This document shows, piece after piece, positions 1-64,000 of a stretch of 64,000 nt of DNA (positions are counted from its first letter, which is position 1; each line of letters begins with the position of its first letter). This stretch comes from Bryoerythrophyllum caledonicum (lineage: Eukaryota; Streptophyta; Bryopsida; Pottiales; Pottiaceae). A program made the translations under genes and the position numbers. The stretch spans positions 17,141,173 to 17,205,172 of the forward strand of contig OZ020526.1 of assembly GCA_963971425.1 (NCBI GenBank), read 5' to 3'. The notes beneath the pieces were generated by a model. It ran no database searches. It was not told the DNA's origin and was given only the letters and a program-made list of their open reading frames with translations.

Positions 1-81
1 TCCAACGTCAAAAAAATTTCAAGTATTGTGGCCGGTGTCTGACAAACGTCAGACGTCTAAGAAAACACGACACGTAGCATT
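1..81. other. Flank of outer element carrying Harbinger copy 1
   Basis: Identical to 62201-62281. It holds short CGTC/GACGT-type motifs and ends in ATT (79-81), directly before the Harbinger terminal repeat. Because this flank is duplicated with the transposon, it belongs to the larger unit that was copied. Its other side is probably 4135-4169. Confidence 0.5.
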
Positions 82-105
82 AGTCCCCCGCACATGAGCC
101 ACAAC
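82..105 (+). repeat. Left terminal inverted repeat of Harbinger copy 1
   Basis: 24 bp, the perfect reverse complement of 4111-4134. Similarity continues inward less perfectly for roughly 15 bp. Confidence 0.85.
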
Positions 106-635
106 TGGGGCAGTGGTTCGCAGGATGAGGAATCTGGCGGGCCCCCACCGTCATAGACTTTTTAGAGCCCCAACGCCGCACATGCGCCTGACGCACATGG
201 TAATTCGCATGCCGCGTCACTACCACCTCATCCCTTTTCCAACATGCCCCATAACTTTTGTAATTTTAGAATTCCAACAGTTCGGCTAGGGGGGAAGTAT
301 TCGGTGCAGGTCCCGCATTGAAATCGGAGGGGCTTCAAAATGCCTTGTGCCTTGATTTAAGTAACTCTTGTGGTCACAGAGAAGAAGGGTTATCAAGTTT
401 ATGGTGATGCTTGTGAAGAGGGGCAAGTTTGGAATAACATAACTTTCATTTGGTAAGTTCTTTTTCAATGATTTTTGTTTTAAGTTGTAGTATATGCCGT
501 AGAGAATGCATGGGGTATTTTGGGTGTACTTTTTAGCCTTGTTTCGGGATATTTTTTTAATAGTTTGCGGATTGTTGGGGTTTTGAATCAAGTTTTGTTG
601 GACTTTCTTTGAATATAGGTGCATTGTATGCAACA

Positions 636-1914
636 ATGGACCCGTCTTTCTATGGTATGGCAGTGCTTACGTGGATGTTCTTTTCCATGACAATGGGCAA
701 TTCTATCACTTATAAGTCAAGAGTGTGGACCGTGCTTGAGTCTATGAATGGATATTCGCTTCTTCCTCTTATGTAGTTGATTGGCACAAGGAAAAATCAT
801 ATTGGAAGAGTGTGGTGGGTGGAGCCTAGGCAAGACACTCATTGGACTATTGTAGAATCCATTGTATGGAGGGCATCGGAGGAAATGCGCCATAAAAAAT
901 ACATGCAATTTTATAGAATGAACCCAAATGCCTTTGATGATTTAGTTCATATTCTGGCACCTTATTTGAGATCGCATTGCATAAACCCCGTTAGACCTCA
1001 ATTGGAGATCAGGAAAATAGTTGCTATAGTTCTCTATAGACTTGCGCATGGCTACTCTCCGGAACACATTGCTGATCGTCTAAAAGTTGGGGGATCTACC
1101 GTACGGAAGTATGTGGGAATAGTATGTGACATCCTTTGTGATAAAAACAAGTTATTTAGTACATGCATTAGCATTCCCACAGGTCATCGCTTGCAGAGCA
1201 TCATCGACGAGTTTGAGGACATTACCGGACTGCCAAATGTATGTGGTGCGATTGATGGAACGCACATTCCTCTTGCCGACCCTCCGAGTAGAAAAGTGAC
1301 TTTTTTAATAGAAAGAAGTTTCACTCTATAGTTTTACAAGCAGTTTGCGATGCAAACAAAATCTTTTGGAATGTGTATGCAAGTCAGCCGGGGGGTGTTC
1401 ACGACGGAGGACAATTTAAAGTCTCTAGTTTATATAGAGACTTGAGGAACCGTGATATTTTGCAGTCGCCGATTGTGAATGTTCGTGGAAAACAATGCAC
1501 TCCATATTTGATTGGTGATTCTGCAAATCCTATTCGTCCCTACTTGCAAAAAACTGGAGGTCTCCAGAAGATGAAGAGAAAAAGCGGTTTGACAGCGCTA
1601 TGAACTCCGGGAGAGTGGTCATAGAGAATGCATTTGGATCTTTGAAGAACAGATGGCGTCTTTTGAAGCATTTCAATTCTGGGATTGATAAAGCCGCAAC
1701 GATTACCGTTGCATGTTGTAGGTTGCACAATTTTTGTGAGCAGAGAAATTTGCCTGAGCCTGGTGGTTATAGAGCAAATTATATAGACCCGGTACAAGGA
1801 TTTGGTTATGAGAGACTCCCAGTTTACCGGGAACTAGATTGTGCCAAGGCAGAGGGTGAGGCTTTGCGTCAGAAGTTGTTTGAGCAATGGATCATTCAGA
1901 ATCCTGAAAATTAA
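636..1914 (+). pseudogene. Harbinger DDE transposase (DDE_Tnp_4 type), frameshifted
   Basis: The protein would cut and join the transposon ends in the nucleus. Start chosen at the ATG at 636 (MDPSFYGMAV). The catalytic triad is visible: first Asp in GAIDGTHIPL, second Asp in LIGDSANPIRPYL, Glu in IENAFGSLKNRW. A helical DNA-binding part (RLKVGGSTVRKYV) precedes it. Three lesions are seen: an in-frame TAG at 774-776, a one-base loss in the T run near 1301-1306 (the family's YNRKKFHSIVLQAV stretch then appears in another frame), and a one-base loss in the A run near 1549. The last two are shared with the copy at 62836, where the TAG is a Trp codon. Shared homopolymer errors in the assembly are an alternative explanation for the frameshifts. 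Confidence 0.85.
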
Positions 1915-2831
1915 TGTTAAATATTTTACCTTCTGTTCCCAGTTTCAAAAATTCATCTTGTGTATATTAAAAAAATACAGAAGTACAAAATCATGAATTT
2001 TTCTCTTTATACTTTAAAAAACCAAAGGCCGTCAATGACTTTCTATAAAACTGAGATACATTCTCGTGGTTGCAATATATTGCCACTCATTCATATTTTG
2101 TTAATAACTGCTAGAATACAATGAATACATGGTGACGTGATATATTTTTCTCTTGAAATGATTAATTTGAAGAAGAAAAATGTCATCTTTCAGAAGAACT
2201 TATAAATTGTAGAGACATTAAAAAACTCCGTAAACTTCTACTATGACACTATATTAAATGTGAAATACAATTTTGATTGAAGATTCAATTAACATATTTT
2301 GTTTCGAGGTCATATCAATATGCCAACCGTATCATGCTCAATTACAACATCATACATGTAGAACACATGACCGTTTTGAAACTTTGGAAGCATGTAATAA
2401 ATGCTTTAAATATATATATGTGTAAAATGCCATATGTTATTTGATTGGGCTAAAATACAAATACAAACTTTTGTACATAAAGTATACATCAATTTTTACA
2501 CCATAGTACTCCTCTCTATTTTATTTCAATTTGTACACCATATGTTGCATATCAAATGTGGTTTTCGATACTTATAAGGAATAATATGATGTTAATAATT
2601 GTAGTCTTTATGTGGTGCAAAAAATCCGCACTTTGTGAGGACATAGTCTACTCATACACTTAAATACAATACGAAAAATGTACTAGTTTTATACTCCAAA
2701 CACAACAAGCTTTGAAAATGTCCAAGTAAAATCCAAATTCATAATAACGTATTGAATACAATGTATTTTGAAAACTTCCATACAAATCACTCAACCACAC
2801 CCATACTAACATAAAACAACTATACAAAATC
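1915..2831. other. Internal non-coding part of Harbinger copy 1
   Basis: AT-rich sequence between the converging transposase and Myb genes, with no supportable gene. Positions about 2286-2510 resemble 30636-30860, which lies 3' of the second PIF transposase, and more weakly 54250-54400 and the reverse of 59805-59905. This dispersed repeat is called repeat S here. Confidence 0.5.
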
Positions 2832-3816
2832 TCAAGGTGGGCCTTTTCCCTTCAATGCCTCTGGAAACAAAGCGGCCATCTGCAACTGACCATGTAGAAG
2901 CATTTCTCTACCTTGTTTTTCACTTTCTATAATCTCCTTACTCACTTGCAACTTCATCTTTTCAATCTCAAGGATGCCGTTAGAGAAAGTAGAGATGGCG
3001 GTTGCAATACCTTGATCACCGGCAGTCATCTTTCTCTTCCGCTTCTCGGCACTCTTGTTAAGTTGTCCACTGACTTGTGGTTGTTTCTCTGCTCTAGATC
3101 GTGGAGAAATGGGAGCACTAGAAGTGCCTGCAGTGGAAGTGGCAGCCGGTGTAGACTCTTGCTCGTCATCACTAGTCAAATCGTGGACCTCCTCATGTGC
3201 TAAGCGAGTTCCTTGATCCTGACCATTTGACACACCTACACAAAAAATGGAACCATATAGCATATGACAACATAGAAATGATTATTTAATATGGAGTGTA
3301 CAATTGAGACACGTATGTCTTTGACATTTAGACATCAAATAAGAAAGCATTGAAATACATAGCTCTCAACAGTAAAAAAAATTACAAAGCATGAAATTAT
3401 TTGAATCTTTACATACCTCGAATTTTGGCCGTTCCTCCATATATGTTGTCAAAGAACTCATAGTACTTCCATTTCGTGGGTGCCGCTCCAGTTGCTCCCT
3501 GCTACTCTTTCTCTTCTCTATACTTCTGCTTCATCCTCAACCACTTGTCTCTACAGTGCTTCCAAAATCGTTCTGGATCTTTGGGAAATTCCGCACACAT
3601 CTTCGTGGCAAAGGCCTTCCAATTATCCACTCTAAAAGGCTTCCGTCCATACTCCCAATATTTCTCTTCACACGTGTTCAAGAAATATGAAAGACTGCTC
3701 TCCTCCCACTCTCTATTGACCTTTCTTTTCACTCTGCCATCTTCTTGAATCACTTGAGAAAGCCCCCCTTCGGAGAGCATCAAGTTGAGAAGGCTTCCTA
3801 CGGGAAAATTTGCCAT
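2832..3816 (-). pseudogene. Harbinger Myb/SANT-like DNA-binding protein
   Basis: The second Harbinger gene, which helps the transposase enter the nucleus and find the element ends. Two exons: 3816-3417 and 3235-2832, with donor cgag|gtatg and acceptor tgtag|GTGTG that keep the frame. Exon 1 holds the trihelix-like fold: W in FRVDNWKAFATKM, then ERFWKHCRDKWLRMKQKY, then WKYYEFFDNIYGG. Exon 2 is Ser/Thr-rich with a basic patch (KSAEKRKRKM) and a helical C-terminus (EIEKMKLQVSKEIIES), typical of these proteins. One in-frame TAG at 3504-3502 falls just after the Myb core, so the copy looks inactive unless that stop is suppressed. Confidence 0.75.
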
Positions 3817-4110
3817 GGTTATACAAGCACAAAACCCTAGAACACATCAAGAGAAAGAGGTGTGGAGGAATACAAAGAGCTCTTGATGGTGATACACATC
3901 TGGTCAGAGATTGAAAAAGGATGATGGTGGTGGTAGTGGATGGATGGATAGGTTTACACCAAAGGCTAAAAAGGTTCACTTTATGGGTAAAACAACCCCT
4001 CTTGCGAACTGTTGGGGTGCAAACCCAACAGTTTGTTGTGGCAGACTGTGGGGGCATGTTCTCAGCGAACCCAGGTCCGCAGGAGCGGGGATGAGCTGCG
4101 AACAGACCCC

Positions 4111-4134
4111 GTTGTGGCTCATGTGCGGGGGACT
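4111..4134 (-). repeat. Right terminal inverted repeat of Harbinger copy 1
   Basis: Perfect 24 bp partner of 82-105, followed by ATT. Confidence 0.85.
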
Positions 4135-4137
4135 ATT

Positions 4138-4169
4138 GATGCCACCTAAAACGCGGTTTTCTTATAGTG
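4138..4169 (-). repeat. Terminus of the outer element around Harbinger copy 1
   Basis: Read on minus it begins CACTATAAGAAAACCGCG and continues TTTTAGG. The same start, with one substitution in the first 18 bases, is seen on plus at 50561. CACTATAAGAAA-type ends are common on plant cut-and-paste elements (CACTA-like and related MITEs). The Harbinger element therefore appears inserted close inside the end of another transposon, which itself lies against the TIR exon at 4304. Confidence 0.5.
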
Positions 4170-4303
4170 TGTGCTCAATATTCCAGCACCCTCGTTGCTT
4201 CAACTCTCCAACCAACTCAGCATCCACCTAGAATACAAGCAATCACACCAAGAATCCCATCCTTCACAATACAAAACAAACCAAAATGGGACCCATCACC
4301 AAC

Positions 4304-4935
4304 CTGGCAAACTCGACTGTAACCAACCATCTTCCGAGAACTATCGTACAACAAGTCTGGAGGCGACAACCTGAAAATTCTTTGTACGATATCGTTCCTG
4401 TAAGCCACCTCCGACGGTCCCTTCTCACCAAACACCATGCCATTTGCCTTCCGCAGCGCTCGAACAGGTCGATCCTCGCGTCATCATCGGCGAGTTGTCT
4501 CCACATCGGCATCCAACGTTCCTCGATGGCCTTGTCATCCAGATCCTTCACCGACAACTTGTAGAAAAGTGGGAGCATGTTCATCCGTGGGTTTTCCGCT
4601 TGTCGTGCATCGTGAAACTCAGCAAGCTCTATCATGGGCCACTTCGAACATAAGAACTTCTCCGACAATACCATCACAGCAACATCACAATGTCGGGCTG
4701 CCTCCTTGATGAGAGGCACGAAATCCTTGCCCTTGGGCAGACTGTGCTGTCTTTGGTCGAAGAATGGGCACATGAACCCACGTCTTTCCAGATCTAGACA
4801 AAGCTGCTCTGCAAAATCCTTCTGTGCTCCAGAGTGGCTGATGAAAATTTTATGTTTCACCCCGTCAACCTGCAATGAACTGCAACATGATGTGGAGGAA
4901 TCAGTGGAAGGAGAGATTGGGATGAGATTGCACAA
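4304..4935 (-). pseudogene. TIR-domain exon of a TIR-type resistance gene, interrupted
   Basis: Plant TIR domains are NAD+-cleaving signalling modules of immune receptors. The reading starts at ATG 4935. A short Ser-rich leader is followed by the TIR strand-A motif KHKIFISHSGAQKDF, the region CPFFDQRQHSLPKG, and SEKFLCSKWPMIELAEF, whose Glu in the W..IEL block corresponds to the catalytic Glu. Near 4465 the frame shifts: the family's continuation (ALRKANGMVFGEKGPSEVAY, then VQRIFRLSPPDLL) is in another frame, so this copy is probably broken. A good donor follows TGCCAG at 4304. The next exons (NB-ARC, LRR) are not visible before the transposon terminus at 4169 and would have to lie beyond the window start. 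A TATA-like TTATAAGTA lies only ~10 bp upstream of the ATG, so the true 5' end may be another exon. Confidence 0.7.
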
Positions 4936-5085
4936 AGCCCCCTACTTATAAGGAAAAGACGGAAGGTGTGTCATGCGGCGTGAGTCACTAGCCAACAATG
5001 CCGTAGCTGTTGCACACGTCTTCCTCGTCAACGTACGCATGATGTGAGACGTGCAAATTTGACCTTCAGTAATCGTGCCTGATCT

Positions 5086-6252
5086 TCAGTAGCTGTGATA
5101 ACTGAGCGGTGCTCCGTTCAAAGGTGCGGGATGTACCTGAGGCGCTGCACATTCGATCTGCCGCCGCAGCGATCCAAAATTCCAGTGCCCCCTGCTGTTT
5201 CTCTGGGGTGACCTGAGGAAGAAGGCATCCACGATTCCTGCTAATGTGTTGTTTCAGAGCAGAGCCACATGCACATTCATCAGTTGGAGAGAGAGTTAGA
5301 CAACCCCTCCATATCATGAAGGATGGGTCCTATTTCTAGGCAATCAAAGTCGACGTCCATAACCTAGCTGCAAAGAGTGCTTGCATAAAATACTCTGTTT
5401 CACAAGAGAAACGATGTACGTACTGTGGCACCTACTTCAGACTAGAGCTCACCTCGCCCGAACTCTGGAATTGATGAACCCCACAAGCAACAGTGGCACC
5501 AGAACCACCCCCAGTGTTAGTATTCTTGCTCCGCTCCTCATCCCTGCCATCTATACCTCCCATGACACATGACATGTGCTTTAATATGACACGGTATATA
5601 GAACCACCACACTTATCAATCATGGAATCCGAAATTTACAAACTTCCGCATATCAGTTGGTTTCTCGATTGACTCATCAATGCACATAGTCAACAGTGCA
5701 CCTCACTGCACACCATCACCCGCACACTTCGAGAAGAAACATGATCTAGATTGCCATCCATTCAAAGACTAAATGAAGTCCAGGGAACTGGTACTTTACC
5801 GAGTAGAAAGTGCCTTAGCTTGTGAGGTCGCCCTGCTGCATGGCCAGCTGGGATAGTATCTAACGGATAGCTCAAAGACTCCACAATCGCCTACAACGAC
5901 ATTCAGATGTTAGCGCTAACCATATTGGCAAGCAAATCGTCACAGAGAGTCATATTGCACCTGCTTAGGTCGAAAGTCTAACCTGCGCATCGTCTTGGGT
6001 CAAGTCACCAGCAGGTCCACGTGAACCTCCTTCCATGCGTGTTCGCTCAAAAGCTTCTTCCCGATCCATTTCCTCCATTGGCAGCTCTTGGGTGCTCAAA
6101 CTTGACAAATAACATGCAAATCTGGGTTCTGTTAGTCTAAAACACTGTTGTACTGAGAGACGATCAAGAAGCATCATCACCCCTGCTTTTGCCATACGTG
6201 AAGCTGACATGAACCTCATCTGGTCCAAATGGACAACCATCACCTGCGCCAC
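5086..6252 (-). CDS. Unidentified gene of about four exons, predicted membrane helix
   Basis: I do not recognise the product. Exons inferred by splice signals: one ending at 5983 (DDAQ|gttaga; possible start at 6252 or further upstream), 5890-5800, 5543-5453, and 5212-5086. Reading phase carries correctly across all three joins to a TGA at 5088-5086, which random sequence would rarely do. The first part is acidic and polar (MEEMDREEAFERTRMEGG). Exon 3, in the phased frame, gives a hydrophobic run (ARILTLGVVLVPLLLVGF) followed by basic residues (INSRVRAR), like a single transmembrane helix with a positive flank. The tail is basic (SLRRQIE) and short. The 5' end is uncertain. It could also be a gene remnant. 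Confidence 0.4.
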
Positions 6253-7118
6253 AGATGATGCTGGGTCGGTCGGTATACATGGAGACTACAAGCATCTGTG
6301 ACAGTAGCTTATTGCTCTCAAATTGCCAGGCCAACGAGGAAATTCCAAGCTGTTAAAGCCTCGTCAGAGCCTTTTATAGATCCATCCTCACACGAGCAGA
6401 TGGATCAAGACCTTCAGCCTCTTCCTTCGAGCACCCGTGTTCCATACTTCATACATTATGACTCATGACTTAGTGAACTTACTCGCTGAATATGACTTCT
6501 AAATCAATATCAATTAGCCCTATCATTCAGATTGTGCTAGACTGGCTTTCTATTTATGAATTTCGGGAAGATGAGTCCGGTATGAGCTTAAAACAATCGG
6601 GAAGAGGCTAATGAAAATGACGCAAGTGACCATGAGAGAGAAGAAATCGAACTGAGAATGGCCCATGACCAAACCAATAAATCACAGCTCACTGTTAAGT
6701 GTCGATATTGACACTGAATCAACAGGAGTGCCCACAGCGATGTCAACAGCCCAAGAGACCGCCCGAGCATGGGTTCTAGAATGGCAGTGCCATCACACAA
6801 CTACCCAGAAAACAAAAACCACAACAACGATAGAGGAAACCAGCTCCCACACCATAGCACCAGGTCTACCGACTGGAGGAGAACCTGAAACAGATCCATT
6901 CACGAACACCCCAAATGGCAACACTCAAAGTCGCAAACAGAGTAGTGCATACCAGCAACGAAGATACCGTCAACCTGGAAAGAAGTAACTTGCAACCCCT
7001 TCAAAGCAATCGATGTCACCAACAACCTCGAAAGCCGACGCACGAGGGAAGAAAAGCGTGCGCCGCGTCCACCTCAACCACCAAGTGTGCACAAGAGGGC
7101 CGCATGTCCTCACCCATC
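6253..7118. other. No supportable gene
   Basis: Moderate GC with several open but unrecognised frames, for example a Thr/Gln-rich one on plus at 6665-6988. No domain or splice series that I can defend. It may contain upstream exons of the 5-6 kb gene. Confidence 0.4.
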
Positions 7119-7256
7119 TGGTGTAGCCGTGCATCGCTATCCTACCATCTAGCTAGTCGGAGGCACGAGGCACGAAATCTGGTGCAGGTCGTCAAAATGT
7201 CGGCAGCCCTGGCAAGAAGGAAAGTGAGCTGTGCAGATGTGGTTGTCTATAATTAA
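7119..7256 (+). repeat. Dispersed repeat, occupied-site copy
   Basis: About 138 bp that match 29786-29925 closely. Here the repeat ends in TTAA followed by CCCTTAAACGTCGG, a piggyBac-like terminus. At 29922-29925 the same TTAA runs on into unrelated sequence. The pair therefore looks like a filled site and an empty site for a TTAA element. Confidence 0.6.
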
Positions 7257-7290
7257 CCCTTAAACGTCGGACCTACAGCCGTCCGTGTAA
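7253..7290 (+). mobile_element. piggyBac-like terminus (TTAACCCT...)
   Basis: TTAA followed by CCCTTAAACGTCGGACC. A close relative of this end is at 45276 (TTAACCCTGAAACGTCGGGC), and looser relatives are at 30528 and 59760. The element's other end was not found in the window, so its length is unknown. Confidence 0.4.
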
Positions 7291-7803
7291 TCAGAGTAAT
7301 AGACCTTTCACCGTTGGCGTTGTTGCAAATATCTTTGGTAGTATAGATATCCAAGAAATTTCTAAAAGTATATCGTAACGCTATAGAAGGGAGAGTCAAG
7401 AATGTGAAAAGTGGTTCATTAGTAGAAAAGGACCCAACACAACGACGAAATTCATAATTTTAGTAAAGGAAGGCCATTTTATGTACTACGGGCAGGTTAT
7501 GAAGAAATGGAAAAGCATTTCCAAAAATTGTGACACGGTTTAGGGGAAGGTATCATTTTGAAGCACTGTAGTAAATTGATTGAATGAAATCATGGATTTG
7601 GAAGGAAACCCCAAGAATAGATAGAAACTAAGCTTGCAAACGAGTCTCTGTACACATGTCATGTTTGAGGAAGTCATGACACTGTAGAGAGTCGGAAACC
7701 ATGGAGCTGCCCGAAACCCGCCAGGCGCTTCCCCCGGGACTCACAAAACAGGTCAGCATTAAGTTCTAGGGAAATTCTTAATTACACACAAGATGCTCAT
7801 TGC

Positions 7804-7925
7804 CGCAATCTACAATCGATTTCGTGACAACCGCAATCTACAATCGACATGTCACGAAATCAGGACCTACAATCGACATGTCATGAATCAGAATCTACAA
7901 TCGACAATCGACAATCAGAATGTCG
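7804..7925 (+). repeat. Short degenerate tandem repeat (CTACAATCGACATGTCA)
   Basis: Four to five degenerate units of about 25-33 bp sharing CTACAATCGA and often CATGTCA(C/T)GAA, ending in shorter ACAATCG repeats. Unit spacing is irregular, so it is not a CRISPR array. Confidence 0.6.
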
Positions 7926-9525
7926 ATCGAATCCAGACGGACAATGAGAATTGACATTTCGCTGATATATTGATCGAATTCAGAATGAGTAATTCTGCGG
8001 TCTTCATCGATCTATCAATACGCTTCTTTTTGCTCGCTGAAGAACATCATGTAGAAGGCAGGCATTGCACAACAAGCTCCGCCTGGAACAAGTCCAGGCC
8101 CCTGCGATGCAGTCCTCTTGATCCACCTCCGGAGACGCCGTCGTCGTCAAGGTTACCACCGTCGACCGATTTAGCAACTGCAGCTACTTTGCCGCGCTTT
8201 GTTTTTAAACACAGTGCTATCTGCACACAGCGTCATCCTTGCATTGCACATGCTCAATAGCACATACTATTGGCATTTCAGTATCCGGAACTTCACTGAC
8301 AAAACTTCATATACAGAACTTCACGTCGACGGCAAAAAACCACGAACTTCACATCACAATAGAAGGAGCAACAAGAACAACACGAATGATCACAGTTAAG
8401 GTTCCAAGAACACCGTATCTTGAAGACTTCACAACAAACTCAACAGATCACTCCAACAAAAACCATCAACCAAGCCATATCTGATAAAAATAAGTGGACT
8501 CTCGAGCCTCTCCAGCAAAAAAAACTTGTGTGCCACAGTACACGAGCTCTGCAGCGCATCCTTCCTTTTGAGGTCTGCGGGACTGAAGTTACAATCCCAC
8601 AGGGCCGCAAATGTTCAGCTCAGTTTGGTCTCAAAAACGCAATGGGTTCCCTGCAAACCAAACCTAACCTCGATTCAAACTTTAACTTCAGCAACTTAAA
8701 CAAATCAAACAACTCAACAACATCCCCAGAATGTCAATCTAAAATCAAAACCACAGAATTTGACAGCCCACCTGAGGTTATAGACAGCAGTGCCTGAACC
8801 GCCGCCACGACGCGAACTTGGAGCGCTCCGCAATCCATCAACAGGCTTGAACCACAGGATATTAGGATAAGGTGGCGAGTACAGAAAGTGAGGTCCGGTG
8901 GGATTGCACAAGCTCGCCTTATGGTGCGCACTAGTTGCATCACTACGATAGATGTCGAAAGCGATTCCTAGTGATTAAGTGACGATCTTTTACAGCCAGC
9001 ATCCCACTCTAAATTAATGAGTGACCTGAGCCACTTGTAACCAAGCCGCAATGAAATATCAATGTGATATGCGAGCATCGCCGCGCGAGCAGGATGCGAG
9101 GCTCCGACCTGACTGTGCAGAATTAGAATGGATGAGTGCTCTGCTCCCGAGCTGACTGTGAAACTCTCATGTTTTATTGTGTGCAGGCTATTCCAGGACT
9201 TGGGCATGGTATTGACGCCAAAGAACTGTCCGTGCTTGAGCGTTGGATGTCACAGAAGCTGGAGATGAAGATCCTTCGCCGAACCCGGACGAAAACGGAG
9301 CCCTAGGGTCGAAATGGTGGTTCACAACGTCCGCACAAGCTGAGACTTGGCGCGGCATGGCATTTCTCCAAACCTCACTTACTGTAAGTGGCATTAACGT
9401 TGCTTTCGCCAAGCGACTTGAAATAGCACATTGTGTTGGCAGTCCAATGTCCGGAGGTGGGCCTCACCTAATACAGCCCAAGATGGGTTCGGATGGGAAT
9501 GCATGTGCACAATATATATAGTCCT

Positions 9526-9645
9526 AGGTCTGACATGCATGTGCAATAATTTCATCCCTGATCTTTCATGCATGAGCACGATAATTCTATCCCTGGATCA
9601 TACATGCATGTTGCACGATAAATTGCATCCCTGAATCTTACAATT
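9526..9645 (+). repeat. Three ~38 bp tandem units with CATGCATG
   Basis: Three degenerate units, each with CATGCATG (or a near match), a variable G/C-A pair and AT(C)CCTG. Function unknown. Confidence 0.5.
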
Positions 9646-9837
9646 TTGTCACTGAGTTCCCAAAGATTTCCCATTGCTATTTCAACAAGTTTCCAAAACT
9701 GAATGTGCAAAGTTCATGTCTGTGTATTACTCGTCCTAACATCCATATGTATGGAGGGTATCTGAATAATATCACCCAAGTATCACATCCAGTTTTAGCC
9801 CCTAAAGTTCCTGGTAAATTTCATACCAAAAACGTTG

Positions 9838-10789
9838 TTAACCCCTAAGGTACCAAGACAGTTTTACACCAAAAACACTTCAATACTCTTGGATTCTAGT
9901 GCATTGAACAAAGAAGGTAACTAAAAATTTTATTTTTAGTTCTGACCGTAGGATCTCAATAAAGGCTTATTAAATAATACATGTACAAAATTTCATAAAC
10001 TTTGACCGCACCGATTGAAAGGTTATAGTGTTTGAAGTCAAGCAAATGGTTCATTTTCTTCCCTGCGTTCAGTGGATCAGCAGACTTTGACTTCAGTTGG
10101 TGTCAAAAAATTTCACTACACAAGGTCTAAATATATTACCATGTTGTTAAGCATGATGTTAGCTCCTTACACACCAATTTTTAGAGGTAGAGACAGGGTG
10201 TAGCATATTCAAAACAAGTGTGCAAGGAGTGGAGGCTCGAAATTTGTTAATTCACACTTTAATTTTTTTTGAACTTAATATGTTTTCGATTGATAATCCG
10301 AATGGTTAATAAGAAGGTTTACATTACATATTGTTGTGGAAAAAATAAAAAGTGAATAATATGAAGATCTCTAGGTTTTATGTGGAATAGAAGAAGTTTT
10401 TTTGGTACCTTGCCCGACAATGAGTGACAATGTGTGAAAATGTTTGACTTGGGTTGGTATGCTATTTTTCACTAAAGACAAGAACTTTTTTTGACAACAT
10501 GAAGGGAAATAATATTATTTGCGAGTACTGAAAATTTCACTTTCAATAGAGTGTCCTATCAAAAGTTTTTGGAGGTGCCCGAGGTGCCCGCCCTCCCCAT
10601 TTAAAATTCAAAACCCTATAACTTTTTCATCAAATGTCCAATTTAGGAAAAAATTGTTTTCCCACAAAGGTCTTGGTAATGCCTTTTTATGGTAAGAATT
10701 TCAAAGATGAATGTTTGAAATTGACAGCATAGAAACCTGACCGAACTTTCAAAAAGCCCATTTTTGACACTTGGTCCTTTAGGGGTTAA
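9838..10789 (+). mobile_element. TTAA-flanked non-autonomous element (family R), copy 1
   Basis: 952 bp from TTAA at 9838 to TTAA at 10786. The ends are inverted: CCCCTAAGG on the left and, reversed, CCCCTAAAGGACC on the right. TTAA target duplication with CCC(C/T) ends is the hallmark of the piggyBac superfamily. There is no coding capacity. The interior is shared with the other R copies (blocks around TTGGAGGTGCCCG and GGTACCTTGCCCG). An older fragment with a similar start precedes it at about 9793. Confidence 0.65.
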
Positions 10790-11270
10790 ACTGCCGTTTC
10801 TAGTGCAATTAGTAAAGAAGGAAAAAAACGCTTTTATTTCCAAATTTACCCTTAGGATCTCAAATAATACTTACCAAATAACCTATTCACAAAATTTCAT
10901 TGACATTGACAGCACGGATGGAAAGATTATAGTGTTTGAAGTAGGAAAAACGGTTTATTTTCTTCGGTGCGTTCAGTGGATCAACAAACTTTGACTACAC
11001 TTGGTGTTAAATATTTGCACTACACATGGTCAAAATACATTGCCATTATGTTTAGCTTGCTATTAGTTCCTTGTACACCAATTTTTAGAGGTAAAGAAAG
11101 GGTGTAGTATATTCAAAAAAATTGTGCAAAGAGTGGAGGTTCAAAATAGGTCAATTCACGTTTTATGTTTTTGTGAACTAAATATGTTTTAGAATGTTGA
11201 TCCAGACGGTAAATAAGAAGGTTTACATCACATCTTGTAGTAGAAAAAATAAAAAGTGAAAAATATGAAG

Positions 11271-11520
11271 AAGAAGAACGCCGGTACCCTAAGGGGACCG
11301 GCGTGAATAAAGTGTCTGTTCGTTCCACTACTGAGACCATGCCCACCGGACAAGGAATTAGTAAGTTGGAACTACTTCCCCCTCTCGAGGGTAGACACTA
11401 TGCAACAAGTAGCCAAGGAACCACAAGCCAACCAACTAGCCACAAACTAACCACAAATCAAGCAATTTAGTCAAGAAACCTCAGAACCAACTAGTCATGA
11501 AAATCAAGGCGGGGGAGAAT
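11271..11520 (-). other. LINE 3' untranslated tail with terminal hairpin
   Basis: On minus the tail runs from a CCCCGCC segment through degenerate GGTTxGTGG repeats, a GGAAGTAGTTCC box and CCGGTGGGCATGG, to a hairpin (CGCCGGT ... ACCGGCG around a short TTA/TTC loop) and a TTC repeat. The same tail ends the insertions at 17428, 18955, 25421 and 55269. In LINEs of this kind the 3' tail is what the reverse transcriptase recognises. Confidence 0.75.
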
Positions 11521-11961
11521 TTAAGGGGGGTCCTGTGTATCGGGGAGGGCTTGATTGTTTTGGATTTTGCGTTTATGTAGGAGAATGGACATGGCATATT
11601 GGGTAGCAATGGTGTTAATGTTTTTAAAGGAGGTTTTAATTGTTTCAATGGGTATTTTGAAGGTATCTTCCAGAGATTTCATAGATGGGATAAAGGTGGT
11701 GGCACGAGCGCCGGATGTGATTACAATAAGGGGGTCGACTTTCCATCCGAGTGCGATGATGTCGTCAATAAGGGGTTGGTATTTATCTATTTTATTTTGG
11801 ATTGTTTCCGGAGATAATCTATCGTTGCAATATGTGAATTCAATGAATTGAATGGTGTATTCTTGGTTGATGTTATCGGGTGGTGGGTCATTATATGGTA
11901 AACCTTTAACGCAAAGGATGTCCGGTTTTAACCGAGCGTTGCATTGACATCTTAGGGTCAT
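11521..11961 (-). pseudogene. LINE ORF2 C-terminal restriction-like endonuclease domain
   Basis: The reading matches the PD-(D/E)XK-type endonuclease that follows the CCHC finger in R2/CRE-type LINEs: ARLKPDILCV (PD), then FIEFTYCND (the acidic residue and strand), then NKIDKYQPLI (the K..KY helix), then VITSGARAT (the SxRG-like strand). A second, independently truncated copy at 25421 preserves the same motifs, which argues that the domain is real. It would nick the genomic target for target-primed reverse transcription. A stop and a frame change separate it from the CCHC segment just upstream (11962-12083). Confidence 0.7.
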
Positions 11962-12083
11962 ACATGAGCATGGGAGTAGCCAAGGGGGAGGGTATTTTCT
12001 TGTGGGTGATTATTAAAAGTGCCGGCGTTCATTAATATGAAACATCTCAATTTATTATAGGAGGTGATTAGTTTTCGGACTTC

Positions 12084-12440
12084 TCATACCGCTTTATTAT
12101 GTCTTTTAACAATTAGAGAGTGTATGTGGTGGTTTTGGCATTTGAGTAGAACATGGAGCCATGTGTCCGGGTCCGTTGAGGGGCATATGGGGCATGTTAT
12201 GGATGGGAATCTTTCTATGCCAAAGAAGAGTTGTTTGCGAGCGTTTCCCATATATTGACCAGTACGGAATTTGATGAGGCATGTTATTTCTGAGTCTGAG
12301 ATGATGGGGTTTTTCCAAAAGTTTGTAGAGAGTTCATTGTCTATGTTGTTATTGTTAGTCCATTTTTCTATGTTAGGAATATTTTCTCTGATTGTGTCAA
12401 GGTTGTTGTAGAGGTCTAGTTTTTTGAGATATTTGCCCAA
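12084..12440 (-). pseudogene. LINE ORF2 CCHC zinc-finger segment
   Basis: Contains CPICPSTDPDTWLHVLLKC followed by a His-rich helix and RHNKAV. This is the Cys-x2-Cys ... His-x4-Cys finger plus RHN block that precedes the restriction-like endonuclease in R2-type LINEs and ends the ORF2 of I/Jockey-type LINEs. A stop follows RHNKAV. Confidence 0.75.
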
Positions 12441-12500
12441 AAATCTAATTGGGCCTTTGTCGGGGGTGTCTTCTTTGGAAGGCCAATCTTCTTTTTGAAA

Positions 12501-13139
12501 TTAGTATGGGGTGGCATGGGCATGTTTGTGTGGGTCTTTGGCATTTTTGTGTGTTTTTTCTCGGCCTTCTTTTGCTAATTTGTCTGCTTGTTCGTTGCCA
12601 TCAATGTTGGCATGGGCTCTCACTTTGTGGAGGGTTGTAATTTGTGTACGGTTTTGTAACATTTGGACCATTGACATTAGTATGGTTCGGTCAGGGTGGC
12701 TGTTGTGCAGGGTAGGGTGCGTTATTTGAGTGTTTAGTAGGTAAAGTGCATTTATACAGTCGGTGAATATATGTGCGGGTTCATTGGTGTATTTTGTTGT
12801 GATGATTTGTAGTGTTTTGTGAATGGCCATGAGTTCTGCTCTAAGGATATTTTGTAGTCCGTGGAGTCTTTTGGCTAGTTTAATTTCCTTAGTAAAATTA
12901 TATATGCCATAGCCAGCTTTTTCTCTGCGTCAGGATCCTGGGCTAATTTGTTCTGGTGGTTTAAAGGAGCCATCGATGTAATAACTATGTGCGGGGTTAA
13001 ATTTTGGTGTGGTGTGAGTTGGGTAGTCAGGGAGAGGAGGAGGTGTGACGGAGTAGTTTAGTGTGTTGTTGACATATTTTAGTTTTGACCATTTTTTACT
13101 TTTGTTTAGGGGGGTTTGTATGGGTGTTGGTGGGGCCAA
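12501..13139 (-). pseudogene. LINE ORF2 RNase H domain
   Basis: RNase HI-like order: SYYIDGSFKPP (first Asp), AELMAIHKTLQ (Glu), HIFTDCINALYLL (second Asp), KVRAHANIDGNEQADKLAK (His and last Asp). All catalytic positions are visible. An in-frame stop lies shortly after the first strand (about 12930). The domain removes template RNA during reverse transcription. It is present in the I, R1, Tad and Dualen groups and in some plant L1 lineages. Confidence 0.75.
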
Positions 13140-14047
13140 TTTTGTGTATATTCAGTGTATGTTTAAATTGTTTGTTATGGAGGTAAGTTCGGCAAGTTGT
13201 TCTAGGGAACCTAGGGTTTGATTTTGATGATGGACGCATAGTATTTGTAATGTTGATGGTTTGATTTGGGGTTTATTTAGTTCGGGTGGGATAGTAGGTT
13301 CTTCATATGGTATTGTGTCTGCCTCAAATATTGTAATGATATGGGAATCTGGAAATTGGTTTAGATGTTGGTTGTTGTTTTGGTACCAATTGTTGTTCGG
13401 TGTGATGATTATTGTATTTGTGTTATTTGGATCGTGTTTGGCGGCAAGTCGAGCCCAATGTATTGCTTGTTCTATATCTTTTTCGTTGTGGGGGTGAGCT
13501 ATACCTTTACCGATCCATTTATAGTCAAAGGCCTTTCCTAGGGATCCAGATACTTTATCTCTTTCGCAAGGTGAGTAGAATTTTTTTAGTTTGGTAGAAC
13601 ATGTGACCGGGGAAGAAAAGTATGCTTGTTCAATGTTAAAGGATGTGATTAATGAGTCTAAGATGGAGATTGTAATTGTATATTGCATATTTTTGAGGGG
13701 GTCTGTTTTTGGTATTCCGTATTTATATCTTTGGTATAGCCAGATTATTTCGGTTTCAAAGGGTTGGGTCGTTGGTTCGATGTTTGTAGGAGTTTGTAGT
13801 TTTATATTGTATTGATTCCATAACCATTGGAGTCTAGTGATGGGGATGGTGTGTAAATGTCGGCCATTTTCTTCGTATAGATGTGCTTGATTGTTATTTA
13901 TTTGGATTGTGTTTGAGGATGTAAGGATATCATTTTCGGGGTTGCATACTGTTGTGTGGATGTTTAAGAGAGGGATAATTATGGGTGGTGTTACGGATCT
14001 TGAGTCTGAGTATTGTTCTTCGGGGTGGTGTGCTAGGATGATATCCG

Positions 14048-16278
14048 TTATGTTTTGTTTTGAATTTTTTGGTAGTATTGTTTTAGTTTTTTTGTGTTAT
14101 GTGTGGAGGTGTTGGTGTCATGTTGTGGAAATAGGTCTCTTTGGGGAAGCCATTTATTGTATGTGTTATCATTGTGTTGCCATTGGCATAAATATTTTGT
14201 GTATGTGTTTTTTATATTATTTGTGTCTGTATGTTGGATATGTTTATGGTTTATGATATTTTTAATGGGATATGTAGTAGGGCTTTTAGGAATGTATGTT
14301 GGGGGGCGGGGGTGGTATGTATGTGGAGGGTTACGGAGATAGGTTGTTGTGGGAATATTTCTTGGGATGGATGTTATTGTTGAGGGTGATGAATGGATCT
14401 TTAAGTATATGAGAGTATGGGTGTATGTTGCAAGGAGTATGACATGTAGTGGGGCATGTTGGGTGGCAAAATAGTTGTTTAGCAACATTTAGGGCACTTT
14501 TTATTAGTTTGGATGGGGTGAAGTGGTGGGTTTTGAAATCCTCATTGTTCATGATGTGTGTGCCGTTAGGTAAAGTAATTTGATTTAGTTCAAAAATATT
14601 TTTTGAGAGGAGTTTTTGTAGGAGCTTTTGGGAGAGTTGGGCATTGAGTGTATTATGATTTGGTGTTTCTTGGCGCCATAGTATTTCTAGTATTGTAGGA
14701 TTAATGAGGAAGTTTGGGAGCGTACTTTTAAGGTGGGCTTTAGCTATATGTTTTAATAAGAAGAATGTTCTTGTTATTGGTGACCTTATGCAGTCACTTT
14801 TTTTAATTCTTGGTATGTTTTCGGCGCCACCATATTGGGCAAGGACATAGTGAATTAATCCATTATAAATTTTTCCAAGTCTTCCTTTATCGTTTAGAGC
14901 ATCTTGCAATTGTTCGCCTATACATCGGAGGTATGCGTTTTTGAAGGAGAAAGCTTCAAGTCCAAAAAAATTATGTGGTAGTTGGGTTATTGCGTTTGAC
15001 ATACATTTTGGTAATCCACATATGGTTTTTTGTATGGCCATTATTTTTTTATCAAGTTTTTTGATAGCTGGCATAGAGTATGGCACACTGTAGAAACTGT
15101 ATGCCACACCTGGGCGTAGTACGGTATCAATCATTTTTATTTTTTGTTTCATGTTAGTTCTTTGCATTGTTTGATGAGTTTCGTCGTTGTGGTGTGGATT
15201 TGGATTTTCCATTTTAGTGAGGGAACAAGGTTTGTGCCTAAGTATATGTATGGTTCATTTTGGTGTAGTATGGGGATCGGTTGATTGCGGTAATTGATGT
15301 TCAAGGCTTGCATTAGGGCTTTGAAAGTGGTAGGGTTCAATTTGGATTTGTTTAGGCATCCGGTAGCGGCACATTTTGGGACACCTACGTCCATACCGGC
15401 CCATTTACAATATCTATCAATTTTGTTTAGTTGTATTTGTATATGTTTGATTTTGTTAGTTATGACGGCAAGGTCATCTGCATATGCGGCAGAGTTTATT
15501 GTGACTTGTGATGTACCAAACGTATATCCGTTGTTGCCTCTTTCTAGCCATCTAAGTAGTGGTTCTATGAATATAATGAATAGATATGGGCTAAGGGTGT
15601 CCCCTTGTATAGTTCCTCTTTGTATGGGTATAGATTTTGTTTTCCCAAAGTGTTCACCAATATAGTAGGTGGATGATTGGGAGTAGATGTTTCCTACAAG
15701 TGTAGTTGCATCTTTTGGGTAGCCAAGGTCCATCATTATTGTTAGTAGTCGCGGATGGTCTATTGAGCCAAAGGCGTTTTTAAAGTCAACGTATAATATG
15801 TATATATCTTGGTTAGTGAATTTTGCGTCTTCTAGTGCGGCTATTATGGTTTGTATTTGTCGGGCGGTACTTCTCTCTGCTCTAAATCCTTGATTATCCT
15901 GTAAGATTTTGAATTTTTCACCGTATGAGGATAGTATGGAGGTAAGTGTACTAGTGAAGAGTTTGTATATTGTGTTAGCTAGTGCAATTGGCCTATGGTT
16001 GGGTAGTATAGGTGGGTCACCTTTTTTGTATAGTAAAATTGTTGCACTTGATTTCCATGAGGTTGGTTTTTGTTTTTGTTTATAGCAGTGGGAGAAGAAT
16101 AAGAATAGTAATTTATGAAACCTTGGCGGCATGTTTTTGAGTATTGAATTTTGTATGCGGTCTGGGCCTGGGGCTTTGTTGTTACCAAGATTTTGAAGGC
16201 ATGTGTCGTATGTGGTTCTATTAAGGTATTGATGTAGTGGAATTTCTGGTTCGCCTCTTTTGTCCAGGATGTATCCAT
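14048..16278 (-). pseudogene. LINE ORF2 reverse transcriptase and thumb
   Basis: Motifs in order: NKAPGPDRI near 16180; LLYKKGDPPILPNHRPIAL; ILYVDFKNAFGSIDH (motif A with catalytic Asp); IQGDTLSPYLF (motif B); AAYADDLAVI (motif C, YADD); GMDVGVPKCAATG. The thumb continues as PGVAYSFYSVPYS with LDKKIMAIQKTICGLPK, a well-known LINE block, to a Cys/His-rich part (LFCHPTCPTTCH). Frame changes occur at about 16130, 15200 and 14400. The palm segment itself is open for 327 codons, so decay is moderate. Confidence 0.85.
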
Positions 16279-17329
16279 CTAGGTCATGCCATGGATATTG
16301 GCGTACTGCACATTTACATTTGTTTTGATGTTGTGGTTGGTAATTACATGTTGGTACTATTGGTCTATTGGTTTTTGTTTGTTGGTTGAATATTTCATTT
16401 GCAATGTCTTCGGGGTTAGTTAGAATATTATTAAATTGGTCTGTGATACAATTTAGTGGTAGGGATTCTAGATTCTTAAATACTTTTCTGTTAATTTTCT
16501 TAGGGCTAATTTCATAGATGTGTCTATATTTTTAGATGTATTTTTTAATGTTATCTTTGGTGTGTTTTGAGGTTATTTTTCTGGCTTGTATGTTGGCATT
16601 TTTTGCAATTAGTGCGATCTCATTTATCCATGTATTGTGGGGCAGATCCGGGGGCGGTGGGGTAGGAATTTGGGTATGTTGTATAGTTAGTAGTTCATTG
16701 CATATAGGGTGGTTGCGCCATTGAGAATTATTTTTTACAAGTCTTATAGTTTTTTGTATAACATGGAATGTAGTGAGATGTTGTTTCCAAGTTTTAGAGA
16801 GTTTTCGTGGTAGATATCCTCCTTGCTGAGATGTTCTGTTTGTTAACTAGGGTGTTGGATGGGCTCTACAAGTTTGTTCTAGTGTGTTGGAGATTTCTTT
16901 GATGAGTGTATCTAGGGTTTCACATGCTTCTTGCCATTGTACTTGTGATAGTTGATTGTTATTTTCAAGAGTATTTATGAGGGAGTCTATTAGCATGGAT
17001 TGTTCTTCAAAGAATTTTGTGTTGAATTTTTCTAAGTTGCCTTTTGGAATGGGGTTGAGTATGCGTATAGTGTCATTGTTTAGGATTGTGGGTATTCTTA
17101 TTAATTAAGGTGTTATTTGGAATGTGTAAATGTATAGGTGTGTGGTCCGAGTTGAGAATAGCATCTTTGTTTGTTGTAGAGGTATATTGTGTATTGTTGT
17201 TGGTATTTATATAAAATCCATCTATTAGACTCCAATCGCTATAATTGTAACCGCCTTGTCTAGAGAATTGTGTATCGGTTTTTATGTAAGTGAGGTTTAA
17301 GTTTTATGTGAAGTGACGCCATTGGTAGT

Positions 17330-18010
17330 CTACAGTTTGGGGAGTGGTACTATGGTTTCCGTTTGGCATCCGATTAATGCTATATCTCTATTAAAGTCTC
17401 CGCATAGTATATATGTGTGATTGGGGTAGGGAAGTAGTTCCAGCTCACTAATTCCTTGTCCTGTGGGCATGGTCTTAGTAGTGGAACGAACAGACACTTT
17501 ATTCACGCCGGCCTCTTTCGGAGACCTGCGTTCTTCTTCTTCTTCTGTGTGATTGGGGTTGTTATTTATTTGAGATGTGATAGTGTTTTGTATGTCATTA
17601 ATGAATCTAGTATCTTCGGGGTGAGATGGCATATACATGTGGAGGACTAGCCACGGTTGTAGTGGATAATTAGTGATTTTGATTATTTGGAGATAAGGGG
17701 ATATGTGCATTGGGGTGGGGATTTTTTTGATGTTGCCCGGGAAAGAATATTTTTTATGTATTAGTGCAAGGAGACCACCGCGTCCCGGTGTATATGGTCT
17801 CCGTTGTTGAATACATCTTGTAAGTGCATGTGTATTGTTGAAAATGAGTTTATAGTCTTGAAATAAGTTTTGTATGTATTTTGTGGATTGTGTGGTGGAT
17901 AGTTTTGTTTCTTGTATAACTATAATGGCTGGCGGTGTGTTTGTATGTGTGACCAAATTTTGTAAGCTGGGGAGGGCGGTGTTTAGAGAGGAGGCATTCC
18001 ATGTGATTAT
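17330..18010 (-). pseudogene. LINE ORF2 APE-type endonuclease, with in-frame insertion
   Basis: APE-like order: WNASSLNTALPSL near 18000, IIVIQETKLS (catalytic Glu), PGRGGLLALI, WLVLHMYMPS, CGDFNRDI (catalytic Asp/Asn). The segment between MYMPS and CGDFN is interrupted by a 118 bp LINE-tail insertion with a 14 bp duplication. Total gain is 132 bp, exactly 44 codons, with no stop, so the frame reads through. The encoded insert begins EEEEERRSPKEAG and ends in ELELLP. A frame change separates this domain from the reverse transcriptase further down. Confidence 0.75.
17428..17545 (+). mobile_element. Severely 5'-truncated LINE tail inside the APE domain
   Basis: 118 bp, opposite in orientation to the host LINE, ending in the hairpin and (TTC)n. 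Perfect 14 bp duplications TGTGTGATTGGGGT flank it at 17414-17427 and 17546-17559. Sequence details (GTAGTTCCAGCTCACTAATT) are closer to the LINE tail than to the SINE tail. Confidence 0.85.
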
Positions 18011-18328
18011 ATATGTATTTTCTTGGTTTGATCTAATGTTTTGATTTTGAGGAGGGATGTAGGGAAGAGGTGGGGGTGGGTGGGTGTATTCTGGTATAGG
18101 GTCTAGACATTTTAGTGATTCATTTATGAGGTTGTTAGGGAGGTAAGGGAATTTTAGTTTTATTGTATCATTTGAGGGTGGTATGTCTTGACTATGTAAG
18201 AAGTCGTATAATCTTTTATGTATTGAATTCTCATGGGTTAAAATACTTTGGTTTTCTTCAAGGAATTTTGTATAGAGCTGTGGGGTATGAATGTGTCTTT
18301 CGGGTGGGTTTTGTAAGTTTGATAGGGT

Positions 18329-20247
18329 TTATAGGAGTGTGTCGGTCCATGATGTTATAGTCGGGTTTTGTGGGTTTAAAAGGCGATTGCATTCGTCTAT
18401 GTTTGGATGGATAGTAATCACCAAGGCGTATAAGATGTATGGCGATGGATGTATATTTTGTTGTTGTATGTATTGGGCTATGTTTGTGTGTGTGATGTTG
18501 TGTGTTAGGTGTAGTGTGTGTGTGGTTTTTAACAGGGGTGCAAATGTTTGGGCGATGTGTCTATATTCCGGTTGTAGTTTGATAGTATTTGGTATAAAGT
18601 ATAGTTTGGCATTTTTCTTATGTGGCGTAGGGTGTCTTTTTAGTATATTAGGCATGGGTCCCGGGTTGGTTTCTATGTCACCACCTAGAATTAGTAGTAG
18701 TTTATAGTGTTTAGGTTTTTGTGTTATTATTATTTTTTAGGATACTTATTTTTTGTGTGTATGTTAGTGTTAAATCTCGGTATTGTGTGGTTTTATTTAT
18801 CTTTTCGTATTTGGTTTTGTTTTGATTTTCTTCTAGGGGTGTTTTATAGTAGTGTGGGTTGTTGATGTGTTTTTTGGGAAGGTTGTGTAGTTTAGTGAAT
18901 ATATTGGATTTTGGGTTAGTCCATTGAGGGTCTATTGGTTTGTATATCTTTTGTAAGGCACCACGGCCTTGGTGTAGTGGTTTGAGTCATGGCACACCAG
19001 TGAGGTGGTTGTGAGTTCAAATCCCCATGCCGGCGTGGGGCCTACCACCATAGTCCACCCAACTATGGTGGGGGTCTTGAGACCTCGTTGTATGGGTACC
19101 CAAAAAGCCCTTGGGGGGGGATGACATGTTGGTTGTCTTTAAGGCACTTAGTGTAGAAAAGTGTTTACCTTCGAAAGGAGGAAGTAGCTCTAGATTCACT
19201 ATCCTTTGTCCGGTGGCCATCGGATTAGTGTATAGAATGAACAAACACTATATTCACGCCGGTCTCTTCGGGGGCCAGAGTTCTTCTTCTTTATATCTTT
19301 TGTGTATTTTGGTTTTTTTCCGTATATGTGCTTATGTGTGTAATTTGGTGTATGTGTTTGTGTGTGTTTTTATATGTAGTTGTGTTAGTATATATGTTGA
19401 GATTTATGCTAGTGTTTGTTATGATGTTTGTATTAGTGTGTATTTTGGTATCTATACTGGTGTTTATACTTGTATTTGTATTAGTATAACGGTCGGTATT
19501 TTGGTATTTTATTTTGTTCGTTTTTGGTTGTATATTATTATTATTATTATTTTAATTTTTAATTTTTATGTAGGTGTGTACGTATATGTTCTTATGATGG
19601 TGTGTAGTTGTTTTTATGTATGTGTGTAGTTGTATATGTGTCTTTGTATTTGGTTTTACATTAACATTTATACATATGTTTGCGGTGGTATGATCCTTAT
19701 TTGTTTAAATATTTATTTTTGTATCCGTATTAGTATTCCAACCGATATTTGTGTAGGTGTTCGTGCTAGTATTTTTACCATTATTTGTGTTAGTATTTGT
19801 ATTATTTTTCGTGCCAGTATTTGTATTAGTATGCGTGTAGACTACAATATTTGTACCATCATCCGTATAGTATTTTGGACTATATGTTATATAGTGTAGT
19901 ATTATCTTGAATTCTTTGTAGGATTTTAGGAAAATGTATAATACAAGTTTATTTTGAATATGTATAACTTTTGTATAGTTTCTTGTGTAGAATGTATTTG
20001 GGTTTGTGTATGTATTGGTAAGTATGTTTGTACACCTTTGTATGTATAAGTATATAGGTTTGTATTTAGTTTTGCAAGAAATACAGTGGGTGTAGGTTTT
20101 GTGTATAAAGTAGTCTAATTTGCCATACTTATCACATACTATGATGAAAATACTAGTTACTTTGTAGTCTTTGATCTCTACATGTTTGACGGTTGTCTTC
20201 CAAGCTTGGTTTGCCAATTGAGCTTGTGATGGCTTGCATTGTTGCAT
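18329..20247 (-). pseudogene. LINE ORF2 N-terminal part and low-complexity linker
   Basis: On minus, a frame starting with ATG 20247 (MQQCKPSQAQLANQAWK) overlaps the end of ORF1 by 95 bp. It has a small HCISCKTKYK patch and then a Thr/Asn-rich stretch made by ACAAAT-like simple repeats (about 19900-19320). After the SINE, an open segment (18655-18329, YILYALVITIHPN) leads toward the APE domain. I cannot assign a function. The overlap may mark the ORF1/ORF2 junction. Confidence 0.4.
18955..19291 (+). mobile_element. tRNA-derived SINE with a LINE-like 3' tail
   Basis: 337 bp, flanked by perfect 12 bp duplications TATATCTTTTGT (18943-18954 and 19292-19303). The head has a pol III A box (TTGGTGTAGTGG, about 18970) and B box (GAGTTCAAATCCC, about 19013), spaced as in tRNA. 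The middle is unrelated to tRNA. The last ~130 bp (from about 19162: GTGTTTACCTTCGAAAGG, then GGAAGTAG, TTGTCCGGTGG, TATTCACGCCGG) match the LINE tail, ending in TTC repeats. Such tail sharing is how SINEs borrow a partner LINE's reverse transcriptase. It lies inside the LINE, between ORF1 and the APE domain, in the opposite orientation. Confidence 0.85.
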
Positions 20248-21745
20248 ATGCGGCTCCCATGGATTCTTGAATACTTAGCATTTGGACTCTTAGTTCTTCA
20301 TTCTTTGCATCCACATACTCCTTCACTTCCAACCTCATCTTCTTGTTGCTTTCTTCCACAATTTCCACTATATCCTTCTTTGTCAAAGAGGGAGGTGTTT
20401 CTTTCATCCTGTATGTGGCCACCGTGTTGACCATGGCGGAGTTGATGTCGTCGAAGCCAAAGAGTTTGATTTGTTCTTGTGAGGGCGGCTCCTCTCCTTC
20501 CAAGCTCCTACGATGTGGTGCAAAGTCCACATAATTCCCTTCAATGGTGTATGTTTTCCCCACAAACTCACGGTAGACAATGGGGTTAGCACAATGTACG
20601 TTTACACTACCATTGTGTCTAGTTCCAATCACTTTGTGAAACCAAGTCTCTTTAATGTTGTTTGCACCTATAATTTTATGGATTATGTTGGTAGTGTCAA
20701 TGACACTCATACGGAGAGGTAGGGGAGAGAGGGTCAAGGTTAGAGCGTCTTTCTTAGCTTTGGAGGTATGCGTGGTTCGACCTCCGGAGATGTGCTTGGC
20801 ATGAAGTACTTCATGTTGGGTTGTGATTTGGTGGAGGTTGATCTTTTTGGCTTGCTCCGGGGTCGTAGCAATGATGAACGCGTGTGAGTCCTCTTTGAGC
20901 TTGTGTACTCCCGTGACTTCGATCTCTTGTCCTCTTGTGAAGCTATTGTGTAGAATGTCCTTGAAGAATGCTTGTGCTGAAATTCCTACAACGGAGAGGT
21001 TATAACTTACAATGTGATGGAAACTCTTGCAAACCTTGCCTATGGTATTATGGCCATCAATTTTGAGTATAAAGGGCCTAATACCTTTGAGCATCATAAG
21101 ACCGTCAATTTCTGGTTTTAATAAATGCAATTTAATGATACCCGCCCATACTCCCTTCTTTCCACCTTTTTTAATACTAAGGCATTGTATAGAAATTGGA
21201 TCAATGAGGTCCTCACCAAGTTCAATTTTCAAATATTCAAGTCTTTTAACAACCATGCTTCTAACTTCATCATGCATCATGGGGGAGGGAGGAGGTTCAA
21301 AATAAATGGCAACTTGGAAATCTAGTGCCAAACCTGAGGCATTATTGACAACAATGTCACATAGAACCTCGGTTATGTTGAAGTATTGGCCGTCCACGCC
21401 GTTTCTTGTACTCGGATATAGTTGTTGGGGGATCCTTGGGAAGGCAACTTTGGAACTGCTTGCTTCCTCTGCCTCCTCCTTCTTGAGACCCCTGACCATC
21501 AAGTCTTGGGCTATCTCCTTTCTGGGGAGCTCCTCCATGTCCTCCTCTTGTGCGAGAGACTCCATTACCGCAAAACCAAACCAAAAGTTAAAGCCCATGT
21601 TCAAGGGTTCGAGTGTGAAGGACTTACCTCTTCCTTCTGGGGTGTTCTTGTATTTTTTGAAGCTGCTGGTCGCTTCCTCTGGTTTTCTTGCAAGCTTCTC
21701 CTTCATGATTGTGGTGGAGGTTGCTGCTGGGGACTCTACTTCCAT
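20153..21745 (-). CDS. LINE ORF1 protein
   Basis: An uninterrupted 530-codon frame, the best preserved part of the LINE. Start at ATG 21745 (MEVESPAATS). No CCHC knuckle is seen, unlike many LINE ORF1 proteins. The body has alternating strand/helix segments (GVWAGIIKLHLLKPEIDG; TPEQAKKINLHQI; LRMSVIDTTNIIHKIIG). The C-terminal 90 residues are a charged helix, probably a coiled coil (KKDIVEIVEESNKKMRLEVK). LINE ORF1 proteins bind the element's RNA and act as nucleic-acid chaperones. That role here is inferred from position only. Confidence 0.65.
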   Translation of the reverse strand: MEVESPAATSTTIMKEKLARKPEEATSSFKKYKNTPEGRGKSFTLEPLNMGFNFWFGFAVMESLAQEEDMEELPRKEIAQDLMVRGLKKEEAEEASSSKVAFPRIPQQLYPSTRNGVDGQYFNITEVLCDIVVNNASGLALDFQVAIYFEPPPSPMMHDEVRSMVVKRLEYLKIELGEDLIDPISIQCLSIKKGGKKGVWAGIIKLHLLKPEIDGLMMLKGIRPFILKIDGHNTIGKVCKSFHHIVSYNLSVVGISAQAFFKDILHNSFTRGQEIEVTGVHKLKEDSHAFIIATTPEQAKKINLHQITTQHEVLHAKHISGGRTTHTSKAKKDALTLTLSPLPLRMSVIDTTNIIHKIIGANNIKETWFHKVIGTRHNGSVNVHCANPIVYREFVGKTYTIEGNYVDFAPHRRSLEGEEPPSQEQIKLFGFDDINSAMVNTVATYRMKETPPSLTKKDIVEIVEESNKKMRLEVKEYVDAKNEELRVQMLSIQESMGAAYATMQAITSSIGKPSLEDNRQTCRDQRLQSN

Positions 21746-24011
21746 GTCTTACTCAAAGAATAAGTTTCTTTTGGGGTCCCCATTGGACATTTTTGAAAAG
21801 GAGGAGGTGTTTTGATAGGAGGGACTATTAAGGAGGTTGCTACTGGTAATGTAGGGGGTTGCTGTGGATTCAGTGGGGTCACTAAGGAAGGTGAGAAGGT
21901 CGCTGTTGGGGGGGAGGGGGGTCGCTACTGGTTTAGGGAGGTCGCTAAAAGTGTGGGGGGATCTCTTTGGGCTTGTGGGAGGTCGCTGTAGGCTAGTGGG
22001 AGGTCACTGTGGGCTTGTGGGAGGTCGTTGTGGGCTTGTGGGAGGGTCGTTACTAGTTTGAATGGGGATGTTGGGTCGCTATGGTTCCTTGGTCGGGTTC
22101 TGGAGAGCGGGGAGGTGGGGTTTCGTGAGGCTGGGAGCTGGGGAGTTGAGGATGGGATCTGGTGAGTTGGGAGAGGAAGCTGGGGAGTTGGGGATAGACT
22201 CTGAATCAGGGGAGGAGCAAAGAGGCTACGAGGGAGGGGAGTAGCAGGGAAACTGAGGGGGAGGGGAGGGGAGGAAAGAGGGGAGGTGAGGGTCCGGGGT
22301 GGGGTGGAGGTGGAGAGAGGATTGGGAGGGGAGAGTGGGGCGCAGCTCTGTGTGGGTAGGGGTAGATCAGGAGCAAGGGGGAGTGGGGTTCGCCTTGAGG
22401 TGGGGAGGGGGGATTCGGGGAGATGGGAGGGGGAGGTCTGTTGTAGGAGTCTCGGGTTCTCCGCCGACGAGTTTGTCTCCAGGGTCCTGTCGAGTGGTCG
22501 CTGAGTCGGTGGGGGAGAGCGCTGCAGAAGTCTCGGGTTCTCCGCCGACGAGCTTGTCTCGAGGGTCCTCTCGAGTGATCGCTGAGTCGGTTTGGGAGAG
22601 CGCTGGGTCCGCGGGTGAGAGCGCAAGATCCACCTCCGAGGAAGGTCGCGGAGGTCGCGGCGTCCACTCTACAGCGAGTCCTCCTTTGCTGGAACTTTGG
22701 TGAGTCTCCATGGTTCCTACTTCGTTTCTTCTGTGTGCGTGTCTTCTGTGATCTTGTGTGTTCTTGGTCTTCAGTCTTCGTGTTCGTCCTTCTTGCGTCT
22801 GTCTCTGTCTGTGTGCTTCGTGTGCGTGGTGTCTTCGTTTGCAGCTGCGTTTCCTTCACGTTCTGGGATGTATAGGGGGTGTGGGAGGTTGTGGTAGTTC
22901 TGGGAGGGAGGGAATCTATGGAAAGAGAGGAAGGTCGTAGAGGAGAGAGGTTGTGTTGGTTTCTATAGAAAAGTTGGCAGCGCTTCCGCGTGGGGAGGGT
23001 AGATCTGGGCCGTGGGGTGTGGAGGAAGGTATACCAGTGTAATGTGGATCTAATTCTTGCGGTGGTGTGTCTGTCTAGTGATGTGTTTGGAGGAGGGGAG
23101 GGGCATCCTAGGTTTTGTTTGAGTGGGGGAGAGGTAGAGGTAGGGGTTTGTAAGCTGAAGATAACTTTACTGTTACAACAATAAAAGAGTGGGCTGGTGA
23201 GTAACTTACCTAGATCCGATAGAGCTGACTTTCTGAGTTGCTTGTGCAGATCTGATGTTGTGCTCGCTTGGGGCTCGGCCAGATTCTTGGAAGATGCGCT
23301 CCACAACGTTCTGGGAGCTGCTGGTCCTTTGTTTTTGCAGTGGGCAGCTCTGCTACTGCTGCAGCTGGTCCATTTAATAAAACACACTATTGTGTGTACA
23401 ATTCTACATATTATGTTAGCACAATCTAATGTTACTAGCAAGTATTTGCAAGAGATGGAAGGGTGATATATTTTGTTAACAAGCTCTAATGTAAATAACA
23501 AACAGTTGCAAGAGATGGGAGGGTGAGGGGTAGCCTGTGATGGAGAGTTGAAGCTACGCTGCAGCAGTATCCGGTGATGTCCTTGTGCGATCTTGACGTT
23601 ATGAGTTCCTAGGTTGGGGAAGTGGGGCCTTGATGGGGAGGTTTGCAGATCTAGTCCCAGTACTCCAGATCTGGTGTGGATCGTTGTCTATGGGAACTAA
23701 GTGTCTACAGATTTGGCACCAACACAAAGAACCCCCGCTTCAGAACAAACTTTGCACAGATCTGCAACTACTTAAGGCCTCTTCAAACTCTCCTCCCACA
23801 GATCTGGTGTTTGAGCCTTCCAACACATCAACTCTGCATCCCAAATCTCACCTTACTACCCTGATCTGCACACTACGAGGGCTCACAATAGGGCCAGCCA
23901 ACTCCTATTGCACGAGGTTTGCAGTTCACAGGCTAAGTCTCCACCTCCCCTCACCAAGAAATACGGAGCTCACTCACAGGACATTCCTAATTTTTTCCGC
24001 CACCATTAACC
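21746..24011 (-). other. LINE 5' leader, strongly G-rich on the plus strand
   Basis: From 21850 to about 23160 the plus strand is G-rich (C-rich in LINE sense), with runs such as GGGGAGGGGAGGGGAGG near 22262. It has tandem repeats: ~20 bp GCTTGTGGGAGGTC units at 21965-22050, and two ~75 bp units around 22446-22592 containing TCTCGGGTTCTCCGCCGACG. Long Pro/Ser/Thr-rich minus frames here (for example 23501-22206) are probably composition artefacts or a disordered leader. The 5' end at 24011 is fixed by the target-site duplication. A promoter is expected here but I see no defined motif. Confidence 0.55.
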
Positions 24012-24425
24012 AAAAACATGAAGATCTATAAGTTTGATGAGGAAAAGAAGAAGTTTTTTGGTACCTTGCCCGAAATGTGTGAAAATGTTTCACTTGGGTT
24101 AAAATGGATTTTTAAAACCAAAGACAATAAAAAAAATTGCATTTTCAAAGAAGGTAATATTCTTATTATGTATGAAAAATCTCAATGTCAATAGAAACTT
24201 CTAGCAAAATTTTGGAGTTGCCCGGAGGCCCCATTTTTTACTTTGAGTGGTACTAACTTTCAAACCACAAATCCAAAAAAATTATTAAAAATTACCTCCA
24301 AAACGTTCGTACCAGGGACGATCTAGTATAAAAGTTTAAAAAACAAATATTTTTTTTCCAAATTTTAGGTACGTGCCCAAACTATATAAATCCCAACCAA
24401 GGAGATTTGGGCCTTTAGAGGTTAA

Positions 24426-25420
24426 TGGGAATGCAAGGCACTCAATTCCAACAATTTATGGATACAAGCACGGCGGGGCCGGTTTGTGTCAATGCGGGCC
24501 CTACGATCACGAGTTGCGTTCCAAATGCTTCTCATACGCATGCTTGTGCGCTTCCCTTGTAATTGGCACTGCTTCTGCCTATATAACAACACATAACCGG
24601 TTGACGTCAATCGCTTGCATTTTGGTAGATCCGGGGTAGGATTTGGTGGATTGGAATGATATGGCCATTGATTCGGGGTTGCTGGATGATGGTTGATGGA
24701 TGCTGGTGGAATTTCTACATGAACATTGTAGTCGTGCCTAGCTGCCTCCTCAACCTTGTCCAGGCCTTTGTTCTGGCTCGCCTCTTATTGCTTCGTCCCC
24801 AAATTGTTCTTCATCCATGTCGTCAGGAGGATTTATTGATGGATTGAAGTTGGTTGGTGGCGTCTTGATGGTGGCAGTTTGCTGCTGGTTTTTTTTTCCA
24901 GGAGAGGCCTTACAACTCCAGCAATCCCAAAATCAATTTATGAATTTAAGACCAAGTTTTTAATCCTATCTTATTTGTATCCGTTATGATTTGTAAAGAA
25001 CATTCAGATTTTAAATAAATTACAAATTACAAATTTGTTCAAAGAATTTTATTTTCATTTATTTTTCTTCATTGATAAATCTTTATTTATTTTATCAAGA
25101 GCCTCCATGAAGATTATAAAACAAGGAATGCTATTTTTTATTTTTTATTTCACTTTAGAGAGTTCATTTTACTTGAACCCATTGACAATTAAAAACATGA
25201 TGCTTTTTATTCTGTTGTTGTCTTGAAGAACCACTATTGGCCACAATATTCTACATGCATGGTGTTCTATCAAACATGATAAGGTTAGATATCGAAATAA
25301 CCTCCAATTAGAAAATGTTTGTTTAACAAGTCTCCATCCAAATGTATAAGTGTTGCAAAAATCTATTATTTTTTTGTATTCTACATGATTAACATCCATG
25401 CTTGTATATTCGTTCCCAAC
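24426..25420. other. No supportable gene
   Basis: Mixed then AT-rich sequence. A short part near 25245-25330 resembles the reverse of repeat S. The open frames are short and unrecognised. Confidence 0.4.
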
Positions 25421-26099
25421 AGTTAAAGGATTACCATATAAGGACTCACCACCCGTTAATATCAACCAAGACTACACCATTCAATTCATTGAATTCACAT
25501 ATTGCAACGATAGATTTTACCTGGAAACAATCCAAAATAAAATAGATTAATACCAACCCCTTATTGACGACATCATCACCCTCGGATGGAATGTTGACCC
25601 CCTTATTGTTATCACATCCGGCGCTCGTGCCACCACCTTTATCCCATCTATGAAAACTCTAGAAGATACCTTCAAGATATCCACTGAAACAATTAAAACC
25701 TCCTTTAAAAACATTAACACCATAGCTATTCAATATGCCATGTCCATTCTTCTACATAAACGCAAAATCGAAAACAACCAAGCCCTCCCCGATACACAAG
25801 ACCCCCCTTAAATTTCCCCCCGCCTTGATTTATCATGACTAGTTGGTTTGTGGTTTTTGACTACTTGCTTGGTTGTGGTTGGTTCGTTGGCTAGTTGCTT
25901 GGTTAGTGATTGGTTGGTTGGTTGGTTGGTCTGTGGTTCTTTGGCTACTTGTTACATAGTGTCTACCCTCGAGAGAGGGAAGTAGTTCCAGCTTACTAGT
26001 TCTTTGTCCAGTGGGCATGGTCTTAGTAGTGGAATGAACAGACACTTTATTCACGCCGGCCTCCTTCGGAGACCGGCGTTCTTCTTCTTCTTCTTCGTC
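25421..26099 (+). mobile_element. 5'-truncated copy of the dual-endonuclease LINE
   Basis: 679 bp flanked by 12 bp duplications TTCGTTCCCAAC (25409-25420 and 26100-26111). It begins inside the restriction-like endonuclease (FIEFTYCND, VITSGARAT and TTFIPSMK all readable) and continues through the 3' UTR, hairpin and (TTC)n tail. One in-frame stop interrupts the endonuclease reading (KID, stop, YQPLI). Truncation at the 5' end with a short duplication is the usual product of target-primed reverse transcription. Confidence 0.85.
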
Positions 26100-26111
26100 T
26101 TCGTTCCCAAC

Positions 26112-27764
26112 TTACATTTAAAGATGCCGAAACAATATTTGATTTTTTATAAATTCATTTTTGTGAAACTAAAATGTCCAAACAACATCACACAAGAAGT
26201 TTCATGCTTATTTTAAGTAGACAAATCAAATGAGAAAAAACTACACACTTAGAATATGATGACTTAAAACATTTCCATTGCAGCTTGCCAAAACATACTA
26301 GGAAAATATTGACTTGTCTTGGAGCAATAATTTTTCAATATGGAAGGATACGTTTCTAACACTCTCAATTATAAAGCAATGCTACTTTCTTGTAATAAAA
26401 ATCTTATATTATATAGAGGATCATAGCAAAGACTTTTGGAGGTGCCCGGCATACCTCTTCCTATATGAGTTTCTATGATTGCATACATGCTTTTTAATTT
26501 TCCAATAGAGAATAAAGAAAACATTTCCAAGTCACTCTTAACTATTTCCATCTTTGTACAAAACTCAAAGGATTCAAGATATAGATTGTAGTCATGCAAT
26601 ATTAGCCACGATTTAGAATATCACACCTTAACTCTTTTGATCTTTAGGGATTAAATTTCATGTGTGTTGTACCATATGCTCCAACTTTGTTTAATGCTTT
26701 CATTTGAGGTAATAAGACATAATATACTTTCTGATTTTTTCATATAGTAAACCACTTCAAAGTCCTGGGCTCTACTAAATATGCAAATTAGCGTACATTT
26801 TTATGATTGGAATTTATATTGCCAATCCTTTATATCTTGTACAATATGCTAAAAGAGAAGACCTCTAGTAAAATGATTTATATTCTTAATCTTTAGAAGA
26901 ATGTTAAGCCATCTAGAAACAATATTGTCAAAGGCGGGCCCTTTGGAAAGCTTTGACTTTTTTGCTCCTGCCTTCTATTACATATCACATTTGTCATACA
27001 TGTATATAAAATTGTTGTATTTAAGATTGGAAAAAAAGCCTTCCGTATTGCAAGACATTAATTACAAAAAAAGTCAAACTTTGCCCACCTTTCTAAGATT
27101 ATTTGCACATAACACATATTATATTTTCATATAAGTTAGAGATCTTCATTTTCCTTGTTTATTTTTTTGTCGTTGAATAATCATGAATGATTGAAAAATG
27201 AAATTGTGCTTTAGTGACTTCTGAAGCTTTCTTTATTCCTTAATTTCTTTGAATATGCTTGACTTCTCCAAAATATATTTCAAGAAAGAAGTAGTGAATA
27301 AAAACCATTTCACATACATAGTATTGGTGTGAAATTTGGACTTCTATAGTGCAAAATTTTGGCACCTAGAAGTTTTTGTCAAAGTCTATAGATCATTTAA
27401 ATACAAGGAAAAACAATATCCTTATCACATTCACTTTGTATTGTATAAAATTTAAATTCGTGCACTCAAAGGTTATGATCATGAGTGAATATGTTGTTCT
27501 TATTGTGCATATTAAGATTTTTTAGTTAGAGTTGGAAATGATGAATTTATTTCTTTTCACTACTCTAAATAATTTAAAAGTATTTTTTGTAAGAAGAAAC
27601 AAGATAATGTAGAGGCTACTAAATAATACAATACTATTGATATTCCATTTTCATTTCGATCAACAGTAACAAAACATTGACACCATTCTACTCCTCCTCT
27701 GATTCTCCAAAGGTACAAAGTATAATCTATGAATTTACATATGGCCCTATAATTTACAATCTTG
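26112..27764. other. AT-rich sequence downstream of the piggyBac transposase
   Basis: No gene seen. A short piece near 26430 (TTTTGGAGGTGCCCGG) resembles the interior of family R. The downstream terminus of the piggyBac element could not be fixed. Confidence 0.4.
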
Positions 27765-29502
27765 TCAAAAGTGATTATCCCAATAGCAGGGACTATTGCA
27801 CATAAAAATGTGACCACAACCAGGACACATGTGATTGGTCCGTTTTCGACAAAATCTACACACTTTACGCATATTCCCCATGTTTTTGCTCCCATGCACG
27901 GTAGTTGTTTTTGACTTTACTCTCGAATAGCCGGTTTTTCTGCCTTTCCGCTTGGTAGATAACTCCTTTGCAAGTTGCAAATGGAAATTAAAATGAGATA
28001 TTCGTTCTAGTCTCATTTTAAAACTTACATCTTTGTGAATTATCCATGCATTCACTATAAGCATATCTAATAGGAAAAAAAATAGCCTATGCCACCACTT
28101 GTGACCTTTTGTCAAACAAGAATAGTATCCCCTCAACTGATCAGCCACAACCACACCTCTCATATTCCTCGTGTATTGTAGATGCATCGGACCTGCAGAA
28201 TTTTTTTTCTTTTCTCCTCCAATCCTTCTGTACACATATAAATTTTCCCCACTTTGTGCAATTGGTTCCGCATGTGTTGATAACAATAAAACAAGGTTTT
28301 TATCTTTCCATACCATACAACAGATTTCCCTACATTCATGTATCCTGTAATCCACCCAACTAATTTCTTTGTTCTTTGTAATGCCATTTGCAGACATGGA
28401 TTTTGGCAAATATTTCCTGTCCGATCTACATGTGCCAGTTGCCATGATGCCATTCTCCAAAAGCTCCATAAATAATGGCACAGATGTAAAAAAGTTGTCA
28501 GTTGTTACAATATGGCCTCTTCCTACTAAATCATACAACACATCAATCACCACGTTTTTGCCTTGAAACCCTTCACCTTTCCTTCACTTCACATCATATT
28601 GTACATCACCTCCTCTGCTTTAGCTCTCACATACTTCTATTTGAGTGATAGGTGCAACATTAGAAGAAATACCACCTTTTCCAATATATACTTGGAAGCT
28701 CCAAACGTATTTGGAAATTGAGTCTGAAACCTCCCATACTTTCGATTCAAACCAAACTGGTTTTTTAGGCATGTAAACTCGAATCGGTGAGTATTTTTCC
28801 TGGAATCTGACCATTGTCTCATCAACCGTAACTTGCTGATTAGGATTCCACATTTCTTTACACCAATCCCTAACTTCATCCAACATCCACCGTACTTTGA
28901 GAAGCTTGTTATAAGTTGGGCTCTTGCGGTTTGATAAGGTTGGTGCGGCATTTGCTACGTGTAAACACCTAGTGATAGATTCAAATCTTTCCCTAGTCAT
29001 TATTTGAGATATGACAGGGCAATGCAAAAGTGGCTCATCCCTAGACCAATAAAGTCTTTTAGAAGGTAGAATTTTTAGTCCTATGTATAAGCAGATTGAT
29101 AAATAAGCTTGAAACTCTTCAATGCTTAAAGGAACCCAAAATAATCCCCCTCTTGTTTTTTGCAACTTGTCATCTATATTATATAACTTCATATGCATAC
29201 CGATTAGTCTCAGCTACAATTTGCCTTTGTAACCTTTGAGACGAATTTTTTTCAAATATCCCCATAGGTGATGGAAGTCGTCCATATGGGTGCACACATC
29301 CTGGTTTGGGCCCAGTGAACGGCAATGGAGGATTTTTATAAGATTGTGTGTCTTTATTCCATGTTGATGTCCCATATTTTATATCCATATCATTCAATCT
29401 TTTCCCCTTTCTTTTGCGACTCTTCTCTTGATCTACACTAGAGTGTGTTTCTTTGCCTTGCGTTTCCTTTGCTTCTCTTTTGTTGCCCAGAAAGTCTTCC
29501 AT
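27765..29502 (-). pseudogene. piggyBac transposase (DDE_Tnp_1_7), decayed
   Basis: All diagnostic parts are present in order. An N-terminal charged region is followed by the domain start (PLSIEEFQAYLSICLYIGLK), the first Asp (QVTVDETMVRFQEK), the second Asp (HIVTTDNFFTSVPLF), the third Asp (GVVVADQLRGYYS), and a Cys-rich C-terminal domain (VCRFCRKRTNHMCPGCGHIF). The enzyme cuts at TTAA and leaves no scar. Lesions: a frame change near 29190 and two in-frame stops near 28620-28580. The rest is open, including 262 codons to the end. piggyBac is common in animals and rare in land plants. The family R and related TTAA elements in this window have matching end types. Confidence 0.85.
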
Positions 29503-29520
29503 GACCTTTGTTTATGCCCC

Positions 29521-29748
29521 TCAATTGACTATTACATATAGCATTTTCATTTGGGATATGGGAAGAGGGTGTGTACCAGGAAGTGGAGCTCTCTCCACGT
29601 TGTCTGAGATATGAAGTGTCAGCAACCTCTTGAGCGTGAACGCAATTTCTAGGCTCACGACGTTCTCCAGAATCTCGAAGCTCTTGAGGCTCTGGACGCT
29701 CATAACTCCGTAGATGCTTCCCATATTTGCTAGTATAGTTGGCAGCAA
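29521..29748 (-). other. Possible leucine-rich-repeat gene remnant
   Basis: An open minus frame with LRR-like spacing (MSVQSLKSFEILENVVSLE, then LKRLLTLHISDNVERAPL) and higher GC than its surroundings. One or two repeats only, so this could be chance. Confidence 0.25.
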
Positions 29749-29785
29749 TTCTTGAACTAGCTAGAATTAGTTGAAAAGGTACATA

Positions 29786-29925
29786 TGGTGTAGCCGTGCA
29801 TCGCTATCCTACCATCTGGCTACTTGGAGGCACGAGGCATGAAATCTGGCGCAGGTCGTCAAATTGTTGGCAGCCCCTTGGCAAGAAGGAAAGTGAGCCG
29901 TGCAAATGTGGTTGTCTGTAATTAA
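29786..29925 (+). repeat. Dispersed repeat, empty-site copy
   Basis: Matches 7119-7256. It ends in TTAA that continues into GAGGGGACTGTG instead of a transposon terminus. Confidence 0.6.
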
Positions 29926-31420
29926 GAGGGGACTGTGAACAACGATGAAACGAGATGCACACAACATTTTCCCGACGCCTTTGCAACGAATTATGTGGGA
30001 TTTTGACGTCTTTACAATTGTGCTGTGACGTCTCCTCATCTAATTGTGACGTCTTTGCAATTGTGACGAGATTGCTCAACGCAATTCAAGTGTCGAATTT
30101 GCCCGACAACAGAAGTGGACAGTGTTCTCGTCGGACGAAGCCTTTGATGACAAAGAAGACCCCACCGAGGTTGGAGCATCTCCACTCGGAGGCCTGGAAA
30201 CCGGGTAATATGGCCGCCAAATGAACCTGGAATGCAGGCCCGGGGTGACACAGTCGGTGCAATCATGCACCGCTAAACTGTAAATTTTTCTGAAACCTTG
30301 TAGAAGCCACCCATGCCTTGCCAAGGAATGCCGCATCATTCATTGCTGTCGGCCACGGAGGGCCGGAGCCGAGCGGGGACTGCATTCTTTTTTTTACTCA
30401 ATTTTTGTTTTAATCAAGTTTTTGTTTACTCAATAAACTACAAAGTGGAATCCTCTTGTTTATTTCTTCTTTACTCTCGTTTATTATTTTAAAAATTCAA
30501 TATCTGTTTTGAACAGTATCGCACATGTTAACCCTCAAAGTGCCGCTAGGGGACCATATATATGGTTAGATAATTTACAATTAACACACCAAATGTACTA
30601 AGAATTTAGCCAGTGCATAGGTTTAGGGTGGAAGATTTTTCAACTAACATCTTGTATTTGGAGGTCATTTCAATATCTCAACCTTATCATCCTCAACTAC
30701 AACACCATACATGTTAAATACATGACCAATTTGCAACTCTTCAAGCATGTAGTAAGTGCAATAATCATCTAAATTTCAATTGTCATGTGTCATTGAATTG
30801 GGCTTAAATACGCAAATACAAACTTTTGTAACTATTGTAGACATCAATCCTTACATTTTCCATGTGAAATACATAGAAAACATAATGTTGCAGCCCAAAT
30901 GTATCTTCTCGGAACTTTGAGTGTTGAATTGCATCCTTGAGGCATATTATTCCATCGTCACAATATATTCAATCAATCCCTCAATGTCCAGTGTCCCCTT
31001 GGAGGATATAGATAGTTCGGATAGGGTACCACATTCCCAAATCTACGCATTAATTTCTGAGATTTTTTATTGAATGGGCTACTATTTATTAGCTTGGCAA
31101 AAAAACCAATTCTGTAAAATTCCGACTTTAGATTCAAAGGTTCCAATTAGTTCATAGTAACATATACAAATAGTGGGGCCGTTTAATGTGAGCTATAACA
31201 AATATTGTCCCATGCATACCTTTCAAATTCTCTCTTGTACATGAGTTATTACAGAGAAACTCAAATGAATTATTCCCTTTTTCAACTATACACGCTATAA
31301 TTTTATTTCTGTAAAAAACATACTACTCCCCGCGACAATATCCCATTTTTCTATTCTTTGTCAAAATAAGAAAATATTTGTGTTCACTTACATTGTTCAA
31401 AATTGCTCACGTGTTGCCCT
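29926..31420. other. No gene; TTAA-type terminus and repeat S
   Basis: 29926-30370 is moderate-GC DNA without a recognisable gene. At 30528 TTAACCCTCAAAGTGCCGC looks like another piggyBac-like end. About 30636-30860 is repeat S (compare 2286-2510). The rest is AT-rich and plain. Confidence 0.4.
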
Positions 31421-32698
31421 TTAGCGTCCAAAGGTGTCACGAATTTGGTAGTGCTTCTCTTCATCTTGGATGTTGACCAACCCTCTTGCAAACCAATCAA
31501 ACGATAAGGGTTTGTCCTGTTTTCCGTGTCCTCCGTGCTCTACGGACGCACTTGTAGACTCTAAGAGGTATTCCTGACTGAACTCTGGATTTAATTCTTC
31601 ATCCTCGATAATCATGTTGTGCAAAATTACACAACATGTCCATATGCTCTTCATTGTAGCCTTGTCCCATAATCGTGATGGGTTCTTAATGATTCCCATC
31701 GTGCTTGCAATACTCCAAAGGCTCGCTCAACATCCTTTCTTGCGGCCTCTTGTTGCTTTGCGTACCACTGCCTCTTTTCCCCTTCAGGATCATTTATGGT
31801 CTTTTGGAACATTGCCCAATATGGATAGATGTCATATGCTAGAAGGTAGCATGCGTTGTACTCATGTCCATTGATTATGAATCTTGCATTTAGACCTTTC
31901 CCGCGCACATAATTGGTCATCAAAGGGCTTCTGTCTACAACATTGATGTCGATGTTTGACCCCGGCATTCCAATAAACACATACCAAAACCAAAGATTCC
32001 TAAAGGTGATTGCTTCCATAACTACCGATCTTGTTCCATCTTTGTTTTGGTACTGTCTGTGCCAACTAGTAGGACAATTCTTCCAAATCCAGTGTCTGCA
32101 ATCAATAGAGCCGAACATTTCTGGAAAGCCCAGGAGCTCATTAAGTCACAATTGGTGCAGTGTGTCTACAGCCGTTGGATGTCTCAAGTATTCTGCTCCA
32201 AAAATCTCGACTACGGCTACAACAATCCTCTTGAAGCACTCTGTGGTTGTTGTCTCAGCAATGCACACGTACTCATCAATAGAACCATAACTGAGGATGC
32301 GTAATGCGGCAGTTATTTTTTGAATAGAAGATAACCCTAGCCGCCCCACAACATCCTCTTTCTGCATGAAGTATAAATCATGATTCACCACTGCGTCATG
32401 AATTTCTGCGAAACAAGGGCTTTTGCATGCAAAAGCGACACCAAAAAATATCAGGGCTGTGAACCATACTCTTTGCAAAGTAGTCGTTCCAAATTTGATT
32501 GTGCCTAAGTGCAAAGTTTCTGTCGATGTTAGGAGCTTTACCTCGCTTAGAACCACCATGCTCTCTCTCAAGGATATGTCTACGTTCCTCTTCATATCCT
32601 TTCTTTAGTTCTTCATGCATCATGGTTACAATGTGAAGTTGTTATTCTTTGTCATCAGAGGCAAGACAATCTTCCACCCACATTTGGAATTTCTCCAT
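31421..32698 (-). pseudogene. PIF/Harbinger ALP1-like transposase, decayed
   Basis: Different from the Harbinger family at the window ends. It follows the plant PIF pattern closely: start at ATG 32698 (MEKFQMWVEDCLAS), KRGKAPNIDRN, VVGRLGLSSIQKITAALRIL, first Asp in MFGSIDCRHWIWKNCP, IGMPGSNIDINVVDRSPL, INGHEYNACYLLAYDIYP (second Asp), and the final Glu in RKDVERAFGVLQARW, then WTCCVILHNMIIEDE. Lesions: an in-frame TAA after ASDDKE, a frame change near 32410, an in-frame TGA just before LNELLGFPEMFG, and a frame change after QARW. Element ends and a Myb partner were not found. Confidence 0.85.
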
Positions 32699-32916
32699 TT
32701 GATAAAAACCTTAGAAGCACTACATTGTGGAAGGTGCAGCTAAAAACAATATTAGAAACTATACCTTGCTAATCTTGGAGAAGAAAAAATAGAATCAAAT
32801 ACAACATTATTAAAGAAAACTATAGTGCCATGAGTTTTAAAGAAGCTGAGATGTTTATATAAAGCTGTAGATATTTTGTGCAAGTAAAATTTTGAGAAGA
32901 TACAAGCCCGTTCTTG

Positions 32917-33121
32917 CTACACTAAACACTGAATATAGTGTAGAGGGATTATTGATGTAGATCATTCATACTAATTTCCATCAAAGCATGTGCATGCCAA
33001 GTTCTGATTGGGTATTTCTTCTCAAGCAAGTGTGTGTCGGTCAACAATTGCATGTAAATTTTCAATTAGTGTAGGAAATTTCAAATAGTCTGGTCTACAC
33101 TATATTCACCGAACGGTGTAG
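32917..33121. mobile_element. Small MITE-like element with imperfect inverted ends
   Basis: About 205 bp. The left end CTACACTAAACACTGAATAT and the reversed right end CTACACCGTTCGGTGAATAT then share AGTGTAGA. No clear target duplication. Family unknown. Confidence 0.35.
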
Positions 33122-33341
33122 TATTTTGGAACCAACATCTTAATATATGTCTGGAGTACAGTTATTCTAGAATTGTTCCTCCACGAGGATGGTGAATGAT
33201 TCTTCGTTCCATTGGTCTTGCAACATGTAGCCATGAGATGTCACAACATGATGCTTCTTTTTCACAGGAAATGAAGTGGAGTGTGAGCAGTTGGTGTGGC
33301 CTTCCGATCCACCACGGTCCCGTCCTGTCCCATTTAGTATC

Positions 33342-40621
<7,280 letters not shown>

Positions 40622-42885
40622 GACACCATAGCCTTCGCAATCATTTGGTAAGTTTCCTGGAGAGAATCCTCCGTTTGTCGCCTTCCAAATCTTGAGAGTT
40701 CTGTTTGATCTGACAGGGCTTCTTCTCGATTGTTTCTTGAAGGAGCTTCTGTGGGGTTCATAATCAGTCAGCACCCTTTCTCATCTTTAGTTCTGAGACC
40801 CATGTAGTAGAGTGAGTTCAATTTGATTGTGTCAGTTTAGGATTTTCACATCAATGTATAGAGTGGTATGGATAGAGGGGGGGACTGGGATGAGTGTTGA
40901 GTGATGTGACTATGCTTTTTTCTGAAGTAGTAGATCACATGATCAGTTGGACATTGTCTTCTTTGAGCTCTCTTAATAAGGCCTTCGGGTGCAGATCATG
41001 TACAGGCCATCTCTACAGAGCCTCAGCCTTGTGCGTCCCTAGAAGATGTTGATGATTCAAATGGTAAGATTATGTTTTGGGAGATCATGCTGCAAGTGGT
41101 GGTGCAATGCTTTTTCATTGGCAGGAGTCACTACTGCTTCTTGGCAGCTAAGTTGATTACACATTGCTTGTTTTTTTACACATAGAAAAGGAACATCCCA
41201 ATGGCTTGTATTATTTACCAATCAAGTGCACTATGAATGTAATCGCTTGAAATTTATCACATGAGCATGAAGTTTGTTCTCTCCGCTCATGGAATGAGGA
41301 GTTTTTTATTTTGAGAATCTACTTAAGAGTTGTTGGAATCCACAAATAATGTTAAATGGAGAAGTATTTATTTCAGTTTTTGAGTCCTCTTCAAGCACAT
41401 TATCTTTGTTTCTACCTTCGCATTGACCATTGACAAATGTCAATAATTGGTTCTTCTTGAGGAATGTTTATTGCATTCATTCTAATGTATAGATTCTGTG
41501 TGTACATATTTTGGTAAAGTATAAATTGTGTTTTCAGTGTACTGTTGAAATATAATTTGAAGTAGAGAAGTTGGGCTAGACATGTGTGTTTGGAATTAGG
41601 GTGGATTCATTCTTCTCAATCCTGTGAGGTGGAGATCCACCTGTGATAGATCTCAGCTGGGAATATTGCAGGTACTTCTTGAATCACAAAATACAAAACG
41701 AGTTATGCGAGTAATTTAGTACGAGGTTGTATCATCGATGAAAAAGCTTGATACTCTAGTAACATCTTTCTTCATGCAAAAGACTAATTACACATTAATC
41801 TACAACTTCCAAATATTCTTCTCCGTTCCTCCTCTCAACGGCTTCTAATTTGGTTTCCGGCTTTGCCCTGGGGATGATCACGTGAAGCCAAGAACCAGAC
41901 ATTTTGTTCGAGCATTCCAGTAGGCAGTTCTTTGGTTACTATCCTCGGTGCATTTTACACTTGACAAGCTTCTTGCGCACCTCCAACTCTCTTTTACGTC
42001 GTCCTGATCCATGTAATGACACTTCCAAGCTCAACATGTAATGACACTTCCAAGCTCAACAAAGCAAAGAAGGTCATAAGAAGGGCACCGCAACCAACAC
42101 CAAGCCTGGAAACCAGATTTTTTTTCTTAAGTTTATTTTATTTTATTCAAATATCTTGCTTGTACCATAACATTTCCAAATTTCGTTAAAATCTCCAATT
42201 CCTCAATTAGCTATTGAAATTTTTGTAAGTGTAAGAAACATTTTGTGAGCCATTGTAATTTTTGTAAGTGTAAGAAACATTTTGTGAGCCATTGTAAGTT
42301 AGAGCATGCCTAGTACATGTAGTATGCCATTTTAGTGAGGTCCGCCATTTTCTAGATAAAAAAAAAGTGTACAATTAATGTATAGATCCAATAAAATATT
42401 CTTTTAGATTTTGAAGAAAGTTGGAATTTTGTCATGGTTGGGAATTTAGCAGAAATTACTTTCTTTAACAAATGGTTCATTGGATTACCAACGTGGAGAT
42501 TCTTTTATTTTGTAAACTAGGATGCTTGCAATTGGTTGAAAGACAAAATGGTGTGTTGAATGGTTGGGCAAAATAAGGCATTCAAACATGGAAGAGTAGA
42601 CTTGGGATTTGTTGGCATGAAAAGTCATTGGGATTATCTGTTGACCATATTGACTCTTATTTTGTTCAGTATTTGAAATGGCTGTGAATGCAAATTATTT
42701 CCAAATTTTTGAGGTAGGCTATACATAGTACATATAGGCAGTTACTGCCTCACAAAAGAGGTGATACATCTTTTGGGTACATAATACATAACTCCCATGT
42801 GAAGCGACATCAACCAACAAGCAAGCATCCCAAACCCACATCAGCCTGCAGTACTATGAGATAACATAATCTGATACAAAGGGGT
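40622..42885. other. SAC9 downstream region, no gene; two short tandem duplications
   Basis: AT-rich 3' flank. A 25 bp unit beginning CATGTAATGACAC is repeated exactly twice at 42010-42059. A ~38 bp unit containing TTTTTGTAAGTGTAAGAAAC occurs twice at about 42213-42298. Nothing else recognised. Confidence 0.5.
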
Positions 42886-43776
42886 TTAACGGCAGTAGGG
42901 GTCACTGTAGGCAGGGTTGGCCTCCTCCTGGACCTTGACAGCATGGCGGAAATGGCTGCCCTCAACCTTGCTAGTGCGGTCATCAGTGTAGTGGTCATAC
43001 ACTCTACTCTGGCAATCGCCTTCTTTAATTCTGGCACCTAGATCCTCAATATTCTGCGAGACTTGCTGGAGCATAGCTATTATGAGTTGGCGTTCCTGCT
43101 TTGCGTCGGCGTCGCAAGTATCTTTAAGTTGGCCTTTGGGGTCCTTCTGGAGGGTGTTGGTGATGTAAAATGAGCGGATCCCACTCCCAATTTTCACGGA
43201 AAAACTCACAGCCTGGCCAGCAAGCACCAGCAGTGCCAGCTTGTTGCGGTTGGCACGGACCCGCTTTATGATGACTGAAATGACGACTTTGATCTGGTGC
43301 CCTGAGATCGCCGCAGCTTTGTAGAGGCAGGGTTTAACACAACCATAGATGTATTCGCAAGTCCATTCACGGAGGTTATCACCCACGTCGAGAGCCGAGT
43401 CGTTGTTGCCGTAGGGTACATTGTTGCGAAAATATGTGTCGTGAGGATTGTCGAGTTCGCTGTCGTCGCCGTCCACGATGCTAATCTCGAAGGGCTCAAC
43501 CTCGCCTGTCATCCGGGAGCTTTGTCCGAGGTAATGCCACGTCATTCCTCGCCACCGGCCATCTGTGTGAGTGGACGAGACGGTGATGTCGAGAAGTTGC
43601 GGCCACTCGCCCAAGTAGACCGCATCCATCTCCGCTTGGGATAGGACGACAGGCTGAGAGTCCTTGAAATCGTCTTTCCGGAAGAACCCCCCGCTCATCG
43701 CCTCTTGCATTCCTGCACTTGTGACCATGAGCGCCAAGAGGATGCGCGTGAAGAGCAATTGGCGAACTCGGGCCAT
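42886..43776 (-). CDS. Unknown protein with likely signal peptide
   Basis: An intact 296-codon frame from ATG 43776 to TAA 42886-42888, GC-richer than its surroundings and with no intron needed. I do not recognise the family. Residues 1-28 look like a secretion signal: two Arg, a hydrophobic core (LLFTRILLALMVTSAGM), then a polar stretch. The middle is acidic (EISIVDGDDSELDNP), followed by a Cys cluster (WTCEYIYGCVKPCLYKAA), a basic/hydrophobic stretch (IKRVRANRNKLALLVLAG) and a helical Gln-rich part (RQLIIAMLQQVSQNIEDL). It ends YSDPYC near the C-terminus. Paired cysteines fit an extracellular or lumenal protein. The upstream 300 bp could be a 5' UTR with a TATA-like site. Confidence 0.65.
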   Translation of the reverse strand: MARVRQLLFTRILLALMVTSAGMQEAMSGGFFRKDDFKDSQPVVLSQAEMDAVYLGEWPQLLDITVSSTHTDGRWRGMTWHYLGQSSRMTGEVEPFEISIVDGDDSELDNPHDTYFRNNVPYGNNDSALDVGDNLREWTCEYIYGCVKPCLYKAAAISGHQIKVVISVIIKRVRANRNKLALLVLAGQAVSFSVKIGSGIRSFYITNTLQKDPKGQLKDTCDADAKQERQLIIAMLQQVSQNIEDLGARIKEGDCQSRVYDHYTDDRTSKVEGSHFRHAVKVQEEANPAYSDPYCR

Positions 43777-44094
43777 CGAAGCGCGCAGCAGCGAAGGAAA
43801 ATGTTTAACACGACTGAGTTAATTCAAGCTAAGGTCGGCGACAGTAGTGTAACTGCACATACACAAAGATTGACAAAACAGAAAGTTGGACATACAGTCT
43901 TGAGAAACAGAGTCAAAATCTTGAATCAAAAAGCGCAGCTGCAGTGTACTGAACAATGAAAATACAGCAATCTGGTAATCAAAGCGTAACTAGCTTGCTC
44001 AAGAATTCAATCTTTAGAGAAGAATTCAGACAGTGGGCACACATCCTTTGCACTGCTCGGAAGCAGTTCGATCACCAATTGGCAAGGTCGCTCT

Positions 44095-44105
44095 CAATAT
44101 ATGCA
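44095..44105 (-). promoter_or_regulatory. Possible TATA box for the 42.9 kb ORF
   Basis: Read on minus, GCATATATTGAG, about 320 bp upstream of the ATG at 43776. Position and composition fit, but there is no other support. Confidence 0.25.
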
Positions 44106-44651
44106 CGCATATGTAGGCTTTGGTCAGCTAGCAGAACCGACTCTGGTACTGCAGTACAGTACAGCGTTCATCACTGGGCTCAGATCTTACAGGCCTGTGC
44201 GGTCCAAGGCCAGAAAAATTGAAGGGCCTCTATCGATCCGCTAGAGGCTCATTAAGTACCGACGTCATGCTGGTGGTTGCAGTTTTGGAATCAAGCTCGT
44301 TGAGTGCAGGCGGCCAGCGGGCCAGACGCGGTGTTTTTCGAGGCTGATAGAATGGTGATGAATGTAAAGACAATAGTGACGTCAGGTAATGGTGTGTCTG
44401 CTACTGAGTAATCATTCTACGTTTCTTCCACCAATGCAAGATCCCGGCGTCTATTTTTGGAAAATGTATAAAACTCTAGCCCAGTAAGGAGTGGTTCGAT
44501 GGATGACAGAGAATCCTTGCATGTATGCTGCTCCATTATTTATCTTTGGGATTTTGCGCAAAAAGGGCAGGTCTTGCACACTAGTTTGACCTCAAGTGAA
44601 TATTTCTGCAGTTTTCTTAAAACCAAAAGTAATTCAGTCGAGATCAAAGTA

Positions 44652-45270
44652 CACTAAAATTGAGAATTAGTGTTACACTACATTTAATGTAATAACCTCT
44701 ATTGACCTTACTACTCTAATTGTGTATTTGTTGGAATTTAGTGTAACGCTCATTAATGAGCAACCTGTTGATGAGCCGCCTATTTGACTTTTTATTTATT
44801 TATATTTATATTTATATTTCTTTTATTTATATTATAATAATATAAATAATAATAATATATACATTATCATTTATAGTATTATAATATAAATATTAGTATT
44901 ATTTATAGTATTATAATATAAATATTATTATTATTTATATTATTATAATATAAATATTATTATTATTTATATTATATTGTATTATATTATATTATTTAAA
45001 TTACTATTCAATTTTTAGTAATTTCTTGAATCACATGATCTTTGTCAATGTTTGTCAATTTTTGTCAACTTTGAATTATTTTCTAATTCTTAATTTTCTA
45101 AACATTATTTTGCCATTACACTATATGTAAAGCTAGTTAAATCCCAAAGTTACAATTCTCCGTATTTAGTGTTCATGTTGGCATTTAGTGTTGTAACACT
45201 ATATCTCAAGTTGACATTTAGTGTTAGAGTTCGTAATTAGTGTTGCGAACACTAATTCTCAATTTTAGTG
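44652..45270. mobile_element. TA-flanked MITE with AT-rich tandem core
   Basis: 619 bp. The inverted ends CACTAAAATTGAGAATTAGT agree perfectly over at least 22 bp, and TA lies on each side (44650-44651, 45271-45272), fitting a Tc1/mariner (Stowaway-like) non-autonomous element. The core (about 44790-45000) is a TATTA/ATAAT tandem array with a ~36 bp period. Confidence 0.65.
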
Positions 45271-45275
45271 TATTG

Positions 45276-46868
45276 TTAACCCTGAAACGTCGGGCCTATC
45301 ACCGTGGTTTTGAGCATTGGATCAAAGAATAATTATGGTTCAAATGCTTCTTGGAGTTGTATCTTCTAAAGCCTTTTGCCAAAAATCATTTAAGATATTT
45401 TCAAGAAGTTGTGCTTATTTTATTATCGATGGGTGTCTTTGAAATTTAGAGTAGTACATATTCTTTCGTTCAACAAAATTTAGTAATAGAGATTAGAACC
45501 AATCTAAGAAATTATCTAAGCCTTTGACAACTATATTTTTTAGTACATCAAGTAATAATATATCACATCAATAAAGACATGTGAGAGAAGGTGGAAAAAG
45601 AGTTAAGAAACATTAGTGTAAAAGTAGTCTTTACTCTTACAGATAGCATGCAGCACAACGTACAGGTTGATTTGAAGGCCAAGGGTGGCCAAACTAATTA
45701 TTGATTGTCTGGGCCAAAATTGTATCAATTTGTTGTCTTTAACGAAAGTAACATTTCTTGTTCCATTTGGATCCAATTCGTTTGTTCCAAACTTTAGCTT
45801 TCGTAGCCTATTATTATAGGCTATTAAAGAAAATAAGCGACACAAGTTAAAACATTAAAACCATTTTGACCATCATTTTATGTTTGAGTCCAGCCATCAA
45901 CATGTCCAAGTTTAAGTAAAAATATTTGCTAAAGGGAAGATTTAACTTATCTTTTGTACAATCACAAATTAATCTTGTCTGGAATCACATGTTCAGAAGG
46001 TCCAGGGTGAAGTCAGCTCATAGAGCAATAACCAGACCTAAACTCGAACCTAGGCCTTATTAGGGTTTTGTTTATGTGTTTAGTTTAGGTTACATGTCAG
46101 AGATCTGGTGTTGTTAGACCCGTTTCTCACCGTTTAGGCCACACACAAGTGCATTCCAAAATTCTACCACCCTAAACTCCCTTCACGGAATTCGGGCTAG
46201 ATAGATTTTCTTGCATCTAGATTAGATCTAATAGAACGTGACCCGACCTACACGACCGAAACATCATTTACATCTAAAACAACACCCTAACCATGAGATT
46301 TAACTTCTAGACATTCCGTCATGGCACAAAGTGACAAAACACACTTAGGGTTTAACAAAAGAGTTGGATTGCTTCACCAAACCTTTACAAAGCACTCAGC
46401 CTCCACTTCCTAATTTTAGCATCAAGATAACCACGACTATCTCCTTTCTAGCCACCCTACTTCTCCGAGACACCAGGAACTCTACAATACAAAAAGAGCG
46501 TGGGAGAGAGAGAGTGTGTCTGCCCTCATCTCCTTCAAACACCCTAACTTTCCTCATCTAGTGAAGTGGATCAAAATTGGCTGAATCGGATTTCCATCCA
46601 TTTTAGCCTTGATTTCATCCAGCAGCAGTTGTCATTAGCTTCTACCATAGTCAAAAATACTACCATAACCCCCTACAATTATCATTGCATTAATTCTCCA
46701 ATTAAACTTATTCCATATGGTGTTTCAAGTACGTAATAATATAGACATCAAAACTTTTAGTTATATTAAACTTTATACATACATGTAACAACACTCAATA
46801 ACAACAATGAATGCAAACAAAAACAAAACAAAAACTCAATGCATTTAGACACAAGTGAATTGTAAACA
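45276..46868. other. piggyBac-like terminus, then no supportable gene
   Basis: TTAACCCTGAAACGTCGGGC at 45276 resembles 7253. It directly abuts the MITE. The remainder is AT-rich with a few short frames (for example 45845-45603, minus) that I cannot identify. Confidence 0.35.
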
Positions 46869-47556
46869 TTAACCCCTAAATTCCCAAATGTCCCCTTGAA
46901 GGACTCTTAAAGGTTAGGGCAGGTTCCTACGGTGTCAATTTACATTATTCTCCTTTGGAATTATCTTTGTAGATGGTCATTACTAAAAGCTTTGTGTGAG
47001 TATAATTTTCATCTCAATCCGACAATTCATAAAAAAGTTATGCCAACTTCAAGGAAAATGTCCCAAAAGCAGGCACATTGGGCAACTCCAATAACTTTTG
47101 CTAGAACACTATCAAATGTGAAAATTTCAATACTAGTGAGTAATATATTTCCTTTAATATTGGAAAAAAAATCTTTACTAGTATCGAGCATATTAACCCA
47201 AGTCAAACATTTTATCATGATGTCACACATTTGTCGGGCAAGGTACCAAAAAAACTTCTACTTTTCCAAATAAATCTTAGAGATCATATTTATACCATTC
47301 TTTTTATTTTTTATTACAAGATGTGGTGCAAACCTTCTTATTGACCATTTGGATTGTCATTCCAAAATTTATTTAGTTTACAAACACATAAAACATGAAC
47401 TGGCAATTTTTGAACCTCCACTCCTCGCACAATTGTTTTGAATATGCTACATCCATTCTCTAACTCTAAACATTGGTGTACAAGGAACTAATATCATGCT
47501 TAACATGAAGGTAATCAACTTAGACCTTGTGTAGTGAAAAAGTCTGACACCAAATG
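46869..47556 (-). mobile_element. Family R TTAA element, truncated, reverse orientation
   Basis: Starts TTAACCCCTAAATTCCC and shares the family R interior (GAACCTCCACTCCT, TTGTTTTGAATATGCTACA, TAGACCTTGTGTAGTG). The far terminus is missing. Confidence 0.55.
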
Positions 47557-48018
47557 AATCACCCCTGCGGCAATACAATACCTTACAAAATAAAAGAATT
47601 TACAAGATGGAGAGATTTTTTGCACAATGTCTCTTCTAAACCTCTCCCTCACAAAAACAAAGGACTCTATCTGCACACAAAACTTGCATACAGCTTTTCT
47701 AGAATGTCAATTCACAAGAAAAGACGAGCTGTATTCAAAAAAATACCTTACCATTATTCTTACTCACTCTGCAAACATGATAGCAAACCTTCGTGGTTAG
47801 AAGACTAAAGACACATCGCCCACGCTTTCCACCAAAACACTTTGATAGACCATTGTCAACCAAGTCCACTGCATCATCTCTTCAACTTTTTACGGCAACC
47901 ATGTCTTGGCCTTTAAGAGTTAAAGGCTCTTGAAGGTTCAAAAACGTTTGTGGTCATATGATTTCAATGGTAAAAAGTAATGAAAAGGCGATGCAATGAA
48001 CCTTTTGCCATTGCGCCG
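47557..48018. other. No supportable gene
   Basis: AT-rich sequence between the truncated R element and the NB-ARC/LRR relic. Nothing recognised. Confidence 0.4.
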
Positions 48019-50424
48019 TCAGTTGAAGGTACATCCAAACAAATTTAACTCCTCCGCACTTGGGCTTGTCTTACGCCAATGAATGTAAAAGCTACAAAGA
48101 CCAAGATTCGAATTGTTGATCACCCATTCCGTGTGTAGATACAGGACAATCTCCTCCACCACCCTCAAAAATGGCTTCTCAAGATCCCATAAGGTGACTC
48201 CTCCAAACACCTCCATATCAATCAAGACAACCAAGCAACGGGCTTCGACATAAAAATACTCTAAGGAAGGTAGGGCTTTGACATTTGGTAGCCTTGCAAT
48301 TGGTGCCCAACCAACCCAGAAAGCACCAACTTTATCAAGTGGGGGCACTCTATCTCGTCCATATTCGTCATGCTTGGGCAACTCGAGAAATTATACTCGA
48401 GCAAGGAGGTACACCACCTCACCTCCGGACCATGCACTAGCGATTTTAGACACGACAACCACACACATTTCAATGCATCAAAAATGCCACCACTCTTTGC
48501 CGTGCCATCACTCCCACTCAAGATCACCGCCTCCAAGCTTTTCATATTCATGATCGTCAAAAAACGTAGACTAACCAGCCCCTCAAGGTTCAACTCTTTC
48601 ACGCCAGGGCATGAATCAAGGACCAACACCTCTACATTGTGCAACTCTTGCATCTTCTTGTTGGCCAATATGCTTGCACTTGCTAGACTTTCATCATCCA
48701 TTCGTAGCCTCACTACGTCCGATGCCACATGATCCCCATTGGAAGTGGATCCCTCTGATTTAAGCACACAATATGCATTCTTCAACCATTCTACCCCATG
48801 GTTTTTCATATGCCACTTAGCAAATCTCATATAAATTTCATGCATACCAATTCTTAGACCATCATCATATCTATCCCATTTCAATGAGATCATGCCAAAC
48901 CTTTTCAAATCTTGCAACTGCAACACATAGTCCATCACATCAGAAGCCATATACTACTCAGACACCATAAGTTCCACCCTCAAGCTCATCCAAGTATTAT
49001 AGGTCAACAACGTAATTTCACTATACTAGGACCATCATGGAAGCTTGCAAAAAACCATCAAAAGGGTACTTACTCGTCTCTCCATATTTGGTTGCGTCTC
49101 CTCTTGCGAATTATAAAGCTTAGCCATTATCGAGCCGTCAAACACAGCATACTCTCTTCGATTATATAAGAAGATATCAAGAAATAGAAGCTGCTCGCTT
49201 GATGGTAATGAATGAAACTGCAACCCAAAAATCCCTCCCATCCCATGTGGCAATTTCCATACATCCCACAACGGATCCTTCTTCTCTTCCAAGTAACCCA
49301 TCCACCGCAACATGTCACCGTTGCCAAAATACCGGCGAAAGATATCGCCTAGCGCCGATAGTGCCATAGGATGATAACTCTTCTTCCATTTGTTGGCCAC
49401 TTGGACCTCGGATAGAAGCCCAGCTTCATCATCGCCAATGAAACTTGCTTCACCACTTTGGTCCGGGTCACGATACATGCATTTCACAATGCACAGCCCA
49501 ACAATTCTTCGCTCTTTAGCACTGAGCCTAGAGATGGACATTGATGGAGCAGCACTTCTCAAAAACAATTCTCCAGCTTCCAACACACTCAACCTTGGCA
49601 TTGCCACACAAAATGGCATGTCAGGCACCAAGTCCCATACATTATGTTTGCTCCGTGATGTGATCACAATTTTGCTCTCCGGATGGAAGCCAACTTCCAA
49701 GTAATCACGAGCTTCGTTCCATGACATGTTCTCGTTCGTGACATTGTCAATGGCTAGAAACACAGGCTCCCGCTTCATGCGCCTCCGCATTTCCGTCAAC
49801 CCCTGCCAAACACCATTTCCCTACCACCACTCAGCTACCACCTCTAACATCTTGCACACAAAACCACGGCTCGCAACAAACACCATCTGAACAATGAGCT
49901 TCTACAAAACCACATCGTTATCACATACTATGCAAGCATTTGACGGAACTAAATCATGTCAAACGGCAATGCTCAACTCAAATTACCTCATCCACATCAG
50001 TGATTCTATCCACCGCTTCCTTGTCAAGACCACACAACCTCTCCAACATCCGCTTCACCCGCGTCAATCTCAACGTCGCATGCAAGTCCTCATCCCAACC
50101 CTTACCCATTCTTTGACCCTTGCCCAAGTCCACATGGCAAACTTTGCCCATATACTCTCTGCAAAACCTATCGCACAAGACCTTGGACACAGTTGTTTTC
50201 CCTCCTCTGCTTGTTCCATACAAGCCCACAAATGATGGGCCTCCGCTCGTGCCTCTCACAAATCGATCACACACCATCTACATGCCACAATGAAAATCCA
50301 CGGGTTTACACGCAACCGGGGTCAAACACCTCAACTCATTCCAGATGACTACCGTACAACTTCCCTCACACCAATCATCTCCTACAAGCTTTTCAATGCC
50401 ACCAGACTCATTACCACTGTACAT
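48019..50424 (-). pseudogene. NB-ARC/LRR resistance-like gene, probably broken
   Basis: NLR proteins sense pathogens through a nucleotide switch. Inferred exons: 50424-49987, 49802-49074, 48953-48019, with phase-compatible GT/AG joins. Visible motifs: P-loop VGLYGTSRGGKTTVSK, kinase-2 VFLAIDNV, RNBS-B KIVITSRSKHNV, the GLPL-like YHPMALSALG, MHD-like GMHEIYMRFAKWH, then LRR units (HNVEVLVLDSCPGVKELNLE). Two defects are seen: an in-frame TAG at 50280-50278 just before MVCDRFVRG, and a frame change near 48305, after which the LRR continues as RLPNVKALPSLEYFYVEA in another frame to a stop. The N-terminal signalling domain was not identified. It is short for an NLR. Confidence 0.7.
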
Positions 50425-50560
50425 ACTTAATGGACACGCCTAGGCCTACAACAACATTGTCTCCACCATTGGTGGTAATCTACCACCCTGCCTCATCAAA
50501 CATGCACATCATGCGTACGTTCCACGCTTCATCCGTAGTGGGGTCATCATGTTAGTTGTC

Positions 50561-51053
50561 ACTATAAGAAACCCGCGTTTTATGTAATGCGTCGTCAAAC
50601 ATGTATGAATGTCAAAAAAAACATGCTCTTACGTTGATGTTGATGTCATCTAAAATCCGTCTACCTAGACAGGCAAAAAACATGCCAAATTTTACGTGAC
50701 AGGGGTGATTTGGGGTTGTTAACATCATGACGTCCAAAAGAACGAGGTCTGAATTGCTCTGAGAATGGCTCCACGTGGACGGATGTACATGTCCACATAA
50801 GCAATGATTTCGTTAGGAATTGCCATGTGGGATTTTTTTTCATCCAACATCAATTTGACCGAGCAATGGCGTTAAATTTTGTACTTTCCTGACGTGGATC
50901 CCCTTGGCACGACGTGTATAGTCCACGTCAGTTGGCGTCATCAATTTTTGGGCATTTTATCTCCACCCAGGGTTGTTAGAATTGACGTTAAGTCGAAGAT
51001 GTCCATGTTATGGAATACGTTTACCTTAATGATGGCGCGTTTCTTACGACACC
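50561..51053. mobile_element. Possible MITE with CACTATAAGAAAC ends
   Basis: The left end CACTATAAGAAACCCGCG matches the outer-element terminus at 4169. The right end, reversed, reads GTGTCGTAAGAAACGCGCC, a degenerate partner. The interior is dense in GACGT and CGTCA motifs. No clear target duplication, so the boundaries are tentative. Confidence 0.4.
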
Positions 51054-53267
51054 ACATTGAACATTGAGAGCTACTGCTAAACGTCAAGAACCCGTCCAGC
51101 AATATGTTCACATTTACATTTGCCATGTTGGAGTCCATGTTCACTTGCGCATTCTCTTTGTTTATTTCAATGTTCACTGTAACATGCACAACAAGTATGG
51201 CTAAATATGTGGTGTCCGCTTTAACGAGGACTAAAAATGAGTACAAACAAGGCAGGATGTTAGCGTGGATGTGAAAGATGAACATGCCATCAACATTGGC
51301 TGTTGGCTTTTACATTTCCAATAACATGCACGGTGGTGAACCCGACAACACCGTTGTTGTTTTTGTCGTCTATAACAACAAGAAGCAATACATCCTCATG
51401 TTCTACTAAATCCAACTATGACATGTTAAGCATGTCTCATCTAATGCAATAGAAAATGGGAGATGTTTTTTCAAACATCCCAAAAAACACTGCCTCTACG
51501 CTGTGATGTCAATGAAGTCATGGAAGCAACGCCACATGACTTCTTTTTGATGGCCTACGTTTTTGTGCCGCTCGGAGCCTGTACGATTATGTAGCCATTC
51601 TCACAGGGTTAGTTTCATAGAATGCGCTATTATATTCCAGAAGAGCACTGTGTATGTGAATTTAAACTTTAGCACATTTGACATTGACAAGCTTGCTTAC
51701 ATTTGTATTGAAAATAAAAGAAACCCCCCCCCTCCAAAAATAAGGAGACTTGTTAGCTTTAACAAAACCTGTGGACAGTGGAGGCTACAGTAGATTTGCT
51801 CGCTTTGGTGTTGAGCCATTGCTTCCGCCCGCATAAACCCTCTAATTTGTTGTCTTTGTAGCACGTCGTGGGCGGGTTGATGGCTCACCTTGTGCTTCAG
51901 TCGCTTCCTGCAAACAGATGTTAGGCTAGATGTCAAAACCAATGTCAATACAACTGTTAGAGCAAATGTCAGTACAAACGTCAGACCACGGCTATTGCAA
52001 GGTGGGCAAGGGATTTGAGGTACTGAAGAGTAATTGAAGTTCTGCACCTGCTCACGGCCTGCACTATACATCAAATCCTAGTACTTGCAAAACATATACA
52101 TATTTTTTAATATATTACTCAAAGAAAACAATTTCTTTTACATCTGACGTCAACCCTAACAGAATACAAACGCCTTCGACATCAAATGTAACGTAGACCT
52201 GTTTGAATGAAAAAGTCATCTGCCCCTTGCCGTCATGGTGAACGACTACATCTCACAATAGACGTCACTTTAGACACCCTACTGATGTCAAATATAACAT
52301 ACATATGCTAATTACAACAAGTCCTAAACTAACCAACATCATATTGCGTATCTTTCAAACACAATATTTATAGAGATGGACACTGGAAACCTACCTCCAC
52401 GACTGTTCCCTAAGGTCCGCGCTACATTTGCCTTCCTCAGAGCAATTGATCTCGTTGTCCTCGTCCTCGGAGACAAGCTCCATTGCTCTTCTCCTCTTCT
52501 GCTGAGATGACTTTTGATGTGCCGGAGCCTTACCTTTTACTAGAGCCAATCGCTTGCGGTCCTCCCCAGTCTTTAATCTACGCTCTTCCGCTGCGGGCAT
52601 GTGATTTCCCTAGAGCAAATCATCGTCTTCCTCATTGGAACTTCTACGAGCATGCAGCGGCACTTTTTTCTGCTTCCCGCTGTGAGACTGAGGTCGACGC
52701 TTGTTGGATATTGGGTCTCTCCACTTTACAAACAGAACCTCCACTCTGCAACACATGACACACATAAACGACAAGTCAACCACGTTGGTTTCATGCGCAA
52801 CAACATTAAAACAAACCCAAGATGAAACGATGCTAACAATTTCAAGAATATCTAACAACGCTAAACAACTTCCCACAATCATCAACTCCAAATCGCTGAA
52901 ATCCTACTACATTTAGGCGCACATGTCACACATGTTGTTGCACCTCATGGAGCAATGTTGACGACGCCAGGAGGAGCGTGTCCACCACAACACACAGAGA
53001 ATTGGCGGCTAGAAGACTGCGCCTTCGAGACGTGTACTATGTATAAGAGATTTCCTCATCATACCCTCGGGATATCCGCTTGTACCCTTGAGATATCCGC
53101 CCATACCTTGTTAGCGCATCCGCACTGCAGCATATGCAATGCCATCAACAGAGTGATGCAGTCGCGGACCGCGATTCGTAGGGAACGAGTTGCTCGGGAG
53201 ATCCACGGGTTACATTGTGGATGGATGGTATTGTCGTTGGATGCCATTCAAAGTTAGAAATGAGGAC
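51054..53267. other. No supportable gene; CGTC-rich repeats
   Basis: Contains runs of short variants of ATGTCA/ACGTCA (for example 51905-52000 and 52145-52330) like transposon subterminal repeats. A minus frame at 52600-52391 (basic then acidic, VSEDEDNEINCSEEG) is a weak coding candidate I cannot name. Confidence 0.35.
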
Positions 53268-54175
53268 TTCGGGGAGCTTCAAAAAATTTCTAGAAGTTTC
53301 TATTGACATTAAGATACATGTAAAGAATATTACCTTCTTAGAAGATGTCAAAAAAATTCTTGTCTTTACTGTGAAAAAACATTTTAACTCAAGTCAAACA
53401 TTTTTACACATTTTAGGCAAGCGGGGAAAAAAACTTCATCATTTCTACATAAAACCTAGAGATCTTCATATTTTTCACTTTTTATTTTTTCTACAATAAT
53501 ATGTGGTGTAAACCTCCTTATTGACTCCTAAGATTATCATTCTAAAACATATTATATTCTCAAAAAAAAATTGTGAATTAAAAATTTTTAACCTCCACTC
53601 CTTACACACTTGTTTTGAATATGCTACACCCTTCTCTACCTCTAAAATTGTTCTATACGGAACTAACATCATGCTCAACACAATGGTTAATGAATTAGAC
53701 CTTGTGTAGAGAAAAAATTCAATACCAAGTGAAGTCAAAGTCTATTGATATACTGAGACAGGGTTAAAAATGAACCATTTTCTTGACTTCAAACACTATA
53801 ATCTTTCTATCCGTGCAGTCACAGTGTATAAAATTTTGTGAGTATGTTACTTTGTAAGTATTTATAGAGATCCTACGGTCAAAAGGATAAATGTAAGGTC
53901 TTGTTTCCTTCCTTCCTCATTGCACTAGAATCAACAATTTTTACAAAAAATGATCCATTTTCTCTACTTCAAATACTGTAATCTTTCAATCCATGCGGTC
54001 AAAGTGTATGAAATTTTCTGAGTATGTCACTTAAGAAGTCTTAGCTAAGATCCTACGGTCAAAACTAAAAATTAAAGTTTTTGTTTCATTCCCGAAATAT
54101 TGCACAAAAATCAACAATTTTAATGTGTATTTGTGGGAATTTGTCATAGAAATTTAGGGGTTGAAGAAAAAACTG
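53268..54175 (-). mobile_element. Family R TTAA element, degenerate, with internal duplication
   Basis: Shares family R interior blocks in reverse orientation. A segment of ~185 bp (CCATTTTCTTGACTTCAAAC and following) is present twice, at about 53770 and 53950. The terminal TTAA is degraded. Confidence 0.55.
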
Positions 54176-55268
54176 TGCTGGTCAAGGACCTTCTAAAACT
54201 TTAGATACAACACTGTAGTAAATTTGTGATTTTCAATACTATATTAAAGATTCTTCAACTAACATCTTTCATTTAGGGGTCATTTCAATATCCCAACGTT
54301 ATAATTTTAGTTTGTAACAACAATATACATGTAGAATATTGTGGACACCAATTGCACATTTTTAATTAAAGTTCCATGGATTAATCACATTTACAAAATA
54401 GCAAAATGTTAGAAGACACATAACATCATCCAACGAATCCAACACACTTGATCCCCACAACAAAGAGATTTAAGCTTACAAACATTTCTGAGATAAATAA
54501 GAGTGACAATATTATTCACATGTGCTTTATCACCATACTCTACAAATTTAATTTCTTTTCTTTACGGGTAGTAAGAATAACCAGGATAATGAATGATAGA
54601 GCCATCATCATCATGAGGACCATTTTTAAGAAATCTCCAAAATAAACAAAAATATTCAAGAGATAATATATAAGAATATAGGGTTTGTGAAAAATATTAT
54701 AATTTCTAGGATCAAATTATTATTTCTTTTAAATCTTTGAAATGAATGTTTAGATAAGTCATAAAAGATATCGCCCGATGATAATTTCAGCAGGCCAATA
54801 TTCCTTTAGAGAATTTATCAAAACTTTCATTTAGAAGACTAAAAAAGAAAAGGAGCAGATCTCGTATATGTGCACATGAGCAATCTCCACCGCATTAATC
54901 ACAAAAGCGGGCCCGCTTCGCTAAATGTTTTGCATGGGAATAAACTAAAAAAGAAAAGGAGTAATCACAAAAGCGGAGATAAGAATGAGAACTACCAGAC
55001 AATCTCTTCTTGGACCTCCGATCCCGAATCCAAAAAAACTAGCATGCGGCATGCAATCTCAAAATACAGCTCTCCCACCAAGCTTGTTGTTGACTTCACT
55101 GCACCTTTTCAACTTCCAATACGTGGCCCACGGTTGTGGCCACCAACTTGACGCCCTCAACCCACATCTGCCTCATGTACAAGTCCAGTGCTAGTAAGGT
55201 ACAAGTCCTGTCCTACCAGTATCCCCATGAGGACGGAAAGTAGTCTAGAATATTAAGTGCTAGCGAGA
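54176..55268. other. Repeat S fragment and AT-rich DNA, no gene
   Basis: About 54250-54400 resembles repeat S. A short direct repeat (ACTAAAAAAGAAAAGGAG, with ATCACAAAAGCGG) occurs at 54838 and 54943. No recognised gene. Confidence 0.4.
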
Positions 55269-55323
55269 TAACAGACACTTTATTCACGCCGGTTCCCTTC
55301 GGGTACCGGCGTTCTTCTTCTTT
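55269..55323 (+). mobile_element. Minimal LINE 3' tail insertion (55 bp)
   Basis: Only the last 55 bp of the LINE tail: ACAGACACTTTATTCACG, the hairpin and TTC repeats. Flanked by 11 bp duplications TGCTAGCGAGA (55258-55268 and 55324-55334). Confidence 0.85.
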
Positions 55324-55639
55324 TGCTAGCGAGAGTAGTGAAATCAAACAAAGTTTTGTAGTAGAGTTCAAGCATACCATGTAGAAATTTAGGATGGATC
55401 TAGATTAGGGATGATGGGAAGCTGCTATGGAACCGAAATCAATTTTGACCTTGAACCACGTCAAAGTAATCAGTGCATATCAATTCTCATTAAAACTAGT
55501 CTTGTCTGTTACAAGGTTGTAATCCTTGTGCTCCAGAATCTTGAGGTTTCCAGGCTCAAACAGGTCGAGAGCCACAAATTGTTGATTAGGAACTCATCCT
55601 ATGATTGATCTTGGCAGAAATACATACTGCAGTCTGAAA

Positions 55640-56850
55640 CCGTACACTTTGTTTTTAAAGATATAGGCGCCATTCGTTGCCCGAAGAGGTTGAAAAAAGT
55701 TATGATGTCATTGTGCACAGTTCCATAGGTTCAGGCGCCATGAAGTTCACTATCGGCTCAAGAAAGTTGTACCTGCAAGACGAGTTACAAACCAGTTACA
55801 AGACAGTAACAAACTGGGGTTCCCAAACATGAAGAATATATGCTTCAAATGTCACCATGAGTGGCGGAAACTACAATTTGAACAATTAAAAGATAAGTGA
55901 GTGGTAAAGAAATCCATCAGTTGATTGGCTTGAACTTTTGAATATGTGCTCTAACAACCGAAAAGAAATGGGACGTCATAGTTACTTACCAGGTCCGCCT
56001 AGATTCGAGTACTCCAAAAATTCAACTAGTAACTGTTGGTAGAATTCGGAGTCGTCAACCACCTCAGCATCACATGCACTAGCCTGGAGAAGACATGAAA
56101 AGAAGGTCAACAATCCTCCCATGGCACCACCATATACTCTGAAGGAAGACGAGCTAAAAACGACGACGACCGCATGATACTACTACCGCAATACTTAATC
56201 AATCAGCTTCATACCTGCCGATTAGAAATTGAAGTGTTAAATGATTTGTGAAGTGAACAGACCCACCTCTTCATCAGTGACATCAGATGCAGCTGTAGAT
56301 TTACCACCATTATCCACTACTCCAGTAGGTTGCTACAAAGACAGGGAGATCTCAGAGAAAAGGGAGTGCAGAAGTTTAACATAAATGTTAAGCTACAAGC
56401 AAGGACGTTGTCAAGCTAGACTACCTGCTCCTTTGATTGACTTGAATGTATGCTTGCAATCAGTTGCGTTGGGTTTTTCAAGGCTGAAGCAAGCTGCTGA
56501 GATATGCTTTGCACCATCAGGCAAGAGAAAAATGTCATTTTACATACTACACAATAGTCAAAACCACCGAACACCAAGCGGAACCACCGAGCTTTACCTG
56601 ATTAAACGCTTGAAATCCACCCTTGGCAGCAGCTGCACCTGTTGTCCGCTGCCATCTATCCAGTGATGAATTCCGATAAGGAATAATGCGCACACTCTAC
56701 CAACAACGGTTCGCTTACAATGATACTGCCCTACAGGCCGCCTCATTCCGACTGCTAATTGTACGAACGCCGGCAACCTCTCCAGAGCTCTAACCAAACA
56801 CTACACTCGGCTCCACAACTCTCGCTCATCAACCCCGCCTCGTCGTCACA
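55640..56850 (-). pseudogene. AATF/Bfr2-like ribosome-biogenesis gene remnant
   Basis: AATF/Bfr2 acts in small-subunit rRNA processing in the nucleolus. Exon-like pieces on minus: ending 56598 (SSLDRWQRTTGAAAAKGG, QAFNQ|gtaaag), about 56508-56425 (SISQQLASALKNPTQLI), 56332-56267 (QPTGVVDNGGKSTAASD), 56083-55990 (DDSEFYQQLLVEFLE), and from 55772 (YNFLEPIVNFMAPEPMEL ... NLFGQRMAP). These follow the family order. Defects: no AG acceptor directly before SISQQ (AA instead), no visible exon for the basic stretch expected before YN..EPIVNFM, a stop (TAA) after MTS, and a frame change in the following T run before NLFGQRMAP. I call it a dead copy. Family assignment is from memory of the motifs. Confidence 0.6.
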
Positions 56851-56861
56851 GTAAGTCCAGA

Positions 56862-57130
56862 ACCATGAAAATGCTCATTACTGCGCCACTCGAAAGTATG
56901 CAGTGTACACGTCACATGCAACCATGAAAATGCTCATCTAGCTCATTACTGTGCCACTCAAACATAAGCAGTGTACACGTTACGTGCAACCATGAAAATG
57001 CTCATCTACTGCTTCGGTGCGCCACCGAGCGTTTACTTGCGCGCCACTCAAACGTGTGGCATCATCTTCATGGTACACACTCGAACCATGAGAATGCTCG
57101 TCTACAGCGAACTTGTACACTGATGATTTG
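56862..57130 (+). repeat. Four tandem units beginning ACCATGAAAATGCTC
   Basis: Units start at 56862, 56921, 56989 and 57085 (59, 68, 96 and ~46 bp). They share ACCATGAAAATGCTCAT, GCGCCACTC-like and GTGTACACGT-like blocks. The growth in length comes from inserted TCGGTGCGCCACCGAGCG-type sequence. Confidence 0.7.
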
Positions 57131-57285
57131 GTGCGCCAACGAGCGTGTACCACACTAAGTGACCAGACCCACGAAGTGACATCTCTCTACCCACATCAAA
57201 AACCACGCATTCCACGTTAAACTGGTGCGCCACTAGAAATCTAGAGTGGCGCGCAGGTACACGCTTGCTAGCGCACCGAAACAGC
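57005..57285. repeat. ~43 bp imperfect inverted repeat, GC-rich arms
   Basis: The left arm from about 57005 (CTGCTTCGGTGCGCCACC, then TTGCGCGCCACTC) pairs with 57240-57285 reversed (CTGTTTCGGTGCGCTAGC, then CTGCGCGCCACTC). About 195 bp separate the arms. It could fold as a long hairpin or be the ends of a small transposon. No target duplication was identified. Confidence 0.6.
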
Positions 57286-58818
57286 AGGTACACGTTCGCT
57301 GGCGCACCACCGAAATTCTAGGTTTAAAGACATGCAACCAATGAAGGTCCGTTTACGTTGGAGTACTATTGCCACTTGGTTATTTATGCAGCCGCACGGG
57401 TACCTGTTGTTTCGAGAGCTTCTGCATGCAGGTCTGGCAACAGCATTTCCGTGGTCGGAGTGGTGAGATATTTTTCAAGGCATGTTTCACCAGGGAATAT
57501 TAACTCGGGGTGTGTTTTATGTGTTGCAGGCATGTAATGGCACATATTTCTGCCCAATCGAGACGTTCAAGGTGCTTTTTTGCATTCAGCCTTGCACTAG
57601 AAGTTCTCTATTTTTAAATCAAATGTTTTGAGGTTCTGATCCTACCGAAGTTTTCTTATGCGGCTTCATAATATTCTGACTTTTTCCCATAATAGGAACA
57701 TGTGGTAGCACCACACATGAAGTGGAGCTTCGAGTCGCTTTGCACGATGCAAGTTGTGCATGAACCGGCCCATCTGACGTTTTTCCAGAAGCTTTTCTCA
57801 ATCCCCTCACACTTGTTCAGGTGGCTTTTCCGTTCCACTTCAGGGCAGGGCATGTGCCATTCAGAATTGTAACGTGTAAGTTTTGTGAAGCTCTGTAGTG
57901 TCGTTGTATATTCAAGGTAGTTATATCAACCATACGTGTGTAGATAATGGTTCTCCAGGGAAGTGTCTTGTCTCATTACACAGATGCTGTAATGGTATGA
58001 AGCAATGAATTGGAAGTGTTCTCTAATTCTCTAATCGTCACGAGAGATTTTTAGATATTAATAAGAAAGGTGCCAACTTACATGCATATGCATCCCGATT
58101 GGTGTCATTTTGTGTTCAGTCCTAAACCAAGGCTTCAAATATCAAATGGTGCAAACCAGTACGCGTTCATCATGGTGTTCACAAGATTGGTGTCCATATG
58201 ATGGACAAGGAATATTGTAGATAAATGAGCCGCAAACGACGAGGGGCCACCCTCAAAAAACGCTCCTTGGTCCAAACTGTGGGCGTCCAAATTCCTCCTA
58301 CACGTCTGCAATAGCACCAGAAACGAACTTAAAATTGTGTGTGCAGGTTGATCTTTGATCAGTCAAGGTGTATGAACTTCGCCAGCTAGGATCGTGTCGC
58401 AGGGTGACACGAACTTAGCAAGGTGCACGAACTTAGCTAGGTTGATCTATGAAGCCTGCGACACGAATTTAGCTCCTCAACTATTCACGGATGGCTCTCG
58501 AGATCACATGCCCTCATGATTGCTGCATCTGTGCTTCACAAGTTCACAGCTCATTAGCTTCTACCGAAGACTACCTTTTTTTTTTTTTTTTGACACAAGC
58601 AAAGGAAACCTTTACTACAGAGGTAATACTACCCTTCCAACCACATCAATTTCCATGGAATTAGCTCTTCACCACGCTTGGTAGGATCGGAATAAAAATA
58701 TGAATGAGGTGGTTTTGACAAGAAAAACTTTATTGAATCAGGTGGTTTCACAAGAAAATTCTAGGTGAGCATTCACAATAGAAGGCTTTGCATTACGTCC
58801 CGATTGCGGTTGTCCAGT
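57286..58818. other. No supportable gene
   Basis: Moderate GC. A minus frame at 57853-57656 (KCEGIEKSFWKNVRWAGSC, with several Cys) is unrecognised. An ~18 T tract near 58577, followed by GACACAAGC, could be the reversed poly-A tail of a tiny LINE insertion, but no convincing duplication is seen. Confidence 0.35.
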
Positions 58819-59754
58819 TTAACCCCTAAAGGACCACGACCACTTTTGCTCTAAAACTAGTCCAAAACTGTCACTGCCAAAAAGAGACATGAAAATCACA
58901 TTTTAAAGTGAATTTCGGATTTTCAACCGTAAGATCTTAAAATAGACTTCATTATGAACATGCCGTTAATTTTTGGTTGCAATCCACCGCACGGATTGAT
59001 AGATATAAGTGTTTGAAGTCAAAATAATGGTTCATTTTCTTCCCCGCGTTGAGTAGATCAGCAGACTTTGACTTCACTTTGTATCAAATTTTTGCATTGT
59101 ATAAGGTCTAAATCTCTTACCATTGTCTTAAGCATGATGTTATTTCCCCAACACACCAATTTTTAGAGGTAAAAAAGGGGTGTAGCATATTCAAAACAAG
59201 TGTGCAAGGAGTGGAGGTTCAAAAATTGTCATTTCACGTTTTATTTTTTTGTGAATTACGTATGTATTCGAATGATAATCCAAACGGTCAATAAGAAGGT
59301 TTTCACCACATATTGTTGTTGAAAATTTTAAAAATTAAAAATATGAAGATCTCTAGGTTTTATGTAGAAAAGATGAATTTTTTTTCCCCAGTTGCCCGAC
59401 AATGTGTGAAAATGTTTGACTTGGAATAAAATGCCTTTTTACACTAAAGACAAGATTTTTTTTGGAAAATTTTCAAAGAAGGAAATATTCTTTATATGTG
59501 TGAAAATTACAATGTCAATAGAAACTTTTGTCAAAATTTTTGGAGGTGCCCGGAGTCCCCACTTTTGGCTTTAAGTGGTAGTAACTTTCAAACCACAAAT
59601 CCAAAAAAATAAATATATATATATCTCCACAAAGCTCTTATCAGATTCTATCTTGAAAACAAAATTCAATTAAAAAGGATTTTTTTTTGAATTGTAGGTA
59701 CATGCCCAAAATCCAAAATGACCCCGAAGGGACGTTTGGTCCCTTAGGGGTTAA
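58819..59754 (+). mobile_element. Family R TTAA element, best-preserved copy
   Basis: 936 bp from TTAA to TTAA. Inverted ends: CCCCTAAAGGACCACGAC on the left; CCCCTAAGGGACCAAACG reversed on the right. No coding capacity. It serves as the reference for the other R copies. Confidence 0.7.
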
Positions 59755-59759
59755 ACAAG

Positions 59760-59986
59760 TTAACCCTTAGACGTTAGAAGGTGCTGCCGGTGCCCACCAT
59801 TTTCTACATGTACGGTGTCGTATTTGAACATGATAAGGTTCAGATTGATTGAAATGACTTCGGAATGAAAGATGTTAGTTGAAGACTCTTCAATCCAAAA
59901 GTGTTAGTCTTTGCAAAACTTTAATACATTTTTTTGTATTCTACAGAGCAAAGTATGGTCCTGTGTATACGGTTCTTGATTGACAT
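59760..59986. repeat. TTAA-type terminus with reversed repeat S fragment
   Basis: Begins TTAACCCTTAGACGTTAGAA with GCTGCCGG further on, similar to 30528. The following ~100 bp are repeat S in reverse (GAAAGATGTTAGTTGAAGA). This suggests repeat S belongs to a second TTAA family. Confidence 0.4.
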
Positions 59987-60907
59987 TTAATCCCTAAAGG
60001 ACCATTTAACATAGGGGTGGACGATTTTGATTTTGGGCAACTTCCTAAGGAAAAAAATATCTTTTTAAAAAAATAAAATTATATTAGATTGTCCCTGATA
60101 AGAGCTTTGTGGAGGTATTTTTGTTATTTTTTTGGATTCATGGTTTGAAAGTTAGTACCACTTAAAGTTAGAAATGGAGACTTAGAGCAACTCCAAGATT
60201 TTGCTAGAAGTTTCTATTGACATTAAAAATAATTCATAAATGTAGAGGATATTACCTTCTTGAAGATGTCAAAAAAGATTTATTGTCTTTAGTATAAAAA
60301 ACATTTTAACTCAAGTCAAACATTTTTACACGTTTCGGGCGAGCTGCAAAAACCTTCATCTTTTCTACTGAAAACCTAGAGATCTTCATAGTTTTCACTT
60401 TTTATTTTTTAATTAAAAATATGTGATGAGAGCCTTCTTATTGACCGCTTGGATTATCATTCTATGGCATATTATATTCACAATAAAATAAAACGTGAAT
60501 TGACAATTTTTGAACCTCCACTCCTTGCACACTTGTTTTGAATATGCTACACTCCTTTACCTCTAAAATTGGTGGATACGACACTAACATCATGTTTAAC
60601 ACAATGGTAATGGATTTAGACCTTGTGTAGTGCAAAAAATTGATACCAAGTGAAGTCAAAGTCTGTTGATCCAATGAAGGCTGGGAAGAAATGAACCATT
60701 TGCTTGACTTCAAAACACTATAATCTTTTAATCCGTGCAGTCAAAGTTTTTGAAATTTTGTGAGTATGTTACTTAGTAAGTCTTAATTGAGATCCTACGG
60801 TCAAACCTACAAATGTGAGGTTTTATTTCCTTCCTTACTCATTGCACTAGAGCCAACTAATTTGAAATGCTTTTGGTGTGAAATTGTCACGGTCCTTTAG
60901 GGGTTAA
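59987..60907 (-). mobile_element. Family R TTAA element, reverse orientation
   Basis: 921 bp from TTAATCCCTAAAGGACC to GGTCCTTTAGGGGTTAA. Opposite in orientation to 58819-59754, from which it is 232 bp away. Confidence 0.65.
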
Positions 60908-60910
60908 GGG

Positions 60911-61318
60911 TTAACCCCTAAAAGCCCATTTAACCCTAGAGGATGTTTTCATTTTGGGCAAGTCCCTAAAATCCGAAATTCAATCTTTATTTTTGAAGAT
61001 TTTATATTAGATTGTTGCTGATAAGATCTTTACAAAAAAAAAAAGATTTTTTTGGAATCATAGTATGAAAGTCATTAGCCTTCAAAATGAAATTGAGGAT
61101 TTCAAATAGCTCCAATTTTTTTGCTAGATGTTTCTATTGACAATTGAGATTTTGAATACATTTAAAGAATATTACCTACAAAAAAAATCCTTTGCCTTTA
61201 GTGTAATTTTTTTAATCCAAGTCAAACATTTTCACATATTGTCGGGTAAGGTACCAAAAAGAAACTTCTTCTTCTCTACATAAAACCTAGAGATCTTCAT
61301 ACTTCACTTTTAATTAAT
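60911..61318 (-). mobile_element. Family R TTAA element, truncated
   Basis: Starts TTAACCCCTAAAAGCCC three bases after the previous copy and follows the R interior for ~400 bp, then stops at unrelated sequence. Confidence 0.55.
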
Positions 61319-62281
61319 TGACACCAATGTAAGCTACCCAAAATCACTGGAAGCCCACCACAGGACTTCTTGCATTTGGGTTTTAATATTTTTCATATAA
61401 AAAATTGAATTAGTACTTACACGGAGTACGTAGATTTATTTTTTTACATCTAAAAAATACTATGCTAAAACCTATTCGCAATTGAACCGTCTTCCGTATA
61501 TTTAAAACCGTGCTTTGAATATTCATATGTATCCTATTTAAATATAATATTATGTCGACAAAATATATGTAACATGTGAATTTAAATTCATACATTAACA
61601 AATTTCAAATAGTTTCACGCGTTCCTATAAGTCCATTAAATTGTTTATCCCATGTATGTAAAGCCAATATCTCCATAGAAAGAAGTGTAGCCTATTCATG
61701 AATTTGAGCTGTCCATGTTCATTAGATGACGTCTTCAGTGATGTCTAGTCTTACATGATGGCAATTGTAACTTTAACTATAGTGACAAATAAGGTGTATG
61801 ATCCAATTTAAAGTAATGAGCAAAGAATCCCGTATTTAATCAACTTAAAAATATTATGGATACAAAATATATGTAACATGTGCATTTAAGATGAGCCACT
61901 AATAAATTTTTAGTTTTATGTGTTTCTGTAAGTCCATCAAAATAATTTATCCCACATAAGCAAAGCCGATGTTTTCATACAAACAAGTTTTGCCTATCTA
62001 TGTAGAGGAGCTGCCCATTTTGCTTAGTTTTTTCTTTCCAGGCAGCGGTCTACAGTCATCCCACAGTGAAAATGAACGTGGACCTCCCGTATTTTCAATG
62101 ATGTTGCACTCAGGCGTGACCACATTGTTACTGACGTTCTCCAAAACGTGTGTGTCCACGGTGACATCTGCGCATTTGTCTTTAGCAAGAACACGTTTCA
62201 TCCAACGTCAAAAAAATTTCAAGTATTGTGGCCGGTGTCTGACAAACGTCAGACGTCTAAGAAAACACGACACGTAGCATT
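61319..62281. other. AT-rich DNA leading into the outer element around Harbinger copy 2
   Basis: No gene. From about 62040 the composition changes and CGTC/GTCCA motifs appear, like 50561-51053. 62201-62281 is identical to 1-81. Confidence 0.4.
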
Positions 62282-64000
62282 AGTCCCCCGCACATGAGCC
62301 ACAACTGGGGCAGTGGTTCGCAGGATGAGGAATCTGGCGGGCCCCCACCGTCATAGACTTTTTAGAGCCCCAACGCCGCACATGCGCCTGACGCACATGG
62401 TAATTCGCATGCCGCGTCACTACCACCTCATCCCTTTTCCAACATGCCCCATAACTTTTGTAATTTTAGAATTCCAACAGTTCGGCTAGGGGGGAAGTAT
62501 TCGGTGCAGGTCCCGCATTGAAATCGGAGGGGCTTCAAAATGCCTTGTGCCTTGATTTAAGTAACTCTTGTGGTCACAGAGAAGAAGGGTTATCAAGTTT
62601 ATGGTGATGCTTGTGAAGAGGGGCAAGTTTGGAATAACATAACTTTCATTTGGTAAGTTCTTTTTCAATGATTTTTGTTTTAAGTTGTAGTATATGCCGT
62701 AGAGAATGCATGGGGTATTTTGGGTGTACTTTTTAGCCTTGTTTCGGGATATTTTTTTAATAGTTTGCGGATTGTTGGGGTTTTGAATCAAGTTTTGTTG
62801 GACTTTCTTTGAATATAGGTGCATTGTATGCAACAATGGACCCGTCTTTCTATGGTATGGCAGTGCTTACGTGGATGTTCTTTTCCATGACAATGGGCAA
62901 TTCTATCACTTATAAGTCAAGAGTGTGGACCGTGCTTGAGTCTATGAATGGATATTCGCTTCTTCCTCTTATGTGGTTGATTGGCACAAGGAAAAATCAT
63001 ATTGGAAGAGTGTGGTGGGTGGAGCCTAGGCAAGACACTCATTGGACTATTGTAGAATCCATTGTATGGAGGGCATCGGAGGAAATGCGCCATAAAAAAT
63101 ACATGCAGTTTTATAGAATGAACCCAAATGCCTTTGATGATTTAGTTCATATTCTGGCACCTTATTTGAGATCGCATTGCATAAACCCCGTTAGACCTCA
63201 ATTGGAGATCAGGAAAATAGTTGCTATAGTTCTCTATAGACTTGCGCATGGCTACTCTCCGGAACACATTGCTGATCGTCTAAAAGTTGGGGGATCTACC
63301 GTACGGAAGTATGTGGGAATAGTATGTGACATCCTTTGTGATAAAAACAAGTTATTTAGTACATGCATTAGCATTCCCACAGGTCATCGCTTGCAGAGCA
63401 TCATCGACGAGTTTGAGGACATTACCGGACTGCCAAATGTATGTGGTGCGATTGATGGAACGCACATTCCTCTTGCCGACCCTCCGAGTAGAAAAGTGAC
63501 TTTTTTAATAGAAAGAAGTTTCACTCTATAGTTTTACAAGCAGTTTGCGATGCAAACAAAATCTTTTGGAATGTGTATGCAAGTCAGCCGGGGGGTGTTC
63601 ACGACGGAGGACAATTTAAAGTCTCTAGTTTATATAGAGACTTGAGGAACCGTGATATTTTGCAGTCGCCGATTGTGAATGTTCGTGGAAAACAATGCAC
63701 TCCATATTTGATTGGTGATTCTGCAAATCCTATTCGTCCCTACTTGCAAAAAACTGGAGGTCTCCAGAAGATGAAGAGAAAAAGCGGTTTGACAGCGCTA
63801 TGAACTCCGGGAGAGTGGTCATAGAGAATGCATTTGGATCTTTGAAGAACAGATGGTGTCTTTTGAAGCATTTCAATTCTGGGATTGATAAAGCCGCAAC
63901 GATTACCGTTGCATGTTGTAGGTTGCACAATTTTTGTGAGCAGAGAAATTTGCCTGAGCCTAGTGGTTATAGAGCAAATTATATAGACCCGGTACAAGGA
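62282..64000 (+). mobile_element. PIF/Harbinger transposon, copy 2 (cut by window end)
   Basis: Identical to 82-1800 except for four transitions (62975, 63108, 63857, 63962). Begins with the same 24 bp terminal repeat after ATT. The Myb half lies beyond the window. Confidence 0.85.
62836..64000 (+). pseudogene. Harbinger transposase, copy 2 (partial in window)
   Basis: Same protein as at 636. Here the early codon is TGG (Trp) where copy 1 has TAG, so the first 232 codons are open to SFTL. Both homopolymer frame changes of copy 1 (near 63501 and 63749) are present. The catalytic Asp and Glu motifs are unchanged. The duplication therefore happened after, or copied, the frameshifts. Copy 1 later gained its stop, or copy 2 represents the older state. 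Confidence 0.85.

Follow-up and report, generated by a model that had tools for sequence, protein, structure and literature searches.

Dual-endonuclease elements and the layout of the window copy

Dualen/RandI retrotransposons combine an APE endonuclease and a PD-(D/E)XK endonuclease in one element (PMC3636483, PMC4640811; here and below, sources are cited from the excerpts available), and RNase H is also listed for them (PMC4640811). Green-algal RandI families are listed with non-poly(A) tails (PMC3747384). LINEs with a restriction-like endonuclease (RLE) are described with an RH pair at the start of the first helix, a GXW motif and a zinc knuckle spacing of X7-8 (PMC5678591). Finally, in viruses and in some non-LTR retrotransposons a 2A/StopGo peptide, D(V/I)ExNPGP, lies ahead of the enzyme part (PMC4981915, PMC12846837). 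We compared these systems with a LINE in a window of 64,000 nucleotides, i.e. the whole stretch of DNA that was analysed. Its features are the following:

11267-23990, minus strand: whole LINE copy, from the older subfamily that has an ORF1; its 5' end lies near 23990 and it finishes in a (TTC)n tail at 11267
20153-21748, minus: ORF1, 531 codons stop to stop
18656-18709, minus: 2A/StopGo-like motif, HYKLLLILGGDIETNPGP, followed directly by MPNILK
18014-18655, minus: N-terminal domain, conserved, lying between 2A and APE and unmatched in Pfam
17097-18013, minus: APE endonuclease with ITWN, QETKL, GDFN and SDH motifs, interrupted in this copy
17428-17546, minus: antisense insertion of 119 bp in APE, matching the element's own 3' end
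14700-16573, minus: reverse transcriptase (RT) with thumb; YADD at 15473-15484, frame broken around 15152
14051-14299, minus: linker segment, conserved; its chromodomain-like match stays below threshold and is a lead only
13200-14042, minus: PCIF1-family domain (relative of the cap-adenosine methyltransferase), AHPHN at 13485-13499
12501-12929, minus: RNase H, PF00075, E 1.5e-12
12138-12194, minus: CCHC zinc knuckle, CX2CX9HX4C, placed by script
11524-12107, minus: R2-type RLE with KRHNKAV (RH) at 12087-12107, KPDILCV at 11908-11928, IEFTYC at 11827-11844 and KIDKYQ at 11776-11793
25419-26095, plus: second, 5'-truncated copy with RLE C-terminus and 3' UTR

The element probably belongs to a large, recently active non-LTR retrotransposon family working like the dual-endonuclease Dualen/RandI elements. 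A dual-endonuclease LINE is a known, Dualen/RandI-like kind, to which the PCIF1-like domain and the 2A motif may be new. One long frame holds, in order, 2A/StopGo, the N-terminal domain, APE, RT, the linker, the PCIF1-family domain, RNase H, CCHC and the RLE-like domain. The initial annotation had placed APE, RT, RNase H, a CCHC finger and a PD...EFT...K..KY domain on one element, and all were recovered, the first three with Pfam and the CCHC and RLE motifs by direct reading. The window copy also has a separate ORF1, a 2A motif and a PCIF1-like domain, which lay beyond that description.

The window copy is broken into about six frame segments. Its boundaries, first given as 11271-24011, were corrected at both ends. 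In comparison with other copies, 37 of 43 matches begin at positions 307-328 of an 800-nucleotide query, which sets the 5' end near 23990, and alignment with the L051 copy and with sampled 3' ends places the 3' boundary at 11267, inside the (TTC)n tail. The 12-bp duplication said to bound the element does exist, with 11 of 12 positions identical (CTTCATATTTTT versus CTTCATGTTTTT), but it overlaps the tail, and if it were the boundary, the 5' end would carry some 18 bases too many. The 119-bp insertion in APE is a short truncated copy or a SINE, flanked by CCCCAATCACACA repeats. The second truncated copy was rightly credited with the same C-terminal domain: positions 25419-25808 (plus strand) encode a stretch 87% identical to the C-terminal fragment of L051 (residues 181-310).

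A recently amplified family and its relatives

A genome-wide search for further copies, as had been proposed, retrieved unbroken ones: an open frame of exactly 3087 codons holds 33 of the 126 scored matches in the same genome. Amplification of the family is very recent; 3933 nt are identical across 24 of 25 fetched loci. The young full-length copy measures about 9.9 kb, versus 12.7 kb here, and the sampled 3' ends carry a (TTC)n tail. Two young copies were read at both ends, one with a clear 11-bp target duplication (C2) and one where no duplication was seen (C3). No single common target emerged from 20 sampled 3' ends; insertions occur at many sites, and at least 5 of the 20 3' flanks fall within other family copies. 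Where dN/dS could be estimated, it was 0.05-0.07 for RT, 0.054 for RLE (one estimable pair), 0.11 for APE, 0.12-0.14 for RNase H and 0.14-0.19 for the PCIF1-like domain. APE, RT and RLE are under purifying selection wherever this ratio was estimable. In the window copy, which is broken, the Pfam match to APE falls narrowly short of the curated cut-off (PF03372, E 6e-5); unbroken stretches pass that cut-off (PF03372, 2.5e-6 in L051; PF14529, 6.2e-7 in L081). RNase H reaches 5.7e-14 in L051.

The RT is detected by PF00078 in the window (E 9.2e-27) and above the cut-off in the unbroken copy P0001 (7.1e-26). In the PDB it matches three R2 entries best (1e-27 to 8.7e-26), with human L1 behind at 5.6e-18. 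The affinity to R2 is uneven, as the R2-type entries 8gh6 and 8ibw (1.9e-13 and 3.4e-12) score below L1. We inferred an unrooted RT tree of eight rows, flagged for long branches and built without Dualen or RTE sequences. A partial L1 of this genome and human L1 fall on one side (support 99/97) and the element lies outside them. The element resembles plant L1 and RTE LINEs in having APE and RT, often joined there by RNase H (PMC9033089). It differs from plant L1 in its RT placement, in its (TTC)n instead of poly(A) tail and in the presence of an RLE; the first two of these speak against an L1 identity, the RT placement within the limits of the eight-row tree. Three R2 entries head its RT matches, and like R2 and other RLE LINEs it has a CCHC, after which comes a domain bearing RH, PD and KX2KY. 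Unlike them, it has APE, RNase H and extra domains, and where R2-type elements usually insert at a fixed site, it shows no single target in the sampled 3' ends.

The initial annotation had seen a Dualen-like lineage persisting in a land plant. The gene content of the window suits a land plant or, as a further possibility, a streptophyte alga. The likeness stands, compared by description only: an APE paired with a PD-(D/E)XK-type endonuclease, RNase H and a non-poly(A) tail, with an RT that the tree sets apart from L1. Common descent with Dualen/RandI is a separate and less certain claim. Algal Dualen elements carry a cysteine protease/OTU-like domain, and no peptidase or OTU domain was found in the unbroken P0001 frame (Pfam, E<=1), which argues against common descent; we do not take this domain as defining for the clade. 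The plant-like host is a further difference from Dualen/RandI, and the PCIF1-like domain and 2A motif may be others. We nevertheless lean slightly towards true membership of the clade, with the PCIF1-like and 2A modules ancestral there or gained later, as the endonuclease pairing, the RNase H and the tails fit the published descriptions (PMC3636483, PMC4640811, PMC3747384).

Alternatively, an APE LINE of another clade may have captured an R2-type RLE later, in convergence with Dualen. Ahead of 2A, the 5' modules of different subfamilies resemble each other only in low-complexity sequence, so that modules are probably exchanged; the PCIF1-like insert is out of the ordinary, and two R2-type entries score below L1 against the RT. 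All three points suit a chimera. However, RT, PCIF1-like domain, RNase H and C-terminal domain keep a constant order in five diverse loci (L080-L084), as far as each reaches, and R2 entries are what the RT itself matches best in the PDB. We regard such a capture as rather unlikely.

On the favoured reading of a dual-endonuclease element, ribosomes on the upstream frame would skip at NPG/P, freeing an N-terminal leader, and the enzyme polyprotein would begin P-M-P-N. This polyprotein would bind its own RNA and nick DNA without one fixed target, and target-primed reverse transcription would start from the (TTC)n end of the RNA. APE may cut one strand and RLE the other, with RNase H removing the template. 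The PCIF1-like domain, which lacks NPPF, would most likely bind RNA or the cap and not methylate.

The restriction-like endonuclease

The element holds both endonuclease types of Dualen/RandI, the RLE being recognised by its motifs, its predicted strand order and its constraint, with a weak fold match. RH, PD, E and KX2KY and the predicted helix-strand order fit the published description of LINE RLEs (PMC5678591), with three departures: the GXW motif was not seen in the element's RLE, the knuckle spacer of X9 is one residue longer than X7-8, and RH lies about ten residues inside the first predicted helix and not at its start. The RLE frame is broken between 12087 and 12009 in the window copy.

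The endonuclease fold that had been proposed for this region was approached by Foldseek without reaching significance. Among the 50 matches listed, cap-snatching endonucleases of bunyaviruses or arenaviruses, or polymerases holding one, make up 48; no match is significant (best E 0.037, TM-score by query length about 0.2 or less, mostly above 10 A rmsd). These viral endonucleases have the PD-(D/E)XK fold; no R2 entry is among the matches listed. The RLE model itself is poor (mean pLDDT 44), and a PDB search by sequence gave no significant match.

Alternatively, APE alone might cut, the C-terminal domain merely binding DNA or RNA. The lack of GXW and of a significant structural match would fit a vestigial RLE, as would the lack of a single target common to the sampled insertions and the loss in L082 of a catalytic lysine, the first K of KX2KY. 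Yet RLE and RT have equally low dN/dS, and RH, PD, E and KX2KY are retained in L051, L083 and L081, which are 89% (L083) and 68% (L081) identical to L051 there. We therefore consider a vestigial RLE unlikely.

A 2A/StopGo-like motif and a domain related to PCIF1

The D-I-E-x-N-P-G-P motif directly precedes the conserved protein, as read in the window and in five fetched loci. The pattern has 1714 exact matches genome-wide, versus 2 for a reversed control. It conforms to D(V/I)ExNPGP and lies in an open frame, of which translation is predicted. The frame upstream has no stop in 739 codons, where shuffled sequences have 36 on average and none of 500 is free of stops. Its first ATG in the young copy is at codon 477. 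As in viruses and other retrotransposons, the putative 2A stands before the enzyme part; it differs in occurring in a plant-like genome.

The ATG after NPGP could also be the real start, the motif being a by-product of shared ancestry. Such an ATG directly follows at all eight motif sites read, L055 and L081 have no in-frame ATG ahead of 2A (in L055 the motif has decayed to DIETNLGS), and recent copies must account for much of the total of 1714 matches. This reading appears quite improbable against the retention of G-D-I-E-x-N-P-G-P, with x = T or Q, in L051 and L081, of which the N-terminal domains are only 53% identical, against the differing motif codons among the sites listed, and against an upstream frame stop-free far beyond chance.

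The PCIF1-like domain sits between RT and RNase H. It resembles PCIF1 (CAPAM), the cap-adenosine N6-methyltransferase, in its profile score (PCIF1_WW at 1.4e-11 in P0001, above the cut-off) and in its top PDB match by domain profile. In contrast to PCIF1, it lies inside a retrotransposon polyprotein, Pfam finds no WW domain in P0001, and HPH replaces the catalytic NPPF in all nine aligned copies. HPH also occurs in 10 of 12 PF12237 loci, the other two being L045 with DPH and L046 with PPH; three loci belong to both this set and the nine-copy set. A spurious similarity is very unlikely: a single-sequence PDB search did not find PCIF1, the profile E-values are modest (0.0041 and 0.031) and the AlphaFold model is unusable (pLDDT 36), but Pfam gives 44.8 and 48.1 bits (cut-off 31.1) in two copies 57% identical, and two PCIF1 sequences rank first of 177,635 by profile search.

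A PCIF1-family domain inside a retrotransposon connects the replication of LINEs with the biology of the mRNA cap. In the open-licence PMC literature, of partial coverage and thus weak as evidence of absence, we found neither a PCIF1-like domain nor a 2A reported for a dual-endonuclease LINE. Against a 2026 survey that reports no evidence of natural 2A use by plant viruses (PMC12846837), its natural occurrence in a gene of the plant lineage is notable. More speculatively, and with doubt on our side, a plant-lineage LINE may have captured a PCIF1-derived cap-reading domain and a 2A recoding signal, so that one frame yields a separate leader, which in the young subfamily takes the place of ORF1, together with an enzyme that has two nucleases and recognises its own RNA by the 5' cap. 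If true, this would favour full-length insertions, provide a natural 2A in plants and be the first case known to us of a retrotransposon using a cap-methyltransferase fold. Two nucleases with a 2A and a PCIF1-related domain would alter views of the coding content of plant LINEs. Dual-endonuclease elements are also relevant to the proposal that replacement of the RLE gave rise to APE LINEs (PMC4640811), and a recent family with unbroken copies outside green algae would make both nucleases, their cutting order and the reason for having both testable.

ORF1 has no Pfam match. Related copies extend it upstream to MSNGDPKRN, which lies here at 21764-21790 and is cut off by a stop. At least 11 of 81 ORF1 matches (76 rows compared) have a PCIF1-like match 5.8-9.9 kb downstream on the same strand. 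The gene content of the window is plant-like, with matches to a WW+Sac protein, TIR and Plant_tran.

Domain layout and copies of the LINE family

The frame segments used for the initial annotation were seen in the ORF listing, with the LINE of the window on the minus strand. Among the domains that this annotation had named, a Pfam search retrieved the reverse transcriptase (RT, E = 9.2e-27) and RNase H (1.5e-12), and left the APE endonuclease just below the cut-off (6e-5). The R2-type restriction-like endonuclease (RLE) is covered by no Pfam model in this search. An unexpected match to PF12237 (PCIF1_WW, 4.3e-9, above the cut-off) lies between RT and RNase H. The second, truncated copy that had been proposed was recovered at 25419-26095 (+) of the window, with the same C-terminus.

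When its 5'-terminal 800 bases were used as query, 37 of 43 matches began at query 307-328, which places the 5' boundary of the window copy at approximately 23973-23994; its 3' end is at 11267, within (TTC)n. The copy had been described as bounded by a 12 bp duplication. Because 11 of the 12 bases agree and the repeat overlaps the tail, we regard a real target duplication as no more than plausible. The full-length young copy on contig C2 (35711563 to ~35721460, ~9.9 kb) has a clean 11-bp target duplication (GTATAAGCAAG); reading both ends of the young copy on contig C3 revealed none. The 5' boundary of the C2 copy is common to two young copies. Searching the genome (437 Mb, 894 contigs) with the PCIF1-like piece gave 126 scored hits from 5667 first-look candidates. 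A frame of exactly 3087 codons holds 33 of these hits, and a second group of 13 hits has one common score and a 2809-codon frame. Of the loci with the first score, 25 were fetched: 24 are identical across 3933 nt and the remaining one differs by one base. Judged from the sequences, the amplification of the LINE family is very young. The LINE also recurs 62.2 kb apart (G000 C15:17154327 and C15:17216546, identical 314-residue piece), and positions 1-300 of the window are repeated at 62201-62500 with 100% identity. Either ~62 kb were duplicated in tandem not long ago, or the duplication was produced by the assembly.

The protein of the unbroken young frame (P0001) consists of a C/A-rich leader, a degenerate 2A, a canonical 2A, an N-terminal domain, APE and RT, followed by a cysteine-rich linker, the PCIF1-like domain, RNase H, CCHC and RLE. 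This order is kept in five diverged loci of the same genome (L080-L084), in the parts that each contains. Locus L051 is 45-67% identical to L081 or L080 outside RT. The window copy belongs to an older subfamily, one that has ORF1 as a frame of its own. No ORF1-like frame is present in the young copy, whose whole 5' part is one different frame, and we rejected homology between the young and the ORF1-bearing 5' ends, as only low-complexity matches occur before the 2A. Since the 5' module differs up to the 2A in this way, the motif would be the joint at which the subfamilies diverge, and the leader upstream of it may stand in for ORF1 in the young subfamily. Of 81 ORF1 hits, 11 have a PCIF1-like hit on the same strand 5.8-9.9 kb downstream, a lower bound because the comparison was made with 76 chosen rows, one of which came from a different search.

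The linker contains a chromodomain-like stretch (YLCQW...KWLPQRDL; L051 6430-6660 and window 14051-14299). Its matches are below the Pfam cut-off (E = 0.016 in L051 and 0.034 in L084), Pfam reported none for L080, L081 and L083, and we keep it as a lead only. The PCIF1-like alignments are without L050 and L043, the A3 alignment is without L047, L039, L045, L005, L042, L078 and L079, and the RT alignment is without L082 and the window; L040 and L042 are shortened. Stops occur in L050, L047 and L082, and the rows dropped go beyond these three.

Two endonucleases and the affinities of the RT

The APE domain keeps ITWN, QETKL, RGGL and GDFN, and also SDH where the row extends that far. In the RLE domain, the first helix carries RH, PD follows, the next strand has an acidic residue, and KX2KY lies in the second helix; these are the residues published for LINE RLEs (PMC5678591). 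L082 is the exception, as it lost the first K of KX2KY. RH lies about ten residues inside the first helix, whereas in the published LINE RLEs it is at the start (PMC5678591), and the GXW motif of LINE RLEs is absent from the domain. The AlphaFold model of RLE is weak overall (pLDDT 44); its better half consists of a helix, strands, a strand after PD, a strand with E, a helix with K and a strand. Among the Foldseek matches listed, 48 of 50 are cap-snatching endonucleases of bunyaviruses or arenaviruses, or polymerases containing one, and none is an R2 entry. These matches are non-significant alone (best E 0.037, low TM-scores, large rmsd), and they point to the right fold class. The sole match of the RLE profile in the PDB was a plant terpene synthase (E = 0.41 and 0.19), a chance hit, and a match of the RLE to DUF3501 (E = 0.1 and 0.041, below the cut-off) was ignored. 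The dN/dS of RLE (0.054, one estimable pair) resembles that of RT (0.049-0.067), the ratio being saturated and not estimable for several of the most diverged pairs. From sequence comparison, we consider both endonucleases of the LINE to be under constraint.

The best PDB matches of the RT are three R2 entries (1e-27, 6.4e-26 and 8.7e-26), followed by human L1 entries (5.6e-18 to 2.3e-17) and, below these, by two further R2-type entries, 8gh6 (1.9e-13) and 8ibw (3.4e-12). Having R2 entries both above and below L1, the RT shows an uneven affinity to R2. In the RT tree, which is unrooted, has 8 rows with long branches flagged and is without RTE, Dualen and CR1, human L1 and a partial L1 of this genome form one side (99/97), with the element and R2 opposite. 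Land-plant LINEs are described as L1 and RTE (PMC9033089). An ordinary plant L1 is rejected here by the RT tree, the tail and the RLE. Viral relatives were not found in IMG/VR by tblastn with the RT and C-terminal alignments.

Dualen is described from Chlamydomonas and relatives (PMC8226300). Dualen/RandI elements are alike in having both endonucleases; relative to the descriptions found, the 2A and the PCIF1-like domain would be two further modules of this LINE. The accessible parts of the open-licence literature, to which the founding Dualen paper does not belong, contained no report of either module in Dualen/RandI-type elements. The LINE family is real, young and unusual and carries two constrained endonucleases, and it probably works like Dualen/RandI.

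The 2A motif and the PCIF1-like domain

The 2A/StopGo motif (D(V/I)ExNPGP before the conserved protein) reads DIETNPGP or DIEQNPGP in the window and in loci L051, L056, L081, L082 and L084, and has a decayed form in L055. It is directly followed by M-P-N at all eight sites read. Two tandem motifs are present in each of L082 and L084. They are found at 66/261 (L082, minus strand) and 64/259 (L084), where part of the N-terminal start is repeated as well (MPNIFKRH, MPNILKRH). On contig C1 below 34.3 Mb, 9 of 11 N-domain hits have a listed 2A directly upstream (lists compared by eye). There are 1714 exact matches genome-wide against 2 for the reversed pattern, but many are recent copies and the number alone is therefore no proof of selection. 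A stronger point for selection is that the motif is retained in both L081 and L051, although their adjoining N-domains are only 53% identical.

No stop interrupts the frame that precedes the 2A over 739 codons in the young copy or over 279 codons in L055; shuffled sequences averaged 36 and 19 stops, respectively, with 0 of 500 shuffles stop-free in each case. Since this is far outside the shuffles, the frame is probably translated. ATG is absent from the first 476 codons of this frame in the young copy, and L055 has none ahead of the 2A; translation may start at a non-AUG codon, after splicing or by reinitiation. Long stop-free C/A-rich frames with a late or no ATG extend over L051 1-2130 and L055 3356-4190.

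The PCIF1-like domain scores 44.8 bits in L051 and 48.1 bits in L081 (cut-off 31.1). When a nine-copy profile was compared with the PDB, two PCIF1 sequences ranked first (E = 0.0041 and 0.031), and the second alignment extends to the NPPF site, which it places opposite AHPH. HPH occurs in all 9 aligned copies and in 10 of 12 loci fetched by the family search. The dN/dS of 0.14-0.19 indicates that the domain is kept. In what is the least certain step, we infer that it might bind RNA or cap without classic methylation. Its AlphaFold model was discarded (pLDDT 36).

Insertion sites and neighbourhood

We sampled 20 3' ends and found the element end joined to flanking DNA in 19 (L067 is masked there); the last few bases differ slightly in L064 and L072. 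No single target sequence is common to the 20 flanks. The 3' flanks of young copies L062, L065, L067, L068 and L071 are other, older copies of the LINE family, entered at various points and in either orientation, and those of L075 and L077 correspond to the C/A-rich part of the family. One repeat is common to the 3' flanks of L059 and L066 (97% over 233 nt, offset 7); a different one, oppositely oriented, occurs in those of both L070 and L072. It is possible that the family leans towards inserting into its own copies. Short fragments with the LINE 3' end occur in the window at 17428-17546, 19160-19291 and 55270-55322, one of them bounded by ~13-bp repeats; most likely, they represent a SINE or truncated copies of very short length that the LINE mobilised.

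The window also contains the following features:
9894-11341, 47248-47558, 53244-54121, 58875-59469 and 60118-60863, both orientations: repeats of one family, several hundred bases long and dispersed around the LINE
27768-28583 and 31654-32145: DNA transposons, DDE_Tnp_1_7 and Plant_tran matches (Pfam)
33652-34731: WW domain adjoining a Sac phosphatase domain

We take the transposons to be of the piggyBac and Harbinger type. With the Plant_tran transposase and a TIR protein that the window also encodes, the WW and Sac protein makes a host of the plant lineage likely. A WW domain beside Sac is a plant-type arrangement, and the protein is presumably of the SAC9 type of plants.
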